Of a stretch of DNA of 64,000 nucleotides, positions 1-64,000 are shown in pieces. Both the position numbers and the translations under genes were made by a program. The notes below the pieces were generated by a model that saw only the letters and a program-made list of their open reading frames with translations, did not search any database and was not told where the DNA came from. The DNA comes from Flavivirga jejuensis (GTDB taxonomy: Bacteria > Bacteroidota > Bacteroidia > Flavobacteriales > Flavobacteriaceae). Every line of letters starts with the position of its first letter. The first letter of the stretch is position 1. The DNA lies in contig NZ_JAUOEL010000002.1 in the NCBI RefSeq assembly GCF_030540765.1, positions 248,001 through 312,000 on the forward strand. The letters run 5' to 3'.

Positions 1-1040
1 CCAAAATGGAATTGGAAGCCGCTAAACAAAATTTAACTTTAAATGTTATTATAGGATATATCCAAATATTAAACAGTCGGGATTTAGTTGAACTTTCAAA
101 ATCCAGATTAAAAACCACTGAAGGCCAATTAAAAAGGTTAGAAGTAAATTATAAAGAAGAGGTTGGAAACCCTGTTGATTATACTAATATGCAAGGGCAA
201 TATGCTTCAGAACAAGTGGCTATTATAAATGCAGAAAACAATTTTAAATCGGCTGTTTTAGATTTTACAAGCTTATTAAATCTAGAGGCTAACTCTAAAA
301 ATAATTTTGAAAATATATCAGGCTTAATTGAATCTGAAAAGTATTTATTTTCGGCAAACGATGTGTATCATGATGCCTTACAGCATTTAGCAACTTTTAA
401 ATCGACACAATCCAGAATAGATGCAGCTAATAGTGGTATTAAAGCAGCTAGAGCAAATTATTTTCCCGAAGTATCACTGTTTGGACAATTAAATACAAAT
501 TATTCCAGTTTAGCAGAAACTTTTACAGAAACAAGCACAAGTATTTCTGAAACGGGTGATTTTGTAACGATTGATAATCAAGATTATCCAGTGCTTCAAA
601 ATGAATCTCAATTTATTAGTGATAAAATAAATTACGATAGTCAGTTTAATAATAACTTAAATACGGTCGTTGGAATATCTGTAAGTGTTCCATTATTTAA
701 TGGATTCCGAGCTAAAAATATTGTAAAGCTTCAAAAAATTGAACTTGAAGAAACTGAATTAGAATTTAAACGCACAAAATTGCTTTTTAAACAATCTATA
801 GAGCAAACTTATAATAATATGGAATCAGCATTCAATCGATATCAAATTCTATTAGATCAAGTAGTAGCGTTTAAAGAATCTTATCGTATTAATGAGGTTC
901 GATTTAATAATGGGGTTTCAAATATTATAGATTATATCACTAGCAAAAATAATATGGATTCTGCACAACTTAATCTAAATCAAGCGAAATATGAATACCT
1001 GTTACATGTTAAAATTTTAGATTTTTATAGAGGAATTTAA
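1..1040 (+). CDS. TolC-family outer membrane efflux protein, C-terminal part
   Basis: The reading frame is open to the left edge, so this is the C-terminal ~345 residues of a longer gene. The sequence has the long amphipathic, coiled-coil-rich helices of TolC-like trimeric outer membrane channels: repeated Leu/Glu/Lys heptads around residues 20-100 and 235-330, with a beta-strand stretch between them (VVGISVSVPLFNG near residue 225) that is typical of TolC family repeats. TolC proteins form the outer membrane exit duct of type I secretion or drug efflux pumps. The inner membrane partners would lie upstream, outside the window. The stop is at 1038-1040 and the next 435 bases carry no gene. The ATG at position 6 is internal and not the true start. 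Confidence 0.85.
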   Translation, partial: KMELEAAKQNLTLNVIIGYIQILNSRDLVELSKSRLKTTEGQLKRLEVNYKEEVGNPVDYTNMQGQYASEQVAIINAENNFKSAVLDFTSLLNLEANSKNNFENISGLIESEKYLFSANDVYHDALQHLATFKSTQSRIDAANSGIKAARANYFPEVSLFGQLNTNYSSLAETFTETSTSISETGDFVTIDNQDYPVLQNESQFISDKINYDSQFNNNLNTVVGISVSVPLFNGFRAKNIVKLQKIELEETELEFKRTKLLFKQSIEQTYNNMESAFNRYQILLDQVVAFKESYRINEVRFNNGVSNIIDYITSKNNMDSAQLNLNQAKYEYLLHVKILDFYRGI

Positions 1041-1075
1041 AAATTAAAGAATTTCTTGAAACTGGTTATCCCCAA

Positions 1076-1384
1076 GGCAAGTCCAATGTCATTAAATTAA
1101 AGGTTTTAGCACTTCAATTGTCTGGTTGAGCGCAGTCGAAACCTCTTTCTTTGTTAGAATGATGAGTTCTCGACTGCGCTACCATTGACGTGTTTTATAA
1201 ATACTTAATTTTCAATCACTTGTCATTCAGAGCATTCCGACAATTGTCGGAGTCGAAGAATCTTTATCATTAATCCCTAAAGATTCTTCAGTCGTACCTC
1301 CTCTGAATGACACCCCTATTACGTCATTTCATCCGCTAGTTAAAATTTTTAACACAGGTCTCGAACAGACATAAATCTCCTTAA
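1076..1384. repeat. Dispersed palindromic intergenic repeats (interrupted by the IS110 element)
   Basis: This is gene-free sequence with nested inverted repeats. One arm of a dispersed element (ccaatgtcatta, 1083-1094) resembles the arms at 23289-23311 and 23418-23440. A hairpin follows with stems agcgcagtcga (1129-1139) and tcgactgcgct (1170-1180). A larger palindrome runs 1221-1312, with outer arms tgtcattcagag/ctctgaatgaca, inner arms gaagaatcttta (1255-1266)/taaagattcttc (1278-1289) and a small palindrome ccgacaattgtcgg (1237-1250). The GCGCAGTCGA motif also occurs inside the repeat at 23334-23345. The element continues on the far side of the insertion sequence at 3060. Confidence 0.75.
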
Positions 1385-1475
1385 CTCACATATAACGTAT
1401 CTTAAAAAAAGGCACAAATATTCCTATTAATTCTTTTAGGAATTAAAATTAAGCAGCAAAATATGAGTTAATCTT

Positions 1476-2831
1476 TTAATTTAAAGCAACAGCCAAATCC
1501 TGTTTGCTTATTCCTAGTTTTTTTATAGATTTAATAGTTTTGTTAATTTGAATTTGTTTAAACCGCTCGCTTTCTTTCTTTGAATATTCATAACAAAAGT
1601 CTTTCTGATTTTCCAACATCTTGTAAATAATCACGGCAATTTTCCGAGCCGTTGCAATTACGGCAACAATTCGTCCTTTCCTATAAGCTATCCTTCTAAA
1701 AAAGTCTCCTAATTTTCCTTTGCTATTACCAGCTGCATTTGCTGCATCTCGTATTGCTTTTGATAAAGGATTTTTTACTTTTGGTGTATTTGAAGATATT
1801 GTTTTTCCGCCAGTAATCTTTCTGTTGGGGGCAAAACCCAACCATGAACTGAAGTGCTTTGCGCTATGGAAATCTGATTTTAAATCAAATCCCGTTTCTG
1901 ACATGAGTGCCATTAGAGTCCCGACTCCAACACCGTCAATTTGGGTAAGATCTATCCCATTTGTCATTTGATGGGCATACCTGGCAACATCAAAATTAGG
2001 ATCGTTTTTTTGCCGTGCTTTACGTTTTACATAAGGTTTAATTTTGGATTCTTTTCCTCCATCTCCTTTCTTTTTTAAAAGGGTTTCAATTTGATTATCG
2101 GTTTCCTTGATCTTTGTCCATGTAAATTGATGTAGGGAATAATTTTGTTCCAATTCAAATAAATGTTCTTCACGCCAATTCCCTTCTAACGCTTTTTCAA
2201 TATCTTTTCTTGATGCTTTGACATTTTTACCCACGTTTTTGGCTAACCGAACTGGGTTCCTTTCTCCTTCTAAAATGGCTCTTATCACTTTTAAACCAGA
2301 CTCCCCTGTAAGGTCTCGAAGGACTGTTTTTAACTGAATGTTCATCAACACCAATGATTTATTCATTTTTGATATATACCTACTACTCGTTTCTATCAGG
2401 GATTTACGATGACGAACATATTGGCGTAGTTCTTTTGTGAAAATATCTGGCTGAAAACTATTGGATAAAAGTCCAATACTGTGTAACAACTGTAACCATT
2501 TACTATCCACAACATCCGTTTTATGTCCTTTTACGTTTTTGACATGTCTGGCATTTACTAAGATTATTTCAAATCCATAACTTTGAAGTAATGTGAATAA
2601 TTGTTGCCAATAAAATCCTGTGGATTCTAAGGCTACTGTTTTGATTCCATGAAATGTCAAATGCTTTGCGATCTCGTGAAGGTCTGTTGTAAAACTCGTA
2701 AATTCTTTTACATTGTCTTGCGATACACATACATAATGGCTACGACTACCAATATCTATCCCTGCTGCATGGGGATTTACAACTGGCATTTTTATCATTT
2801 TGATTGGTGCTTTTTTCCTCTTTTTTGCCAT
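1476..2831 (-). CDS. IS110-family (DEDD) transposase/recombinase
   Basis: At 451 residues this is longer than the usual ~340 for IS110 proteins; the extra length lies in a Lys/Glu-rich middle region (about 200-280). The N-terminal RuvC-like DEDD domain is intact: D26 in GIDIGS, E69 in ALESTGFYW, D106 and D109 in KTDVVDSKWLQLL. The C-terminal Transposase_20 domain is present (IDGVGVGTLMALMSETG, about 298-314; SSWLGFAPNRKITGGK, about 328-343), followed by SSNTPK, where the catalytic serine is expected (S346/S347). Family members recombine element ends and target using a bridge RNA encoded in the element's noncoding end. The frame is uninterrupted, so the element may be active. Confidence 0.93.
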   Translation of the reverse strand: MAKKRKKAPIKMIKMPVVNPHAAGIDIGSRSHYVCVSQDNVKEFTSFTTDLHEIAKHLTFHGIKTVALESTGFYWQQLFTLLQSYGFEIILVNARHVKNVKGHKTDVVDSKWLQLLHSIGLLSNSFQPDIFTKELRQYVRHRKSLIETSSRYISKMNKSLVLMNIQLKTVLRDLTGESGLKVIRAILEGERNPVRLAKNVGKNVKASRKDIEKALEGNWREEHLFELEQNYSLHQFTWTKIKETDNQIETLLKKKGDGGKESKIKPYVKRKARQKNDPNFDVARYAHQMTNGIDLTQIDGVGVGTLMALMSETGFDLKSDFHSAKHFSSWLGFAPNRKITGGKTISSNTPKVKNPLSKAIRDAANAAGNSKGKLGDFFRRIAYRKGRIVAVIATARKIAVIIYKMLENQKDFCYEYSKKESERFKQIQINKTIKSIKKLGISKQDLAVALN

Positions 2832-2839
2832 CTTAAATA

Positions 2840-3050
2840 TAATTTAGTTAAAATGTACTCGACCAAATGTTTGTTGCTGTTAATTCTCACATGCGGGATT
2901 GGTTTAAGACAAACAAACCATCTCCAATAATTTTCTCAAGACATTTGGCTGCCATGCTTAATGACGGGTTTTTACTAACTCCATGTTAATAACGGCTTAC
3001 CTCCAAGTACTTGCACTAAGTTATATATTTTTTTATTTCCAAAGGTAAAA
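2840..3050 (-). ncRNA. Candidate IS110 bridge RNA in the noncoding end upstream of the transposase
   Basis: About 228 gene-free bases lie between the transposase start and the inferred element end, the place and size known for IS110 bridge RNAs. Read on the minus strand, the 5' half contains gtcattaag (plus 2957-2965), identical over 9 bases to the target next to the junction (plus 3055-3063). The 3' half contains atgtgag (plus 2886-2892), identical over 7 bases to the element's other end (plus 1385-1391). Target guide 5' of donor guide is the order known for bridge RNAs. A tcttga stretch 3' of the target match could pair, with two wobbles, to the right target half ttaagg. The RNA ends are not determined; this is inference. 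Confidence 0.5.
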
Positions 3051-3054
3051 GTGG

Positions 3055-3080
3055 CTTAATGACATTGGCTGGCAGGTTCA
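3055..3080. repeat. Right arm of the dispersed repeat that hosts the IS110 insertion
   Basis: The sequence cttaatgacattggc followed by tggcaggttc matches the right arm at 23418-23451 except for a short indel. It is the continuation of the repeat beginning near 1076. The remaining bases up to the meaB promoter (3081-3231) hold nothing that I recognise. Confidence 0.65.
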
Positions 3081-3231
3081 ACTACCAATTTTAAAAACAT
3101 GGATTCGCCACTTTTCAAAATAGAGTTTTCTTGCCACACAATAGGCATGGACTAATAAAATCAGTTCTTTTATTTTTTGAAAAACAGGGTAAAAACACGG
3201 TGTTATTTATGGTCGTTTTTTTCAATATGAG

Positions 3232-3239
3232 TATCTTTG
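3232..3239 (+). promoter_or_regulatory. Bacteroidota-type -7 promoter element upstream of meaB
   Basis: TATCTTTG matches the TAnnTTTG -7 consensus of the Bacteroidota primary sigma factor. I see no clear TTTG -33 partner. A transcript starting a few bases downstream would exclude the earliest possible meaB start codons and favours the ATG at 3285. Confidence 0.4.
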
Positions 3240-3284
3240 TTAATGCAGTTAACCTATAAAAAAAAGTTAACTATCTATCCTAAA

Positions 3285-4289
3285 ATGAAAGCATATAAAC
3301 CAAAAAACAGACTAACCACTCAAGCATATATTGATGGTGTTTTAAATGGTGAGCGGGTTATCTTATCTAGAGCGATAACCATTATAGAAAGCAGTTTAGA
3401 AAGTGATAGAATACTGGCAAAAGAAATAGTTCAAGCCATTTTACCCGCTTCAGGCAAATCTATTAGAATTGGTATTACAGGTGTTCCTGGCGTTGGAAAA
3501 AGCACCTTTATTGAGACTTTTGGCATGCACCTTATCAAACAAGGATATAAAGTCGCCATTTTATCGATAGACCCTAGCAGCCAACGCTCCAAGGGAAGTA
3601 TTCTAGGGGACAAAACACGTATGGAAGCCTTGGGACAGATGGAAGATGCCTATATAAGACCATCGGCCTCAGGCGATACACTTGGTGGTGTTGCTAACAA
3701 AACGGGCGAAACCATGTTGCTTTGCGAAGCTGCTGGTTATGATGTGATTTTAATTGAAACAGTGGGTGTTGGGCAATCTGAAACGGCGGTTCATGGTATG
3801 ACCGATTTCTTTTTACTGCTTATGTTGGCTGGTGCTGGTGATGAATTACAAGGCATTAAAAAAGGTATTATGGAAATGGCTGATATGGTGGTTATCAATA
3901 AAGCAGATGGTAATAATATACGCATGAGTGAGATGGCCAAAAGACAGTATCAAAATGCACTTCATATTTTTCCGCAATCGGAATCGGGTTGGACACCTAT
4001 AGTAAGCACCGCTTCTTCGACTAAAAATATAGGTATTGACACCGTTTGGGATACCATTTTAGAATTTAAAAAGCTGGTTGATAAAAACGGTTATTTTAAT
4101 AAAAATAGAAATCAGCAACAAATACAATGGATGTACAATAATATTAATGAGGCGTTGAAACATCTGTTTTACAATTCAGAAAATATTGATAAAAAGCTTA
4201 CAGCATTGGAAAAGGATATTATAGCCTCCAAAATATCACCAGTAAAAGCGGCACAATATATTATTAAGGCTTTTAAAGAATCATTTTGA
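3285..4289 (+). CDS. meaB: Methylmalonyl-CoA mutase-associated GTPase MeaB (ArgK-type)
   Basis: This is a G3E-family P-loop GTPase that chaperones adenosylcobalamin-dependent methylmalonyl-CoA mutase, gating cofactor loading and protecting against inactivation. The Walker A motif GVPGVGKST is at about residues 66-74. Downstream are the conserved switch region ILSIDPSSQRSKGSILGDKTRM, the ETVGVGQSE motif, and NKADGNN as the base-specificity motif. The frame is open further upstream (3237), but the -7 promoter element at 3232-3239 and the usual family N-terminus (about 334 residues in this model) support the ATG at 3285. It faces the mutase genes across 175 bases, which confirms the functional pairing. 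Confidence 0.92.
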   Translation: MKAYKPKNRLTTQAYIDGVLNGERVILSRAITIIESSLESDRILAKEIVQAILPASGKSIRIGITGVPGVGKSTFIETFGMHLIKQGYKVAILSIDPSSQRSKGSILGDKTRMEALGQMEDAYIRPSASGDTLGGVANKTGETMLLCEAAGYDVILIETVGVGQSETAVHGMTDFFLLLMLAGAGDELQGIKKGIMEMADMVVINKADGNNIRMSEMAKRQYQNALHIFPQSESGWTPIVSTASSTKNIGIDTVWDTILEFKKLVDKNGYFNKNRNQQQIQWMYNNINEALKHLFYNSENIDKKLTALEKDIIASKISPVKAAQYIIKAFKESF

Positions 4290-4410
4290 GTATGGTTTCC
4301 CCTCCCCTGACTTGCGAGAAACCATGATAAAAACACCATACGCATTCAATTAAAAATGAATTCTTGTTTTCTCAGGAATAAAAAAACTACGACTAAGCAT
4401 TTCACAAAAA

Positions 4411-4440
4411 AACCCTGCATTGTATAATACAATATAGGGC
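4411..4440 (-). terminator. Terminator of the mutase operon
   Basis: An imperfect hairpin (ccct-gc-attgta / tacaat-at-aggg) lies between the convergent meaB and mutB genes. On the minus strand it is followed by a run of seven T, so it should end the transcript that contains the mutase genes. Confidence 0.6.
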
Positions 4441-4464
4441 TTTGCAATTTGAGAAGTCACTCTA

Positions 4465-6600
4465 TTATTCTTGTTCTAAATATTTTTTCATAATATTAAT
4501 TGCTGCTTCAGAAATTACTGTGCCAGGACCAAAAATCCCAACTACTTTTCTTTCTAACAAATAATCATAATCTTGCTCTGGAATAACACCACCAGCAAAA
4601 ACCATAATATCTGGTCTGCCAAGTCTCTCCAAAGCCTCTATTAAATTCGGGATTAATGTTTTATGTCCTGCGGCTAAACTGGATGCGCCTACAAAATGAA
4701 CATCGTTTTCAATGGCTTGTTTTGCAACTTCTTCTGGCGTTTGAAACAAGGCGCCCATATCAACATCAAATCCTAAATCAGCAAAACTGGACGCTACCAC
4801 TTTGGCTCCCCTATCATGTCCATCTTGTCCCATTTTTGCAATCATCACACGAGGTCTTCTTCCTTCTACTTGTTCAAAAGTATCTGCTAATTCTTGAGCT
4901 TTTGAAAACATATCGTCGTTTTTAACTTCTTTACTATACACGCCACTTATTAATTTAGTATCTGCTCTATGTCTTCCAAAATGGGTTTCTAAAGCATCCG
5001 ATATTTCACCTAAAGTCGCAAAATTTTCAGAAGCTTCAACAGCCAATTCCAACAGATTACCTTTGCCAGTTTCTGCACATTTAGATAGTGCTTCCAAATT
5101 AGCCTTTACCACCGCTTGGTTTCTTTCTGCTTTCATTTTATTCAATCGGGCTATTTGAGAATCTCTAACGGCTGTGTTATCAACTTCCAAAATGTCAATA
5201 TTTGCTTTTTCTTTAGTTCTGTATTTGTTTACTCCAACCAATATATCTTGTCCAGAATCTAAACGTGCTTGTTTACGTGCCGAGGCCTCTTCAATACGCA
5301 TTTTTGGAACTCCAGTTTCAATAGCTTTTGCCATACCGCCTAGTGCTTCAACTTCTTCGATAAGCTCCCAGGCTTTTTTGGCAATCTCCTGTGTTAGGTA
5401 TTCCACATAATAAGAACCCGCCCAAGGGTCTACAGCTTTGGTTATTTGCGTTTCATCTTGAATATAAATTTGCGTATTTCTTGCAATTCTAGCCGAAAAA
5501 TCTGTTGGTAAAGCAATGGCTTCATCTAAAGCATTTGTATGCAATGATTGTGTTCCACCAAGTCCTGCAGCCATAGCTTCCACACAGGTTCTAGCCACAT
5601 TATTAAACGGGTCTTGCTCACTCAAACTCCAACCAGAGGTTTGACTGTGCGTTCTCAACGCCATTGATTTTGGATTTTGAGGATTAAATTGTTTAATGAT
5701 TTTAGCCCACAACATACGTGCAGCACGCATTTTGGCAATTTCCATAAAATGATTCATCCCTACCGCCCAGAAAAAGGATAATCTTGGTGCAAATTCATCA
5801 ATTTTTAATCCTGAGGCTAAGCCTGTTTTAATATATTCTAAACCATCTGCCAATGTGTATGCCAACTCAATATCGGCCGTAGCACCTGCTTCTTGCATAT
5901 GATAACCACTAATTGAAATAGAGTTAAACTTAGGCATATATTTAGTGGTGTATTCAAAAATATCGCCTATAATCTTCATGGATGGTAATGGTGGGTATAT
6001 ATAGGTATTACGCACCATAAATTCTTTTAAAATATCATTTTGAATCGTACCGCTTAAGTGCTCTAATGAAACACCTTGTTTTTTAGCAGCTGCAATATAA
6101 AACGCCATAATAGGCAATACTGCACCATTCATGGTCATAGAAACCGACATTTTATCTAACGGAATTTGGTCAAATAAAATTTCCATATCTAAAATAGAAT
6201 CTATGGCAACTCCTGCTTTTCCAACATCACCGGTTACACGTGGGTGATCTGAATCGTAACCACGATGTGTTGCTAAATCAAAGGCTACAGACAGTCCTTT
6301 TTGTCCAGCCGCTAAATTTCTTTTATAGAAAGCATTGGATTCTTCTGCTGTTGAAAACCCTGCATATTGACGAATTGTCCAAGGTCTGGTAACATACATC
6401 GTACTATAAGGTCCTCTTGTATAAGGAGGTAATCCTGCAGCAAACTGTAAATGTTCTGCATCTTTAATATCTTCTTTTGAAAAATGTTTTTTTACAGGAA
6501 TTCCTTCTGGTGTGTTCCAAACATCTTGATTGCCTGAGACTTTTGTTCTCTCTTGTTTACTAACTGTACTTACAGTTAGATTTGAAAAATCCATTCTCAT
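4465..6600 (-). CDS. mutB: Methylmalonyl-CoA mutase, large (catalytic) subunit
   Basis: This subunit interconverts (R)-methylmalonyl-CoA and succinyl-CoA using adenosylcobalamin. At 711 residues it matches the family. The N-terminal TIM-barrel has the substrate-binding stretches [20 protein letters not shown] and [20 protein letters not shown]. The C-terminal cobalamin-binding domain (about 580-711) carries the base-off DxHxxG motif DGHDRG with the cobalt-ligand His at about residue 595, then GASSLAAGH and FAGGVIP. Its ATG overlaps the end of the upstream small-subunit gene by four bases (ATGA), so the two are translationally coupled and form a heterodimer. It is the last gene of the minus-strand cluster. 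Confidence 0.96.
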
Positions 6601-8414
6601 ACTTCTAAAGATTTAATTTTTTTTTGAATTTTTTGATGAACTTCTGAAATGGTTTGTATCACATCAGATTTTAAATGAATACATCCATCTAAACCTGCTA
6701 ATGTTAATGTTTCAAACATATTAACTGGGTTTCCCGCTAATAAAAGAACTTTGTCTGTGTTTAATGATCTAAATATTTGTACAAAATTTAAAGCATTTTC
6801 ATCGTAATCTTTATCTGAACTACAAATAACCACCACATCTGAATCTGACAAAGCACTCTTTCTTGCTGCATTTTCTACATCATTATAGCTTTGTTCTTGC
6901 CATACTTTAAAACCACTTACGCCTATAAAATCATAAGAAAAAGCAGCTCTTGCTTTACGCATGGTTAAATTCCCAAAACTGGTAAGCTCTACTATTGGCC
7001 TTTTATTCGTTTTTTCTACTATTTGTTCTGTTACTTTTCTAATAGCCTCAATTTCTAAAGACGCTCTTCTTGGGGTTAATACTTTAGAGCTTGTGAGGTC
7101 TCCAGATGATAAGATTTCTGAAGATACCGTTTCCATAAGGTTAGGGTATTTATTGACACCTACCATTGGCAATCTTCTTTGGCTTATTAGTTTTATTTTT
7201 TCTTGGCGTATTTCTGCTATTTGTTCCTGAATACATGCACTTTCAAAAGCTTTATAAAAGCCTCCTTTATCTTCAATCGTTTTAAAAAGCTCTAAGGCTT
7301 TTTGAGCTATTTTTGTACTTATTTCTTCAACATAATAAGACCCGTCAACAGGGTTTGACACTTTTCCAAAATAAGATTCTTCTTTTAAAATGGTTGAAAT
7401 ATTTCCAGCAATTCTACTTGAAAAATCTGATGCCTTTTTAAATTCTTTATCGTAGGCATCAATTAGAACGCCATCAACATTACCTAAAATGGCAGACATA
7501 GCCTCTGTAGTTGCTCTTAATAAATTGGTATGTGCATCGGTTATCGACTTGCTCCAAACAGATGTTTTTGCTGTTAAAACATGGTTAAAACCTAAAACGC
7601 CATATTGCTTGGCTATTTCATATAATAAGCTATTGAATGCTCTAAACTTAGCTATTTCAATAAAATATTCGGATCCAATTGCTAATTGAAAATGTAAATT
7701 ATTAAAAATAGTTTCTATATTAATATCTCCATATAAACATTGTTCAATAACATAAACCAATGAGTTTAATGTGTAAGCTACTTCTTGAACTTGATTAGAA
7801 CCTGCATCTAAATAGTTAGTTCCTGAAATTGTAATGGTCTTAAAATTGGGGTACGCTTTACCTAGTTTTACAAGGTTATTTAAAATATTAAATTGATCTG
7901 TGTCAATGTTTCCTTTAGTAACATAATGATTTATTAATCTTAAATCAAAGTATCCCTTAAGGTTTTTAGTATTCGTTAGATTCTGCTCAGCAAATTCAAA
8001 AAAATCTTTTGCAAAACTGGCACCATTATTATTTAAAATAAACGATACAGCAACGTCATCTAAATTGATATTACTTAAAAGCTTATCCACTAATACCTGT
8101 TCTTTAATATTAAAAAGTAGTCCAGTAATACCTTCTTCAACAGCTTTTAAAGCTTGTTTATTACCATTTTCAGCAGACTCTACTGTAATATCTCTGTAGT
8201 TGATAAATGCCTGTGAGTTTTTGCCTGTATTGGTAATATACTCTAGTTTATTTTCTGTGTTGTAAAAAGGTGAAATATCGATTTTACTTAAATGCCTCCA
8301 AACAAGCTTTTTAACAAAATCGCCCCCTTTTAAATCAACATGCACTCTTTCCAACCATTTTTCCTTTAAAACGGGACTAAATTCTGAAAAAAGCGTTTTA
8401 TTTTTAGTACTCAT
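6597..8414 (-). CDS. mutA: Methylmalonyl-CoA mutase, small subunit
   Basis: This 605-residue protein is homologous to the large subunit but lacks the cobalamin-ligand motif: in the corresponding C-terminal region (about 470-605) no DxHxxG is present. It is therefore the non-catalytic partner of the heterodimeric mutase. The mutase-like barrel is still visible ([59 protein letters not shown]). It overlaps mutB by four bases. A 108-base gap separates it from the CoA-transferase gene upstream, so mutAB could have an additional promoter, although none is obvious. Confidence 0.94.
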
Positions 8415-8464
8415 ACTGTATATGTTTTTTCAACTTTACAAATAAATAATTTCTGAAAACCAAC

Positions 8465-8505
8465 TATCCTTGCCTTTGCCAGCGGTCAGGTTCAAGGCAG
8501 AATCC
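8465..8505. repeat. Degenerate copy of a dispersed repeat arm
   Basis: The short stretch ttgcctttgccagcggtcag-gttcaa resembles, on the opposite strand, ttgaacctgcctttgccag at 54708-54726 and the gaacctgccagc part of the repeats at 3068-3080 and 23279-23290. It lies in the gap between mutA and the CoA-transferase gene. This is a visual resemblance only. Confidence 0.35.
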
Positions 8506-8522
8506 AGGGAAATTCTTTTCGA

Positions 8523-9812
8523 TTAAACCATGACACTATTAGTCCCAAAACGTTCAAAAATAGCTTTATCTAATGCTTCTCTATGGTTCGGATGTGCAAC
8601 ATCTCTTAAGGCTTCTGCTCTTTGTTTTAATGTTTTACCAAATAATTCTGCAATGCCATATTCTGTGGCTACAAATCTAGCATGTGCTCTTGTTGTTACA
8701 ACACCAGCTCCAGGCTTTAAAGCAGGTACTATTTTTGATACGCCTTTTAAAGTTGTTGATGTTATGGCAATAATTGGTTTTCCTCCTTTTGATAAAGCCG
8801 CTCCTCTCATAAAATCCATTTGCCCTCCTACTCCAGAGAACATTCTAGTGCCTATAGAATCTGCACAAACTTGACCAGTAAAGTCAATCTCAATAGCAGA
8901 GTTAATGGCTGTTACTTTTGGGTTCTGACGGATAATAGACGTATCATTTACATAGGCTATATCGTTCATTTCTATTTCAGGGTTATCATCCATAAAATCA
9001 TATAAACGTCTTGTTCCCATAGCAAAACCTGAAATAATTTTATACGGGTTCACCTTCTTTTCCGAACCATTTACAATGCCTTTCTCAACTAAATCTACAA
9101 TGCCTTCAGAAAACATTTCTGTATGAACTCCTAAATTTTTATGGTTTGTTAAGAATGTTAATACAGCATTCGGAATTCCGCCAATCCCCATTTGAAGGGT
9201 TGCTCCATCTTCAATAATTCCTGCAATATTTTTTCCAATGGCTTTTTCTTTTTCAGAGGGTGCTACAAATTTCATTTCATAAATGTCTTCTTCAACAAGA
9301 ACACAAGCACTAAACTTATTTAAATGAACCAATGCATCGCCAAATGTACGAGGCATTTTAGGGTTGATTTGAGCAATCACTCTTTTACCTCTTTCAATGG
9401 CAGAAATTACAATATCTACTGAAACCCCTAACGAACAAAAACCGTGTTTGTCTGGTGGCGAAACGTTTACCAAAACCACGTCTAAATCCATATATCCCTC
9501 GCGGAATAAACTTGGAATATCACTTAAAAAAACAGGAATATAGTCCACAGTATTACCTACCATTTTCCTTACGTTTCCTCCAATAAAAAAAGCACTCGTA
9601 TGGAAACTATCTTTTAGTTCTGGGTCAACATACCCGCATGCTCCTTCTGTATGTAAATGGCAAATCTCAACCTTTTTTAGCTCTGGTGCACGTGCTACCA
9701 TAGCTTTAATTAATGTCTGCGGTGTTGCTGAACCACCTTGAATTAATACCCGATTGCCAGACTTTATAAGCTTAACAGCTTCAGCAGCTGACATTACATT
9801 TGGAATTTTCAT
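8523..9812 (-). CDS. Acetyl-CoA hydrolase/transferase family CoA-transferase
   Basis: This is a class I CoA-transferase of about 429 residues. The characteristic segment MGIGGIPNAVLTFL is followed by LGVHTEMFSEGIVDL, whose Glu (about residue 232) is the expected covalent-CoA catalytic residue. The C-terminal half has GQVCADSIGTRMFSGVGGQMDF and GVVTTRAHARFVATEYGIAELFGKTL, as in 4-hydroxybutyrate, acetate and succinate CoA-transferases. Given its position between the methylmalonyl-CoA decarboxylase and mutase genes, a propionate, acetate or succinate CoA-transferase role is likely, but the acyl specificity cannot be read from sequence. The frame is open 33 bases further upstream only with a TTG codon, so I chose the ATG at 9812. 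Confidence 0.85.
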   Translation of the reverse strand: MKIPNVMSAAEAVKLIKSGNRVLIQGGSATPQTLIKAMVARAPELKKVEICHLHTEGACGYVDPELKDSFHTSAFFIGGNVRKMVGNTVDYIPVFLSDIPSLFREGYMDLDVVLVNVSPPDKHGFCSLGVSVDIVISAIERGKRVIAQINPKMPRTFGDALVHLNKFSACVLVEEDIYEMKFVAPSEKEKAIGKNIAGIIEDGATLQMGIGGIPNAVLTFLTNHKNLGVHTEMFSEGIVDLVEKGIVNGSEKKVNPYKIISGFAMGTRRLYDFMDDNPEIEMNDIAYVNDTSIIRQNPKVTAINSAIEIDFTGQVCADSIGTRMFSGVGGQMDFMRGAALSKGGKPIIAITSTTLKGVSKIVPALKPGAGVVTTRAHARFVATEYGIAELFGKTLKQRAEALRDVAHPNHREALDKAIFERFGTNSVMV

Positions 9813-9854
9813 TTTTAAAAATTTTAGTTTGTACGTTTTTTTCAATAATCAGTT

Positions 9855-11174
9855 TTAACTTAAAAAACTTAGTATAATACCCGCAGCAATTGCAGAGCCA
9901 ATAACGCCAGCAACATTGGGCGCCATAGCATGCATTAATAAATAGTTTTGGGAATCTGCCTTAAGCCCTTCTGCATGTACTACTCTGGCGCTATCGGGAA
10001 CAGCAGAAACACCTGCTGCTCCAATAAGCGGATTTAATTTCTCGTCGCCTTTAAGAAATAGGTTCATGAATTTTGCAAACAATAAACCGCCACAGGTTGC
10101 TATTACAAATGATACAGCTCCTAAAGCAAATATCATCATAGAATCTTTGGTGATAAAAATATCGGCTTGTGTTGATGCTCCTACCGTAACACCTAAAAGA
10201 ATGGTGACTATATCAATTAATTTTGTACGGGCTGTATCTGCAAGCCTTTCTGTTCTTCCCGACTCTTTTAGTAAATTCCCAAAGAACAACATCCCTAATA
10301 ATGGTAATGCACTAGGTGATATAAAGGTTGTTAGTAACAATGCTACTACGGGGAAAATCATTTTCTCCTTTTGCGAAACTGCTCTAGGAGGTTTCATTCT
10401 AATTAATCGTTCCCTCTTTGATGTTAATAACTTCATTAATGGAGGTTGAATTACTGGTACTAGTGCCATATATGAATATGCTGCTATGGCGATTGGACCT
10501 ATTAGATTTTTAACGGTTGTGCCATCTGCTAATATATTAACACCATTAGCCAATTTTGATGAAAGAAATATTGCTGTTGGACCGTCGGCGCCTCCAATAA
10601 TACCAATAGCACCTGCCTCTGGAAGGTTAAAGCCTAAATACAATGCTCCTAAAAATGTGGCAAATACGCCTATTTGTGCAGCTGCTCCAAGAAGCATTAA
10701 TTTGGGATTTGCTATAAGCGATGAGAAATCTGTCATAGCCCCAATTCCTAAAAATATTAATGGCGGGTAAATACCTTTAACAACACCAAAATAAAGATAG
10801 TTTAATACCGATCCTGCTTCATAAATACCTGTTTGATTTCCTGCTACAAATGGGATATTACCTATAATAACCCCAGTTCCTATGGGGATTAATAAGAGAG
10901 GTTCGTAATCAAATTTAATTCCGAGGTATATAAAAATAATACCTACTAAAATCATAATTAGATTTCCCGATTCTGCATTTGCGAAACCTGTATATTGATA
11001 AAATTGTTGTATGCCATGGATCGTTTCTGAAATAAAACTTTTTTCGGCAGCACTTTCTGAATCTACAATCGTAGTAGACACTGTTGCTGTTGCAGAATTA
11101 GAAGTTAGGCCTAAAACTGGTCTAGCAAAAATAAGTAGTGATAGAACTCCAAATATTAATATTACTTTCTTCAT
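9855..11174 (-). CDS. Sodium ion-translocating decarboxylase, beta subunit
   Basis: This is the membrane subunit that couples carboxybiotin decarboxylation to Na+ export in oxaloacetate, methylmalonyl-CoA and glutaconyl-CoA decarboxylases. At 439 residues it has many hydrophobic segments, including an N-terminal hydrophobic segment that may be a signal peptide followed by a Ser/Thr-rich linker (about 20-50) longer than in many relatives. The signature GGADGPTAIF (about 194-203) contains the Na+-site Asp (about D197), and AAGVSAVPDSARV near the C-terminus is the second conserved intramembrane motif. It follows the biotin carrier gene in the same direction. The partners indicate methylmalonyl-CoA rather than oxaloacetate as substrate. 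Confidence 0.93.
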   Translation of the reverse strand: MKKVILIFGVLSLLIFARPVLGLTSNSATATVSTTIVDSESAAEKSFISETIHGIQQFYQYTGFANAESGNLIMILVGIIFIYLGIKFDYEPLLLIPIGTGVIIGNIPFVAGNQTGIYEAGSVLNYLYFGVVKGIYPPLIFLGIGAMTDFSSLIANPKLMLLGAAAQIGVFATFLGALYLGFNLPEAGAIGIIGGADGPTAIFLSSKLANGVNILADGTTVKNLIGPIAIAAYSYMALVPVIQPPLMKLLTSKRERLIRMKPPRAVSQKEKMIFPVVALLLTTFISPSALPLLGMLFFGNLLKESGRTERLADTARTKLIDIVTILLGVTVGASTQADIFITKDSMMIFALGAVSFVIATCGGLLFAKFMNLFLKGDEKLNPLIGAAGVSAVPDSARVVHAEGLKADSQNYLLMHAMAPNVAGVIGSAIAAGIILSFLS

Positions 11175-11258
11175 TTTTTTCTTTTTTAGTCACTTTAAAA
11201 TGCAAAAGACTATACCCTTAAAAAGATCTTTTTTTACACGGATTGACGTTGTCTAATT

Positions 11259-11684
11259 TTATTCTAATTCTATCATGACTTCACCTTGTAAAACTTGTTG
11301 TCCAACTGTTACATTTACAGCTGTAACGACTCCAGATTTTTCTGAAACAATACTGTTCTCCATTTTCATAGCTTCAAGAACTAATAACAAATCGTTCTCT
11401 TTAATAGTATCGCCAACTTTAACATTAAGAGTTAAAATAACGCCAGGAATTGGTGCTAAAATTTTACATTTTGCAGAAGAACTTGGATTTACTTTTACAG
11501 GAGCAACTGGTGCTGCCTTAGAGGGATTACGAACTAGTATTGGTGTTTTTCTTGTTTTTATTTCTTCTTTCATTTTTACGGAATAATTAGTTCCGTTTAC
11601 TTCCAACTGTATGGTGCTATTTTCTTGAGAAACAATTTTAACACTGTAATTGTTTTCGTTTATTTTGAATGTGAAATTTTTCAT
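11259..11684 (-). CDS. Biotin carboxyl carrier subunit of the decarboxylase
   Basis: This 141-residue protein has a C-terminal biotinyl domain. The biotin attachment motif EAMKMEN places the modified lysine at about K107, and a flexible Pro/Ala/Lys/Ser linker (about 45-72) precedes it, letting the biotin arm swing between the carboxyltransferase and the membrane beta subunit. The N-terminal 40 residues form a small beta domain seen in methylmalonyl-CoA decarboxylase carriers. It sits between the gamma and beta subunit genes, 22 bases after the gamma subunit and 84 before the beta subunit. Confidence 0.92.
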   Translation of the reverse strand: MKNFTFKINENNYSVKIVSQENSTIQLEVNGTNYSVKMKEEIKTRKTPILVRNPSKAAPVAPVKVNPSSSAKCKILAPIPGVILTLNVKVGDTIKENDLLLVLEAMKMENSIVSEKSGVVTAVNVTVGQQVLQGEVMIELE

Positions 11685-11706
11685 GGGTTTGTTTTCTTAT
11701 AGGATT

Positions 11707-12069
11707 CTAAAGTCTATTTTTATATGCGCCATATATTTTAGAACTCCAAGGGGAATATAATTTCCGAGCCTGCTTAATGGTTAGTATGGCATTTTCTTTA
11801 TCATGCTTTACATCTAGATACATATGAATGGCTACCGATATTGCTGCCGCTATTTCTCCTGTAAATTCTTCATTTACTTTTGGCGAAATTTCTTTAACTT
11901 TTTTATCTGGTCCTTTAGAAATTATTTTATAGACATAAAGCATCAGGGGTAATCCATATTTAAAAACCAAAGTTAAAAGCAGTAATCCACTAAAAACAAC
12001 AGTTAAACCTGTAACCAGGATGATGTATCCTTCGCTTAATGTATCGATGTATAATAGTAAATGCTTCAT
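11707..12069 (-). CDS. OadG/MmdD-type gamma (delta) subunit of the sodium-pump decarboxylase
   Basis: This small protein of 120 residues has a single N-terminal transmembrane helix (about 15-38, YIILVTGLTVVFSGLLLLTLVFKY) and a hydrophilic C-terminus, the architecture of OadG-family subunits that anchor the carboxyltransferase to the beta subunit. The C-terminal part (AIHMYLDVKHDKENAILTIKQ) resembles family members that lack the His-rich metal-binding tail. Its start codon overlaps the stop of the carboxyltransferase gene (TAATG), indicating translational coupling. Confidence 0.85.
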   Translation of the reverse strand: MKHLLLYIDTLSEGYIILVTGLTVVFSGLLLLTLVFKYGLPLMLYVYKIISKGPDKKVKEISPKVNEEFTGEIAAAISVAIHMYLDVKHDKENAILTIKQARKLYSPWSSKIYGAYKNRL

Positions 12070-13628
12070 TATAGTGGAATATTTGAATGTTTTTTAGGTG
12101 GGTTCACCTCTTTCTTATTAGCTAATAATTCTAAGCCTCTAATAATTCTAAATCGTGTATTTCTTGGTTCGATAACATCATCAATAAAACCATACTTAGC
12201 TGCTATATATGGATTAGCAAACTTGGTGTTATATTCATTTTCTTTTTCTTCAATGAAATGTAATTTTTCTTTGGCATCTTCAATTTTACGAATGTTAGAA
12301 CCTTCTAAAACTTCAACAGCTCCTTTAGCCCCCATAACAGCAATTTCTGCCGTTGGCCATGCATAATTTAAGTCTCCTCTTAATTGCTTGCAACTCATAA
12401 CATCATGAGCCCCTCCATAAGATTTACGAAGTGTAATAGTTAGTTTAGGCACGGTAGCTTCGCCATAGGCAAATAATAATTTTGCGCCATGAAGAATAAT
12501 ACCAGCGTATTCTTGTCCTGTTCCTGGTAAAAATCCTGGTACGTCTACTAAAGTGACAATAGGAATATTAAACCCATCGCAGAAACGAACAAATCTAGCT
12601 GCTTTTCTAGATGATTCACAATCTAAAACCCCTGCATAGAATTTTGGTTGATTGGCAACAATACCAACTGAACGTCCATTAAAACGAGCAAAACCAACAA
12701 CAATATTTCGGGCATAATTTCTGTGAACTTCTAAAAACTCACCATTATCTGTTATAATTGAAATAACATCTAAAATATCGTAAGGTTGATTCACATTTTC
12801 TGGAATGATATCATTTAAGACATCATCCAATCTATCTATAGGATCTGATGTTGTTAATGCTGGAGGATCTTCAAGGTTATTTGAAGGTAAATAGCTTAAT
12901 AATTTTCTAATAAGTATCAAGTTTTCTCCATCATTTTCTGCTAAAAAGTGAGACACTCCAGATTTTGTAGAATGCACTGTAGCTCCTCCCAATTGTTCGG
13001 TAGTTACAACCTCTCCTGTTACTGCTTTTACAACCTTTGGTCCTGTTACAAACATGTAACTAGTTTTATCGGTCATAATGGTAAAATCTGTTAAAGCAGG
13101 CGAATAAACAGCTCCACCAGCGCAAGGGCCTAAAATGGAAGATATTTGTGGAATAACACCAGATGCCATAATATTTCTTTGGAAAATCTCTGCATACCCA
13201 GCAAGTGATCTTACGCCTTCTTGAATACGAGCCCCTCCACTATCGTTAAGTCCGATTACTGGCACACCAATTTTCATTGCCATATCCATGACTTTACAAA
13301 TTTTCAAAGCATAAGTCTCTGAAAGCGATCCTCCAAACACCGTAAAATCTTGAGCAAAAATGTACACAATTCTACCATCAATGGTTCCATGCCCCGTTAC
13401 AACACCATCTGAAAGGTAAACTTGCTTATCTAAGCCAAATGATTTTGTTCTATGGGTAACAAACATATCAAACTCTTCAAAACTGTCATCATCTAAAAGA
13501 ATATCTATTCTTTCTCGAGCTGTTAGCTTTCCTTTTGCATGCTGAGAGTCTATACGTTTTTCGCCGCCTCCCATTTTTGCTTTAGCTCTTTTTTCAATGA
13601 GTTCGTTTATTTTATCTTGATTTGCCAT
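12069..13628 (-). CDS. mmdA: Methylmalonyl-CoA decarboxylase carboxyltransferase (alpha) subunit / acyl-CoA carboxylase beta-type
   Basis: This 519-residue biotin-dependent carboxyltransferase has two crotonase-like halves. Visible signatures are [19 protein letters not shown] and [19 protein letters not shown] in the N-terminal half, and [27 protein letters not shown] with [11 protein letters not shown] in the C-terminal half. It transfers the carboxyl group between methylmalonyl-CoA and carrier biotin. The frame is open to 13733, but that would overlap the epimerase gene; the ATG at 13628 ([14 protein letters not shown]) fits the family N-terminus. Close packing with OadG, biotin carrier and OadB genes makes the sodium-pumping decarboxylase more likely than an ATP-driven propionyl-CoA carboxylase, since no biotin carboxylase gene is nearby. 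Confidence 0.92.
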
Positions 13629-13668
13629 AAGTTTATATTTTTGCTTATCTACTCTTGTTAACTCAATA

Positions 13669-14076
13669 TTATTCTTGTTTTGAACAAAGCTCTGTAAGAA
13701 CACCCAGTGTGGATTTTGGGTGCAGGAAGCCAATATTTAATCCTTCAGCACCTTTTCTAGCCTCTTTATCAATTAGTTTTACACCGCGCTCTTCTGCTAA
13801 CTTTAATGCTGTATTGGTATTCTCTACCGCAAATGCGATATGATGAATACCTTGTCCTTTTTTAGCAATGAATTTACCAATAGGCCCGTCTGGCGATGTG
13901 CTTTCTAGCAATTCAATTTTTGTATTACCGACTAAAAAAAAGGCTGTCTTCACTTTTTGATCAACAACCTCTTCTACAGAATAACACGTCATTCCTAAAA
14001 CGTCTTCATAATACTTTATGGACGCTTCTAAATTCTCAACTGCAATTCCTAGATGCTCTATATGTGAAATATTCAT
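13669..14076 (-). CDS. mce: Methylmalonyl-CoA epimerase
   Basis: This VOC-superfamily protein of 135 residues converts (S)- to (R)-methylmalonyl-CoA, linking the decarboxylase/carboxylase to the mutase. Metal ligands are consistent with H8 (HIEHLG), one of H78/H79 (GQGIHHIAF) and E129 (GVLTEL), and the internal repeat typical of the fold is visible. It is the first gene of the minus-strand cluster, 40 bases ahead of the carboxyltransferase gene. The weak -7-like sequence TAATTTTA on the minus strand about 40 bases upstream may be its promoter. Confidence 0.94.
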
Positions 14077-14559
14077 AACTATATATTTGTTTGATTTTAT
14101 TCATTGAATATGGGCTAAAATTAGAGTAGGACTGCTTTTTAATTTATGATGTAAGTCATATTTCTGTTAAAAAATGAATTAAGTTATTAACTATAACGAA
14201 ATAGTTTTATGGAATTTGCGTCTTATCTAATAATCTGATATTGAATTCATCTTAATTAGAAAACTATAAAAAAAAGAGGACGGTATTTTTGTTGAAAAAC
14301 AGGATTGAGGTCAATTGTTGTGTGCGAATTAAAAAAATGAAAACTATTAGAAGGAGCAATATGCACTAAAATTAAATACGTGCGAAATAAGTTAAAATAG
14401 ACACAAAAATTAACGATTTTAAACGATGGAAGGTTTAAAAAGTGGTTGCACAATAGCGTCAATAATGTCCCGCCAATAATTTTATTATGCCTTTACTTTA
14501 ACCAGTAATTACCACTATAAAAATGCTTTTTATGCAACTTTATAAATTTAATCAAAAAA
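14077..14559. other. Gene-free interval between the propionate cluster and module A
   Basis: I see no convincing gene. The half nearest module A (about 14320-14559, read on the minus strand) closely resembles the sequence following the TlpA gene of module B (about 34145-34310), including a conserved stretch around tttcgcacgtatttaatttt. The similarity therefore covers noncoding DNA downstream of the terminator. Confidence 0.6.
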
Positions 14560-14589
14560 AAATATCGAGGGTTACAATCCTCGATATTT
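14560..14589 (-). terminator. Terminator of module A
   Basis: An 11-bp perfect stem (aaatatcgagg / cctcgatattt) with a short loop is followed on the minus strand by a T run. It lies 82 bases after the TlpA stop. The terminator of module B at 34115-34144 is nearly identical, which shows common descent of the modules. Confidence 0.85.
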
Positions 14590-14670
14590 CTAAACTCTAC
14601 ACACTTGGCGAGATACTACCTTTCTTTATTATTTTGTATAGCCTTTTATATCAAACTCTCGTGATTTAAA

Positions 14671-15816
14671 TTACTCTAATACAAGTAATTCCTTAATTTT
14701 TGCTTTAAGTTTATCGCCTTTAAGTCCTCTGGCAGCAATTACCCCATTTTTATCTATTAAAATAGTTTCTGGTATTGTATTTACTGAAAATATTTTTGCA
14801 GATGGACAATTCCATTCTTTTAAAGATGAAGCCTGCTCCCAAACAACATACTCATTTTTCTTTAAAAAATTACGCCATTTAGTTTCGTCTCTATCATAAG
14901 ATATTCCTAAAACTTCTAAACCTTTAGAATGAAATTCATTATATATTTCTCCTATATGTGGCATTTCCTTAATACAGGGGCCACACCAAGTTGCCCAACA
15001 ATCTATCAACAATACTTTACCTCTGTATTGATACAAACTAGTTTCTCCTCCATCTAATGAAGGAATGGAAAAATCATCAGGAAGACCGCCAACATAAGAT
15101 TTTTTTATGACTTCTATACCTGATATTATTGGTATTGCTTCTTTTGAATTCTTTATGTTATCAGCCAAATTATTAAATGCCTCTTCAACCGATGGTAACG
15201 GATCAAAGCCTAACATATAATTTTTTATATAAAAAGCAGTTGCATAATTATTTGGATAATTGGATAAGGTATCTAATATCTCGGTAATAAAATCGGCATC
15301 TAATATTCCACATGCTTTTGCTAACTCTTCATCACTAATTTTCTTCTCTTTATTAGCTACTACAAGCCCGTTCGTTTTTCCTCCCCATATAGTTCTTCTT
15401 TCTTTATAATTAGCTTTAAGTTTAGCATATAAGGCATCTTCTTTACTTCTTTCTACTTTAAAAATAGACTTCGTATATTTTTCTGTAATAACTTTTTGTA
15501 CAATATTTACATTAACAATGGTATCCTCAATAAGTATCTCGTCTTTAAATCTAGTTCCTGCAATGGATAATCTAATTTCTTTTTTTTCTCCAAATGAAGA
15601 CCCGCTAAATGAAAAATTCCCATTAGCATCAACACGCATAGAGTCTATAGTTTTAATTGAATATTTGTCTGAAACATCCTCTAAAATGAGTAATTCTCCT
15701 ATGCCGTCTTTAAAAATTCCATTAATTGTGTATTGAGGTATTCTTTGGTTACAAGAAAACAATAATACTGTTAATAAAACTATAGTTATAGTTTTTGTCT
15801 TTTTCATGTTGTTCAT
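14671..15816 (-). CDS. TlpA-like thioredoxin lipoprotein of module A
   Basis: This 381-residue protein starts MNNMKKTKT and has a lipoprotein signal with lipobox LLFSC, so it is likely anchored facing the periplasm. Residues about 28-110 form a DUF4369-like beta domain; the C-terminal third is a thioredoxin/AhpC-TSA domain with active site WCGPC (about 275-279) and the cis-proline motif NTIPET. Such proteins reduce or isomerise disulfides in the envelope. It is the last gene of the FecR-SusC-SusD-TlpA group, 225 bases after SusD, with a hairpin in the gap. Its N-terminal two thirds are almost identical to the module C copy at 45257. Confidence 0.85.
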   Translation of the reverse strand: MNNMKKTKTITIVLLTVLLFSCNQRIPQYTINGIFKDGIGELLILEDVSDKYSIKTIDSMRVDANGNFSFSGSSFGEKKEIRLSIAGTRFKDEILIEDTIVNVNIVQKVITEKYTKSIFKVERSKEDALYAKLKANYKERRTIWGGKTNGLVVANKEKKISDEELAKACGILDADFITEILDTLSNYPNNYATAFYIKNYMLGFDPLPSVEEAFNNLADNIKNSKEAIPIISGIEVIKKSYVGGLPDDFSIPSLDGGETSLYQYRGKVLLIDCWATWCGPCIKEMPHIGEIYNEFHSKGLEVLGISYDRDETKWRNFLKKNEYVVWEQASSLKEWNCPSAKIFSVNTIPETILIDKNGVIAARGLKGDKLKAKIKELLVLE

Positions 15817-15980
15817 TTTTAATCTAAAAATTCTTCAGCTTTCGAATTAGGGTTTCCAATAACATTGTTCCTTTGTAGCCATCAGAATTGCTTTTTTTAA
15901 ATTCTAGGTGAGGTAAAATAGCAAAATTCGGGTTTTGCTTCAAAAGACAAAATCCGCGTTCAACTTGATTGGGTATGAAA

Positions 15981-16018
15981 CTAACTCCCCCCCTTGGGTT
16001 CACCAAGGGGATAGTCAG
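15981..16018 (-). terminator. Hairpin in the SusD-TlpA spacer of module A
   Basis: The stem ccccttgg/ccaagggg (15990-15997 and 16003-16010), with partly paired flanks, lies just after the SusD stop. A hairpin of similar layout follows SusD in module C (45058-45093). It could be a partial terminator or an mRNA-stability element separating SusCD from TlpA expression. The rest of the spacer (15817-15980) shows nothing I recognise. Confidence 0.5.
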
Positions 16019-16041
16019 TTTTCAGTTTTAATATCTTTTAT

Positions 16042-17499
16042 TTATCTTTCGTATACATCAATATCTGGGTTATATTCTACAACACTATGAGGAAGTGGTA
16101 AAATATATCTTGGATCATTTGGAGGTAAAGTATAGTCTACACCATCTACAGTATGAGTTACTGTTTTAGCAAAAGCAGGTTCTGTGTTTAATCTTTTAAG
16201 ATCTTGGAATCTAAAATCGGCATTAAAACTAAACTCTCTTCTTCTTTCGTCTAAAACAATTTTTAATGCCTCTTCATTTGTTGCTGCAACTAATGGTACA
16301 TTACCTACAATTCTATAATTCCTAAGGTAATCTAAATATTCCATAGCCTTGTCTTTACTACCCACTCTAGCTTCTGCTTCAGCCAAAATAAGATATAACT
16401 CAGACAATATCATTCCAGAATTCCTCTGATTAACAGCATAATACATTGTTGCCCCAGGGAATTCATACACTCTGGTTTCTGAGGTCCAAAGCTCATCTGT
16501 GGCAAAATACAAATCTTCACGTTTGTCAGTAGCACCTGTAGGTAAATTTACAGTATAAGTATCCATCAGGTCTTGTGATGCAAGCGTTTGATTAAAGTAG
16601 TATAATGACGTTTTTAGGTACATATTTTCTGCAATATCTATTGGATCTAACATTGGTTCACCTGTCCTTGAATCTATAAGTCTTGAAAACCAACCAGCCT
16701 TAACTGTATAATATTGAGTTAAATCTTGTAACTCAAAAGGCGAAGCTGCTTTATCTTCTAAAGCTAGATTTGCATATTTAAGGGCATTATCAAAATCACC
16801 TTTAAATAAATAAACTTTAGATAATAGTAAATTTCCAGTCATTTGAGTTGGATGAAATATGTTTAGAGTGTATTCTTCTAATAACGGAATAGCCTCTATT
16901 AAATCATTAATGATAAAATCATAAACTTCTTCCACAGAATTTCTAACATATTCTGCATTAATGTCTTCATCTAAAATAATAGGAACTCCATAATCTGTGC
17001 TAGCTGTATCAGGGTCGTAAGCTTTACCATAAAAATTAACTAATTTAAAATAATTAAATGCTCTACTAAACATGGCTTCAGCTTTGGTCGCTGATTTTTT
17101 TTCTTCAGTAGCATCTGTAACATCCATTATATTGTTAACAACAACATTATAGGTGTATATCTGAGAATATGCCTGTACGTAATATCCATCATTCTGTCCT
17201 TCAGGGAATGTTGATCCTGAGTTAAAATAATAATAATTTAGGTTTTTCTCATCAAGATTCGCTAAAATTGATGAACTTGGGTAATTAGGATCTGTAGTCT
17301 TTTCTGCGTCGTCTGTCAGCAGAATCGTGTATCCCATTTCATCCATAGTAGAGAGAGATGACTCATTTAATAATAAAGCATAATCATTATATGTCTCAGG
17401 TATTGTATATCCTTTTGGTTCTATGTCCAAATAATCATCACAAGAATTAAAGGTAATAATGGCTATTAATGCGAATAATATTCTATATATATGTTTCAT
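16042..17499 (-). CDS. SusD/RagB-family outer membrane lipoprotein of module A
   Basis: At 485 residues with a lipoprotein signal (lipobox FNSC, Cys about residue 20), it is expected on the outer membrane surface as the lid over the SusC channel. Family features include RAEAMFSRAFNYFKLVNFYGKAYDP (TPR-like helices), ILSELYLILAEAEARVGSKDKAMEYLDYLR and the C-terminal DERRREFSFNADFRFQDLKRLN. It begins 5 bases after SusC and is surely cotranscribed. No sugar-binding or enzyme genes are adjacent, so the ligand is unknown. Confidence 0.92.
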   Translation of the reverse strand: MKHIYRILFALIAIITFNSCDDYLDIEPKGYTIPETYNDYALLLNESSLSTMDEMGYTILLTDDAEKTTDPNYPSSSILANLDEKNLNYYYFNSGSTFPEGQNDGYYVQAYSQIYTYNVVVNNIMDVTDATEEKKSATKAEAMFSRAFNYFKLVNFYGKAYDPDTASTDYGVPIILDEDINAEYVRNSVEEVYDFIINDLIEAIPLLEEYTLNIFHPTQMTGNLLLSKVYLFKGDFDNALKYANLALEDKAASPFELQDLTQYYTVKAGWFSRLIDSRTGEPMLDPIDIAENMYLKTSLYYFNQTLASQDLMDTYTVNLPTGATDKREDLYFATDELWTSETRVYEFPGATMYYAVNQRNSGMILSELYLILAEAEARVGSKDKAMEYLDYLRNYRIVGNVPLVAATNEEALKIVLDERRREFSFNADFRFQDLKRLNTEPAFAKTVTHTVDGVDYTLPPNDPRYILPLPHSVVEYNPDIDVYER

Positions 17500-17504
17500 A
17501 ATTT

Positions 17505-20500
17505 TTAAAAGTTTAAATTAATCCCGAAAGTATATGTTGGCATAATCGCAGTTCCTCTGCTACCCTGATCAGTCCAAGCTTCCGGATCTAAGTTATTTCT
17601 ATTATTATTCCAACTTAAAGGGTTTTGTACATCAAATACAAGTTTTGCATTGGTAATCTTTGAAGCTTCTAAAAATGATTGCGGTAAGTTATACGCTAAA
17701 GAGATGTTTCTTAATTTGGCATAATCTGCTTTTTGAACATGTAAATCTGCATATTCCCATAAAGGTCTTACACTATCACCTGTTCCTGATAAATGAGCAG
17801 GAGATGTATAAATATTTGCTTCATCACCAGGTTGTTTCCAATAATTTGCATGTATTCTATCTAAATTGGTATTGAATGTGTATGGGTTTGTGAATGTTGG
17901 ATAGAACCCTGCAGCAACATCTCTTTGAACGTGTCCTCCATAATAAACAATAAGGAATGAAAAATCAAATTGTTTATATGTTATACTATTAGAAAAAGAA
18001 GCGTGATAAGGAGGTGTGTACGTACCTGAATTTACTAAATCTTCTATTTCTAAACCTTCTAATGAATTTACAATACTACCATCTTTTTTATAAGCTGTTG
18101 GAGCTCCTTCATCATTTAACCCAGCATATCTAATACTATAAAGACTATTCATTGGCTGACCTACAAGCTGTTGTAAACCTATTACCTGATTATATACACT
18201 TTGACCTGTATGAACTAAGTGTGTAATTTCATTCTTGTTATAACTAAACAATAAATTGGTATTCCATTTAAAGTTTTTGTTTGCTATATTTTGCGAATTT
18301 ATCTGAAACTCAATACCCTTATTATTTATTGATGCATAGTTTTTTAAAACAGAAGCCCAACCTAAAGTAGGGTCTGTATTAACATTCCCCAACACATCAG
18401 TAGTGTTTTTGTTATAAACATCTATACTACCAGATATTTTGTTTGAAAATAAACTATAGTCAATACCAAAATTAGTGGTGTTTGTTTTTTCCCATCTTAA
18501 TGATCTATTTGGAGGAGAAAGTACGTAAGCTTGCTTTTCATTTGTTATATAGTTATTAACACTACCAACTTGTGTAAAAATAAATGGTCCAACATCTTTA
18601 GCTACATTCCCATTTATACCATAAGTGGCTCTAACTTTTAGTCTATCAAGCCAAGATGATGATTCGGTGTTAAATCTATAACTTGCTCCTACAGACCAAA
18701 GTGGAACGTATTGATATTTTGGGTCTGTACCAAATAAGTTAGATTGATCCATTCTTATACTAGCATTAACTCCTAATTTATCATCAAACATATAAGATCC
18801 ATTTCCGTAAAAAGAAACATATCTATTTTCATCTTCAAAAGTTTCGGGCACCACTGAAGCATAACGGAAATATCCATAAGGAGGTATTTGAGCTCCAAAT
18901 ATACCCGAACTTAAACCTACTTCATCAATATTAGTATAAGAAAAATTATCAGGATCATAACCGTATCTCTTATATCCTTTTTGACCATTAATTATTTTTC
19001 TTTTCTCTGCCCCAAAAAGTAAATTTATATCATGTTTGTCCTTAAACACCTTCGCATAATTAAGTTGCGCTTTTATAGTACTTGAATAACTTTCTCCAAA
19101 TGTTTCAGTTACTTGCCCTCCTTCAGGAATATTATACGTAATAATTCCATTACTATCTATTTGAGCAGCATTATTTATCAACCTACTAACTTGTATATTT
19201 TCTATAGAGGAATAATCTGTTAGAGAAGATCTACTTATTTCTGTTTGAGCTCTTACTTCTAGGTTTAACGATTCTGTAAAATCAATTTTTGCCCCAATAT
19301 TTAGGTTAACATAAGGATTTTTATAAGTTTGAGTACGTGTATCTAATTGGTTCAATGCGTAGTAAGACTCATCCAGTAAACCAACACCAATAAGTCTATC
19401 TACTTCTTCAAAACTTTTATAATCCTCCCATCGTACTGCGTTTCCATTGTCATCCTTAAGCATCTCGTAAGGAAGCCTTGAAGCTCCTATTAACGTTAAA
19501 CCACTAACACCTACATTATTATCATAACTGTTATAACTACCTATAACGCCTGTATCTAGTTCTAGCCAATCTGCTAATTGAAAATTATTTTTTATAGTCA
19601 TTCCAATTTTATCTACAGATCTATCTTTCTCATAAGACCCTGTATTTTGAAAATTAAGAGATACTGCATATTGATGCTTTTCTGAACCTCCTCTTAATGA
19701 AAGATTGTGTTGCTGCGTGATCCTATCATTTAACAATTCATCTTCTACTTGACTATATCCATCTAAACCTCTAAGCCTCTCTATTTCAGAATTAAAGAAA
19801 GCTTCTGTAATTTCTCCATCTTCTCTTGTATATAACAACTTATTAACTTCATTCACCTCCAATCTAGAGTTTTGTCTAGACCCTGACAATGCTTCATCGA
19901 AAATATACATTTGATAATCAATAAATTCTGATGATGACATTAAGTTTGAGTACGATCGATCTGGAAGAGGAGTTACTTGTAATGTTGACGCATAATTAAA
20001 TACAGGTTTACCAACAACCCCACCTTTTGTAGTAATTACAATAACTCCATTTGTTGATCTAACCCCATAAATAGAAGCAGCTGTAGCATCTTTTAATACT
20101 GTAACACTTTTAATTTCGTTAGGGTTAATGGATTCTAGATCTCCTTCAAAAGGTGCACCATCTACAACAACTACAGGAAGTGTACTTGCATTAAGAGTAG
20201 CCGTTCCTCTAATAACAGGTGTTCCTCTATATAATGAAAAGCCAGCAATAGCTCCTTCAAGTCTTGCTAAAATATTTGTTTGAACCTTACTTTCAATTTT
20301 CTTAGAATTTACTGTAGAGTATGAACCAGTAGATCTTTCTCGAGATATTGTTTGATACCCTGTTACAATAATTTCATCTAACTCATTCAAAGACTCCTTC
20401 ATTATCACATTTATAACGGTTTTACCCTCAACCATTATTTCTTGTGGTTCAAAACCTAAACTGGTAAATACCAACACTGTTTTAGTGCTAGAAACAGCAA

Positions 20501-21005
20501 TAGAATAGCTGCCATCAAAATCTGTAATGACTCCTTTATTTGTGCCTTTTACTGCAATAGTAACACCAGGTAAAGGTATACCAGCTTCATCAGTAACTTG
20601 TCCAGTAATTTTTTCCTGTATTACTTTTGAAACATCAGATTTTTTTTCTACTACAATTGTATTATCTTCAAGTAATTCAAAACTATAATCATCATTAGAA
20701 ATAGCATGCAATAACAAATCGTTTGCCTTTATAATACTTTTCTTTAAATGCACAGCTGGGAAGTCCTTAAACATATCTGAACGATAAATAAAAGTGTAGT
20801 CTGTTTGTGCTTGGAGAATGTCAAAAATTTGATCGACAGTTACAGTTTTATCCTCATTAATTACAATTTTAGCATTTTGAGAGATAACATCTATTGAAGT
20901 AAAACTAAAGACTGTAGAACAAAACAATAAAAGTGCTGTTCTCATAATAAAAATTTGAGTTTTCTTTTTCAAAAAGAAAAACTCTTTGGTAAAGTTAATT
21001 TTCAT
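17505..21005 (-). CDS. SusC/RagA-family TonB-linked outer membrane transporter with STN domain, module A
   Basis: The 1166-residue protein has, in order: an unusually long signal region (1-40, with the hydrophobic core after MRTALLLF); an STN secretin/TonB N-terminal domain (about 45-125, VDQIFDILQAQTDYTFIYRSDMF); a carboxypeptidase-D-like beta-sandwich (about 133-210, ITGQVTDEAGIPLPGVTIAVKG); a plug with the SusC signature ATAASIYGVRSTNGVIVITTKGG (about 305-327); and a long beta-barrel ending in F. It imports a bulky ligand with SusD, powered by TonB. The STN domain means ligand binding is probably signalled through FecR to the ECF sigma factor encoded just upstream. Confidence 0.93.
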   Translation of the reverse strand: MKINFTKEFFFLKKKTQIFIMRTALLLFCSTVFSFTSIDVISQNAKIVINEDKTVTVDQIFDILQAQTDYTFIYRSDMFKDFPAVHLKKSIIKANDLLLHAISNDDYSFELLEDNTIVVEKKSDVSKVIQEKITGQVTDEAGIPLPGVTIAVKGTNKGVITDFDGSYSIAVSSTKTVLVFTSLGFEPQEIMVEGKTVINVIMKESLNELDEIIVTGYQTISRERSTGSYSTVNSKKIESKVQTNILARLEGAIAGFSLYRGTPVIRGTATLNASTLPVVVVDGAPFEGDLESINPNEIKSVTVLKDATAASIYGVRSTNGVIVITTKGGVVGKPVFNYASTLQVTPLPDRSYSNLMSSSEFIDYQMYIFDEALSGSRQNSRLEVNEVNKLLYTREDGEITEAFFNSEIERLRGLDGYSQVEDELLNDRITQQHNLSLRGGSEKHQYAVSLNFQNTGSYEKDRSVDKIGMTIKNNFQLADWLELDTGVIGSYNSYDNNVGVSGLTLIGASRLPYEMLKDDNGNAVRWEDYKSFEEVDRLIGVGLLDESYYALNQLDTRTQTYKNPYVNLNIGAKIDFTESLNLEVRAQTEISRSSLTDYSSIENIQVSRLINNAAQIDSNGIITYNIPEGGQVTETFGESYSSTIKAQLNYAKVFKDKHDINLLFGAEKRKIINGQKGYKRYGYDPDNFSYTNIDEVGLSSGIFGAQIPPYGYFRYASVVPETFEDENRYVSFYGNGSYMFDDKLGVNASIRMDQSNLFGTDPKYQYVPLWSVGASYRFNTESSSWLDRLKVRATYGINGNVAKDVGPFIFTQVGSVNNYITNEKQAYVLSPPNRSLRWEKTNTTNFGIDYSLFSNKISGSIDVYNKNTTDVLGNVNTDPTLGWASVLKNYASINNKGIEFQINSQNIANKNFKWNTNLLFSYNKNEITHLVHTGQSVYNQVIGLQQLVGQPMNSLYSIRYAGLNDEGAPTAYKKDGSIVNSLEGLEIEDLVNSGTYTPPYHASFSNSITYKQFDFSFLIVYYGGHVQRDVAAGFYPTFTNPYTFNTNLDRIHANYWKQPGDEANIYTSPAHLSGTGDSVRPLWEYADLHVQKADYAKLRNISLAYNLPQSFLEASKITNAKLVFDVQNPLSWNNNRNNLDPEAWTDQGSRGTAIMPTYTFGINLNF

Positions 21006-21048
21006 AAATTTGTTGAGTGTTAGTTAATTATATAATTAATACGTCCTG

Positions 21049-21090
21049 AGGGATAAAGCTAGAGTACTGTGGAGGTATAAGCTTTGTCCC
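21049..21090 (-). promoter_or_regulatory. Conserved hairpin between FecR and SusC, module A
   Basis: Stems agctttgtccc (21080-21090) and agggataaagct (21049-21060) pair around a ~19-base loop. The element starts right after the FecR stop. The equivalent positions in modules B (27744-27781) and C (39880-39917) carry a hairpin of similar size and shared flanking bases (GAATAAAAAAAG.GAC ... ATCCC) but a different stem sequence. It may be an attenuator or processing site separating low FecR from high SusCD output. Confidence 0.5.
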
Positions 21091-21095
21091 TTTTT

Positions 21096-22223
21096 TTATT
21101 CTAAAACTATTTTTTTGTCATATATTTTATAATTTAAATTCACATTTCTTTTAATGGCTGTTAAAATCCCTTCAAGTGTTTTGCTTTTACTTAAAACACC
21201 GTTAAACGTCATGGTTTCCAGTGCTTTGTTTTTAAAAACGAAGTCTACATCATACCATCTTGATAAAGCTTTCGTAATGTCTTTTAAAGATTTATCTCTA
21301 AAAGAAAAGATGCCTTTTTTCCAAGCGGTTTCATTATATACATTTACATCACTAATTCTTATTATCCCATGATCATCATCTAGAATAGATTGTTCATTTA
21401 TATTTAAGTTTTCTTTATACACTTCATTACTTACAGCCACCTTTCCTTCTATAAGTGTAGTATACACATATTCTTCATCCTGATATGCTTTTATATTAAA
21501 TTCTGTACCTAGCACTTCAACTTTCTGAAACTTAGAGACCACATTGAATTTGGTACTATTATGGTTTTTACTAGACGAAACATCAAAATATCCTTCTCCA
21601 TAAATAAGTTCTACCTCTCGGGTTACTCCCTCTTTAAATGCTACAGGATATTTTAATTTAGAAGCAGAGTTTAACCATACTTTAGTTCCATCTGCCAAAG
21701 TCAATTCAAATTTTCCACCACGCGGTACAGTTAAATAATTGTAAACAATAACATCGATTTTTGTTTTATTATATACCAATTGCTCTCCATTACTAACTAC
21801 CTTATCTGTTTTATAAAGTTGTCCTTTTTCCAAAACAACACTAGTACCATCTTCAAAAGTTAAAGTAGCTTTATCAGTACCTGTACTTACAGTAATTTGA
21901 TCTCTTTCTACGATTTCATTTCGTTTTAGAAAGAAATAGCTAGAAGAAATTAATAGTACAGCAACTGCAGCATATTTAAGATATTTTGTTTTAAATAATC
22001 TTATAACTTTTACAGAGTTTGTTGGATTATCGATAGATTTTTTCACTCTATTAAAAGCCTTGTCAGCATCATTTTTTAACATCGTAATATTTAAATCATG
22101 ATAATCTAAAATATATTGTTTAAATTCATTTTGATTTTTATGATTTTCTAGCCATTTGCAAAGCAATTCTAGCTCGTCCTCTGTAATTGTATTTGCAATA
22201 AATTTTGTTATAATATTTTTCAA
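21096..22223 (-). CDS. FecR-type anti-sigma factor, module A
   Basis: This 375-residue protein has a cytoplasmic N-terminal part (1-80), a single transmembrane helix (about 84-102, YLKYAAVAVLLISSSYFFL), a periplasmic FecR domain (VSTGTDKATLTFEDGTSVVLEKG; TVPRGGKFELTLADGTKVWLNSAS) and a C-terminal DUF4974-like domain (FSFRDKSLKDITKALSRWYDVDFVF). It should hold or activate the ECF sigma factor encoded divergently and receive the signal from the SusC STN domain. The initiation codon appears to be TTG (22221-22223), with an AGAGGA stretch about 10 bases upstream. The FecR genes of modules B and C also use TTG. Confidence 0.9.
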   Translation of the reverse strand: MKNIITKFIANTITEDELELLCKWLENHKNQNEFKQYILDYHDLNITMLKNDADKAFNRVKKSIDNPTNSVKVIRLFKTKYLKYAAVAVLLISSSYFFLKRNEIVERDQITVSTGTDKATLTFEDGTSVVLEKGQLYKTDKVVSNGEQLVYNKTKIDVIVYNYLTVPRGGKFELTLADGTKVWLNSASKLKYPVAFKEGVTREVELIYGEGYFDVSSSKNHNSTKFNVVSKFQKVEVLGTEFNIKAYQDEEYVYTTLIEGKVAVSNEVYKENLNINEQSILDDDHGIIRISDVNVYNETAWKKGIFSFRDKSLKDITKALSRWYDVDFVFKNKALETMTFNGVLSKSKTLEGILTAIKRNVNLNYKIYDKKIVLE

Positions 22224-22252
22224 AATTGAATTCCTCTTTAGGTGTCATATAT

Positions 22253-22284
22253 ATTATTACTAATAAAACTTAAAAAACCCCTAA
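22253..22284 (-). promoter_or_regulatory. Possible ECF-type promoter of module A FecR
   Basis: On the minus strand, aggggttttttaag...attagtaata has a GGG block and an AGT at the same 16-base spacing as the GGG-N16-CGT motif of modules B and C. The -10 block departs from theirs at one base, so this is weaker than the other four sites and may respond to the module's own sigma factor. Confidence 0.35.
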
Positions 22285-22587
22285 AAAAAAATACAGTTAT
22301 TATTAAATAAATGAAGTTTATGCTACAAAAACAGCTTTTTCATTAGCTTTTTTTTAGTAAAACACAATTCCAAATAACACTTATTTTTATAACTTATTTT
22401 AGAATAAACAAAGAATTTTGTAACAAAATCAATCTATAATGTGATAATCTCAAAAACAGCCTGTTTCCCTTCTATATTTTTAAAAATTATTGCACATTTT
22501 ACATTTTGTTTATATTATTGTTTACAAATCAAACTAAACTTCTAAAAATATTCATTTCAATTTCAAATAACATAATAAGATTAAATT

Positions 22588-23175
22588 ATGAATGAACTAG
22601 AAGCAACCATAGCCATAAAAAATGGTGACGAAAACGCCTTTAGACATCTATTTAATTTATATTACGACAGATTAGTAGCTTACATTGTAACCTATACGCA
22701 TGATAAAATGACTTCTGAAGATATTGTGCAACAAGCTTTCATTAATTTTTGGTATGCAAAGGATAAATTAAAAGATTTTAAATCGCCAAAAAGTTACTTA
22801 TATACCATTGCATATAATGAATTTATAAACACTATTAATAAGGAAAAACGACAGAATAATATATTAAATATTGTTTACGAAAATGCTTTAAGAGATCGAA
22901 TAGAGGAAGATCATGAAGCTTTAGAAAGACGTGTTAATAAAATGAATCAAATTATTCAAACCTTGCCTCCAAAGTGCAGACAAACACTTGAAATGAATAA
23001 AATTAAAGGGATGAAATATCAAGAAATTGCAGAAACCACAGGAGTTTCTGTAAAAACTGTAGAATCGCAAATGAGCTTAGCTTTTAAAAAAATACGCAAA
23101 GGTTTTGAAAAAGAAAATCTCCACCTACTATTTATGAATTTTCACAAAAAAATCAAATTAGAATTACTAAATTAA
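22588..23175 (+). CDS. ECF (sigma-70 family) sigma factor, module A
   Basis: This 195-residue ECF sigma factor has region 2 (about 15-85: FRHLFNLYYDRLVAYIVTYTHDKMTSEDIVQQAFINFW) and region 4 (about 130-185: LPPKCRQTLEMNKIKGMKYQEIAETTGVSVKTVESQM), with no extra C-terminal domain. It is divergent from the module A FecR gene across 364 bases, the usual partner arrangement. It starts with ATG, unlike the sigma genes of modules B and C, and is clearly more diverged from those two than they are from each other. Confidence 0.92.
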   Translation: MNELEATIAIKNGDENAFRHLFNLYYDRLVAYIVTYTHDKMTSEDIVQQAFINFWYAKDKLKDFKSPKSYLYTIAYNEFINTINKEKRQNNILNIVYENALRDRIEEDHEALERRVNKMNQIIQTLPPKCRQTLEMNKIKGMKYQEIAETTGVSVKTVESQMSLAFKKIRKGFEKENLHLLFMNFHKKIKLELLN

Positions 23176-23189
23176 ACTAAACCACTCCT

Positions 23190-23238
23190 CCTATGGACTT
23201 CCAGTCCATAGGTTCGTTTTGGCAGACTAAAAGTCTGC
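23190..23238 (+). terminator. Double hairpin after the module A sigma gene
   Basis: Two consecutive perfect hairpins: cctatggact/agtccatagg (23190-23212) and gcagact/agtctgc (23222-23238). They lie 15 bases after the sigma stop and may terminate its transcript, although the T run is short (gttcgtttt). They could equally be intergenic repeats. Confidence 0.5.
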
Positions 23239-23288
23239 TTCGTGAAATATGGTAAAACTGAATTTGTGTGAATTCGTGAAACCTGCCA

Positions 23289-23440
23289 GCCGGCAAGCCA
23301 ATGTCATTAAGTTAAGACTAAAATGTCAGTCTGAGCGCAGTCGAAGACCTTATAACCTTAGTTTTTAAAAGCATTTCGAATACACTCAATGTGACAAAAC
23401 AGAACAAATCTCCTCATCTTAATGACATTGGCTTGCCGGC
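23289..23440. repeat. Dispersed element with 23-bp perfect inverted repeats
   Basis: The arms 23289-23311 and 23418-23440 are perfect reverse complements over 23 bases, each beginning or ending with gccggcaagccaatgtc. They enclose ~106 bases that carry gagcgcagtcgaaga. The element contains no gene. It is the uninterrupted counterpart of the repeat disrupted by the IS110 element near 1.4-3.1 kb and shows what that target looked like before insertion. The 280 bases to its right (23441-23720) hold nothing that I can support. Confidence 0.85.
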
Positions 23441-23726
23441 AGGCTGGTTCGTGTCAAAAGTTTTTAGAATCTAAAAGCGACATCCACTAAAGTACATAGT
23501 TTTAACTCCATTTGAGACCAATAAATGAAACGTTCAAAGCATTTATTTTAGTATTTATAAGCAGGTTCTTTTATTGTAAATTCGTTAGGTTTTGCCATTC
23601 TGAAAGACTCAAAAAATATAACGACTCTAATTATTTAAGTTGGTGTAATACCATAACAATCTTCCATAAAGTTAATAATATTGCTTATAACTAAAGTTAA
23701 AAAACGGATGAAGTAAATAGCAAAAA

Positions 23727-23748
23727 AGGCTGCCTTCTCAGACAGCCT
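23727..23748 (-). terminator. Terminator of the module B T9SS gene
   Basis: The hairpin aggctgcc / gacagcct (one mismatch), preceded on the plus strand by a run of A, serves the minus-strand gene ending at 23782. The module C counterpart is the hairpin split by the IS4 element. Confidence 0.75.
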
Positions 23749-23781
23749 CCTTAGATATTTGCTAATTTATAAAAGAAGTAA

Positions 23782-25248
23782 TTAGTTTTTAACTACTATT
23801 TTTTTAGAGACTGAGTTAGAACCGTTATCTAGTTTTAATAGATATAACCCTATTGTTAAATTATGATTAATTACATCATTTTCAATCGTACCACTAAGTA
23901 CTTTTTTACCTGCTATATTGTAAATAGTATAGTTAATTTCTCCTTCTAAAGTTGTTTTAACATTTAACAAGTTAGTTGAAGGATTTGGGTAAATTGAAAG
24001 AGAACTATCTAATTCAAATTCAGAAGCGCTTAATGTTGTTAATAATGATGTATCAACACCAAATAATTCTCTTCCTATATCAGCAGGACCTGTAGGATTT
24101 TGATCAGTATCATAACTAGCTTCAAAATATAGTTTATTACCTACAGCAGTAATTTCATCAACCCTATCAAATGAGTCAAGATCTATTGCTTGTACAGTTG
24201 TTCCGTTTGTTCTATACAAACGGCGTTGATTACCAGGAGAAAGAGGATATGCTTTACCACCATAATATAAGTACCCATCACCTGGATCAGCAAAATCATC
24301 AGGATGGTGGTTAGCTGTTATAGTACTAAGTTCGGTAACTGTCCCTGTTGCAGGGTCATACGATATAAGTTGGTCGTAGGTGCCTAATTTACCGTCAAAA
24401 TACAGTTTACCATTCCAAGCGTACGTATAGTTAACATCAGAAACACTAGATGCAGCAGCTACTTGTTTGGTGCCATCTGGTGTACCATCGGTTTCCCATA
24501 AAGTAGTATCACCCTCATTTGTAAAATAAACCTTGTTTCCCAACTTTGCGAAATAATTTAAATCGGCATCTGCAGCCGTACCATCAAAATCTTTAACCAA
24601 GGTATAACTTTGATTAGGAATATCATAAAGATATAATTCCTTGCCAACAGAAGTTCCAGCTATCTCATATTTTACATGACATAAAATAGAATTATCATCA
24701 AGAGCAATGTAACTACTTCCAGCATCTGTTACTTCACCTGTACCCATATCTGGTAATTTTTGAAAGGTTTCACCGTCATATTCATATAAAACATCAAAAT
24801 AAACTTGCATATAAGCTTTATCGCCAATAACAATAGGTGTATTAATTTGATAATTAATACCTTGAGCTAATGTTCCTTCTTCGGTACCATCAGTTTTGTA
24901 GATATTGTGATCACCATCATTTGCGTAAAAATATAATTCATTTTTTAATATAAAAAAAGATTGAGGGCTTGAGTTTTCATCACCTACATTAATATCTTTT
25001 ACTAACGTTGTTCCAGCATCAGTACCGTCAGAAACCCATAGCTCTTTACCAACATCTACGTCACCAGTGTTAGAAGCAAATGAGTCATCGGCAGAAAAAT
25101 AAAGTTTTCCATCAAATGCAAATAATTTGTCAGGGCTTGAGTGGGCAGTGGTGGCAAAATTAGTAAAATTAATGTCTTTAATAAGTGTAATTTGTGAGTT
25201 TGCTATACCTGAAAGTAACAGTATAGCATAAAAGTAAATTTTTTTCAT
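23782..25248 (-). CDS. Secreted ELWVSDGT-repeat protein with T9SS sorting domain, module B
   Basis: The 488-residue protein has an N-terminal signal peptide (KIYFYAILLLSGIANSQ), a series of beta-rich repeats of the ELWVSDGTxxGTxLVKDI kind (first at about 68-88) that suggest a propeller-like surface protein, and a C-terminal type A sorting domain (about 410-488: LSIYPNPSTN ... YLLKLDNG ... KKIVVKN). It should be exported by type IX secretion and displayed or released. I know no enzymatic motif in it. Its upstream promoter motif matches that of the module's FecR gene, so it probably belongs to the same sigma regulon. Paralogue at 35921-37435. Confidence 0.85.
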   Translation of the reverse strand: MKKIYFYAILLLSGIANSQITLIKDINFTNFATTAHSSPDKLFAFDGKLYFSADDSFASNTGDVDVGKELWVSDGTDAGTTLVKDINVGDENSSPQSFFILKNELYFYANDGDHNIYKTDGTEEGTLAQGINYQINTPIVIGDKAYMQVYFDVLYEYDGETFQKLPDMGTGEVTDAGSSYIALDDNSILCHVKYEIAGTSVGKELYLYDIPNQSYTLVKDFDGTAADADLNYFAKLGNKVYFTNEGDTTLWETDGTPDGTKQVAAASSVSDVNYTYAWNGKLYFDGKLGTYDQLISYDPATGTVTELSTITANHHPDDFADPGDGYLYYGGKAYPLSPGNQRRLYRTNGTTVQAIDLDSFDRVDEITAVGNKLYFEASYDTDQNPTGPADIGRELFGVDTSLLTTLSASEFELDSSLSIYPNPSTNLLNVKTTLEGEINYTIYNIAGKKVLSGTIENDVINHNLTIGLYLLKLDNGSNSVSKKIVVKN

Positions 25249-25276
25249 TTTTATTAGTTTTAAAATTATGTTACTA

Positions 25277-25304
25277 TTACGTTAGGTTATAATTTTACCC
25301 TTAG
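25277..25304 (-). promoter_or_regulatory. ECF-type promoter of the module B T9SS gene
   Basis: On the minus strand, ctaagggtaaaattataacc...cgtaat has GGG at 25298-25300 and CGT at 25279-25281, exactly 16 bases apart. The same arrangement occurs upstream of FecR B, FecR C and T9SS C. The spacing resembles -35/-10 blocks of ECF sigma promoters. Confidence 0.65.
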
Positions 25305-25880
25305 CCTATTTTTATTTTTTTTTGAAATTTTTAAAACTAAATCTCGTGTTTTTCTTGTTTTGTTGTTAAAAATTCATAAAATCGCTTATTTTGTTTTGTT
25401 TTGTGTAATAGTTTTTTTTTTAGAAAAAAACATATAAAAAGTAGAAAACCTGTGTGTCTTTGGTGGTGGGCTTTTAGCGTTTAATTATTGTGTAATAATA
25501 AGGGGGTTTTTGTTTTAAGTAGTTTAAAAAAATAGATGAGATAATTATGTTGAAAACTTATAAGTTACGTTGCTTAATTTCTGTCTATAAAATATTTTAT
25601 TAATAGGCTATGATTGTTATATTTGATAATATATTGTCTTAATAATATTGAATTTAGTTAAAAAAAAAACTTGTTATGGTTTTGAGAAGAATACAAGTAT
25701 AAAAGCTCTTAACTATTGAAGAGTAGTTACTAAAATAAGTTCGATTATGTTAATATATTTACGAATTGAGGAAACTAGGTTGTTTTTATAGGATTCTTGT
25801 TAGCCATCATAAATAGTGAATAGATTGATAATACAGTTAATATTATAGTTTTAACCAAAACTAGAGCGATAGTAAGCTGG
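25305..25880. other. Gene-free interval, partly conserved between modules B and C
   Basis: No gene is seen. About 25305-25590 is closely matched by 37496-37765 in module C, then the two diverge until a shared block just after the sigma stop (25840-25880 and 38000-38031) that could form a weak hairpin (aaccag/ttggtt) on the minus strand. The conserved part lies directly upstream of the T9SS promoter. Confidence 0.6.
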
Positions 25881-26465
25881 TTACTGTTTAAAAACATATT
25901 TATAGATGAATAACAAAAATAAATTATCTTCTTTAAAAGCTTTTCGTATTTTTTTATAAGCGGTATACATGTGAGACTCTACTGTTTTTACAGAAATATC
26001 TAATTGCTCTGAAATTTCCTTATACTTAAGACCTTGAAACTTATTCATGTACAAAATCTGTTTGCATTGTTCTGGTAGTGTTTCTATTATATTTTTTAAT
26101 TTAATAATACGTTTTTCTAGAGCTTCAGGGTCTTCTGTGATTCTCTCTCTAAGCGCTTGTTCTTTAAGTTCATTAAAAAAAGCATCTCTTTTTTTTTGTT
26201 TTCTGTAAGTATCAATATACGTGTTGTATGTTATTCTGTATAAATAACTTTTAACAGATTTTTCAGTATTTATTTTTAATCTATTCTTCCAAAGTGTTAT
26301 AAATGTTTGCTGAACAATATCCTCAGCTTCATGCAAATTGTGAGTGTAGGTAACCGCATAATCTAAAAGTTTTTTATAATAACGCTCAAACAATACCCTA
26401 AATGCTTTTCTATTGCCTTTTTTAATGTTTTTAGCCAATATAGAGTCGTTCGAGAGAGTTTTCAA
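25881..26465 (-). CDS. ECF sigma factor, module B
   Basis: This 194-residue ECF sigma factor has region 2 (FRVLFERYYKKLLDYAVTYTHNLHEAEDIVQQTFITLWKN) and region 4 (LPEQCKQILYMNKFQGLKYKEISEQLDISVKTVESHMYTAYKKIRK). It is divergent from FecR B across 134 bases and nearly identical to the module C copy. The start codon appears to be TTG (26463-26465); no ATG is available at the family N-terminus. Near-identity of region 4 in B and C suggests that both sigma factors read the same promoters. Confidence 0.92.
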   Translation of the reverse strand: MKTLSNDSILAKNIKKGNRKAFRVLFERYYKKLLDYAVTYTHNLHEAEDIVQQTFITLWKNRLKINTEKSVKSYLYRITYNTYIDTYRKQKKRDAFFNELKEQALRERITEDPEALEKRIIKLKNIIETLPEQCKQILYMNKFQGLKYKEISEQLDISVKTVESHMYTAYKKIRKAFKEDNLFLLFIYKYVFKQ

Positions 26466-26537
26466 ATTAATTTTTAATTAAAAATACAAATATGCTAATA
26501 ATTAAAAATACAAATACCCTAAAAAAATAAAAATTGA

Positions 26538-26565
26538 CTAAGGGTAAAATAATAAATTAGCGTAT
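26538..26565 (+). promoter_or_regulatory. ECF-type promoter of module B FecR-SusCD
   Basis: ctaagggtaaaataataaat...cgtata has GGG at 26542-26544 and CGT at 26561-26563 with a 16-base gap. It lies 35 bases ahead of the FecR start. It is identical in layout to the motifs at 38677, 25277 and 37470. Confidence 0.65.
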
Positions 26566-26599
26566 AAAATGTACAACCTCAAATAAAACAAACACACCA

Positions 26600-27736
26600 T
26601 TGAAAAAAATAACAATAAAATATATAACAAATACAATATCTTCAAAAGAGCTAAGTGAACTTAAAGTATTGTTAAGAGAAAAGAAAAACCAAGACCTTTT
26701 TAAAGACTATATAAAAGATTATTATGATATCCATACATTACTAAATAAACCAGATATAGATAGTGCCTATAAAAAAATATGGGACACAATAAATGAAAAG
26801 GAGCAACCAAGGCAGTATGTTTTACCAAGTTGGTTTAAATACTCCTCTGCCGCGGCTTTAATAGTTCTTACGTTTTCATTCTCTTATTTCTTTATAAACA
26901 ATCAAAAACCAATTAATAATTTAAATTCTTTTGAAGAAGTCGTAAGCCCTGGTGTTGATAAGGCTACCTTAACTCTTGAAGATGGTTCTAGTGTTGTTTT
27001 AGAAAAAGGACAGCATTATAATACAGAAGAGGTTGAAAGTAATGGGGAACAAATAGTATATAATAAAAAAGGAAGTACTAGCATTTCTTACAACTACCTT
27101 ACTGTGCCAAGAGGCGGTAAGTTTGAGGTAAAGTTAGCAGATGATACGCAGGTTTGGTTAAATTCTGAATCAGAATTAAAATACCCTGTAACCTTTAAAA
27201 AAGGAGAAACCCGTCAAGTAGTACTTGTATATGGTGAAGCTTATTTTGATGTGTCTCCTAGCGAAAATCATAATGGAGCAACTTTTAAAGTTGTATCTAA
27301 TCTGCAAGAAGTAGAAGTGTTAGGTACAGAATTTAATATAAAAGCTTATAAAGATGAAGAAAGTGTCTATACCACTTTGGCCGAAGGTAAAGTGTCTGTA
27401 AGAAATGACGTTTTTAAAGAAAAACTAAACGTAGGTGAACAATCTGTTTTAAATGAAGTAACAGGTAATATTAAAATTAAAACTGTTAATGTTTATAATG
27501 AAACAGCTTGGAGAAAAGGTATATTTTCTTTTAAAAACAAACCTTTAAAGGAAATTATGAAAGCTTTGTCTAGATGGTATGATATAGATATAATTATTAA
27601 AAACAAAAAACTTGAAGATATAAGATTTAATGGTGTTTTAAGTAAAAGTATGAATCTAGAAGAAATTTTAGAACCTATTAAAAGAAATATTAATCTAAAT
27701 TATAAAGTATATGATGACAAAATAGTTCTGGAATAA
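26600..27736 (+). CDS. FecR-type anti-sigma factor, module B
   Basis: 378 residues: a cytoplasmic N-terminus, a transmembrane helix at about 82-99 (SAAALIVLTFSFSYFFI), a periplasmic FecR domain (VSPGVDKATLTLEDGSSVVLEKG; LTVPRGGKFEVKLADDTQVWLNSES) and a C-terminal domain (FSFKNKPLKEIMKALSRWYDIDIII). It starts with TTG at 26600, like the other two FecR genes. It is about 97 percent identical by eye to the module C copy, so the anti-sigma/sigma pairs of B and C could cross-talk. SusC follows after ~96 bases that hold a hairpin. Confidence 0.9.
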   Translation: MKKITIKYITNTISSKELSELKVLLREKKNQDLFKDYIKDYYDIHTLLNKPDIDSAYKKIWDTINEKEQPRQYVLPSWFKYSSAAALIVLTFSFSYFFINNQKPINNLNSFEEVVSPGVDKATLTLEDGSSVVLEKGQHYNTEEVESNGEQIVYNKKGSTSISYNYLTVPRGGKFEVKLADDTQVWLNSESELKYPVTFKKGETRQVVLVYGEAYFDVSPSENHNGATFKVVSNLQEVEVLGTEFNIKAYKDEESVYTTLAEGKVSVRNDVFKEKLNVGEQSVLNEVTGNIKIKTVNVYNETAWRKGIFSFKNKPLKEIMKALSRWYDIDIIIKNKKLEDIRFNGVLSKSMNLEEILEPIKRNINLNYKVYDDKIVLE

Positions 27737-27738
27737 AA

Positions 27739-27785
27739 AAAGAGACGAGGTTTATACCGCTCAAAGTAAATTAACCTCATCCCTT
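27739..27785 (+). promoter_or_regulatory. Conserved hairpin between FecR and SusC, module B
   Basis: The stem gacgaggtt (27744-27752) pairs with aacctcatc (27773-27781) with one mismatch, starting just after the FecR stop. It is conserved in module C and matched by a differently paired hairpin in module A. An attenuator or RNA-processing role is possible. Confidence 0.5.
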
Positions 27786-27832
27786 AGATTTAAATACATT
27801 AATTAAATGAATAACTAATGCCTAACAAATTT

Positions 27833-30800
27833 ATGAATTTTAATTTTACTAAAGAATTTTACTTTTTTAGGAAAACAACAAAAAACTTTATTATGAGAAC
27901 AATGCTGTTGTTGTTTTGCTCTACCATTTTTAGTTTAACACCCAATGATATTATTTCACAGAATGCGAATGTTAAAATTAAGGAGAACAAAACAGTTACC
28001 ATTGATGAAATCTTTGATATTATTCAGACGCAAACAGATTATAAATTTATATACCGTTCAGATCTTTTTAAGGATTTTCCTCTGGTTAATTTAAGTAAAA
28101 GTACTATTAAAGTACAAGACTTACTATCTAAAGCTGTTCCTAATGAAGATTATCATTTTGACTTACTTAAACATAAGACAATTGTAATCGAAAAAAAAGC
28201 CTCAAGAATAATACAAGAGGAAATTACTGGGAATGTTACTGATGAGAATAAGGTTCCTTTATTTAATGTAACTGTTCAAATTAAAGGGACTAGAAAGGGA
28301 GTACTAACAGATTTTGATGGTAATTACAGTATTAAAGGTCTTAAAACTACCGATGTGCTAGTTTTTTCTAGTTTGGGGTTTGAAACACAAAATATAAAGG
28401 TAGGCGACAAAAAAGTGATAAATGTTGTTTTAAAAGAGTCTGATAATGAGTTAGATGAAATAGTTGTTACAGGAAAGAAAGCAGTTAATACAGGATATCA
28501 AGTTGTTTCAAAGGCAAAATCTGTTGGTTCTTTTGAATCTGTAGGAGCCGAAGTAATAGAAACCAAATTTCAAACAAATATTTTAGAAAGAATAGAAGGG
28601 ACTCTAAGCGGGTTATCTTTATATCGGGGTACTCCCGTAATTAGAGGGGTTTCCACAATCTTAGGAGAATCCTATCCTTTAATTATTTTAGATGGTGTGG
28701 TTTATAATGGTGATTTAGAGTCTATTAATCCTAACGATATAGAGAGTGTTTCGGTTTTAAAAGATGCTACAGCGGCTTCGATTTACGGTGTTAGAGCTGC
28801 AAATGGAGTTATTGTGGTAACTACTAAAGGAGGTGTTGTTGGTAAGCCAACTTTTAGCTATACATCATCATATCAAATAGAACCAAAGCCAAGTAGATCA
28901 TATCAAAACTTAATGTCATCTTCCGAATTTGTAGATTATCAGATAGATATTTTTAATGTGACAGGTTCATCTGCGAGAAAAGATAAAAAGTTAGCTATGG
29001 ATGAAGTCAATACTTTATTGTATGATCATCGTGATGGTTTAATTTCAGATGAGTATTTAAATTCTGAGTTAAATAGACTTAGGGGGTTAGATGGATATAG
29101 TCAAGTTGAGGATGAGTTAATAAGTTCAAAATATACACAACAACATAGCCTTGCATTAAGAGGGGGGACTAAAACCCATCAATATTCATTATCTTTAAAT
29201 TATTCAAGTAGAGGTTCTTTTGAAGTAGATAGAGCTACTGAAACCATAGGGCTTAACGCAAAAAACTATTTTAAATTAAATGATTGGCTTAAATTTGATA
29301 CGTCTCTTATAACTAGTTATGGTTTTTCAGATAATTATACAGGTATTTCAGGTGTTTCCTTATTAGGAGCTACAAGACTTCCTTATGAAGTGCTTAGAGA
29401 TGAAGATGGAAATCCAGCGGAGTGGAATCACATTAAGAGTGATTGGGAGATTCAAAGACTTATTGGGTCAGGTTTATTAGATCAATCATATTATCCGTTG
29501 AACGAGTTAAATGAGGTACAGACAACAAGTAAAAGTCCTTCTGTTAATATAAATGTTGGAACAGAAATTAAGCTTTCAGAATCATTGAGTGTACAATTAA
29601 GAGGTCAATTACAGTATGGTAGAAGCCATAGTCAAATTTATACTTCAGGAGATAGTTATTCTGTTCGTAATATGATAAACAATGCTGCTCAAATAGTAGA
29701 TGTAATTATTAATGATGTAATTACTGATCCTGTTTTAGTGGATCCAATTACTGGTGTCAAAACTGGAGGTGAAATTATTAATAACATTCCTTACGGAGGT
29801 CAAATTACAGAAACATTTAATGATAGAAATTCATATACGTTACGAGCGCAACTTAACTACTCTAAAGTATTTAATGATAAACATGATTTAAGGGTGCTTG
29901 TAGGGGGAGAAAGGAATAAAGCCATTACAGAAACATATGGATTTAAACGTTATGGTTTCGATCCTGATAATTTAACTTTTACCGCTGTAAATGAGTATAC
30001 ATTATCTCAACAGATTTTAGGAACAGAATCTACTTTAGGAGTTTTTACTTTGGGAGGGCAAACAGTTAACCAAATTACGGATAATAGATATATATCTGCT
30101 TATGGGAATATTTCGTACATGTTTGATGATAAATTAGGACTTAATGCAAGTGCAAGAATAGATGAATCTAATCTATTTGGTAAAAACCCTAAATATACAT
30201 TTCGTCCGCTTTGGTCTTTTGGAGCAAACTATATCATAGACACACAGCCTGTGTCATGGCTAGATAGATTAAAACTTAGAGCCACCTATGGGATAAGTGG
30301 TAATGTTTATGATAATGGCGGGCCAGAGGCTATAGCATCACTTCTTACTACACCTAATGCTGCTGGAGAAACACAGGCTTATATATATTCTCCGCCAAAT
30401 GAAGAGTTGAGATGGGAACAAACTTTTATAACAAATATAGCCTTAGATTTTGAGTTGTTTTCTAAGAAAATAACAGGTACTCTTGAATATTATAACAGGA
30501 ATACCAAAGACGCCATTGCAAAGTTAGACACAGATCCTATTTTAGGCTGGTCTCAGGTTGCTAAAAATTATGCCTCATTAAATAATAGAGGTGTTGAACT
30601 TCAAATTAATGCACCATTTATAAGTACACAAGATTTTAGGTGGAGCGGTAATTTAATACTTAATTATAATAGAAATATAGTTACAGAGTTTATTCCAGAA
30701 TATTCTACATTTTATGCGTATGATTATCTTTACGAAAATTATTTAGTAGAAGGACAAGCATTAAATGCAATTTATACGCTTCGTTATGCTGGCTTAGACG

Positions 30801-31432
30801 AGAAAGGAGCTCCATTAGCTTATAAAGCAGATGGTACTATTGTAGATTCTTATCTTGATTTAGAATTGGAAGATTTGAAAGTTGAAGGAACTAATGATCC
30901 TCCATATCATGCCTCTTTCACCAATAATATAAGCTATAAACAATTTAATCTTTCATTGCTTTTTATTTATTACGGAGGACATGTTCAGAGAGATGTAGCC
31001 GCAGGACAAACGCAAACATATACATATCCCTACTCATTAACACGTAATTTAGATAGGGTACATTTAAATTATTGGAAAGAGCCAGGTGATGAGGCTGATA
31101 TATATACGGCACCAGCAATTAACTGGAATAATAGTGTTTCAAATCCTGACTTTGTTCCAAGTTCTCAAAGAAATATATGGACCTATGCAGATATACATGT
31201 TCAAAAGGCAGATTACGTTAAGCTAAGAAATATATCTTTAGCGTATAATACACCTAAAGCGATCTTAGAAAAAATTAATTTTTCTAGCTTAAGATTTACT
31301 TTTGATATTCGTAATCCTTTTCTCTGGACAAATAACAGAAATAATCTAGATCCTGAGGTTTGGACGGGCGATGGTGGTAGAGGAACTGCTATTATGCCAA
31401 CATATACTTTTGCAATTAATTTAAGATTTTAA
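27833..31432 (+). CDS. SusC/RagA-family TonB-linked transporter with STN domain, module B
   Basis: About 1199 residues from the ATG at 27833 (an ATG five codons earlier is also in frame; the chosen one aligns with the module A start MKINFTKEF). Order of parts: signal region to about 45; STN domain (IDEIFDIIQTQTDYKFIYRSDLF); carboxypeptidase-D-like domain (ITGNVTDENKVPLFNVTVQIKG); plug with ATAASIYGVRAANGVIVVTTKGG; barrel. It imports its ligand with SusD and probably signals through FecR. The N-terminal third is nearly identical to module C, whereas barrel segments differ in patches, including 30-residue stretches around 625-660, which points to altered ligand specificity. Confidence 0.93.
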   Translation: MNFNFTKEFYFFRKTTKNFIMRTMLLLFCSTIFSLTPNDIISQNANVKIKENKTVTIDEIFDIIQTQTDYKFIYRSDLFKDFPLVNLSKSTIKVQDLLSKAVPNEDYHFDLLKHKTIVIEKKASRIIQEEITGNVTDENKVPLFNVTVQIKGTRKGVLTDFDGNYSIKGLKTTDVLVFSSLGFETQNIKVGDKKVINVVLKESDNELDEIVVTGKKAVNTGYQVVSKAKSVGSFESVGAEVIETKFQTNILERIEGTLSGLSLYRGTPVIRGVSTILGESYPLIILDGVVYNGDLESINPNDIESVSVLKDATAASIYGVRAANGVIVVTTKGGVVGKPTFSYTSSYQIEPKPSRSYQNLMSSSEFVDYQIDIFNVTGSSARKDKKLAMDEVNTLLYDHRDGLISDEYLNSELNRLRGLDGYSQVEDELISSKYTQQHSLALRGGTKTHQYSLSLNYSSRGSFEVDRATETIGLNAKNYFKLNDWLKFDTSLITSYGFSDNYTGISGVSLLGATRLPYEVLRDEDGNPAEWNHIKSDWEIQRLIGSGLLDQSYYPLNELNEVQTTSKSPSVNINVGTEIKLSESLSVQLRGQLQYGRSHSQIYTSGDSYSVRNMINNAAQIVDVIINDVITDPVLVDPITGVKTGGEIINNIPYGGQITETFNDRNSYTLRAQLNYSKVFNDKHDLRVLVGGERNKAITETYGFKRYGFDPDNLTFTAVNEYTLSQQILGTESTLGVFTLGGQTVNQITDNRYISAYGNISYMFDDKLGLNASARIDESNLFGKNPKYTFRPLWSFGANYIIDTQPVSWLDRLKLRATYGISGNVYDNGGPEAIASLLTTPNAAGETQAYIYSPPNEELRWEQTFITNIALDFELFSKKITGTLEYYNRNTKDAIAKLDTDPILGWSQVAKNYASLNNRGVELQINAPFISTQDFRWSGNLILNYNRNIVTEFIPEYSTFYAYDYLYENYLVEGQALNAIYTLRYAGLDEKGAPLAYKADGTIVDSYLDLELEDLKVEGTNDPPYHASFTNNISYKQFNLSLLFIYYGGHVQRDVAAGQTQTYTYPYSLTRNLDRVHLNYWKEPGDEADIYTAPAINWNNSVSNPDFVPSSQRNIWTYADIHVQKADYVKLRNISLAYNTPKAILEKINFSSLRFTFDIRNPFLWTNNRNNLDPEVWTGDGGRGTAIMPTYTFAINLRF

Positions 31433-31437
31433 AAATT

Positions 31438-32889
31438 ATGAAACATATTTATAAAAGAGTATTAGCGTTACTAATTATTTTTAATTTTTGTTCTTGTAGT
31501 GACTTTCTTGAAGTAATACCAAAAGGACAATTTATACCTTCAGAATATGAAGATTATGAATATTTATTGAATTATGAAAATCTTATATCTCAGACTCAAT
31601 TGGGTTATGTCAATCTTTTTACGGATGATTTAGAAAAATCTTTAGATCCAGATATGCCAGATGTACTCGGTTTTACTGCAGTGCCTGATTTTGCTGTAAA
31701 TTATTATTATTTTAACTCTGGACCTACTCATGAAGCTGATGTAAATGATCCTTTTTTTACATCAATGTATTCGCAAATTTACACGTTTGATTTTGTAGCA
31801 AATAATGTAATGGAGTCTACAGGTGGATCTGAAGAAGAAAAATCAGCTATTAGAGCAGAAGCTTTATTTGGTAGAGCATACAATTTTTTCAAATTAATAA
31901 ATCTTTATGCAAAAGCCTACGATCCTGATACAGCTAGCACAGATTATGGTGTACCCCTAATTTTAGATGATAATATTTATGCAACCTATGGTAGAAATTC
32001 TGTAGAAGAAGTTTATAATCAAATAATTGATGATTTGTTAGAAGCTATTCCTTCTCTTCCCGTAACTGCCTCAAGTAATTTCCACCCAACAAAAGCTTCT
32101 GGTTATTTATTGTTATCTAAAGTTTATTTATTTATGGGGGGATTTGAAAATGCACTTACTTATGCAAATTTAGCTTTAGATAATAAAGGAGATTTTGAAT
32201 TACAAGATTTGAAAATTTACATAGCTTTTGATGGAGGAGACTGGGGAGAAAGGATTTTTAATACTATAACATTTGGAGCAATGGAAAATATGGAAGACGT
32301 TGCAGAAAATATGTATATTAAAAATTCGTCAACTAATTTTAATGGAAGTGCTTTAGCTTCAGAAGAATTAGTAGATATATTTGAAAAAGATTTACCAAGT
32401 GGTTCAATTGATAAACGTAGAGATTTGTATTTTGAAACGGATAAAGCCTCTTTTGTTAATTTTATTTATTTTCCTGGTAGAACAATTTATGGAGCCTATG
32501 TAAATAGAAATGCAGGAATGTTGTTACCAGATTTATATCTTATTTTAGCAGAAGCAGAAGCTAGAGTTGGTAGTAAAGATAAAGCCATGGAGCATATAAA
32601 CTACCTTAGAGATTATAGAATTACCAACAATGTGCCATTAACAGCGGCAACAGATGAAGAAGCTTTATTAATGGTGTTTGAAGAAAGAAGAAGAGAGCTT
32701 TGTTTTCTTTCTGATTATAGGTTTGTGGACCTAAAAAGGCTTAATAAAGAACCTGAATTTGCTAAAACAGTCACTCATACTGTACTAGGTGTAGATTACA
32801 CATTACCTCCAAATGATCCAAGGTATATTTTACCAATTTCTAATGATGTAATACAATTTAATCCAGACCTTCCTTTATACGATAGATAA
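31438..32889 (+). CDS. SusD/RagB-family outer membrane lipoprotein, module B
   Basis: 483 residues with a lipoprotein signal (FNFCSCSDFLEV; the lipobox Cys is in the FCSC region, about residue 18-20). The SusD fold signatures RAEALFGRAYNFFKLINLYAKAYDPDTASTDYGVP, LLPDLYLILAEAEARVGSKDKAMEHINYLRDYR and FEERRRELCFLSDYRFVDLKRLN are present. It begins 5 bases after SusC and partners it as a ligand-capturing lid. It differs from the module C copy mainly in the middle (about 255-340) and N-terminal loops. Confidence 0.92.
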   Translation: MKHIYKRVLALLIIFNFCSCSDFLEVIPKGQFIPSEYEDYEYLLNYENLISQTQLGYVNLFTDDLEKSLDPDMPDVLGFTAVPDFAVNYYYFNSGPTHEADVNDPFFTSMYSQIYTFDFVANNVMESTGGSEEEKSAIRAEALFGRAYNFFKLINLYAKAYDPDTASTDYGVPLILDDNIYATYGRNSVEEVYNQIIDDLLEAIPSLPVTASSNFHPTKASGYLLLSKVYLFMGGFENALTYANLALDNKGDFELQDLKIYIAFDGGDWGERIFNTITFGAMENMEDVAENMYIKNSSTNFNGSALASEELVDIFEKDLPSGSIDKRRDLYFETDKASFVNFIYFPGRTIYGAYVNRNAGMLLPDLYLILAEAEARVGSKDKAMEHINYLRDYRITNNVPLTAATDEEALLMVFEERRRELCFLSDYRFVDLKRLNKEPEFAKTVTHTVLGVDYTLPPNDPRYILPISNDVIQFNPDLPLYDR

Positions 32890-32898
32890 ACAAAACAT

Positions 32899-34026
32899 AT
32901 GAAAAATATATTTATAATTTTAGTAACAGCATTATTATTTTCATCATTTCAAAAGCCCCAATACGTAATTAATGGTGTTTTTAAAGGCGGTGAAGGAAAA
33001 GAAATAGTATTAGAAGAACTTTCTAATTTAAGAGTTGTAAAACGTTTAGGTTCCGCTCATGTAGATGCGAATGGTAAATTTACTTTTATAGGAGACGCTT
33101 TTAACGAAATTAAAGAAGCCAGATTATCAATTGTAGGTACAAAGTTTAAAGAAGATTTTATTATTGAAGATGCGGTTGTTATTGATGTTAATATTCTAGC
33201 AAAAGTTGTTACAGAAAAATACACAAAATATCTTTTTGATTTAGAACGTGGAAAAGAAGATGCAGTCTATGCGAAGCTTAAAGCCAATTATAAAGATAGA
33301 AGAACTGTGTGGGGAGGTAAAAGTAATAGAGTAGTTGTAGCAAATAGAGAAGGAAAACTAAGTGATGAAGAGTTAGCAAAAACGCGGGCAAAATTTGATG
33401 CTGATTTTATTGATGAAACGCTCAATATTTTAGCTAATTATTCGGATAGTTATGGAGCTTATTTTTATATAAAAAACTATATGTTACGATTTGATCCGCT
33501 ACCTGTAGTTGAAAAGGCATTTAACAACCTATCTGAGCGTATTAAGAATTCAAAAGAAGCAAAGGTTTTTAAATACGAGGTCGAAGAAATAAAAAGATCA
33601 TTTGTAGGCGGTATCCCTAATGATTTTTCCATTCCTTCATTAGATGGAGGAGAAACTAGTTTGTATCAATATAGAGGTAAAGTATTGTTGATAGATTGTT
33701 GGGCAACTTGGTGCGGACCTTGTATTAAGGAAATGCCACATATAGGAGAAATATACAATGAATTTCATCCTAAAGGTTTAGAAGTTTTAGGAATATCTTA
33801 TGATAGAAAGGAAACTAAATGGCATAATTTTTTAAAGAAAAATGAGTATGTTGTTTGGGATCAGGCTTCATCATTAAAAGAATGGAATTGTCCTTCAGCA
33901 AAAGTATTCGCAGTAAATACAATACCAGAAACTATTTTAATAGATAAAAATGGGGTAATTGTTGCTAGAGGCCTTAAAGGCAATAAACTTAAAGCAAAAA
34001 TTAAAGAAATACTTGCAGTAGAGTAA
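32899..34026 (+). CDS. TlpA-like thioredoxin protein, module B (lipobox cysteine missing)
   Basis: 375 residues: an N-terminal hydrophobic signal, a DUF4369-like domain and a C-terminal thioredoxin domain with WCGPC and the cis-Pro motif NTIPET. Where the A and C copies have the lipobox LLFSC, this one reads LLFSS, so it is probably not lipidated and may be soluble in the periplasm. It begins only 9 bases after SusD, lacking the 216-225-base hairpin spacer found in A and C. The last ~140 residues differ from module C at only about five positions, although the N-terminal part is strongly diverged, which suggests gene conversion. Confidence 0.85.
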   Translation: MKNIFIILVTALLFSSFQKPQYVINGVFKGGEGKEIVLEELSNLRVVKRLGSAHVDANGKFTFIGDAFNEIKEARLSIVGTKFKEDFIIEDAVVIDVNILAKVVTEKYTKYLFDLERGKEDAVYAKLKANYKDRRTVWGGKSNRVVVANREGKLSDEELAKTRAKFDADFIDETLNILANYSDSYGAYFYIKNYMLRFDPLPVVEKAFNNLSERIKNSKEAKVFKYEVEEIKRSFVGGIPNDFSIPSLDGGETSLYQYRGKVLLIDCWATWCGPCIKEMPHIGEIYNEFHPKGLEVLGISYDRKETKWHNFLKKNEYVVWDQASSLKEWNCPSAKVFAVNTIPETILIDKNGVIVARGLKGNKLKAKIKEILAVE

Positions 34027-34114
34027 TATAAACTCATAAGAGTTTGATATAAATATAAAGGAACATACAAAACAGTAAAGAAAGGTGAAATCTCACCAAG
34101 TGTGTGAAGTTGAT

Positions 34115-34144
34115 AAATATCGAGGGTTATAACCCTCGATATTT
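34115..34144 (+). terminator. Terminator of module B
   Basis: A perfect 14-bp stem (aaatatcgagggtt / aaccctcgatattt) with a two-base loop is followed by eight T. It is the near twin of the module A terminator. Confidence 0.9.
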
Positions 34145-34145
34145 T

Positions 34146-34450
34146 TTTTGATTAAATTTATAAAGTTGAATAAAAAGCTTAATAAAATTATTTTCCATAT
34201 TGTTGAGATGCTATTTGCTCAATCACTTTTAAGCCTTACATCGTTTAAAACCATTAATTTTTGTGTCTATTTTTACTTATTTCGCACGTATTTAATTTTA
34301 GTACATAAAGCTATATTCTACGTAAGAAAATATTATAGGAAATAAATCCTTATGTTTATTGTAGAATGAAGCCCTAGTTATTGATGTCAACCTCCTATAA
34401 GGTTAATAAAGAGCTATAACTAAAATATAAATACGGACGAGGTAAATAGC
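34146..34450. other. Gene-free interval between module B and the IS4 element
   Basis: The first ~165 bases resemble the sequence beyond the module A terminator (minus strand, 14320-14559). The last ~60 bases (around 34410-34460) resemble the sequence next to the T9SS terminator of module B (23680-23730). An open frame here (34148-34345) is not convincing as a gene. Confidence 0.55.
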
Positions 34451-34462
34451 AAAAAAAGCTGT

Positions 34463-34472
34463 CTGAAAAGAT
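34463..34472. repeat. Target-site duplication, left copy
   Basis: tctgaaaaga is repeated at 35877-35886 immediately outside the other end of the IS4 element; ten bases is within the usual size for this family. Confidence 0.9.
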
Positions 34473-35876
34473 AGTAGTGGTCGGAAGAAATTCTGACCAC
34501 TTTTTTTATGTTTCTTTTTTAAAAATCATATTGGGGTCACCTCCAGTATGAGTTATAATTATTGCAATTGCAAGGTTTCTAATTTCCATTTTCATTCTTC
34601 TTTTAGCTGTTTTATATCCTAGATTATTGGCCTTTTTATATAGTAAAATTAGCATCGCAGTAATTAAGGACATGTAAATCATTACTTGTATACCGTTTTT
34701 ATTTAATGATAAAAAATGTTTTAGGTTAAGTTCTTGCTTTATAAATCTAAAAAAGACTTCTATATCCCAACGTTTTCTATAATAATCTGTAATTTCTTTA
34801 GCAGACAAGTCCATAGCGTTAGTTATTATCCAAAATTCTTTTTCAGGCGTACTTTTACTTCTAGCTATGACAAGCCTCAATGGGTTTTCGACTTTTTCTT
34901 CTCTATAATGCGTATTTCCTTTGCTATTTTTTATAGGGACACCAGTATAGAACTTTACTATAGCGTCCTTTATCAATACAAGCTCCCCTAAGTCTTTTTG
35001 TTGATGTTCTTCTATAAGAGATTGTACCTGTTGATATTTTCTATTTTCCCTTGCTCTAACAATAAAAGAGATCTTTTGGTCATCAAATTTTTTCATGGTT
35101 CTGGAGGATTGTAACCCGCGATCTATCACATAAATATTATTATGGTCTTTTTGCTTTTTTACATGGTTAAGAATTGTTTTTGGTAATGCATTCTCCTCGG
35201 AAGTATAGGTTTGTGAATCAAATACTTCTATGCCACTAGGAAGTAGACCATCAAACAACATCGTATATTTAATAAATTTTTTACCATTATTTTGATCGAT
35301 TCCTGCTTTTAGTTTTCCTGCTAGTTCAGAAACAATAGTACTATCTACACGTATCAGGTTATATTTAGTTTGCTCAATGGTACTATGTTGATTTGAAAAT
35401 TGTTCATATATACAATCAAAAATCTCTTTAAAATAACCGACATCAATTTTAGAGAGTCTTTCAGAGATAGAACTCCTTCTAACGGTTTCTGAATTATCTA
35501 AGTTAAATAATGTTTTAAAAATAGGATCATTAAAGGTATCTTCTAAACTACGCTGGCTTAGTTTTTCATTTTCTAAAATACCATAAAGTAGCAGGTAAAA
35601 CATTTTTTTGCCATGAAGAACCTTAGCATAATAATCTACTTTTGTGTTGGTGGATAATTGCGAAAGAAGTGACTCGGGAATGATGTGTAGCAATTCGTTT
35701 ACAGAAATTTTATGATCTTTAAATACTGACATAAAGGATTGATTATTAGTATGTTAAGATACGAAAAACACATGTAAAAACCTAGATAAAACACTAAAAA
35801 TCAGTCAGTTGAAGCTAATAAATTTAGAAATGTAAAAACAAAAAAGTCGGAAGAAAAAATCTTCCGACCACTACTA
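34473..35876 (-). mobile_element. IS4-family insertion sequence, 1404 bp
   Basis: The ends are 16-bp perfect terminal inverted repeats, tagtagtggtcggaag (34473-34488) and its reverse complement (35861-35876), each with an adjacent hairpin. The element is flanked by a 10-bp target duplication, tctgaaaaga (34463-34472 and 35877-35886). It carries one transposase gene on the minus strand. Removing the element and one duplicate restores a perfect hairpin, gctgtc-tgaaaa-gacagc, with A and T runs on either side: the terminator of the T9SS gene of module C. Confidence 0.93.
34506..35732 (-). CDS. IS4-family DDE transposase
   Basis: 408 residues. The DDE triad is D130 (RVDSTIV), D204 (VIDRGLQSS) and E325. 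The IS4 signature Y-(2)-R-(3)-E-(6)-K fits exactly in YRKRWDIEVFFRFIKQ (Y318, R321, E325, K332). An N-terminal DUF4372-like region precedes it. The reading frame is intact and the element has matching ends, so it may be mobile. The stop lies 33 bases from the left end and the start about 144 bases from the right end. Confidence 0.94.
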   Translation of the reverse strand: MSVFKDHKISVNELLHIIPESLLSQLSTNTKVDYYAKVLHGKKMFYLLLYGILENEKLSQRSLEDTFNDPIFKTLFNLDNSETVRRSSISERLSKIDVGYFKEIFDCIYEQFSNQHSTIEQTKYNLIRVDSTIVSELAGKLKAGIDQNNGKKFIKYTMLFDGLLPSGIEVFDSQTYTSEENALPKTILNHVKKQKDHNNIYVIDRGLQSSRTMKKFDDQKISFIVRARENRKYQQVQSLIEEHQQKDLGELVLIKDAIVKFYTGVPIKNSKGNTHYREEKVENPLRLVIARSKSTPEKEFWIITNAMDLSAKEITDYYRKRWDIEVFFRFIKQELNLKHFLSLNKNGIQVMIYMSLITAMLILLYKKANNLGYKTAKRRMKMEIRNLAIAIIITHTGGDPNMIFKKET

Positions 35877-35886
35877 TCTGAAAAGA
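35877..35886. repeat. Target-site duplication, right copy
   Basis: Second copy of tctgaaaaga. Together with the left copy it splits the terminator hairpin of the gene ending at 35921; the stem half gacagc and its T run lie to the right. Confidence 0.9.
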
Positions 35887-35920
35887 CAGCTTTTTTTGCT
35901 TTTAATCTATAAAAAAGGGA

Positions 35921-37435
35921 TTAGTTTTTAACTACTATTTTTTTAGAAATTGAGTTAAAACCGTTATCTAATTTTAATAGATACAACCCTGAAGTTAAAT
36001 TATGATTAATCACTTCATTTTCAATCGTACCTTTAAGTACTTTTTTACCTGTTACATTGTAAATAGTATAGTTAATTTCTCCTTCTAAAGTAGATTGAAC
36101 ATTGAAGTAATTAGTTGAAGGGTTTGGATAAATTGAAAGTGAACTATCTAATTCAAATTCAGAAGCGCTTAATATTGATGACGGATCAACACTAAATAAT
36201 TCTCTTCCTATACTAAAAAAATCAATTTTAAAATCAGCTTCAAAATAAAGTTTATTGTTTAAAACAACAATATCATCAACATTGTCAATTAAACCAGATT
36301 CTACTGTCTCAATTGTTACTCCATCTGTTTTAAATAAGTTGTGTAAGTCAGAACTAGATCTTCCAGCGTAATATAAGTACCCATCACCAGGAGCAGCAAA
36401 ATGCATGGGGTTATGATCACGTTCTATATTATATGGACCAGTAATATCTGTTAGAGAGTCCGCATCTGGGTCATATACATAAAGTTGATCAAAGACAGTG
36501 GTATCATTTTCAGGTTCAAGATCACCTTCAAAAAATAGTTTATCTTCCCAAACATATAAATCTCTAACGTCACCAATTGCAGCAGTTGTTGATACTTGCA
36601 TTGTTCCGTCTGTGGTTCCATCAGTAATCCATAATTTACCATCAAACGAAAAGTAAACAGCGTCTCCTAGTTTTGTTAAATAAGACATAGATAAATACTC
36701 TAATTCACCATCTACAACCGTACCATCATCACCAAAATTTTTAATCAAGGTATAAGTTTGATCAGTAATATTGTATAAATATAATTCTGGTCCAAGAGGA
36801 GTTTCTCCTGCTATAGTATATTCCGTATTGAATAAAATAGAATTATCATCAAGAGCAATATAACCAGCATTATAACCAACGTTTACTGAACCTTCCCCGC
36901 TATCTGGTAGTTCTTTAAAGGTTTCACCATTAAACTCATAATAAGTACCAGTAAGATCAGTAAAATCAGCATTCCAAACATAAGATCTCATATAAGCTTT
37001 ATCGCCAACAATAGTAGGTATTCCTGCTTGAAAATTATTATTAAATGAATTTGTTCCATCTTCTGTACCATCGGTAGTGTACATATTGTAACTAGCTGTT
37101 CCTGCATCGTATGCTTGAAAATATAATGCATTATTTAATATAAAAAAATTGCCTGGGTTAGAATCAGCATCAGTTCCATCAAGATCTTTTACTAACTTTG
37201 TTTCAGTTTCAGTACCATCAGAAACCCATAGTTCGTTACCAACATCTGTTTCACCAGTATTAGATCCAGATGAATCATCTGCAGCAAAATAAAGTTTTCC
37301 ATTAAATGCAAATAAACTTGTTGGAGAAGAAGGTTTAGTACCAGGATTAATGTCTTTTACAAGTGTGATATGTGTGGTTTGTGAGTTTGCTATACCTGAA
37401 AGTAATAGTATAGCATAAAAGTAAATTTGTTTCAT
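35921..37435 (-). CDS. Secreted ELWVSDGT-repeat protein with T9SS sorting domain, module C
   Basis: A 504-residue paralogue of the protein at 23782-25248: the same signal peptide (FYAILLLSGIANSQ), ELWVSDGTETETKLVKDLDGT-type repeats (DGT also around 235-260), and a C-terminal sorting domain (LSIYPNPSTNYFNVQSTLEGEINYTIYNVTGKKVLKGT). The ends are near identical between copies but the middle is well diverged, including many surface-type substitutions. Its terminator is interrupted by the IS4 element, so transcripts may read into the element's end, which itself has hairpins. Confidence 0.85.
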   Translation of the reverse strand: MKQIYFYAILLLSGIANSQTTHITLVKDINPGTKPSSPTSLFAFNGKLYFAADDSSGSNTGETDVGNELWVSDGTETETKLVKDLDGTDADSNPGNFFILNNALYFQAYDAGTASYNMYTTDGTEDGTNSFNNNFQAGIPTIVGDKAYMRSYVWNADFTDLTGTYYEFNGETFKELPDSGEGSVNVGYNAGYIALDDNSILFNTEYTIAGETPLGPELYLYNITDQTYTLIKNFGDDGTVVDGELEYLSMSYLTKLGDAVYFSFDGKLWITDGTTDGTMQVSTTAAIGDVRDLYVWEDKLFFEGDLEPENDTTVFDQLYVYDPDADSLTDITGPYNIERDHNPMHFAAPGDGYLYYAGRSSSDLHNLFKTDGVTIETVESGLIDNVDDIVVLNNKLYFEADFKIDFFSIGRELFSVDPSSILSASEFELDSSLSIYPNPSTNYFNVQSTLEGEINYTIYNVTGKKVLKGTIENEVINHNLTSGLYLLKLDNGFNSISKKIVVKN

Positions 37436-37469
37436 TCTTTATTAGTTTTTAAAGTTATATTATTAATAA

Positions 37470-37495
37470 TACGTTAAGTTATTGTTTTACCCTTA
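37470..37495 (-). promoter_or_regulatory. ECF-type promoter of the module C T9SS gene
   Basis: On the minus strand ctaagggtaaaacaataac...cgtatt; GGG (37490-37492) and CGT (37471-37473) are 16 bases apart, as at the other three strong sites. Confidence 0.65.
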
Positions 37496-38031
37496 GCCTA
37501 TTTTTATTTTTTTTTGAAATTTTTAAAACTAAATCTTGTATTTTTCTTGTTTTGTTGTTAAAAATTCATAGAATCGCTTATTTTGTTTTGTTTTATGTAA
37601 TAGTTTTTTAGAAAAAAAAATCAGAAAACCTGTGTGTCTTTGATGGTGGGCTTTTAACGTTTAATTATTGTGTAATAATAAGGTGTTTTTGTTTTAAATA
37701 GTTTTTAAAAACAGATGAGATAATTATGTTGAAACTTATAAGTTACGTTGCTTAGTTTCTGTCTATACATATTTAATTAATAAACTGTAGATTGGCATAC
37801 TTGATGTGATACTGAAAGTTTAATAATCAGTAATTGCCTGATAAGATTTAATTTGATTTCCAGAAAAAATATTTTTAATGACCTAAGATTAAGCTAATGT
37901 ATAATGTATTTGTGTATAGACTAAAATTAGGTAGTTTTTATAAGGTTTTTGATAACCATAATAAAAAGTGCAGAGATTAATAATGCAGTTAATATATAGT
38001 TTTAACCAAAACTAGAGCGATAGTAAGCTGG
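37496..38031. other. Gene-free interval, conserved with module B
   Basis: Counterpart of 25305-25880: the first ~270 bases are closely similar, the middle is diverged, and the last ~35 bases are conserved. No gene is seen on either strand. Confidence 0.6.
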
Positions 38032-38616
38032 TTACTGTTTAATAACATATTTATAGATGAATAACAAAAATAAATTATCTTCATTAAAAGCTTTTCGTAT
38101 TTTTTTATAAGCGGTATACATGTGAGACTCTACTGTTTTTACAGAAATATCTAATTGTTCCGAAATTTCCTTATACTTAAGACCTTGAAACTTATTCATA
38201 TACAAAATCTGTTTGCATTGTTCTGGTAGTGTTTCTATTATATTTTTTAATTTAATAATACGTTTTTCTAGAGCTTCAGGGTCTTCTGCAATTCTCTCTC
38301 TAAGAGCTTGTTCTTTAAGTTCATTAAAAAAAGCATCTCTTTTTTTTTGTTTTCTGTAAATATCAATATAAGTGTTGTATGTTATTCTGTACAAATAACT
38401 TTTAATAGATTTTTCAGTATTTATTTTTAATCTATTCTTCCAAAGTATTATAAATGTTTGCTGTACAATATCTTCTGTTTCGTGTAAATCGTGAGTATAG
38501 GTAACAGAATAATCTAAAAGTTTTTTATAATAACGCTCAAACAATATCTTAAATGCCTTTCTATTGCCTTTTTTTATATTTTTAGCCAATATAGAGTCGT
38601 TTGAGAGAGCTTTCAA
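38032..38616 (-). CDS. ECF sigma factor, module C
   Basis: 194 residues, differing from the module B sigma factor at roughly a dozen positions, mostly in the N-terminal half; region 4 (QLDISVKTVESHMYTAYKKIRK) is identical. The start codon appears to be TTG (38614-38616). It is divergent from FecR C across 122 bases. Identical DNA-binding regions imply that it recognises the same GGG-N16-CGT promoters as the module B factor. Confidence 0.92.
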   Translation of the reverse strand: MKALSNDSILAKNIKKGNRKAFKILFERYYKKLLDYSVTYTHDLHETEDIVQQTFIILWKNRLKINTEKSIKSYLYRITYNTYIDIYRKQKKRDAFFNELKEQALRERIAEDPEALEKRIIKLKNIIETLPEQCKQILYMNKFQGLKYKEISEQLDISVKTVESHMYTAYKKIRKAFNEDNLFLLFIYKYVIKQ

Positions 38617-38676
38617 ATTAATTTTTTACATTTTTAATTATAAAGTACAAATATGCTAAAAAAAAATAAAATTAAG

Positions 38677-38704
38677 CTAAGGGTAAAACAATAAATTAAC
38701 GTAT
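38677..38704 (+). promoter_or_regulatory. ECF-type promoter of module C FecR-SusCD
   Basis: ctaagggtaaaacaataaat...cgtatt; GGG (38681-38683) and CGT (38700-38702) are separated by 16 bases, 36 bases ahead of the FecR start. Confidence 0.65.
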
Positions 38705-38738
38705 TGATTATACAAACTAAATTAAAACAAACAAACAG

Positions 38739-39872
38739 TTGAAAAAACTAACAATAAAATATATAACAAATACAATATCTTCAAAAGAGCTAAGTGAACT
38801 TAAAGTATTGTTAAGAGAAAAGAAAAACCAAGACCTTTTTAAAGACTATATAAAAGATTATTATGATATCCATACATTACTAAATAAACCAGATATAGAT
38901 AGTGCCTATAAAAAAATATGGGACACAATAAATGAAAAGGAGCAACCAAGGCAGTATGTTTTACCAAGTTGGTTTAAATATTCTGCTGCGGCTTTAATAG
39001 TTCTTATGTTTTCATTGTCTTATTTCTTTATAAACAATCAAAAACCAATTAATAATTTAAATTCTTTTGAAGAAGTCGTAAGCCCTGGTGTTGATAAAGC
39101 CACTTTAACTCTTGAAGATGGTTCTAGTGTTGTTTTAGAAAAAGGACAGCATTATAATACAGAAGATGTTGAAAGTAATGGAGAACAAATAGTATATAAT
39201 AAAAAAGGAAGTACCAGTATTTCGTACAACTACCTTACTGTGCCAAGAGGCGGTAAGTTTGAGGTAAAGTTAGCAGATGATACGCAGGTTTGGTTAAATT
39301 CTGAATCAAAATTAAAATACCCTGTAACCTTTAAAAAAGGAGAAACCCGTCAAGTAACCCTTGTATATGGCGAAGCTTATTTTGATGTGTCTCCTAGCGA
39401 AAATCATAATGGAGCAACTTTTAAAGTTGTATCTAATCTGCAAGAAGTAGAAGTGTTAGGTACAGAATTTAATATAAAAGCTTATAAAGATGAAAAAAGT
39501 GTCTATACCACTTTGGCCGAAGGTAAAGTGTCTGTAAGAAATGACGTTTTTAAAGAAAAACTAAACGTAGGTGAACAATCTGTTTTAAATGAAGTAACAA
39601 GTAATATTAAAATTAAAACTGTTAATGTTTATAATGAAACAGCTTGGAGAGAAGGTATATTTTCTTTTAAAAATAAGCCTCTAAAGGAAATTATGAAAGC
39701 TTTGTCTAGATGGTATGATGTAGATATAATTATTAAAAACAAAAAACTTGAAGATATAAGATTTAATGGGGTCTTAAGTAAAAGTATGAATCTAGAAGAA
39801 ATTTTAGAACCTATTAAAAGAAATATTAATCTAAATTATAAAGTATATGATGACAAAATAGTTCTGGAATAA
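38739..39872 (+). CDS. FecR-type anti-sigma factor, module C
   Basis: 377 residues, TTG start at 38739. Same layout as the module B protein: a cytoplasmic N-terminus, a transmembrane helix (AAALIVLMFSLSYFFI, about 82-98), a periplasmic FecR domain and a C-terminal domain ending YKVYDDKIVLE. Only scattered substitutions and one missing residue near the membrane helix distinguish it from module B. SusC follows after the conserved hairpin. Confidence 0.9.
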   Translation: MKKLTIKYITNTISSKELSELKVLLREKKNQDLFKDYIKDYYDIHTLLNKPDIDSAYKKIWDTINEKEQPRQYVLPSWFKYSAAALIVLMFSLSYFFINNQKPINNLNSFEEVVSPGVDKATLTLEDGSSVVLEKGQHYNTEDVESNGEQIVYNKKGSTSISYNYLTVPRGGKFEVKLADDTQVWLNSESKLKYPVTFKKGETRQVTLVYGEAYFDVSPSENHNGATFKVVSNLQEVEVLGTEFNIKAYKDEKSVYTTLAEGKVSVRNDVFKEKLNVGEQSVLNEVTSNIKIKTVNVYNETAWREGIFSFKNKPLKEIMKALSRWYDVDIIIKNKKLEDIRFNGVLSKSMNLEEILEPIKRNINLNYKVYDDKIVLE

Positions 39873-39873
39873 A

Positions 39874-39921
39874 AAAAGAGACGAGGTTTATACCGCTCAA
39901 AGTAAATTAACCTCATCCCCT
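39874..39921 (+). promoter_or_regulatory. Conserved hairpin between FecR and SusC, module C
   Basis: gacgaggtt (39880-39888) and aacctcatc (39909-39917) pair with one mismatch; almost identical in sequence to module B. Confidence 0.5.
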
Positions 39922-39968
39922 AGATTTAAATACATTAATTAAATAAATAACTAATGCCTAACAAATTT

Positions 39969-42900
39969 ATGAATTTTAATTTTACTAAAGAATTTTACTT
40001 TTTTAGGAAAACAACAAAAAACTTTATTATGAGAACAATGCTGTTGTTGTTTTGCTCTACCATTTTTGGTTTTACACCCATTGACATTATTTCACAGAAT
40101 GTGAATGTTAAAATTAAGGAGAACAAAATAGTTACCATTGATGAAATCTTTGATATTATTCAGACGCAAACAGATTATAAGTTTATATACCGTTCAGATC
40201 TTTTTAAGGATTTCCCTTTGGTTAATTTGAGCAAAAGTACCATTAAAGTAAAAGATTTACTATCTAAAGCTGTTTCTAATGTAGATTATCATTTTGAACT
40301 ACTTAAACATAATACAATTGTAATCGAAAAAAAAGTTTCAAGAAAAATACAAGAGGAAATTACTGGGAATGTTACTGATGAGAATAAGGTTCCTTTATTC
40401 AATGTAACTGTTCAAATTAAAGGGACTAGAAAGGGAGTTCTAACAGATTTCGATGGTAATTATAGTATTAAAGGTCTTATGACTAATGATGTGTTAATTT
40501 TTTCTAGTATGGGATTTGAAACACAAAGTATAAAGGTAGGTGACAAAAAAGTGATAAATGTTGTTTTAAAAGAGTCTGATAATGAGTTAGATGAAATAGT
40601 TGTAACAGGCAAGAAAATAGTTAATACAGGATATCAAGTTCTTTCAAAGGCAAAATCTATAGGTTCTTTTGAATCTGTAGGAGCCGAATTAATAGAAACT
40701 AAATTTCAAACAAATATTTTAGAAAGAATAGAAGGGACTATAAGCGGGTTATCTTTATATCGAGGTACTCCCGTAATTAGAGGGGTTTCCACACTTTATG
40801 GAGAAGATTATCCTTTAATTGTTTTAGATGGCGTGATTTATGAAGGCGATTTAGAATCTATTAATCCTAGCGATATAGAGAATGTTTCGGTTTTAAAAGA
40901 TGCTACAGCGGCTTCGATTTACGGTGTTAGAGCTGCAAATGGAGTTATTGTGGTAACTACTAAGCAAGATGTTGTTGGTAAGCCAAGATTTAGCTATAGA
41001 TCATCATATCAAATAGAGCCACTACCAAGTCGATCATATCAAAACTTAATGTCATCTGCCGAATTTGTTGATTATCAGTTAGCAATCTGGAATACCATAG
41101 CTGCTCATAATACCCCAGAACAAATGTATGATTTAAGAAAAGATATAACGTTAGCTATGGATGAAGTTAATACATTATTGTTTGATAATTTGGGGGGAGG
41201 TATTTCAGACGAGTATTTAAATTCTGAGTTAAATAGACTTAGGGGGCAAGATGGATATGATCAAGTTGTAGATGAGTTATTAACTTCAAAATATACACAA
41301 CAACATAACTTTTCATTAAGAGGTGGAACTGAAGCCCATCGATATGCAGTATCTCTTAATTATACAAGTAATGGTTCTTTTGAAATTGATAGGCCTAGTG
41401 AAAGAATAGGGCTTAACGTAAAAAATTATTTTAAATTAAACGATCGGTTTAAGTTTGATCTGTCTATTTTAGGTAGTTATAATTATTCAGATAATTATAC
41501 GGGTATTACTGGTCTTAATTTAATAGGTTCCTCAAGACTTCCTTATGAAGTGCTTAGAGATGAAGATGGAAATCCAGCGGAGTGGAATCACATTAAGAGT
41601 GATTGGGAGATTCAAAGACTTATTGGATCAGGTTTATTAGATCAATCGTATTATCCTTTGAACCAATTGGAGGAAAGTAGAACACAAGTTAAAAGACCTT
41701 CTATTGTTATAAATTTCGGAGCAAATATTAAGCTTTCAGAAGCATTGAGTTTAGATTTAAGGGGGCAACAAGAGATTGGTAAAACCCGTAGTACAAGGTA
41801 TTCTTCAGGAAATTCTTATACTGTTCGTAATATGATAAACGATGCTGCTCAAATAGTAGATGTGGTTGTTGGGGGTGTAACTGATCCTGTTTTAGAGGAT
41901 CCAATTACTGGTGTCAAAACTGGAGGTGAAATTATTCATAATGTCCCTATTGGAGGTCAAGTTTCAGAATCATTTACAGATAGGAGTTCATATACTTTAC
42001 GGGCGCAACTTAACTATAATAAGTCATTTAATCAAAAACATGATGTAAGCTTTCTTCTTGGTGGAGAAAGAAGACAAGTAGTTACTGATGGCTATGGATT
42101 TACACGTTATGGTTATGATCCTGATAATTTAACTTTTGTTGCTGTAGATGAAGCTAAGATGAGTTTACGGATTACTGATACAGAAGCTGTTCTAAACAAT
42201 TTTCTTTTACCATCACAAGCTTCTTACACAAATTCAATTGATAGATATGTATCTGTTTACGGAAATGCTTCCTACATGTTTGATGATAAATTAGGACTTA
42301 ATGTAAGTGCAAGAATAGACGAGTCTAATTTATTTGGTAAAAACCCTAAATATGCATATCGTCCGCTTTGGTCTTTTGGTGCAAACTACATCATAGACAC
42401 ACAACCTGTGTCATGGCTTGATAGATTAAAAATTAGAGCTACCTATGGGATAAGCGGTAATGTTTTTGATAACAGTGGACCAGATGCTTTGGCAACAGCT
42501 TCTGATATTCCTAATGATGCGGGAGAAGACTATGCTAGTATAAGTTCTCCGCCAGTTGAAGAGTTGAGATGGGAACAAACTTTTATAACTAATCTAGCTA
42601 TAGATTATGAGTTGTTTTCTAAGAAATTAAGAGGTACTATTGAACTTTATGATAGAAGTACCAAAGACGCTGTTGCACGTGTAGACGCAGATCCTATTTT
42701 AGGTTGGACTAATGTTCCTAAAAATTATGCCTCATTAAACAATAGAGGTATTGAATTAAGTTTTAATACACAATTTATAAATACTCAGGACTTTGGATGG
42801 AGTGGTAATTTAATTCTTAATTATAATAGAAATAAAGTTACAGAGTATATTGATGAACAAGGTGTAGATCCATATGATTATCTTTCCGATAATCAATTAA

Positions 42901-43583
42901 GAGAGGGTCAAGAGTTAAATACACTTTATTCGCTTCGCTATGCTGGCTTAAACGAGAATGGGGCTCCATTACTTTATAAAGCAGATGGTACTATTACAGA
43001 CAGTTATCTTGAGTTAGAATTGGAAGATTTGATAGATGAAGGAACTTATGATCCTCCATATCATGCAGCATTCACTAATAATATAACGTATAAACAATTT
43101 AATCTTTCTTTTCTTTTTATTTATTATGGAGGACATGTTCAGAGAGATGTAGCTGCAGGGCATTATCCATCATATAAATATCCCTGGTCATTAACTCGTA
43201 ATGTAGATAGGATACATTTAAATTATTGGAAAGAGCCAGGTGATGAGGCGGATATATATACGGCACCAGCAATTAATTGGGATAGCTCAGGCAGTGATGG
43301 TCATGTTCCAAGTGATCAAAGAAATATATGGACCTATGCAGATATACATGTTCAAAAGGCAGATTACGTTAAGCTAAGAAATATATCTTTAGCCTATAAT
43401 GCACCTAAAGCAATCTTAGAAAAAATTAATTTTTCTAATTTGAGATTAACTTTTGATGTTCGTAACCCTTTTCTCTGGACAAATAACAGAAATAATCTAG
43501 ACCCTGAAGCTTGGTCTGAAGATGGTAGTAGAGGAACTGGGGTTATGCCAACATATACTTTTGCAATTAATTTTAATTTTTAA
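39969..43583 (+). CDS. SusC/RagA-family TonB-linked transporter with STN domain, module C
   Basis: About 1204 residues from the ATG at 39969 (an in-frame ATG five codons earlier is possible). Signal region, STN domain (IDEIFDIIQTQTDYKFIYRSDLF), carboxypeptidase-D-like domain (ITGNVTDENKVPLFNVTVQIKG), plug (ATAASIYGVRAANGVIVVTTKQD) and barrel. In the plug the usual TTKGG reads TTKQD, unlike A and B. Compared with module B the barrel shows patchy divergence around 350-385, 625-660 and 810-850, consistent with different ligands but a shared signalling front end. Confidence 0.93.
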   Translation: MNFNFTKEFYFFRKTTKNFIMRTMLLLFCSTIFGFTPIDIISQNVNVKIKENKIVTIDEIFDIIQTQTDYKFIYRSDLFKDFPLVNLSKSTIKVKDLLSKAVSNVDYHFELLKHNTIVIEKKVSRKIQEEITGNVTDENKVPLFNVTVQIKGTRKGVLTDFDGNYSIKGLMTNDVLIFSSMGFETQSIKVGDKKVINVVLKESDNELDEIVVTGKKIVNTGYQVLSKAKSIGSFESVGAELIETKFQTNILERIEGTISGLSLYRGTPVIRGVSTLYGEDYPLIVLDGVIYEGDLESINPSDIENVSVLKDATAASIYGVRAANGVIVVTTKQDVVGKPRFSYRSSYQIEPLPSRSYQNLMSSAEFVDYQLAIWNTIAAHNTPEQMYDLRKDITLAMDEVNTLLFDNLGGGISDEYLNSELNRLRGQDGYDQVVDELLTSKYTQQHNFSLRGGTEAHRYAVSLNYTSNGSFEIDRPSERIGLNVKNYFKLNDRFKFDLSILGSYNYSDNYTGITGLNLIGSSRLPYEVLRDEDGNPAEWNHIKSDWEIQRLIGSGLLDQSYYPLNQLEESRTQVKRPSIVINFGANIKLSEALSLDLRGQQEIGKTRSTRYSSGNSYTVRNMINDAAQIVDVVVGGVTDPVLEDPITGVKTGGEIIHNVPIGGQVSESFTDRSSYTLRAQLNYNKSFNQKHDVSFLLGGERRQVVTDGYGFTRYGYDPDNLTFVAVDEAKMSLRITDTEAVLNNFLLPSQASYTNSIDRYVSVYGNASYMFDDKLGLNVSARIDESNLFGKNPKYAYRPLWSFGANYIIDTQPVSWLDRLKIRATYGISGNVFDNSGPDALATASDIPNDAGEDYASISSPPVEELRWEQTFITNLAIDYELFSKKLRGTIELYDRSTKDAVARVDADPILGWTNVPKNYASLNNRGIELSFNTQFINTQDFGWSGNLILNYNRNKVTEYIDEQGVDPYDYLSDNQLREGQELNTLYSLRYAGLNENGAPLLYKADGTITDSYLELELEDLIDEGTYDPPYHAAFTNNITYKQFNLSFLFIYYGGHVQRDVAAGHYPSYKYPWSLTRNVDRIHLNYWKEPGDEADIYTAPAINWDSSGSDGHVPSDQRNIWTYADIHVQKADYVKLRNISLAYNAPKAILEKINFSNLRLTFDVRNPFLWTNNRNNLDPEAWSEDGSRGTGVMPTYTFAINFNF

Positions 43584-43588
43584 AAATA

Positions 43589-45040
43589 ATGAAACATATT
43601 TATAAAATAGTATTAGCATTACTAATTATTTTAAATTTCTATTCTTGTGATGACTTCTTAGAGGTAAAACCAAAAGGAGAATTTATACCTAGAAATCATG
43701 AAGATTTTGTACTTCTATTGAGTGATCCAAGTCTTGTAAATCAGTTCGATATGGGCAATGTTAATCTTTTTACGGATGATTTAGAAAAATCATCTGAGCC
43801 ATATATGCCAATTGGTCTTAGCTTTTTTAATCTCTCAGATTATGGTGTAAATTATTATTATTTTAACTCTGGACCTACATATCTAGATGATGAAGATGAT
43901 GCTTTTTTTATAGCATCTTATGAACAAATTTACACCTATGATTATGTGGCAAGCGAGGTAATGGAAGTTACAGATGCATCTGAAGAAGATAAATTAGCGG
44001 TTAGAGCAGAAGCCTTATTTGGTAGAGCATACACTTTTTTCAAATTAATAAACCTTTATGCAGTAGCCTACGATTCTGATACAGCTAGTACAGATTATGG
44101 TGTGCCTCTAATTTTAGAAAGTAATATTTATGCAGAATATGGTAGGAATACTGTAGAAGAAGTTTATAATCAAATAATTAAGGATTTGTTAGAAGCTAGT
44201 ACTTATCTTCCCGTAACTGCCTCAAGTAATTTACACCCAACAAAAGCTTCTGGTTATTTACTGTTAGCTAAGGTATATTTATTTATGAGGCAATTTGATA
44301 ATGCACTTACTTATGCAAATTTAGCTTTAGATAATAAAGAAAATTTTGAATTGCAAGATTTAAAAAATTACAGTGCTGGTTTTGGTACGGAGGATAGAAT
44401 TACGAACACAAATACTGGATTAGTAATGGAAGATATATATGATATATCAGAAAACATGTATATCAAAATATCGCTTAATAATTTTGAAGGAGAGGCTTTA
44501 GCAACAGAAGAGTTAGTAGATGTGTATGAAAAAGATTTACCAACTGGTTCAATAGATAAACGTAGAGATTTGTATTTTGATACTGATTGGTCGGAATATG
44601 AACAATTTGATAAAGTTTATCTTTTTGGTAGGACTATTTTTTCTAACTTTGTGAGAAGAAATGCAGGAATGTTGTTACCAGACCTATATCTTATTTTAGC
44701 GGAAGCAGAAGCTAGAGTTGGTAGTAAAGATAAAGCCATGGAGTATATAAACTATCTTAGAGATTATAGAATTACCGACAATGTGGCATTAACAGCTGCA
44801 ACGAATGACGAAGCTTTATTAATGGTTTTAGAAGAAAGAAGAAGAGAGCTTTCTTTTCTTTCTGATTTTAGGTTTGTGGATCTTAAAAGGCTTAATAAAG
44901 AACCTCAATTTGCTAAAACAATAACTCATACTATCGAAGGTGTAGATTACACATTACCACCAAACGATTTAAGGTATGTTTTACCTCTTGCTAATACTGT
45001 TATAGATTTTAATCCAGATATGCCTCAATATGATAGGTAA
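43589..45040 (+). CDS. SusD/RagB-family outer membrane lipoprotein, module C
   Basis: 483 residues with a lipoprotein signal (LNFYSCDDFLEV, Cys about residue 20). Conserved SusD helices: RAEALFGRAYTFFKLINLYAVAYDSDTASTDYGVP, LLPDLYLILAEAEARVGSKDKAMEYINYLRDYR, LEERRRELSFLSDFRFVDLKRLN. It begins 5 bases after SusC and is diverged from module B mostly in N-terminal loops and between about 255 and 335. Confidence 0.92.
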   Translation: MKHIYKIVLALLIILNFYSCDDFLEVKPKGEFIPRNHEDFVLLLSDPSLVNQFDMGNVNLFTDDLEKSSEPYMPIGLSFFNLSDYGVNYYYFNSGPTYLDDEDDAFFIASYEQIYTYDYVASEVMEVTDASEEDKLAVRAEALFGRAYTFFKLINLYAVAYDSDTASTDYGVPLILESNIYAEYGRNTVEEVYNQIIKDLLEASTYLPVTASSNLHPTKASGYLLLAKVYLFMRQFDNALTYANLALDNKENFELQDLKNYSAGFGTEDRITNTNTGLVMEDIYDISENMYIKISLNNFEGEALATEELVDVYEKDLPTGSIDKRRDLYFDTDWSEYEQFDKVYLFGRTIFSNFVRRNAGMLLPDLYLILAEAEARVGSKDKAMEYINYLRDYRITDNVALTAATNDEALLMVLEERRRELSFLSDFRFVDLKRLNKEPQFAKTITHTIEGVDYTLPPNDLRYVLPLANTVIDFNPDMPQYDR

Positions 45041-45256
45041 ATAAAGGATTTTATACTGACTATCACTCTTGGTAAACCCTAGGGTGATAGTTAGTTTTAT
45101 ACCCAATCAAGTTAAGCGCAGATTTTGTCTTTGAAGGCAGAAACTGCATTTTTTATTTTACCACAACCATAACTAAAAAAAAGCAATTCTAACCTCTCCA
45201 AAGGAGAGGTTAATTGGAAACCCCGACCCAAGGGTCGGAGAATTTTTAGATTAAAC
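45041..45256 (+). other. SusD-TlpA spacer with hairpins, module C
   Basis: Contains three possible hairpins: actatcac...gtgatagt (about 45058-45093), aacctctcc/ggagaggtt (45191-45211) and ccgaccc/gggtcgg (45222-45238). Module A has a spacer of similar size; module B lacks it. The hairpins may lower or uncouple TlpA expression. Confidence 0.5.
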
Positions 45257-46402
45257 ATGAACAACATGAAAAAGACAAAAACTATAACTATAATTCTATT
45301 AATAGCATTATTGTTTTCTTGTAATCAAAAAACACCTCAGTACACAATTAATGGAATTTTTAAAGACGGCATAGGGGAGTTACTTATTTTAGAGGATGTT
45401 TCAGATAAATATTCAATTAAAACTATAGACTCTATGCGTGTTGATGCTAATGGGAATTTTTCATTTAGCGGGCCTTCATTTGGAGAAATAAAAGAAGTTA
45501 GATTATCCATAGCAGGAACTAGATTTAAAGACGAGATACTTATTGAGGATACCATTGTTAATGTAAATATTATACAAAAAGTCATTACAGAAAAATATAC
45601 GAAGTCTATTTTTAAAGTAGAAAGAAGCAAAGAAGATGCCTTATATGCTAAACTTAAAGCTAATTATAAAGAAAGAAGAAATATATGGGGAGGAAAAACA
45701 AACAAGCTAGTAGTAGCGAATAAGAAGGAGGAAATTGGTGATGAAGAGTTGGCAAAAGCATGTGAAAAATTAGACGTAGATTTTATTACCGAGATGTTAG
45801 ATACGCTATCCAATTATCCAAATAATTATGCAACTGCTTTTTATATAAAAAATTATATGTTAGGCTATGATCCGTTACCATCGGTTGAAGAAGCATTCAG
45901 TAATTTGACTGATAATATAAAGAACTCAAAAGAAGCAACACCAATAACATCACGTTTAGAAGTCATAAAAAGATCATTTGTAGGAGGTACCCCTGATGAT
46001 TTTTCCATTCCTTCATTAGATGGAGGAGAAACTAGTTTGTATCAATACAGAGGTAAAGTATTGTTGATAGATTGTTGGGCAACTTGGTGTGGCCCCTGTA
46101 TTAAGGAAATGCCACATATAGGAGAAATATACAATGAATTTCATCCTAAAGGTTTAGAAGTTTTAGGAATATCTTATGATAGAAAGGAAACTAAATGGCG
46201 TAATTTTTTAAAGAAAAATGAGTATGTTGTTTGGGATCAGGCTTCATCATTAAAAGAATGGAATTGTCCTTCAGCAAAAGTATTCGCAGTAAATACAATA
46301 CCAGAAACTATTTTAATAGATAAAAATGGGGTAATTGTTGCTAGAGGCCTTAAAGGCGATAAACTTAAAACAAAAATTAAAGAAATACTTGCTGTAGAGT
46401 AA
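45257..46402 (+). CDS. TlpA-like thioredoxin lipoprotein, module C
   Basis: 381 residues, MNNMKKTKT start, lipobox LLFSC, DUF4369-like N-terminal domain, C-terminal thioredoxin domain with WCGPC and NTIPET. The N-terminal two thirds match module A almost residue for residue, while the final third is closer to module B (for example SYDRKETKW and AVNTIPET), so the gene is a mosaic. It is probably a periplasm-facing disulfide oxidoreductase working with the uptake pair. Confidence 0.86.
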   Translation: MNNMKKTKTITIILLIALLFSCNQKTPQYTINGIFKDGIGELLILEDVSDKYSIKTIDSMRVDANGNFSFSGPSFGEIKEVRLSIAGTRFKDEILIEDTIVNVNIIQKVITEKYTKSIFKVERSKEDALYAKLKANYKERRNIWGGKTNKLVVANKKEEIGDEELAKACEKLDVDFITEMLDTLSNYPNNYATAFYIKNYMLGYDPLPSVEEAFSNLTDNIKNSKEATPITSRLEVIKRSFVGGTPDDFSIPSLDGGETSLYQYRGKVLLIDCWATWCGPCIKEMPHIGEIYNEFHPKGLEVLGISYDRKETKWRNFLKKNEYVVWDQASSLKEWNCPSAKVFAVNTIPETILIDKNGVIVARGLKGDKLKTKIKEILAVE

Positions 46403-46672
46403 TTTATACTTTCGAGAAATGTAATTATGATTTTATAAAATTCTTTAGTCCTTGTTTCATCACAATTTTAGTACCCAGTTAATGATATTAAAAAAGAATA
46501 AGGAATGCACTTTTTACAAAACAGTTATTTAAAATAAAATTATTACGTCGTGCATGTAGATAATCATAAAATTTTATTTTGAAAAGTCTTTGTTTGGAGA
46601 AATAAAGAAAATCTAAGTCACCAGTTTATACATAAGTAAATACAATTAACACATATTTTATTATTCCATCAA

Positions 46673-48046
46673 ATGAAAAAAACAATATTAAGTTTAGCAT
46701 TAGTTTTAAGTCTAATTGCTTGTAAAAAAGAAACTCCAGTAGACTATGCTTTATTTTCTGCTAAAATTGAAAATTATAAATCTAGACAAATAACTTTAAC
46801 CAAAGTAGAGTCTCTTAAAAAGAAAATTTTGAGAGATACTAATGGTGTTTTCTTAGATACTATTAAGAATAACGAAGGGCTTTATTTGCTCAAAGCAGGT
46901 AAAAACAGTGTTAATATTTATTTGAATAACGGAAATGATATTAATCTTACAGCCGATTCTAAAGATTTTAATAATTCTCTTAAAATTTCAGGGAAAGGTG
47001 CGGGAACTACAAATTATCTACTGTTAAAAAATAAAACAAAAATACAGAAAGCAGATGAAGAAGCATTATACGTATTAGAGGAGGGCGAATTTAAAAATAA
47101 AGTCAAAAATATAAGCACTTTATTAAATACTGCATTAGACACTATGGAGGGGATAGACCCTGCCTTTAAAGCGTTAGAAAAACGTAAAAACAATTATAAC
47201 TACTTGTTAGAGTTATCAAAATATGCAACAGGTAAACATCTTTATTGGACTAAAAAGAACGACTATGAGCCATCAGAAGGTTTTTTAGCAGAATTAAAGA
47301 CCTTAGATGTAAATAATGAAGCAGATTTTATGAGTTTTAATACATATAAACAGCTAGTTACAGCGCACTATATTGATGAAATTAAAGATTTATCTAAAAA
47401 AGACTCAATTTCCTTTATGCTTGCAAAGCTTAAAATACATGGAGCTATTCCAAATAAAACCATTAAAAATGAATTGATATTTACTGGAGCTGAATATGGA
47501 ATGAGGAAAGCAGATGATGTTGAAGCATATTACCAAATATTTATGAAAGCATCAACAAATGCAGAAAACAATGCTAAAATCACTAAAGTTTACAATGAGT
47601 TAAAGGTAATAAGTAAAGGACAACCCTCTCCAAAATTCGCAAATTATGAAAAGCATTCAGGAGGTACTTTGTCATTAGACGATCTTAAAGGACAATATGT
47701 TTATATAGATGTTTGGGCAACTTGGTGTGTGCCTTGTATTAAAGAAATACCAGATTTAAAGCGTGTTGAAAAAGCGTATCATGGAAAGAATATCGTTTTT
47801 TTAAGTATATCCATAGATGAAGCTAAAAATCACGATAAGTGGAAAACCATGGTTAAAAATAAAGATCTAGGAGGAATTCAGGTCATTGCAGATAAAGGAG
47901 GGAAATCTCAATTCCTCGAAGACTATTTTATTTCTTCTATTCCACGTTTTATATTATTAGATCCAGAAGGGAAAATAGTATCTAGTAAAGCACCACGCCC
48001 TTCAAACCCAGAATTAATAGATTTATTTAATGAGTTAAATATTTAA
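46673..48046 (+). CDS. TlpA-like thioredoxin lipoprotein (WCVPC type), first of a tandem pair
   Basis: 457 residues with a lipoprotein signal (LALVLSLIACKK, lipobox LIAC). DUF4369-like N-terminal domain (about 25-110), helical middle region (about 120-300) and a C-terminal thioredoxin domain with active site WCVPC (about 350-354: VWATWCVPCIKEIPDL) and cis-Pro ISSIPRF. The Val in the CxxC pair separates it from the WCGPC proteins of modules A-C and may shift redox behaviour. It follows module C after 270 gene-free bases and precedes a close paralogue in the same direction. Confidence 0.84.
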   Translation: MKKTILSLALVLSLIACKKETPVDYALFSAKIENYKSRQITLTKVESLKKKILRDTNGVFLDTIKNNEGLYLLKAGKNSVNIYLNNGNDINLTADSKDFNNSLKISGKGAGTTNYLLLKNKTKIQKADEEALYVLEEGEFKNKVKNISTLLNTALDTMEGIDPAFKALEKRKNNYNYLLELSKYATGKHLYWTKKNDYEPSEGFLAELKTLDVNNEADFMSFNTYKQLVTAHYIDEIKDLSKKDSISFMLAKLKIHGAIPNKTIKNELIFTGAEYGMRKADDVEAYYQIFMKASTNAENNAKITKVYNELKVISKGQPSPKFANYEKHSGGTLSLDDLKGQYVYIDVWATWCVPCIKEIPDLKRVEKAYHGKNIVFLSISIDEAKNHDKWKTMVKNKDLGGIQVIADKGGKSQFLEDYFISSIPRFILLDPEGKIVSSKAPRPSNPELIDLFNELNI

Positions 48047-48131
48047 ATGAATACGCTGTGCATTTCTAAATAGCTAATGCATTAAAAAACAAACATTTAA
48101 CTCATTTAAATAAAACAGAAAAATAACTAAA

Positions 48132-49508
48132 ATGAAAAATACAATATTAAGTTTAGGGTTGCTTTTAGGTTTCATAGGATGTTCAAAAAAAGCCCCTGTC
48201 GATTATGCAATATTAACAGGTAAAATTGAAAACCTTGATGCTAAAGAAATAATATTAGTAAAATCAGATCAATCTTTTAAAAAGGAAATTCCTGTAGTAA
48301 ATGGGGTTTTCTCCGATACAATTAAGGCTAATCCAGGACTTTACTTACTTAGCGTTGGTGAACATACTAGAAAAGTATATTTAGACAACGGGAGTCATGT
48401 AAACCTTATAACAGACGCTAAAGATTTTAATAATTCTCTTAAGATTTCTGGTAAAGGTGCAGAGACCTCTAATTATATGCTTTATAAGAATAAAATGATT
48501 TCTGAACGGAAAGGAAAAGGCATGGATATTTACACGTTGGAAGAGCCTGACTTTAAAAGTAAATTTAAAGAAATACACCAAACCTTAGATGCTAAATTAG
48601 ATACTTGTCAAGGCATTTCTTCAGAATTTAAAACTCTAGAAAAGCGTAACCTTAATTACGAATATTTAAATGAATTAGAGCGTTATGCTGGTGGTTATCA
48701 TAGACAATGGGCTAAAAAAAGAGGTTATAAACCTTCCGAAGACTTTTTAGCAGAATTAGAAGGTGTGGATTTGGATAATGGAGTTGATTTCCAATTCTCT
48801 AGTGCCTATAAAGAGATGGTAAACCGTCATTACAACAAACAAATATATGCTTTGGGTAGAGCTGGTACTCTTGAATATGGTCTTCAAGCGGTTACAGTAT
48901 ATGCTACCATTCCCAATCAAACAATTAAGAATGAGCTTATTTTTAAAAAGGCAGAATACGATTTATATCAAACCAAAGATTTTGAAAAATTTTATGAGCT
49001 TTTTATAAATGCATCAACAAATGAAGAAAACAATGCTAAAATCACCAAAATTTATAATGAATTTAAAAAACTAAATAAAGGGCAACCTTCTCCTAAATTC
49101 ACAAATTATGAAAAACATTCAGGTGGCACCATATCTTTAGACGACCTTAAAGGGAAATATATTTATATAGATGTTTGGGCCACTTGGTGTGTACCATGTA
49201 TTAAAGAAATACCAGATTTAAAGCGTATAGAAAAAGCCTATCATGGTAAAAATATAAGCTTCTTGAGTATTTCTGTAGATAAATCCAAAGACCATGATAA
49301 GTGGAAAAAAATGGTGGTAGATAAAGACCTTGGAGGTATCCAAGTAATTGCAGATAATGGCTTTAAATCACAATTCATATCAGATTATATTATTAAATCT
49401 ATTCCACGTTTTATATTGATAGATCCAAATGGTGCAATCGTTAACCAAAATGCACCAAAACCATCAGATCCTAAATTAATAAATTTATTTAATGAGTTAG
49501 GTATTTAA
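48132..49508 (+). CDS. TlpA-like thioredoxin lipoprotein (WCVPC type), second of a tandem pair
   Basis: 458 residues; a paralogue of the preceding gene, with the same layout: lipobox LLGFIGC, DUF4369-like domain (DYAILTGKIENLDAKEIILVKSD), helical middle, thioredoxin domain with WCVPC and KSIPRF. Shared blocks such as DAKDFNNSLKISGKGAETSNY and IPDLKRIEKAYHGKNI show a tandem duplication older than that of modules B and C. 85 bases separate the two genes; the protease gene follows after 105 bases. Confidence 0.84.
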   Translation: MKNTILSLGLLLGFIGCSKKAPVDYAILTGKIENLDAKEIILVKSDQSFKKEIPVVNGVFSDTIKANPGLYLLSVGEHTRKVYLDNGSHVNLITDAKDFNNSLKISGKGAETSNYMLYKNKMISERKGKGMDIYTLEEPDFKSKFKEIHQTLDAKLDTCQGISSEFKTLEKRNLNYEYLNELERYAGGYHRQWAKKRGYKPSEDFLAELEGVDLDNGVDFQFSSAYKEMVNRHYNKQIYALGRAGTLEYGLQAVTVYATIPNQTIKNELIFKKAEYDLYQTKDFEKFYELFINASTNEENNAKITKIYNEFKKLNKGQPSPKFTNYEKHSGGTISLDDLKGKYIYIDVWATWCVPCIKEIPDLKRIEKAYHGKNISFLSISVDKSKDHDKWKKMVVDKDLGGIQVIADNGFKSQFISDYIIKSIPRFILIDPNGAIVNQNAPKPSDPKLINLFNELGI

Positions 49509-49613
49509 AATAATTTATGAACACTATTTAGAATTTAGCTTTTTAGGAATAGTGTTTGTTACATAATAAAAAGCCATTATAAATAATATTAAACACAATA
49601 GGTAATCAATAAA

Positions 49614-51266
49614 ATGAAGCATAGAGCAAATATTTTCGTCATTATAAAAACTAGTATCCTTTTCATTTTTCTTTTTTTAAGTCAAGCGCATCTAAATGCA
49701 CAGCATAAGAATAAAAAACTAGATGAGTTAGAGAGTCAAATTCAGAAAACATATAAAAAAGTATTAAAAAGTACAGTTGCTATAAATAATAATGCAACAG
49801 GTGTTTTAATTTCTGAGGATGGATATATTTTAACCGCAGCACACGTTGTTTTAGGTGTTAGAAAAGAACAGAGCAGTATTACTATGAATGATGGCTCTAC
49901 ATATAACGCTATCCATTTAGGGAAAGATGAAAAAGGAGATTATGCACTTATGAAAATAGTAGAGAAAGGGTCTTGGGAATATCTAGAGTTAGGATCATCT
50001 TCAGATTTAGGAAATGATGAAGCATGTTTAATGTTTGGGCATTCTAGTGGCCTTAAATCAGATAGACCAGCTTTGATGCGAATAGGTTTTTATAAGGGAA
50101 CGAAGGCATTGGGATACTTACAAACAACTTGTATTATGATGCCTGGAGATTCGGGTGGCCCTTTGGTAGATTTAAATGGTAAAGTAATAGGTGTTTGTAG
50201 TCATATTGATCGCTCAATGGAAAAAAATTTTTATGCCCCTATTGATCCTGTAAAAGAAAATTGGACAAAGTTAATTAACGGAGAAATGTTTAATGAAAAA
50301 GCGCCAAGAGAACCTCAATTTCCTAAAGATAATGAAACTATCTCTGCGTCTAACATAAGTAAACCATTTTCCTTAGAAGGCGGTAAAACAGCTGTAATTA
50401 ATAGTATTGCCAAATCGGCAAAAAACCTACACAAATCAGTTGTAAAGATAAAAAGTCTTGTAGATAACACCGAGATAGTAACGTACGGAACTATTATAAA
50501 TTCCAAAGGCTATATTGTAGCGAAAGCCTCAGAGTTAAATAAAGAAGGTCTAAGCTGCGAGCAGTATAATGGAGTAATTAGTCCAGCAACCATAATAGGT
50601 ATTGATGCTTCTAATGATTTGGCAGTACTTCAAATACAATCGAAAAATTTAGCAGCTATTAATATTCCTAAAAACATAGATACTAGTGTTGGAAAACTAA
50701 TAGGATCAGCAAGTTTTAATGAAGATATAAAATACTCAGGAGTTATTAGTGCACCCGTAAGACAGATATTACCAGAACCTCCTTCGCATGGTTTTTTAGG
50801 AGCATCAGTTACATTTTCAAATAAAATTTTTGTACTTTATGACAATGGAGCCGCAAAGTTAGCAGGGTTAAAAAGAGGAGACATCATTATTAAATTTGAT
50901 GATACAAAAATTGAAAACAGCAACGATCGTATTTCATTTTTAGAAACAACCCAAGTGAATCAAAAAGTAAAGGTTACCGTTTTAAGAGAAGGAAAAGAAG
51001 AAAAAGTACAAGTTACCTTGTTAAAAGAGAACGCAAAAAGAATAAGAAATAGACATATTGCGTATGATATTGATATTAGCGAGCGAAAGCATGATTTTGC
51101 ACAAGCATTTACTCACGATATGCCAATAGAGGTTTATGAAAGTGGAACACCAGTAGTAGATATTAATGGAGATGTTATAGGGATAAATATAGCTAAAGAA
51201 AATAGAACGAGTTCTTTTGCAGTTCCAATAGATGTTGTTTTACAAACAGTAAAGGATATAAAATAA
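49614..51266 (+). CDS. Trypsin-like serine protease with degenerate second protease domain and nested PDZ
   Basis: 550 residues with an N-terminal signal anchor or signal peptide (about 8-30, ending LNAQ). The first trypsin-like domain (about 45-215) has a complete triad: H77 (TAAHVV), D109 (GDYALM), S180 (MPGDSGGPL). A second protease-like domain begins about 262: its His position reads AKASEL, so it lacks the nucleophile-activating His, but NDLAVLQI is kept. A PDZ domain (about 388-465, GFLGASVTF ... AAKLAGLKRGDIIIKFDD) is followed by a segment resembling the end of the protease fold (SGTPVVDINGDVIGINIA). It is probably envelope quality control or peptide generation. Confidence 0.82.
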   Translation: MKHRANIFVIIKTSILFIFLFLSQAHLNAQHKNKKLDELESQIQKTYKKVLKSTVAINNNATGVLISEDGYILTAAHVVLGVRKEQSSITMNDGSTYNAIHLGKDEKGDYALMKIVEKGSWEYLELGSSSDLGNDEACLMFGHSSGLKSDRPALMRIGFYKGTKALGYLQTTCIMMPGDSGGPLVDLNGKVIGVCSHIDRSMEKNFYAPIDPVKENWTKLINGEMFNEKAPREPQFPKDNETISASNISKPFSLEGGKTAVINSIAKSAKNLHKSVVKIKSLVDNTEIVTYGTIINSKGYIVAKASELNKEGLSCEQYNGVISPATIIGIDASNDLAVLQIQSKNLAAINIPKNIDTSVGKLIGSASFNEDIKYSGVISAPVRQILPEPPSHGFLGASVTFSNKIFVLYDNGAAKLAGLKRGDIIIKFDDTKIENSNDRISFLETTQVNQKVKVTVLREGKEEKVQVTLLKENAKRIRNRHIAYDIDISERKHDFAQAFTHDMPIEVYESGTPVVDINGDVIGINIAKENRTSSFAVPIDVVLQTVKDIK

Positions 51267-51281
51267 TTTAATTAACAGATA

Positions 51282-51425
51282 GAGATTGTTGCTAGAGATC
51301 TTAAAAGCGATGAACTTGAAGCAAAAATTAAAGAACTACTTTCTGTAGAATAATATATAATATAAAAAATATAGCTATCGTTTTATTAATAGTATTATTG
51401 TTTTCATCTAACCAAAAACCCCATT
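51282..51425 (+). pseudogene. Scar of TlpA-like genes: tail of one copy followed by head of another
   Basis: 51282-51353 encodes IVARDLKSDELEAKIKELL-SVE and a stop, matching the C-terminus of the module TlpA proteins (VIVARGLKGDKLKAKIKEIL). From about 51370 to 51420 the DNA resembles the start of those genes (…LLIVLLFSSNQKP), but its start codon is gone and stops intervene. A tail before a head implies that a tandem array once stood here and lost its middle. It lies 15 bases after the protease stop. Confidence 0.75.
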
Positions 51426-51445
51426 AATAGTATAATGGGGTTTTT
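51414..51445. terminator. Bidirectional terminator
   Basis: A 13-bp perfect stem (aaaaaccccatta / taatggggttttt) lies between the convergent protease (+) and DUF1566 (-) genes, with A and T runs on either side so that it can act both ways. Confidence 0.85.
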
Positions 51446-51466
51446 GAAGATAGAATAAGAAAGCTA

Positions 51467-52687
51467 TTAATTCACATTTCTTACACATCTCACAAAATTA
51501 TATACATAACGAACATCACCTTGGGGGCCAAAATTATCAGGAAAATCAGCAATGTTACCAGATTTTGGGTCGTTACGCTGTGCTCCTGCTCCATGAACAT
51601 CCAATAGTGAATTGTTCATGACACCCTGAGCTTTTCCAAAACAGAAATAAACAGCATCGGTATAAGGGTTAGGTCCGTCTTGTAAAGGGGAACTTGTCCA
51701 ATAATAACCATATTGTCCCGAATTACCATCTGTATCGATAATTGGCGTACATGAAAACAAGGGATCAATGGCAGGTGAAGAAGAGGTTGAAGGACTTCGC
51801 GTATAATCAACAATACTTTGTAACTCTTTTGCATTAGGCATTCTCCAGTCACTATAATTTCCAAGCGTAAGTGATTCTGCGTAGTCTAGTGCATTTTCCC
51901 AGTCGTATGTACTGCCATTATCAGCCTGTTGCCACATTAACCCTGTTGCATTATCTGTAATTGTTCCATCTCCATTATCTTTAAAGTTATTTTCACCATA
52001 AGATTCGTTACCTCTCACCATTCTAAAATACATTGTGTTAGGAGATCCGTCTGCTGGCTTGTATTTAGGATACCCTTTTAATCTACCATCAACAAAATTA
52101 TAACCAAAAATGGCTTCATCTCCATTCATTATAAGCCCTACATAATGTGTTTTAGACCATGTTTGTCCATCTATTTCTCTTTCGCCTATAGAAGTGTTTC
52201 CAATGGGTTGTTCGAAATATGCTGTATCAATGAACATATCTACAGAATCATCACCAAAGCATCGCCCTGTAAAATAAGCTAATGAATAAAGCTCTTTTAT
52301 TGTAGGTATCCTCCAGTCTGTATATTCACCTAAATTTATAGTTTCTACTAATGCCACAGCGTCATCATATGAAATTTTGTCCCCCATATCTTGTTGCCAC
52401 ATTAACCCTGTTACATTATCGGTTACTGTACCATCACCATTATCAGTATAGGAAGGTTGGTTTCCTGAGTAAGTAGCATCTTGGCCATAAAAAGCATCAC
52501 CTATGTTTGGTTCTGTAATTATGGCATCATTATTATAAAACTCAGAAACATCTGTATCCACAATAGGATAAGGTAGATTGGTTACAACTTCTTCTTCTTG
52601 CACTTCACCATCAGCATCATTTTCACAAGAGAAAATTAAAAAAACAGCAACTAAACTTATTGAAATTTTTATACATTTAAAATCCAT
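51467..52687 (-). CDS. DUF1566 (Lcl C-terminal) domain lipoprotein
   Basis: 406 residues with a lipoprotein signal (SLVAVFLIFSCEND, lipobox LIFSC) and an acidic linker. Two DUF1566 modules follow: about 85-215 (VTGLMWQQDMGDKISYDDAVALVETINLGEYTDWRIPTIKEL) and about 235-400 (ATGLMWQQADNGSTYDWENALDYAESLTLGNYSDWRMPNAKEL). The fold is a lectin-like surface domain with no known catalysis. The C-terminus VRYVYNFVRCVRNVN is typical. It is monocistronic, with 105 bases between it and the response regulator gene upstream. Function unknown. Confidence 0.85.
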   Translation of the reverse strand: MDFKCIKISISLVAVFLIFSCENDADGEVQEEEVVTNLPYPIVDTDVSEFYNNDAIITEPNIGDAFYGQDATYSGNQPSYTDNGDGTVTDNVTGLMWQQDMGDKISYDDAVALVETINLGEYTDWRIPTIKELYSLAYFTGRCFGDDSVDMFIDTAYFEQPIGNTSIGEREIDGQTWSKTHYVGLIMNGDEAIFGYNFVDGRLKGYPKYKPADGSPNTMYFRMVRGNESYGENNFKDNGDGTITDNATGLMWQQADNGSTYDWENALDYAESLTLGNYSDWRMPNAKELQSIVDYTRSPSTSSSPAIDPLFSCTPIIDTDGNSGQYGYYWTSSPLQDGPNPYTDAVYFCFGKAQGVMNNSLLDVHGAGAQRNDPKSGNIADFPDNFGPQGDVRYVYNFVRCVRNVN

Positions 52688-52792
52688 AATTTTTTTCTTT
52701 TATTTTTTAGGCTAAACACAGTTTAAAGGTCTTCAATAGATGCGTTTAATAAAAGTAGTATCAATGGAATCCATCATTCAATCAATGAAATT

Positions 52793-53509
52793 CTAATTGA
52801 AAAAATTATTGCTTATAAAGTTTTTAAAATCTTCTTGGTAGGTATCACTTACCACTATAAATTCTTTTCTGCTGTAAATGATCCTGTTGCGTTCTACGGT
52901 AACAATATGATTAAGGTTTACAATAAAAGAACGGTGAATACGCATGAAGTTTTCTTTAGGTAACACTTCCTCAATGTTTTTAAGTCGAAGCAATGTTTTT
53001 ACGGGTTCACCATTTACCAAATTCAAACAGACGTATTCCTTTTGCGCTTCAATGTATTTTAGGTCATTAAAATTTATTCGGATATGCTGCTGACCTGATT
53101 TGATAAACAAAAAATCATCTTTCTTTTTTACCTCTGTATTAAGAAGTTTATCTTTATTTATAACATCTGCTGCTTTATTTGATGCCGATAAAAAATCTAC
53201 GTATTCAATAGGTTTTAGTAAATAATCCACGGCATTAACTTTGTATCCTTCTATGGCATATTGGCTATAGGCTGTCGTAAAAATAATTTTAGGAGGATTT
53301 TCAAGCGTTTTAGCAAGTTCTATTCCACTTAAGTCGGACATATGAATATCTAGAAATAACAAATCAACGGGGTTTTCTTTCAGGAAGTCATTTATTTCTA
53401 ATGCGTTTGTAAATTTCCCTTTAAGTTGAAGAAAGGATGTTTGGTCAATATAGGAAACAATCTGCCTAAGCGCCAGAGGTTCATCGTCTACAGCTATACA
53501 TGTTATCAT
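52793..53509 (-). CDS. LytTR-family response regulator
   Basis: 238 residues: receiver domain (1-120) with the phosphoacceptor at about D54 (LLFLDIHM), acidic pocket V-D-D-E at 7-10, Thr of FTTAYS and Lys of LLKPI; C-terminal LytTR DNA-binding domain (about 135-238: FIKSGQQHIRINFNDLKYIEAQKEYVCLNL ... FMRIHRSFIVNLNHI). Its start overlaps the histidine kinase stop by four bases. It is the transcriptional output of the pair; the targets are unknown. Confidence 0.94.
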   Translation of the reverse strand: MITCIAVDDEPLALRQIVSYIDQTSFLQLKGKFTNALEINDFLKENPVDLLFLDIHMSDLSGIELAKTLENPPKIIFTTAYSQYAIEGYKVNAVDYLLKPIEYVDFLSASNKAADVINKDKLLNTEVKKKDDFLFIKSGQQHIRINFNDLKYIEAQKEYVCLNLVNGEPVKTLLRLKNIEEVLPKENFMRIHRSFIVNLNHIVTVERNRIIYSRKEFIVVSDTYQEDFKNFISNNFFN

Positions 53510-54615
53510 ATTGGAATCTTTATAGTTGAACTAAATACATTTTCATTCTCTGTGCAGGTAAACACGTAGTTATCGTTATAAAGCAATTTAAGTCGCTTTT
53601 TAGTATTTTCTATCCCTATTCCAGAGTTTTTAGCTGTTTTAAACTTTGCATGTAAACTATTCTGAATGGTAAATTTGAGCTCGTTTTGATGAATCAATAA
53701 ATTGATATAAACAAATGATTTATGCTCATAACTTATTCCATATTTAAAGGCATTTTCAAGAATATTTGTGAACAACAATGGTGGAATTAAAATATTGGGT
53801 GGGTTTTCGGGCAGCTCCAATTTAATAGTTACCTCTTCGCAAAAACGTAGTTTCATAAGTTCAACATAACTTTTTATGAATTTAATTTCTTTGGTTAACG
53901 GTATGGATTTTTCATTAGATTCATACAATAGATGGCGCATTAATATAGACAGTTTTGCAATGGAACGTTTGGCCTCTATAGTATCAAAATCAATTAATGA
54001 ATGAATATTGTTTAATGTATTCATTAAAAAATGCGGACTCACTTGATTTCTTAAAAAAGCAAGCTCGTTTTTAATATTTTCTTTTTCTACTTCTGCTTTT
54101 TGTCGTTGCGTTTGTGCCCATTGTACCGAAAGTTTCATTCCAGTATCAAAACCAACCAATAGAATGGATAATAGAATCAAATTTACATAGGGAGGGTAAG
54201 TACCTATATGTGTTTGGCCTCCTGCCCCACCTTGTTGCACAACTGCTTTGTTAGCATCGGGAAATTGAAGTAGCGCCTGCCTATGTTGGGAAACTATTTT
54301 TTGGGGTACTAGTTGTTGACGTATTGTAATAGAACCCAACACTGTTAATGCGATGACTATAGTCACAGATACGATGTGAAGAAAATATCTTTTTTTAAAT
54401 AAAAAAACACGAATTAAAATGAATCTGTTTGCACAAAAAACAATTAATAATGGCAAGTAATCTACCCATACATTAAATACAACATTCCAATGGATAGCAA
54501 CGCTATTAATCCATTGAAAAAATGGAGGTAAAATAAATAACAGTATCCAAAATAATGAAATAAAAATAGACTCAAAAAACTTTGAACTTTGTTTATTTAA
54601 GAATTTTTCATTCAT
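53506..54615 (-). CDS. LytS/YehU-type sensor histidine kinase
   Basis: 369 residues: four predicted transmembrane segments in the first ~165 residues, a short coiled coil (AQTQRQKAEVEKENIKNELAFLRNQ), the His_kinase motif QVSPHFLMNTLNNIHSLI with the phosphorylated His at about 195, and a C-terminal ATPase domain (NILENAFKYGI N-box; NSGIGIENTKKRLKLLY G-box). It has no large sensory domain, and a Gln/Gly-rich loop (about 120-140) faces the periplasm. It is cotranscribed with the response regulator through a four-base overlap. Confidence 0.93.
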   Translation of the reverse strand: MNEKFLNKQSSKFFESIFISLFWILLFILPPFFQWINSVAIHWNVVFNVWVDYLPLLIVFCANRFILIRVFLFKKRYFLHIVSVTIVIALTVLGSITIRQQLVPQKIVSQHRQALLQFPDANKAVVQQGGAGGQTHIGTYPPYVNLILLSILLVGFDTGMKLSVQWAQTQRQKAEVEKENIKNELAFLRNQVSPHFLMNTLNNIHSLIDFDTIEAKRSIAKLSILMRHLLYESNEKSIPLTKEIKFIKSYVELMKLRFCEEVTIKLELPENPPNILIPPLLFTNILENAFKYGISYEHKSFVYINLLIHQNELKFTIQNSLHAKFKTAKNSGIGIENTKKRLKLLYNDNYVFTCTENENVFSSTIKIPI

Positions 54616-54997
54616 AATTTACATAGCTTTATTAGTCCACGTTTATTACGTGACAGGAAAACTCAATTATGGGAAGTCAGTCTGTAAGACGCATTCAAAA
54701 TTGTAAGTTGAACCTGCCTTTGCCAGTCCAGAAGTTTAATACCTTTTATTTTTAAACCCAATTAACAGTAAAACAAAAGTGCTATTTCTATTATTAGTAT
54801 TCAAGTATTATCAATAGAATTTTGGTTTCAGTCAACCAAAACCTGAAAAGTTGTAGTATTTTATCAGATAAAACAAACCACCTCGATGCAAGCATACAAG
54901 GTATTCAATAGGACATATTATTAACTATCTTTAGAGAATTAGACTAGGTTTTTTCTCAAGGTTCTTCAGGCACCAAAGAAGCATTTTTAAGATTCTC
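54616..54997. other. Gene-free interval between the histidine kinase and AraC genes
   Basis: 382 bases without a gene. It contains ttgaacctgcctttgccag (54708-54726), a degenerate copy of the dispersed repeat arm seen near 8465 on the other strand. Nothing else is recognisable. Confidence 0.5.
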
Positions 54998-55891
54998 TTA
55001 ATTTGTTCTATTACGAAATTGCGTAGCTGTTATTCCCGTATTACGCTTAAAAAACTGATTAAAATTAGCGACTTCATTAAAATTTAATGCATAAGCTATT
55101 TCAGCTACAGATTTATCCATTTGGTGTAAAAGTGTTTTTGCATACAACATCTTATAATCAATAATAATTTTCTGCGCACTCTTACCTGTTGCTTTTTTTA
55201 CACATTCGGTGAGATATATAGGACTTATATTCATCTGCGAAGCATATTCGTTTACAGATAAAAAATGATTATTACCTGAAAGGATTAGCTGTTCAAATTT
55301 TGACATCATAGTATCAAACCTGTTGGTGGTAACCATACCTTTATTGTTTTGGGTAGAACGCTTTACCTTATAAAGTAAGATCATAAGTAAAGACCTAACT
55401 ATCTCAAGATTATGTAACTCTGTACTTCTTGACTCTTGATATAATTCTTGAGCAATACTTAGTATACCCTTAAAATCATTTTCTGATAGTTGATAAAGGG
55501 GCATCGTATGAATTTTAAAAAAAGGAAATTCATTTTGGAGTCCATAAGATTGACTTAAACTGGTAAAAATGGAGGCGTTAAAATAAATAATATAACCGTA
55601 ATCATCATTAGGCGGTACTTCACTATAGTTAATTATTTGAAAAGGGGAAACAATAGCCAAACTGTTTTTCATCTCCTTAAGGGTTTGATTACCAATTTGA
55701 ATATTGATTGTACTCCGTTGCAAAATAGCTATCTCAAAGAAATCTCGCTTATGAGGTCCCCAAAACTTTTTATCAGGCTCAACAAACGCCATATGTTTAG
55801 CTATTCTTCTAATATAAAAACTATTAGAATAATCATTAGCAAATTCCGTACTGTTTAAAAAATAGGTATTTATATCCTTAAATACTTTCAT
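54998..55891 (-). CDS. AraC-family transcriptional regulator
   Basis: About 297 residues from the ATG at 55891 (the frame is open for 21 more codons, but that stretch is hydrophobic and untypical). An N-terminal cupin-like sensing half (KRDFFEIAILQRSTINIQIGNQTL ... IVSPFQIINYSEVP) and a C-terminal double helix-turn-helix (NEYASQMNISPIYLTECVKKATGKSAQKIIIDYKMLYAKTLL; SVAEIAYALNFNEVANFNQFFKRNTGITATQFR). It is divergent from the MATE-RND efflux operon with 132 bases between starts, so it is the likely local regulator of efflux. Confidence 0.9.
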   Translation of the reverse strand: MKVFKDINTYFLNSTEFANDYSNSFYIRRIAKHMAFVEPDKKFWGPHKRDFFEIAILQRSTINIQIGNQTLKEMKNSLAIVSPFQIINYSEVPPNDDYGYIIYFNASIFTSLSQSYGLQNEFPFFKIHTMPLYQLSENDFKGILSIAQELYQESRSTELHNLEIVRSLLMILLYKVKRSTQNNKGMVTTNRFDTMMSKFEQLILSGNNHFLSVNEYASQMNISPIYLTECVKKATGKSAQKIIIDYKMLYAKTLLHQMDKSVAEIAYALNFNEVANFNQFFKRNTGITATQFRNRTN

Positions 55892-55988
55892 ACTATTAAT
55901 TCTTGAGTAGCATGTCCAAAAATACAAAAACTTAAATAATAATCTTTTTTGCACAAATAGTAATTCAAATTTTTGTTTTTAACCCATA

Positions 55989-55996
55989 TACCTTTG
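55989..55996 (+). promoter_or_regulatory. -7 promoter element of the MATE-RND operon
   Basis: TACCTTTG matches TAnnTTTG, 27 bases ahead of the MATE start codon. A TTTG occurs at 55972-55975 but is closer than the usual -33 spacing, so only the -7 box is supported. Confidence 0.4.
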
Positions 55997-56023
55997 TATT
56001 CATAAAAGTGAATAAAATAGTAA

Positions 56024-57478
56024 ATGAATAATCTGGTACATAAATCTCGTAGCATATTTCTTTTCTTAAAATCTAAGAAAGAAGCTGCTTCGCTTCAAAT
56101 TAGCACCAATACAGAAGGCTATTCTCTTAAAGATGATTCTGTATTAAAACTACTTTTTGCTTTTGTAGGCCCTGCTGTTTTGGGACTTCTAATCAATGCA
56201 CTTTACAATTTAGTAGATCGCATATTTGTTGGTCAATTTGTTGGTGCAAACGGATTGTCGGCAGTGACCATGGTTTTTCCTGTCACACTTTTTCAGTTTG
56301 GATTCATACTACTTTTTGGTAGTGGATCAGGTATTTTAATTGCTAAATATTTGGGTGAAGAAAGAACTGGCAAAGCAGAAGATGCACTTGGTAATGCTAT
56401 TGCTGGGCTTTTAATAACGATAGTAATTTTTACTACCATGGGCTTATTCTTTTATAAACCTTTATTGGTTGCTTTTGGTGCTCAAGGAACACTTTTAAAT
56501 TTATCTGTAGAGTATCTTGTAATTATCATTATGGGGTTTCCTCTTAGTTTTTTCCTCGCCTTAGAATTTACATGCCGTGCAGAAGGCAACCCTCGTTTTC
56601 CAGCAAAACTCATCCTATTATCATCCATAATCAATGTTTGTTTAGATTATGTGTTCATGAAAATATTTAATATGGGCATAAGTGGAGCTGCACTAGCAAC
56701 AATAATTGCTCAATCTGTCAATGCCATACTTTTAATACGGTATTACTTAAGTGGTAAAAGCCTCGTGAAAATAGTATGGAAAAAAATCAAACTCAAAAAA
56801 CATATTATACTACCCATTCTTTCTGTTGGTTTTGCTCCTTTTATTATGGACATTGCTATAAGCTTACAGAACGTATTCGCTAATAGCCTACTGCTTCAAT
56901 CTGGAGGAACAGATGGAGTTGCAGCAATGGGGATCATTTTCGGGATTAACGTTTTTTTTATGATGACAGCACTTGGTACAGGCGACGGTATACAACCTGT
57001 GATAAGTTACAATTTTGGGGCAAAGCGATATGATCGCGCAGTAAAAACTTTGAAATACGCGTTAAAAATGGTATTTTTAATTGCTCTATCTGGAGTTGCG
57101 ATTCTGGAATTATTCCCCACTTCAATGATTCGTGTTTTTATTGATGACAATGAAAACATCACAACTATCACTAAAATAGCGATACAAATATTCGCCATAT
57201 CAATTCCTTTTTATATGGTACAAATAGTGATGACACGTTACTTTCAGGCGTTGCAAAAAAACAAAATTGCAACATTTTTGGCGCTACTGCGTCCCGTTTT
57301 GTTTGCCCCTATTGCACTCATATTAACTAAAATTTACGGCTTAATCGGTATATGGATAGCCTTTGTTATTAGTGATGGTTTAGCAGCTCTTATCTCATTC
57401 TTACTAGTTAAAAAATATTCAATCAAGAAATTAATAACACGCAATACAATTAACAGTAATAAACAATTACATATATGA
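56024..57478 (+). CDS. MATE-family multidrug efflux transporter
   Basis: 484 residues with about 12 transmembrane helices in two homologous halves. Typical MATE sequence is visible: FVGPAVLGLLINALYNLVDRIFVGQFVGANGLSAVTMVFP in the first half and LGTGDGIQPVISYNFGAKRYDRAVKTLKYAL in the second. It exports cationic compounds in exchange for Na+ or H+. An N-terminal extension of ~40 polar residues precedes the first helix. The stop overlaps the start of the RND adaptor (ATGA), which is an unusual partnership of an inner membrane MATE pump with a tripartite RND system. Confidence 0.92.
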   Translation: MNNLVHKSRSIFLFLKSKKEAASLQISTNTEGYSLKDDSVLKLLFAFVGPAVLGLLINALYNLVDRIFVGQFVGANGLSAVTMVFPVTLFQFGFILLFGSGSGILIAKYLGEERTGKAEDALGNAIAGLLITIVIFTTMGLFFYKPLLVAFGAQGTLLNLSVEYLVIIIMGFPLSFFLALEFTCRAEGNPRFPAKLILLSSIINVCLDYVFMKIFNMGISGAALATIIAQSVNAILLIRYYLSGKSLVKIVWKKIKLKKHIILPILSVGFAPFIMDIAISLQNVFANSLLLQSGGTDGVAAMGIIFGINVFFMMTALGTGDGIQPVISYNFGAKRYDRAVKTLKYALKMVFLIALSGVAILELFPTSMIRVFIDDNENITTITKIAIQIFAISIPFYMVQIVMTRYFQALQKNKIATFLALLRPVLFAPIALILTKIYGLIGIWIAFVISDGLAALISFLLVKKYSIKKLITRNTINSNKQLHI

Positions 57479-58665
57479 AAATTAGAACAATTAACTTAGA
57501 TATCTTGGGTGTTGGACTATTTATTGGTCTACTATCCATTTCTTGTAATACGAATAAAGCTCCTAATAGAATCGAAACTATTGCCGAATATAAGGTGTTA
57601 AAACTAGCTCCAGAGACGATAGAACTTTATGATGAATTCCCAGCAACTATTGAAGGCGTTGAGAATATTGAAATTAGACCTAAAATTGAAGGTTTTATAG
57701 AAAAAGTCCTAGTTGATGAAGGCGAATATGTAGAAAAGGGGCGTTTGCTCTTTGTATTAAATGCACCGCAGTACGAACAAGAGGTACGCAATACACAAGC
57801 TGCCATTAGTAGTGCGAAAGCAGAAGTAAGTTCTGCTCAGCTAGATGTGGAAAAGGCAAAACCCTTGGTAGAAAAAGAAATTATAAGCAGTTTTGAGCTT
57901 ACCTCGGCGGAAAATACAGTAACAGCTAAAAAAGCAGCATTAGAGCAAGCACAAGCTAATTTGGCAAATGCTAAAACCAATTACAATTATACACGTATTA
58001 CCGCCCCAGTTTCTGGTTTTATAGGAACACTACCATACAAATTAGGTAGTTTGGTAAGCAGTAGTACTGCAGATCCATTAACAACAGTATCTAATATTAA
58101 AAAAGTGTATGCCTATTTTTCTATTAATGAAAAAACGCATCTTGAATTCGCTCGAAAAAACCAAGGCACCAGTTCACAGGAACGTATGAACAACTCGCCC
58201 GAAGTTTCCCTTTTATTACCTGACTATACCTTGTTCAATCAAACAGGTAAAATACAGACTATAAGCGGACAGGTAGATGAAGAGACGGGTTCGTTTAATG
58301 TTCGTGCTGTTTTTGACAACCCAGATAATTTACTTAGAACTGGTAATAGTGCTACCATACGAATTCCCAGAACTATAGAAAATGCGTTGCAGATACCACA
58401 ATCTGCTACCTATGAAATTCAAGGACATGTGTATACCTACGTAGTAGATAGTCTATCACAAGCAAAATCTACTAAAATAACAGTAACACCTTCTACTTCG
58501 GGTCAAGCATATATTGTAACCAATGGACTAAAAGCAAATGACGAGGTCATTATTGAAGGAGTCAATACACTGTCTAGCGGAAAAGAAATTAAGCCTGTTC
58601 CAGTGAATGCTATCGATGTAGAAGCTTTACAAGTTACTACTAAAAATACAACAAGCTCCAATTAA
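57475..58665 (+). CDS. RND efflux periplasmic adaptor (membrane fusion protein)
   Basis: 396 residues with a lipoprotein signal (LLSISCNTN). A lipoyl-like barrel-sandwich domain (IEIRPKIEGFIEKVLVDEGEYVEKGRLLFVL), a central alpha-helical hairpin (about 100-165, Ala/Glu/Lys-rich), its return strand (YTRITAPVSGFIGTLPYKLGSLV), a beta-barrel and a membrane-proximal domain follow the AcrA/MexA order. It bridges the RND permease and the outer membrane channel. Translationally coupled to the MATE gene. Confidence 0.94.
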   Translation: MKIRTINLDILGVGLFIGLLSISCNTNKAPNRIETIAEYKVLKLAPETIELYDEFPATIEGVENIEIRPKIEGFIEKVLVDEGEYVEKGRLLFVLNAPQYEQEVRNTQAAISSAKAEVSSAQLDVEKAKPLVEKEIISSFELTSAENTVTAKKAALEQAQANLANAKTNYNYTRITAPVSGFIGTLPYKLGSLVSSSTADPLTTVSNIKKVYAYFSINEKTHLEFARKNQGTSSQERMNNSPEVSLLLPDYTLFNQTGKIQTISGQVDEETGSFNVRAVFDNPDNLLRTGNSATIRIPRTIENALQIPQSATYEIQGHVYTYVVDSLSQAKSTKITVTPSTSGQAYIVTNGLKANDEVIIEGVNTLSSGKEIKPVPVNAIDVEALQVTTKNTTSSN

Positions 58666-58682
58666 CAAGAAACCATAGCGTT

Positions 58683-61600
58683 ATGTTTAAAAAATTCATA
58701 AAAAGACCAGTGCTTTCCTCGGTAATTTCTATCATCATTTTGATTTTAGGAGTTATAGGAATCACAACCTTACCGATATCTCAATATCCAGATATTGCGC
58801 CACCAACAGTACAAGTTTCTGCTTCTTATGATGGAGCCAATGCGGAAGCCGTACTAAATAGTGTTATCGTTCCTCTTGAAGAAGCCATTAATGGTGTGAA
58901 CGGAATGACCTATATGACGTCTACTGCCAGTAGTGGGGCTGCAAGTATTACGGTGTATTTTGAATTAGGCACCGACCCTGATATTGCTGCAGTAAATGTT
59001 CAAAACAGTGTTTCAAGTGCATCAAATTTATTGCCTTCTGAAGTAACACAATCTGGTGTAACTACAAAAAAGCAACAAAGTAGTAATGTACTTATTATTG
59101 GTATTTACAGTGAGAATGATGATTATGATGAAGAATTTATGCAGAATTATGCTAACATCAACATCATTCCTGTACTTAAAAGAATTAATGGAGTAGGAAG
59201 TGCAAATACTTTTGGAGCTAGAGATTATAGTATGCGTATTTGGCTAAAAGCCAATGTTATGGCAAATTATGGTTTGGTTCCTTCAGATATAAGTCTTGCA
59301 CTTGCAGATCAAAACCTTGAAGCCGCACCTGGAGAATTAGGGCTGCAAGGCGATCAGGCATATCAATACACTTTAAAGTATAAAGGAAAATTACAAAACG
59401 CTTCTGAGTTTGAAGATATTATTGTAAAAACAACAGAAAGTGGTCGTATTTTACGATTAAAAGATATAGCAAGAGTACAGCTAGGTTCACAATCTTATAG
59501 CACTTCTACATTAGTGAATGGATACCCAGGAGTTGGTATTGCAATAGCACAATCTGCTGGTTCTAATGCTCAAGAAGTCGTTGAAAACGCCATAGCAACC
59601 TTGGAAGCAGCATCTGTTAATTTCCCAGAGGGAATTAAATATGTAGAAATGCTAAACGCCAATGATTTTTTGGATGCCTCAATTTCCAAAGTGATCTCCA
59701 CACTTATAGAAGCGTTTCTATTAGTATTTCTCGTGGTTTTTATTTTTCTTCAAGATTGGCGCTCCACTTTAATTCCTGCAATTTCAGTGCCAGTAGCCAT
59801 TGTAGGAACCTTCTTTTTCTTAAGCTTATTCGGCTTTACCATAAACTTATTAACGCTTTTCGCCTTAATGCTTGCTATTGGGATTGTGGTTGATGATGCC
59901 ATTGTGGTGGTAGAAGCGGTTCATGCCAAACTGGATTCTGGATACAAATCAACGCGAAAAGCTAGTTTGGATGCCATGAGTGAAATTTCTGGAGCCATCA
60001 TATCCATTACTTTAGTCATGTCGGCAGTATTTATACCCGTAACATTTATTAGCGGATCTTCGGGCGTATTCTATCAACAATTTGGAATAACACTTGCTAT
60101 TGCTATTATTTTATCGGCTATAAACGCATTAACGTTAAGTCCTGCATTGTGTGCATTATTGTTAAAACCTCATGATGAAGCTCATACTAAAAAGGGATTT
60201 GTACAGCGTTTTTATGTAGCATTTAATACAGGTTTTGAGAAGACAACTTTAAAATATAAAAAATCGATTTCATTCCTTATCCGTAAAAAAGCAATTGCCA
60301 TTGGTGTACTCTCTGTTTTTATTGGAATGTTCGTTTACCTAATGAATACAACAGCAACTGGTTTTGTACCAGACGAGGATCAAGGTGTTATTATGGCTAA
60401 TATTAGCCTACCAGCTGCCGCATCTTTAGAAAGAACCGCTGAAGTTGTTGAACAAATACAAGAATTAGTGGAAGATATTCCAGAAGTAAGTGCAGTATTT
60501 ACATCTACTGGTAGTGGTCTTATAAGTGGTTCTGGGTCTAATTATGCTACGGTTATACTAAAATTGAAAGATTGGGGAGAAAGATCAGGTGATGGACAAG
60601 ACGCACAATCTATCATCAAACAATTATTTGGTAAAACGGCACAGATTAAAGATGCTAGTATCATCTTTTTTACTCCGCCTACCATATCGGGTTTTGGTAT
60701 TAGTAATGGATTTCAATTGCAGCTACAAGATCAAAGTGGAGGAACAGTGGATGAACTATATAAAGTGAGTCAAGATTTTGTTTCAGCCCTAAGCAAAAGA
60801 CCTGAAATACAATATGCCTCCACAACTTTAGATCCAACTTTCCCACAATACGAGGTAGAAGTCGATGTTGCTAAAACCAAACTGGCAGGCTTAGATGTTG
60901 AAGGTATTCTAAGTGTTATGCAAGGATATTTAAGTGGTGTGTACGCTTCCAGTTTTAACAAATTTGGAAAGCAGTACCGTGTAATATACCAAGCTGAAGC
61001 GAATTTTAGAGCGAATTTGGAAAGTTTAAATGCTATTAAAGTAAAAAACAGCAATGGTATTATGGCTCCTATAACAGAGTTCGTAACGCTTAAAAGAGTT
61101 TATGGAGCACAGAGTATAACGCGATTTAATCTATTTACATCAGCTAGTATAAATGGAGCTCCCAATGATGGTTATAGTTCTGGTGATGCTATTAACGCTA
61201 TTAAAGAAGTTGCCACAGAAACATTACCAACAGGCTATGGTTACGAATACTCGGGCATGACTCGAGAAGAGATTTCAGCAGGTAGCCAAACTGTATATAT
61301 TTTTATGCTGTGTTTTATTTTTATCTACTTTTTATTAAGTGCACAATATGAAAGCTTCATCCTACCATTTTCTGTTTTATTAGCTGTTCCCGCAGGGCTT
61401 TCAGGGGTGTTGATTTTTGCAAATTTATTTGGTATTAGCAATAACATTTATATACAAATCACACTAGTAATGCTCATTGGATTACTCGCCAAAAATGCCA
61501 TTTTAATTGTAGAGTTTGCTATACAAAGAAGGCGTGAAGGCGAAACCATTGTACAGTCGGCAATAGACGGCGCCATTGCCAGGTTCAGACCTATTTTAAT

Positions 61601-61835
61601 GACTTCATTCGCTTTTATTTTCGGATTATTACCATTGATGATTGCAACAGGTGCTGGCGCTACAGGAAATAGAGCTATTGGTACTGGGGCAATTGGTGGT
61701 ATGCTCATAGGAACCATCTTGGGAGTCTTAGTTATTCCGGTTCTTTATATCATTTTCCAGACGCTTCAAGAGAAAATAGTGGGCATACCAAATGATGATT
61801 GGGGAGAAGATGAAGAATTACCATTGAATAAATAA
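58683..61835 (+). CDS. RND efflux permease, HAE1 (AcrB/MexB) type
   Basis: 1050 residues, full length for the family. The N-terminus KKFIKRPVLSSVISIIILILG is typical. Two large periplasmic loops separate 12 transmembrane helices. The proton-relay motif in helix 4 is present (AIGIVVDDAIVVVEAV, adjacent Asp pair at about 406-407). Helix 11 and 12 segments (GLLAKNAILIVEFA; GAIARFRPILMTSFAFIFGLLPLMIATGAGATGNRAIGTGAIGGM) are canonical. It is a proton-driven drug/detergent exporter, 17 bases after the adaptor gene. Confidence 0.96.
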   Translation: MFKKFIKRPVLSSVISIIILILGVIGITTLPISQYPDIAPPTVQVSASYDGANAEAVLNSVIVPLEEAINGVNGMTYMTSTASSGAASITVYFELGTDPDIAAVNVQNSVSSASNLLPSEVTQSGVTTKKQQSSNVLIIGIYSENDDYDEEFMQNYANINIIPVLKRINGVGSANTFGARDYSMRIWLKANVMANYGLVPSDISLALADQNLEAAPGELGLQGDQAYQYTLKYKGKLQNASEFEDIIVKTTESGRILRLKDIARVQLGSQSYSTSTLVNGYPGVGIAIAQSAGSNAQEVVENAIATLEAASVNFPEGIKYVEMLNANDFLDASISKVISTLIEAFLLVFLVVFIFLQDWRSTLIPAISVPVAIVGTFFFLSLFGFTINLLTLFALMLAIGIVVDDAIVVVEAVHAKLDSGYKSTRKASLDAMSEISGAIISITLVMSAVFIPVTFISGSSGVFYQQFGITLAIAIILSAINALTLSPALCALLLKPHDEAHTKKGFVQRFYVAFNTGFEKTTLKYKKSISFLIRKKAIAIGVLSVFIGMFVYLMNTTATGFVPDEDQGVIMANISLPAAASLERTAEVVEQIQELVEDIPEVSAVFTSTGSGLISGSGSNYATVILKLKDWGERSGDGQDAQSIIKQLFGKTAQIKDASIIFFTPPTISGFGISNGFQLQLQDQSGGTVDELYKVSQDFVSALSKRPEIQYASTTLDPTFPQYEVEVDVAKTKLAGLDVEGILSVMQGYLSGVYASSFNKFGKQYRVIYQAEANFRANLESLNAIKVKNSNGIMAPITEFVTLKRVYGAQSITRFNLFTSASINGAPNDGYSSGDAINAIKEVATETLPTGYGYEYSGMTREEISAGSQTVYIFMLCFIFIYFLLSAQYESFILPFSVLLAVPAGLSGVLIFANLFGISNNIYIQITLVMLIGLLAKNAILIVEFAIQRRREGETIVQSAIDGAIARFRPILMTSFAFIFGLLPLMIATGAGATGNRAIGTGAIGGMLIGTILGVLVIPVLYIIFQTLQEKIVGIPNDDWGEDEELPLNK

Positions 61836-61845
61836 AAAACTAGAT

Positions 61846-63258
61846 ATGAAATATAGAACTTTAAAATATATCATTCCCATTACATTGCCCCTGCTAATGC
61901 TGAATTCATGTGGTGTGATAAACAAAAGATATGTAACTCCAGATGCAAAATTTTCTGAGAGTTATAGAGATACTGTAGTGCAGGATACTACTTCTATGGC
62001 TACTTTACATTGGAAAGAAATAATTTCTGATAGTATCTTACAGGAATTAATCAAAGAAGGATTGCAAAACAATCTTGATTTGAAGACAGCCTTGGAAAAC
62101 ATAAATCAAGCCCAAGCTAGTTTGGTACAAGCTAAATTATCTTTTTTACCTAGTTTGGAAGGAAGCGCTCAAGTAAGTAAATCAAAAACGTCACAAGCAT
62201 TATTGAATTCTGGTAGCGTAAATGGTACAAATATAAATACGACTTCATATCTGGGTCAGTTAAGTAGTAGTTGGGAGATTGATGTATGGGGTAAATTGCG
62301 CAGTAACAAACGATCTGTTTTAGCATCATTCTTAAAAACGGAAGCAGCAACGAGAGCTGTAGAAACACAACTGATTTCAGATATTGCTGTTGCATACTAT
62401 AATTTGTTGGCACTTGATGCGCAATTGGAAATTACCAAGGAAACGCTTCAAAATCGAATAGGAGATCAAGAAACTATGAAACTTCTTAAAGAGTCTGCCA
62501 TAGTAGATGGTGCTGCTGTTGTACAAAGCGAGTCAAGTAGATACGAAATAGAAGCTAGTATACCAGATATTGAATTAAGTATTTTACAAGAAGAGAATGC
62601 ACTTTCTATTTTGTTAGGTAGGGTTCCTGGTGCTATAGAAAGATCATCGCTAGAGAAACAAACAGCCTATGCCGATTTAAAAATTGGTCTTCCAGCTTCT
62701 CTTCTAAGAAACCGGCCAGATATTCAGGAAGCGGAAATGGCTTTTAGAACTGCTTTTGAGGATGTAAATTTGGCAAAAACCTATTTCTATCCGTCACTTA
62801 CAATTACAGCTAATGGAGGTCTTTCATCTTTATCATTAACCAATTTTTTTGATAATTCTGTATTCTATAATTTAGTTGGTGGTCTCACCCAACCCATTTT
62901 TGCAAATGGAGAAAATAAAGCCCGATTAAAAATTAATAAATCATTACAACAACAAGCTTTTTATAATTATAAAGCAACTTGGTTAGATGCTGGCGGAGAA
63001 ATTTCGAATGCACTTTTCCTTTACAAGAAAGCTAAAGAAAAACAGGAAGCAAGAGCGTATCAAATTTCGGCTTTAGAAAAATCAGTTGAATTTACCGAAA
63101 CGCTTCTGGAATATTCCTCTACCACCAATTATACTGATGTGCTTACCACTAAGAACAATCTATTATCTGCACAATTGAATGGTGTTAGTGACAAGCAACA
63201 GGAATTGCAGGCCGTGGTTCAACTTTACCGTGCTCTTGGAGGAGGATGGTTAAATTAG
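61846..63258 (+). CDS. RND efflux outer membrane factor (OprM/NodT type)
   Basis: 470 residues with a lipoprotein signal (LLMLNSCGVINKRY, lipobox). Two outer membrane efflux repeats: WKEIISDSILQELIKEGLQNNLDLKTALENINQAQA near the start and IGLPASLLRNRPDIQEAEMAFRTAFEDVNLAKTYFYPSLTITANGGL in the second half. The motif GLPASLLRNRPDI is diagnostic of the NodT/OprM family. It completes the tripartite pump encoded by the two genes upstream, 10 bases after the permease. Confidence 0.95.
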   Translation: MKYRTLKYIIPITLPLLMLNSCGVINKRYVTPDAKFSESYRDTVVQDTTSMATLHWKEIISDSILQELIKEGLQNNLDLKTALENINQAQASLVQAKLSFLPSLEGSAQVSKSKTSQALLNSGSVNGTNINTTSYLGQLSSSWEIDVWGKLRSNKRSVLASFLKTEAATRAVETQLISDIAVAYYNLLALDAQLEITKETLQNRIGDQETMKLLKESAIVDGAAVVQSESSRYEIEASIPDIELSILQEENALSILLGRVPGAIERSSLEKQTAYADLKIGLPASLLRNRPDIQEAEMAFRTAFEDVNLAKTYFYPSLTITANGGLSSLSLTNFFDNSVFYNLVGGLTQPIFANGENKARLKINKSLQQQAFYNYKATWLDAGGEISNALFLYKKAKEKQEARAYQISALEKSVEFTETLLEYSSTTNYTDVLTTKNNLLSAQLNGVSDKQQELQAVVQLYRALGGGWLN

Positions 63259-63273
63259 CTATAGATAAACACA

Positions 63274-63424
63274 TGCCTTGACCAGCTTAGTTAAGGCATA
63301 TCTAGCTAGAAGAAAACCTATCAATAATATGCTAACCCCAATACAAATGCATCAACAAAATACTTTAAAAACCTAAACGATATAAAGCTAAAAAACCTAA
63401 ACAATAAAGTTATTGTTCAGGTTT
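63274..63424 (+). terminator. Terminator hairpins of the MATE-RND operon
   Basis: tgccttgac/gttaaggca (63274-63298, one mismatch) lies just after the operon. A longer hairpin follows, aaacctaaacaata / tattgttcaggttt (about 63393-63424, one mismatch), trailed by a T-rich stretch. The second is the better terminator candidate, and could also serve the gene on the opposite strand at 63516. Confidence 0.65.
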
Positions 63425-63515
63425 AATTATTTATTTTTAACCCTTTAATAATCTGTATCGATTATTTAGGGCTTGACAATTTAATATGTTACTAAAAAAG
63501 TAAGTTATAATGCTT

Positions 63516-64000
63516 TTACTTTTTTACAATTCTTAACGTTTTAGAACTAGATTGAGTTTTAACCTGTGCAAGGTAAACACCTGTCGCTAAATCACTAATA
63601 TCGTAATTCTCTTCTGTATTAAATGTTTTTAATAAACGTCCTGTGATATTATATAATTTTACATTTTCAATGTTTTTATTAGAATTTAATTGAAAACTGT
63701 TTGTTACAGGGTTAGGATAAGCAGAAATTGTTGCTACTTGAGTGTCAATATCATTTGTAGATAAAAACGAGTCTCCTTTAACTTCGACACTGTAAAATCT
63801 AAGACGGGTAACAGAAGCACCATTCGTAAGAAATTCATTAACGGTAATTGTAACATCAGTTTCTGTTGTTGATAAAGGAATAACTGTAGTATAATCAAAA
63901 TATTTATCAACATTGGCAACATCACCATCAGTTCCTGAATCATCATTAAAAGTAAAAGCGAAATCAGCTTGCCCTGCTACAGAAATCACTCCACTTCCAA
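63516..64000 (-). CDS. T9SS type A sorting domain protein, C-terminal part
   Basis: The frame is open to the right edge, so only the last ~160 residues are seen. The final ~75 residues are a type A sorting domain (ISAYPNPVTNSFQLNSNKNIENVKLYNITGRLLKTF ... ISDLATGVYLAQVKTQSSSKTLRIVKK). The preceding part is beta-rich and Asp/Thr-rich (NDDSGTDGDVANVDKYFDY; VTITVNEFLTNGASVTRLRFYSVEVKG). It should be secreted by the type IX system. The catalytic or binding part lies outside the window, so function cannot be assigned. Confidence 0.85.
   Translation of the reverse strand, partial: GSGVISVAGQADFAFTFNDDSGTDGDVANVDKYFDYTTVIPLSTTETDVTITVNEFLTNGASVTRLRFYSVEVKGDSFLSTNDIDTQVATISAYPNPVTNSFQLNSNKNIENVKLYNITGRLLKTFNTEENYDISDLATGVYLAQVKTQSSSKTLRIVKK

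Follow-up and report, generated by a model that had tools for sequence, protein, structure and literature searches.

Modules of an ECF sigma factor, a FecR anti-sigma factor and a SusC/SusD importer are abundant in Bacteroidota, and few of the promoters read by those sigma factors are defined. In the window, the whole stretch of 64,000 nucleotides of DNA analyzed here from Flavivirga jejuensis, a marine member of the Flavobacteriaceae, modules B and C lie beside genes for presumably secreted ELWxxDGT repeat proteins (Table 1). This raises the question whether the uptake operon and the secreted protein are switched on together, and through which DNA element. The first-pass annotation had proposed a GGG-N16-CGT promoter motif common to both gene types, resembling ECF promoters and forming a regulon that is turned on through SusC.

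Table 1. Genes of modules A, B and C and predicted ECF promoters, in window positions.
Feature	Position	Strand	Remarks
SusC A	17505..21005	-	CarbopepD_reg_2 and Plug
FecR A anti-sigma factor	21096..22223	-	
FecR A variant promoter	22258..22281	-	AGGGG type, GGG-N16-AGTA; A counterpart in G025 (L174) alike
ECF sigma factor A	22588..23175	+	51% identical to sigma B; TIGR02985 140.6 bits (cut-off 126.4)
ELWxxDGT repeat protein B with T9SS type A sorting domain	23782..25248	-	modelled as beta-propeller
Predicted ECF promoter, ELWxxDGT T9SS gene B	25278..25304	-	CTAAGGGTAAAATTATAACCTAACGTA; CGTA to ATG 29 nt
ECF sigma factor B	25881..26465	-	TIGR02985 147.9 bits (cut-off 126.4)
Predicted ECF promoter, FecR B-SusC-SusD-TlpA	26538..26564	+	CTAAGGGTAAAATAATAAATTAGCGTA; CGTA to TTG start 35 nt
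FecR B anti-sigma factor	26600..27736	+	PF04773, PF16344 above cut-offs
SusC B, N-terminal STN-like part and NTE (CarbopepD_reg_2) domain	27818..31432	+	STN seen only in relatives
SusD B	31438..32889	+	PF14322 and PF07980 above cut-offs
TlpA-like thioredoxin-fold protein B	32899..34026	+	
ELWxxDGT repeat protein C with T9SS type A sorting domain	35921..37435	-	
Predicted ECF promoter, T9SS gene C	37470..37496	-	CTAAGGGTAAAACAATAACTTAACGTA; CGTA to ATG 34 nt
ECF sigma factor C	38032..38616	-	94% identical to sigma B, region 4 identical
Predicted ECF promoter, FecR C operon	38677..38703	+	CTAAGGGTAAAACAATAAATTAACGTA; CGTA to TTG start 35 nt
FecR C	38739..39872	+	
SusC C	39954..43583	+	DNA 87.2% identical to SusC B
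SusD C	43589..45040	+	DNA 84.6% identical to SusD B
TlpA-like protein C	45257..46402	+	

Sigma regions 2 and 4 (PF04542 and PF08281) were found; the scores with TIGR02985 (ECF sigma factors, Bacteroidetes expansion family 1) cover sigma factors A and B, and sigma factor C was placed by its 94% identity to B. The gene for FecR B adjoins that of sigma factor B on the opposite strand, and the SusC of the B module belongs to the TIGR04056 family (541.9 bits, cut-off 368.25). PF07660 (STN) matched four of seven SusC N-termini, always below the cut-off, and matched neither SusC B nor SusC C; the best match was in the G025 orthologue (8.1e-6; 26.0 bits, cut-off 28.4). When folds were compared with Foldseek, the top targets of the STN part of SusC were NTE domains. 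The ELWxxDGT proteins B and C score 87.2 and 75.7 bits with TIGR04534 (cut-off 65), and 45.6 and 46.1 bits with the T9SS type A sorting domain TIGR04183 (cut-off 23). Both are predicted T9SS type A cargo, and the ELWxxDGT protein is modelled as a beta-propeller. A hairpin candidate between FecR and SusC was rejected, being weak and missing from F. aquimarina.

The motif CTAAGGGTAAAA-N11-CGTA, equivalent to GGG-N16-CGTA, occurs at exactly four sites in the window. Searching with GGGTAAAA-N{8,14}-CGTA gave exact matches at 25278-25300 (-), 26542-26564 (+), 37470-37492 (-) and 38681-38703 (+), all four with a spacer of N11 although eight to 14 bases were allowed. The uniform 16-base gap described in the first-pass annotation is thereby borne out, and only the start given for the site of T9SS gene B needs correction, from 25277 to 25278; the weaker variant that it had placed before FecR A is likewise present. 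Dinucleotide shuffles of the window predict 0.02 matches, with none of 100 shuffles reaching four, and CTAAGGGTAAAA alone, at zero mismatches, is confined within the window to the same four places.

Extending the fixed-spacing scan to the whole genome (6,017,851 bases), as had been suggested together with the motif, returned the four window sites as the only exact copies of GGGTAAAA-N11-CGTA, and 26 more sites with one mismatch. The latter are at noise level, since a reversed-pattern control with up to one mismatch gave 52 matches against 26 + 4 for the real pattern; 20 of the 26 sit within ORFs of more than 150 aa. The other six, considered as further targets, were treated as noise; two of them have an ORF start at most 150 bases downstream (404 aa with a lipoprotein-like start, and 101 aa), neither of which is SusCD- or T9SS-like. 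For the 27-base form of the motif we found four exact copies, the next best being two sites with three mismatches (control, 0). Lengthening the spacer by one base yielded 449 matches with up to two mismatches, none of them exact (best, one mismatch). Together, the whole-genome counts, the wrong-spacing pattern and the reversed-pattern controls exclude chance as the origin of the exact sites.

Judged by their sequences, modules B and C are recent, close paralogues: identity is 82-98% across the segments compared, 97.7% for FecR and 87.7% for the ELWxxDGT-sigma intergenic DNA beyond the motif. The four sites are therefore not four independent events, and the test must come from relatives. In F. 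aquimarina (G005) and in G025, which belongs to another genus, orthologous units located by protein similarity, independently of the motif, carry it upstream of FecR as well as of the T9SS gene. It also precedes both gene types in G519, at a locus found by the motif. In Polaribacter sp. DS7-9 a motif search with up to two mismatches returned exactly two sites, one before FecR and the other, on a different contig, before the gene of an unrelated, T9SS-tagged glycoside hydrolase, so that this copy stands in trans. These cases support, on comparative grounds, the proposed regulon of SusCD genes and a T9SS protein.

Among 13 aligned sites, five of which were found by the motif (two in DS7-9, three in G519), GGG-N16-CGTA is present in all 13. 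Of the 27 columns, 19 show no variation among the 12 non-identical rows, and the A-rich stretch upstream is also kept, with variable outer flanks. The distance from CGTA to the start codon is 29-38 nt at 12 of 13 sites (for DS7-9 FecR measured to the downstream TTG; 23 nt if the upstream ATG were used), and about 125 nt for the DS7-9 hydrolase, which counts against the regulon reading. Two further observations count against it: the motif is absent from a distant ELWxxDGT locus in G001 (about 40% identity), examined as a counter-example, and no match was found within the 170 bases read before the G171 ELWxxDGT gene. In G001, the ELWxxDGT and FecR genes both carry AGGG-N17-CTCTT, which is only suggestive, as some such common pair arises in 105 of 5000 shuffles. 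In G171, FecR and TlpA are preceded by AATAAGGG...CGTAAT (15- and 16-base spacers).

Within the genus the unit is patchy, a further point against the regulon reading, as is the sub-threshold STN signal. Among 11 other genomes searched, F. aquimarina matches at 60% and G001 at 40%, two more align in the C-terminal region only, and the remaining seven lack any match. An exact scan of a genome contig collection, which may omit records close to the genome of the window, returned 11 stretches, comprising one of F. aquimarina with both sites, two real ones of DS7-9 and eight that we take as chance. Six of these eight lie inside ORFs, including a SusC-like ORF of Segatella (L107), and two between ORFs; judged by ORF starts, none precedes a sigma/FecR or T9SS gene. 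Across the family, scanning 397 genomes, a sample that excludes G001 and G005, gave 57 matches in 51 genomes at up to two mismatches (reversed control about 95, counted by hand), six of them mismatch-free (four in G000, two in G025). Within the genus of DS7-9, four of 166 genomes, G485 among them, have a match with at most one mismatch; the G525 site is within an ORF.

The form of the motif is consistent with an ECF promoter, being bipartite (-35/-10) with a fixed spacer and a CGT-type -10 element, and located upstream of the presumed target genes. In Flavobacterium psychrophilum, a CGT box at -10 is described as a sign of ECF promoters and the median 5' UTR is 24 nt (PMC9723704). At 20 of 25 loci of homologous sigma factors (the three of the window included), a like form, TA[AG]GGG-N16/17-[AC]G[TCA], lies ahead of FecR, compared with a mean of 0.14 loci and a maximum of 2 in 400 shuffles. 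The -10 elements differ among these loci and the overall architecture is kept; in 24 of 25, the sigma and FecR genes are encoded on opposite strands. Retention in relatives and recurrence at these loci uphold, outside the window, the proposed ECF-promoter reading.

With 21 FecR_C matches, the genome evidently has many related sigma/FecR pairs, and FecR A has a related GGG-N16-AGTA promoter, so that the physiological reader might be another sigma factor, for instance sigma A, and B and C would contribute at most partly to control. We consider this unlikely, as exact copies were found beside sigma B and C only, and the same or a near-identical motif lies beside sigma factors that are 76% (G025) and 67% (G292, FecR preceded by TAAGGGTTTAACAATAAATTAACGTA) identical. 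Furthermore, loci of the A group in two genera (L174 and L178) have retained a distinct AGGGG...AGTA form; the presence of the FecR A variant at its G025 counterpart (L174) identifies it as a sub-clade form. Slightly less probable still is that a separate activator or repressor uses the motif as its operator: the conserved block of 27 bases does exceed a minimal -35/-10 pair, but the bipartite ECF form, the fixed 16-nt spacing, the regular distance to the start codon and the related forms at homologous sigma loci all argue for a promoter. That the likeness is a functionally meaningless by-product of the B/C duplication, as their high identity might suggest, is highly improbable, given that FecR and ELWxxDGT promoters have the motif in common despite unrelated genes, that the pair is retained in other species and genera, and that in DS7-9 a copy precedes an unrelated gene on another contig; the last two findings already contradict it.

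We therefore regard it as very likely that CTAAGGGTAAAA-N11-CGTA is a promoter read by ECF sigma factors B and C, through which FecR/SusC surface signalling drives FecR-SusC-SusD-TlpA and the ELWxxDGT gene. Sigma region 4 would bind a -35 element centred on GGG, CGTA would serve as the -10 element, and the A-rich stretch lies upstream. In the absence of ligand, FecR would hold the sigma factor at the inner membrane; substrate uptake by SusC/SusD would cause the periplasmic N-terminus of SusC to signal to FecR, releasing the sigma factor. RNA polymerase would then initiate some 6-10 nt past CGTA at two types of target, the FecR-SusC-SusD-TlpA operon and the separately placed gene for the T9SS-exported ELWxxDGT protein. 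Since the sigma gene has no copy of the motif, the system would boost its own anti-sigma factor and receptor, and not its own sigma factor. Comparison of the sequences confirmed that region 4 is identical in sigma B and C, and with near-identical promoters each should act on all four sites.

The ELWxxDGT family has 14 matches in 13 of 397 genomes (the two of the window included), all 14 near SusC and SusD homologues and nine in a same-direction run with them. The TIGR04534 family model is silent on regulation and on association with SusCD, and the term ELWxxDGT was not found in the literature searched. Our best reading is an ECF-sigma/FecR/SusCD surface-signalling regulon whose secreted partner belongs to the operon in most relatives and is linked here through a copied promoter. 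Tentatively, the ELWxxDGT beta-propeller may act at the surface, delivered by the T9SS, as the dedicated partner of one class of FecR-controlled SusCD importers, comparable to SusE/F-type surface proteins but secreted. Flavobacteria would keep it co-regulated by operon or by a copied promoter, and such a promoter could also bring in further T9SS cargo, for example a glycoside hydrolase; we hold this somewhat less probable than its negation. If true, promoter copying would be a general route to rewiring surface signalling.

An uptake operon and a separately located secreted-protein gene thus appear to be co-switched via a common sigma-factor promoter, a pairing that recurs in some relatives. 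As comparison between genomes reveals both the -35 and the -10 element, and -10 variants differ between sigma sub-groups, regulons should be predictable from sequence. The link of a little-studied class of T9SS cargo to SusCD importers makes the role of ELWxxDGT proteins testable.

The arrangement resembles FecI-FecR-FecA cell-surface signalling, in which an ECF sigma factor, an anti-sigma factor and a TonB-dependent transducer act together and fecI is not known to be under its own promoter motif. Common to both are the ECF sigma factor, the FecR-family anti-sigma factor, the TonB-dependent receptor with extra N-terminal domains and, as far as known for fecI, a sigma gene outside its own promoter motif. 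Unlike that system, sigma and FecR are here on opposite strands, FecR heads the controlled SusC/SusD operon, and an extra secreted-protein gene outside the operon bears the promoter. For Bacteroides SusCD loci with ECF sigma and anti-sigma factors, two reports describe SusC with NTE and STN-type N-terminal domains, and SigW-1 is reported to control a distant locus of SusCD and sulfatase genes (PMC7782687, PMC12596196). Our loci are similar to these in the NTE domain of SusC, a putative STN-like part, the predicted anti-sigma signalling and the predicted SusCD targets. A TGTT -10 element is described for SigW-1, with a non-significant motif, and a significant motif for SigH-1 (PMC12596196); unlike that of SigW-1, the GGG-N16-CGTA motif here is sharp, and a T9SS-tagged protein is the predicted additional target. 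Listed targets of the Flavobacterium psychrophilum SM6 promoters include T9SS machinery (gldN, porU) and a sigma/anti-sigma pair (PMC9723704). T9SS-related genes are among the targets there and among the predicted targets here, which in our loci are SusCD and a T9SS cargo. Likewise, the report on Porphyromonas gingivalis PorXY-SigP describes an ECF sigma factor controlling T9SS component genes via a two-component system (PMC4800418). Here too an ECF sigma factor is predicted to act on T9SS-related genes; in contrast to PorXY-SigP, one cargo gene would be controlled together with its SusCD partner.

The promoter-like motif GGG-N16-CGTA, with GGG as the predicted -35 core and CGTA as the -10 element of an ECF sigma promoter, was confirmed at the four sites where the first-pass annotation had placed it with fixed GGG-N16-CGT spacing. 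In the form CTAAGGGTAAAA-N11-CGTA it is exact at FecR B, FecR C and both T9SS-tagged ELWxxDGT repeat genes (ELW B and ELW C), and the whole-genome scan at fixed spacing that the annotation had proposed found no other exact copy in the 6.0-Mb genome. Lengthening the spacer by one base gave zero exact matches across the genome, and allowing one mismatch gave 26 further copies (20 inside long ORFs), against 52 for a reversed-pattern control.

Three related modules of the window share a gene order in which an ECF sigma gene is divergent from the gene of the anti-sigma factor FecR, followed by SusC, SusD and a TlpA-like protein; module C and the SusD and TlpA-like genes of A were assigned partly from similarity to B. 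An ELW gene lies downstream of, and co-directional with, sigma B and sigma C each. Both ELW proteins combine a signal-peptide-like N-terminus with a type A T9SS sorting domain, and were the only ELWxxDGT ORFs matched in a family search of the whole genome. Modules B and C are, judging by their sequences, recent paralogues (SusC 87.2% identical, ELW 82.3%, intergenic DNA beyond the motif 87.7%), and the four motif sites are therefore not independent. The DNA identity of the two FecR genes, 97.7%, is above that of SusC and ELW alongside, pointing to gene conversion or else to selection acting on FecR. As in the window (see table), the furthest upstream start listed for the FecR and sigma genes of Flavivirga aquimarina (G005), a congener of the window's genome, and of a member of another genus (G025) is TTG.

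Features of the window and of one related locus, with their coordinates
Feature	Coordinates	Remarks
Window	contig 12, 248001-312000	genome 6.0 Mb
FecR A	21096-22223	furthest upstream start listed: TTG
Sigma B	25881-26465	furthest upstream start listed: TTG
FecR B	26600-27736	furthest upstream start listed: TTG
FecR-SusC hairpin, module B	27737-27817	weak; GACGAGGTT...AACCTCATC
IS4-family element	34470-35878	transposase 34506-35732
Sigma C	38032-38616	furthest upstream start listed: TTG
FecR C	38739-39872	furthest upstream start listed: TTG
FecR-SusC hairpin, module C	39873-39953	weak; GACGAGGTT...AACCTCATC
Two TlpA-like proteins 3' of module C	46673-48046, 48132-49508	then HtrA-like protease; region 46673-51266
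TlpA-like gene and FecR of G171, a relative	L197:2955-4139, 4910-6058	flank sigma gene

A protein search with ELW B matched 10 of 60 genomes, the window's own included, with three full-length relatives beyond it (G005, G025 and G001). G005 and G025 keep the ELW/sigma/FecR/SusC/SusD unit, with the motif 5' of both ELW and FecR. The motif is absent from the locus in G001, the most distant of the three; the AGGG-N17-CTCTT common to ELW and FecR there is only suggestive of a counterpart, as some such shared pair arose in 105 of 5000 shuffles. The pattern scan picked up Polaribacter sp. DS7-9, in whose genome exactly two sites were found with up to two mismatches allowed, both perfect: one 5' of FecR beside a sigma/FecR/SusC/SusD module, the other, on a different contig, 5' of a gene encoding both a T9SS sorting domain and the catalytic core of a glycosyl hydrolase (PF11790, 4.1e-39; a family presumably linked to GH128), near fucosidase, sulfatase and SusCD-like genes. 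In this genus the motif occurs at up to one mismatch in 4 of 166 genomes, among them G485, and G525, whose site lies within an ORF. Another of these, G519, has three perfect sites, at two FecR-like genes and one ELW gene.

GGG-N16-CGTA is present in all 13 aligned sites, of which five (two in DS7-9, three in G519) agree partly by construction because they were picked via the motif. With one duplicate row removed, 19 of 27 columns are invariant in the remaining 12, and conservation extends to an A-rich stretch upstream. CGTA lies 29-38 nt from the start codon at 12 sites, counting DS7-9 FecR from the downstream TTG (the upstream ATG gives 23 nt), and about 125 nt at the Polaribacter hydrolase. 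PMC9723704 gives a median leader of 24 nt in F. psychrophilum, which fits a predicted transcription start a few bases past CGTA.

Searching 397 family genomes for sigma B homologues without use of the motif (E up to 1e-52; up to eight candidates scored per genome) gave at least 28 matches in at least 22 genomes. FecR lies within the stretch in 25 of 28 loci, the window's three counted, and on the opposite strand to sigma in 24. TA[AG]GGG-N16/17-[AC]G[TCA] occurs within 130 bases 5' of FecR in 20 of these 25 (400 shuffles: mean 0.14, maximum 2). The -10 element varies among loci, being CGTA in the B/C group, including a 67% identical sigma in the relative G292, AGTA in the A group, and CGAC, CGTC or AGCA elsewhere. 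As AGTA marks the A group both in the window's genome and in G025, the variant before FecR A, described earlier as weaker, is the form proper to that group. No motif copy is directed at the sigma gene in any B/C-type locus read (the window's B and C, and those of G005, G025, G519 and DS7-9), and the predicted regulon thus takes in FecR and not sigma. In G171, AATAAGGG...CGTAAT precedes both the TlpA-like gene (spacer 16) and FecR (spacer 15), and is absent from the 170 bases read at its ELW gene; the pair is an apparent further promoter copy, comparable to the window's ELW case.

The structure model of ELW B (four sequences; mean pLDDT 74.3) is nearly all beta. Its top PDB matches by E-value are propeller-containing proteins that superpose poorly (rmsd >20 Å). 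Matches both compact and good were obtained with Tako8, a designed propeller (TM 0.67 to target, rmsd 5.8), and with Fbw7 (0.53), both eight-bladed; a beta-propeller is the likely fold. A profile search of the 397 genomes, scoring up to three candidates per genome, gave at least 14 ELW matches in 13 genomes. SusC and SusD homologues lie within the stretch read in all 14 loci (about 5.5 kb away in L199), and FecR in 11. The order FecR-SusC-SusD-further protein-di-haem peroxidase-ELW recurs across Flavobacteriaceae, as a co-directional run ending in ELW in seven loci (L192-L196, L198 and L200). The gap 5' of ELW measures 27-40 nt in six of these and 313 nt in the seventh. In L190 and L191 ELW is immediately 5' of SusC and co-directional, followed by SusD, the further protein and the peroxidase. 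Pfam confirmed the peroxidase in all four loci scanned (L190, L191, L195 and L200), and gave no match there for the protein before it; in other loci the peroxidase was judged from position and a similar C-terminus. Because ELW genes lie near SusCD, often in co-directional runs, co-expression of the two seems to be widespread; the window's lineage would have reached it via a copied promoter.

The predicted terminator hairpin of ELW C carries the IS4-family element in its loop: the element's flanks are the 6-base repeat TGAAAA, which is the loop sequence, between GCTGTC and GACAGC. The uninterrupted counterpart 3' of ELW B is a strong predicted hairpin (-22.2 kcal/mol). For the weak hairpin between FecR and SusC, 3 and 7 of 200 shuffles fold equally well in the two modules; in G519 the stem is changed in a compensatory way, to GAAGTT/AACTTC (25 of 200), and in F. 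aquimarina the pairing is not kept. TlpA-like, HtrA-type and DsbD genes of a kind similar to those 3' of module C lie near the G519 and G025 loci, and an M16 peptidase near that of DS7-9. These neighbours, part of which were domain-scanned, hint that the substrate is a peptide or is thiol-linked, and is not a glycan.

The reading of these modules as a shared regulon, in which sensing by SusC would turn on both uptake and the secreted repeat protein, is supported by the cross-species sequence comparison, while we infer its transcriptional and signalling steps. No description of the promoter or of an ELWxxDGT regulon was recognised among the literature matches listed, and no paper on ELWxxDGT was found, most subscription journals being outside the search. 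At the signalling end, the 183 residues modelled before the SusC plug (pLDDT 74.9, pTM 0.43) best match the NTE domain of 9hfj, a dextran SusC (TM 0.92 to target); the matching part is probably CarbopepD_reg_2. The segment N-terminal to it is STN-like: Pfam STN matches weakly, under the cut-off, in four of seven relatives (best 8.1e-6), with no match in SusC B and SusC C. PMC7782687 describes both NTE and STN domains in SusC proteins of ECF-sigma/anti-sigma loci, with the STN domains functioning in anti-sigma signalling; it places the NTE before the STN domain, the reverse of the order seen here, in which the STN-like part precedes the NTE.
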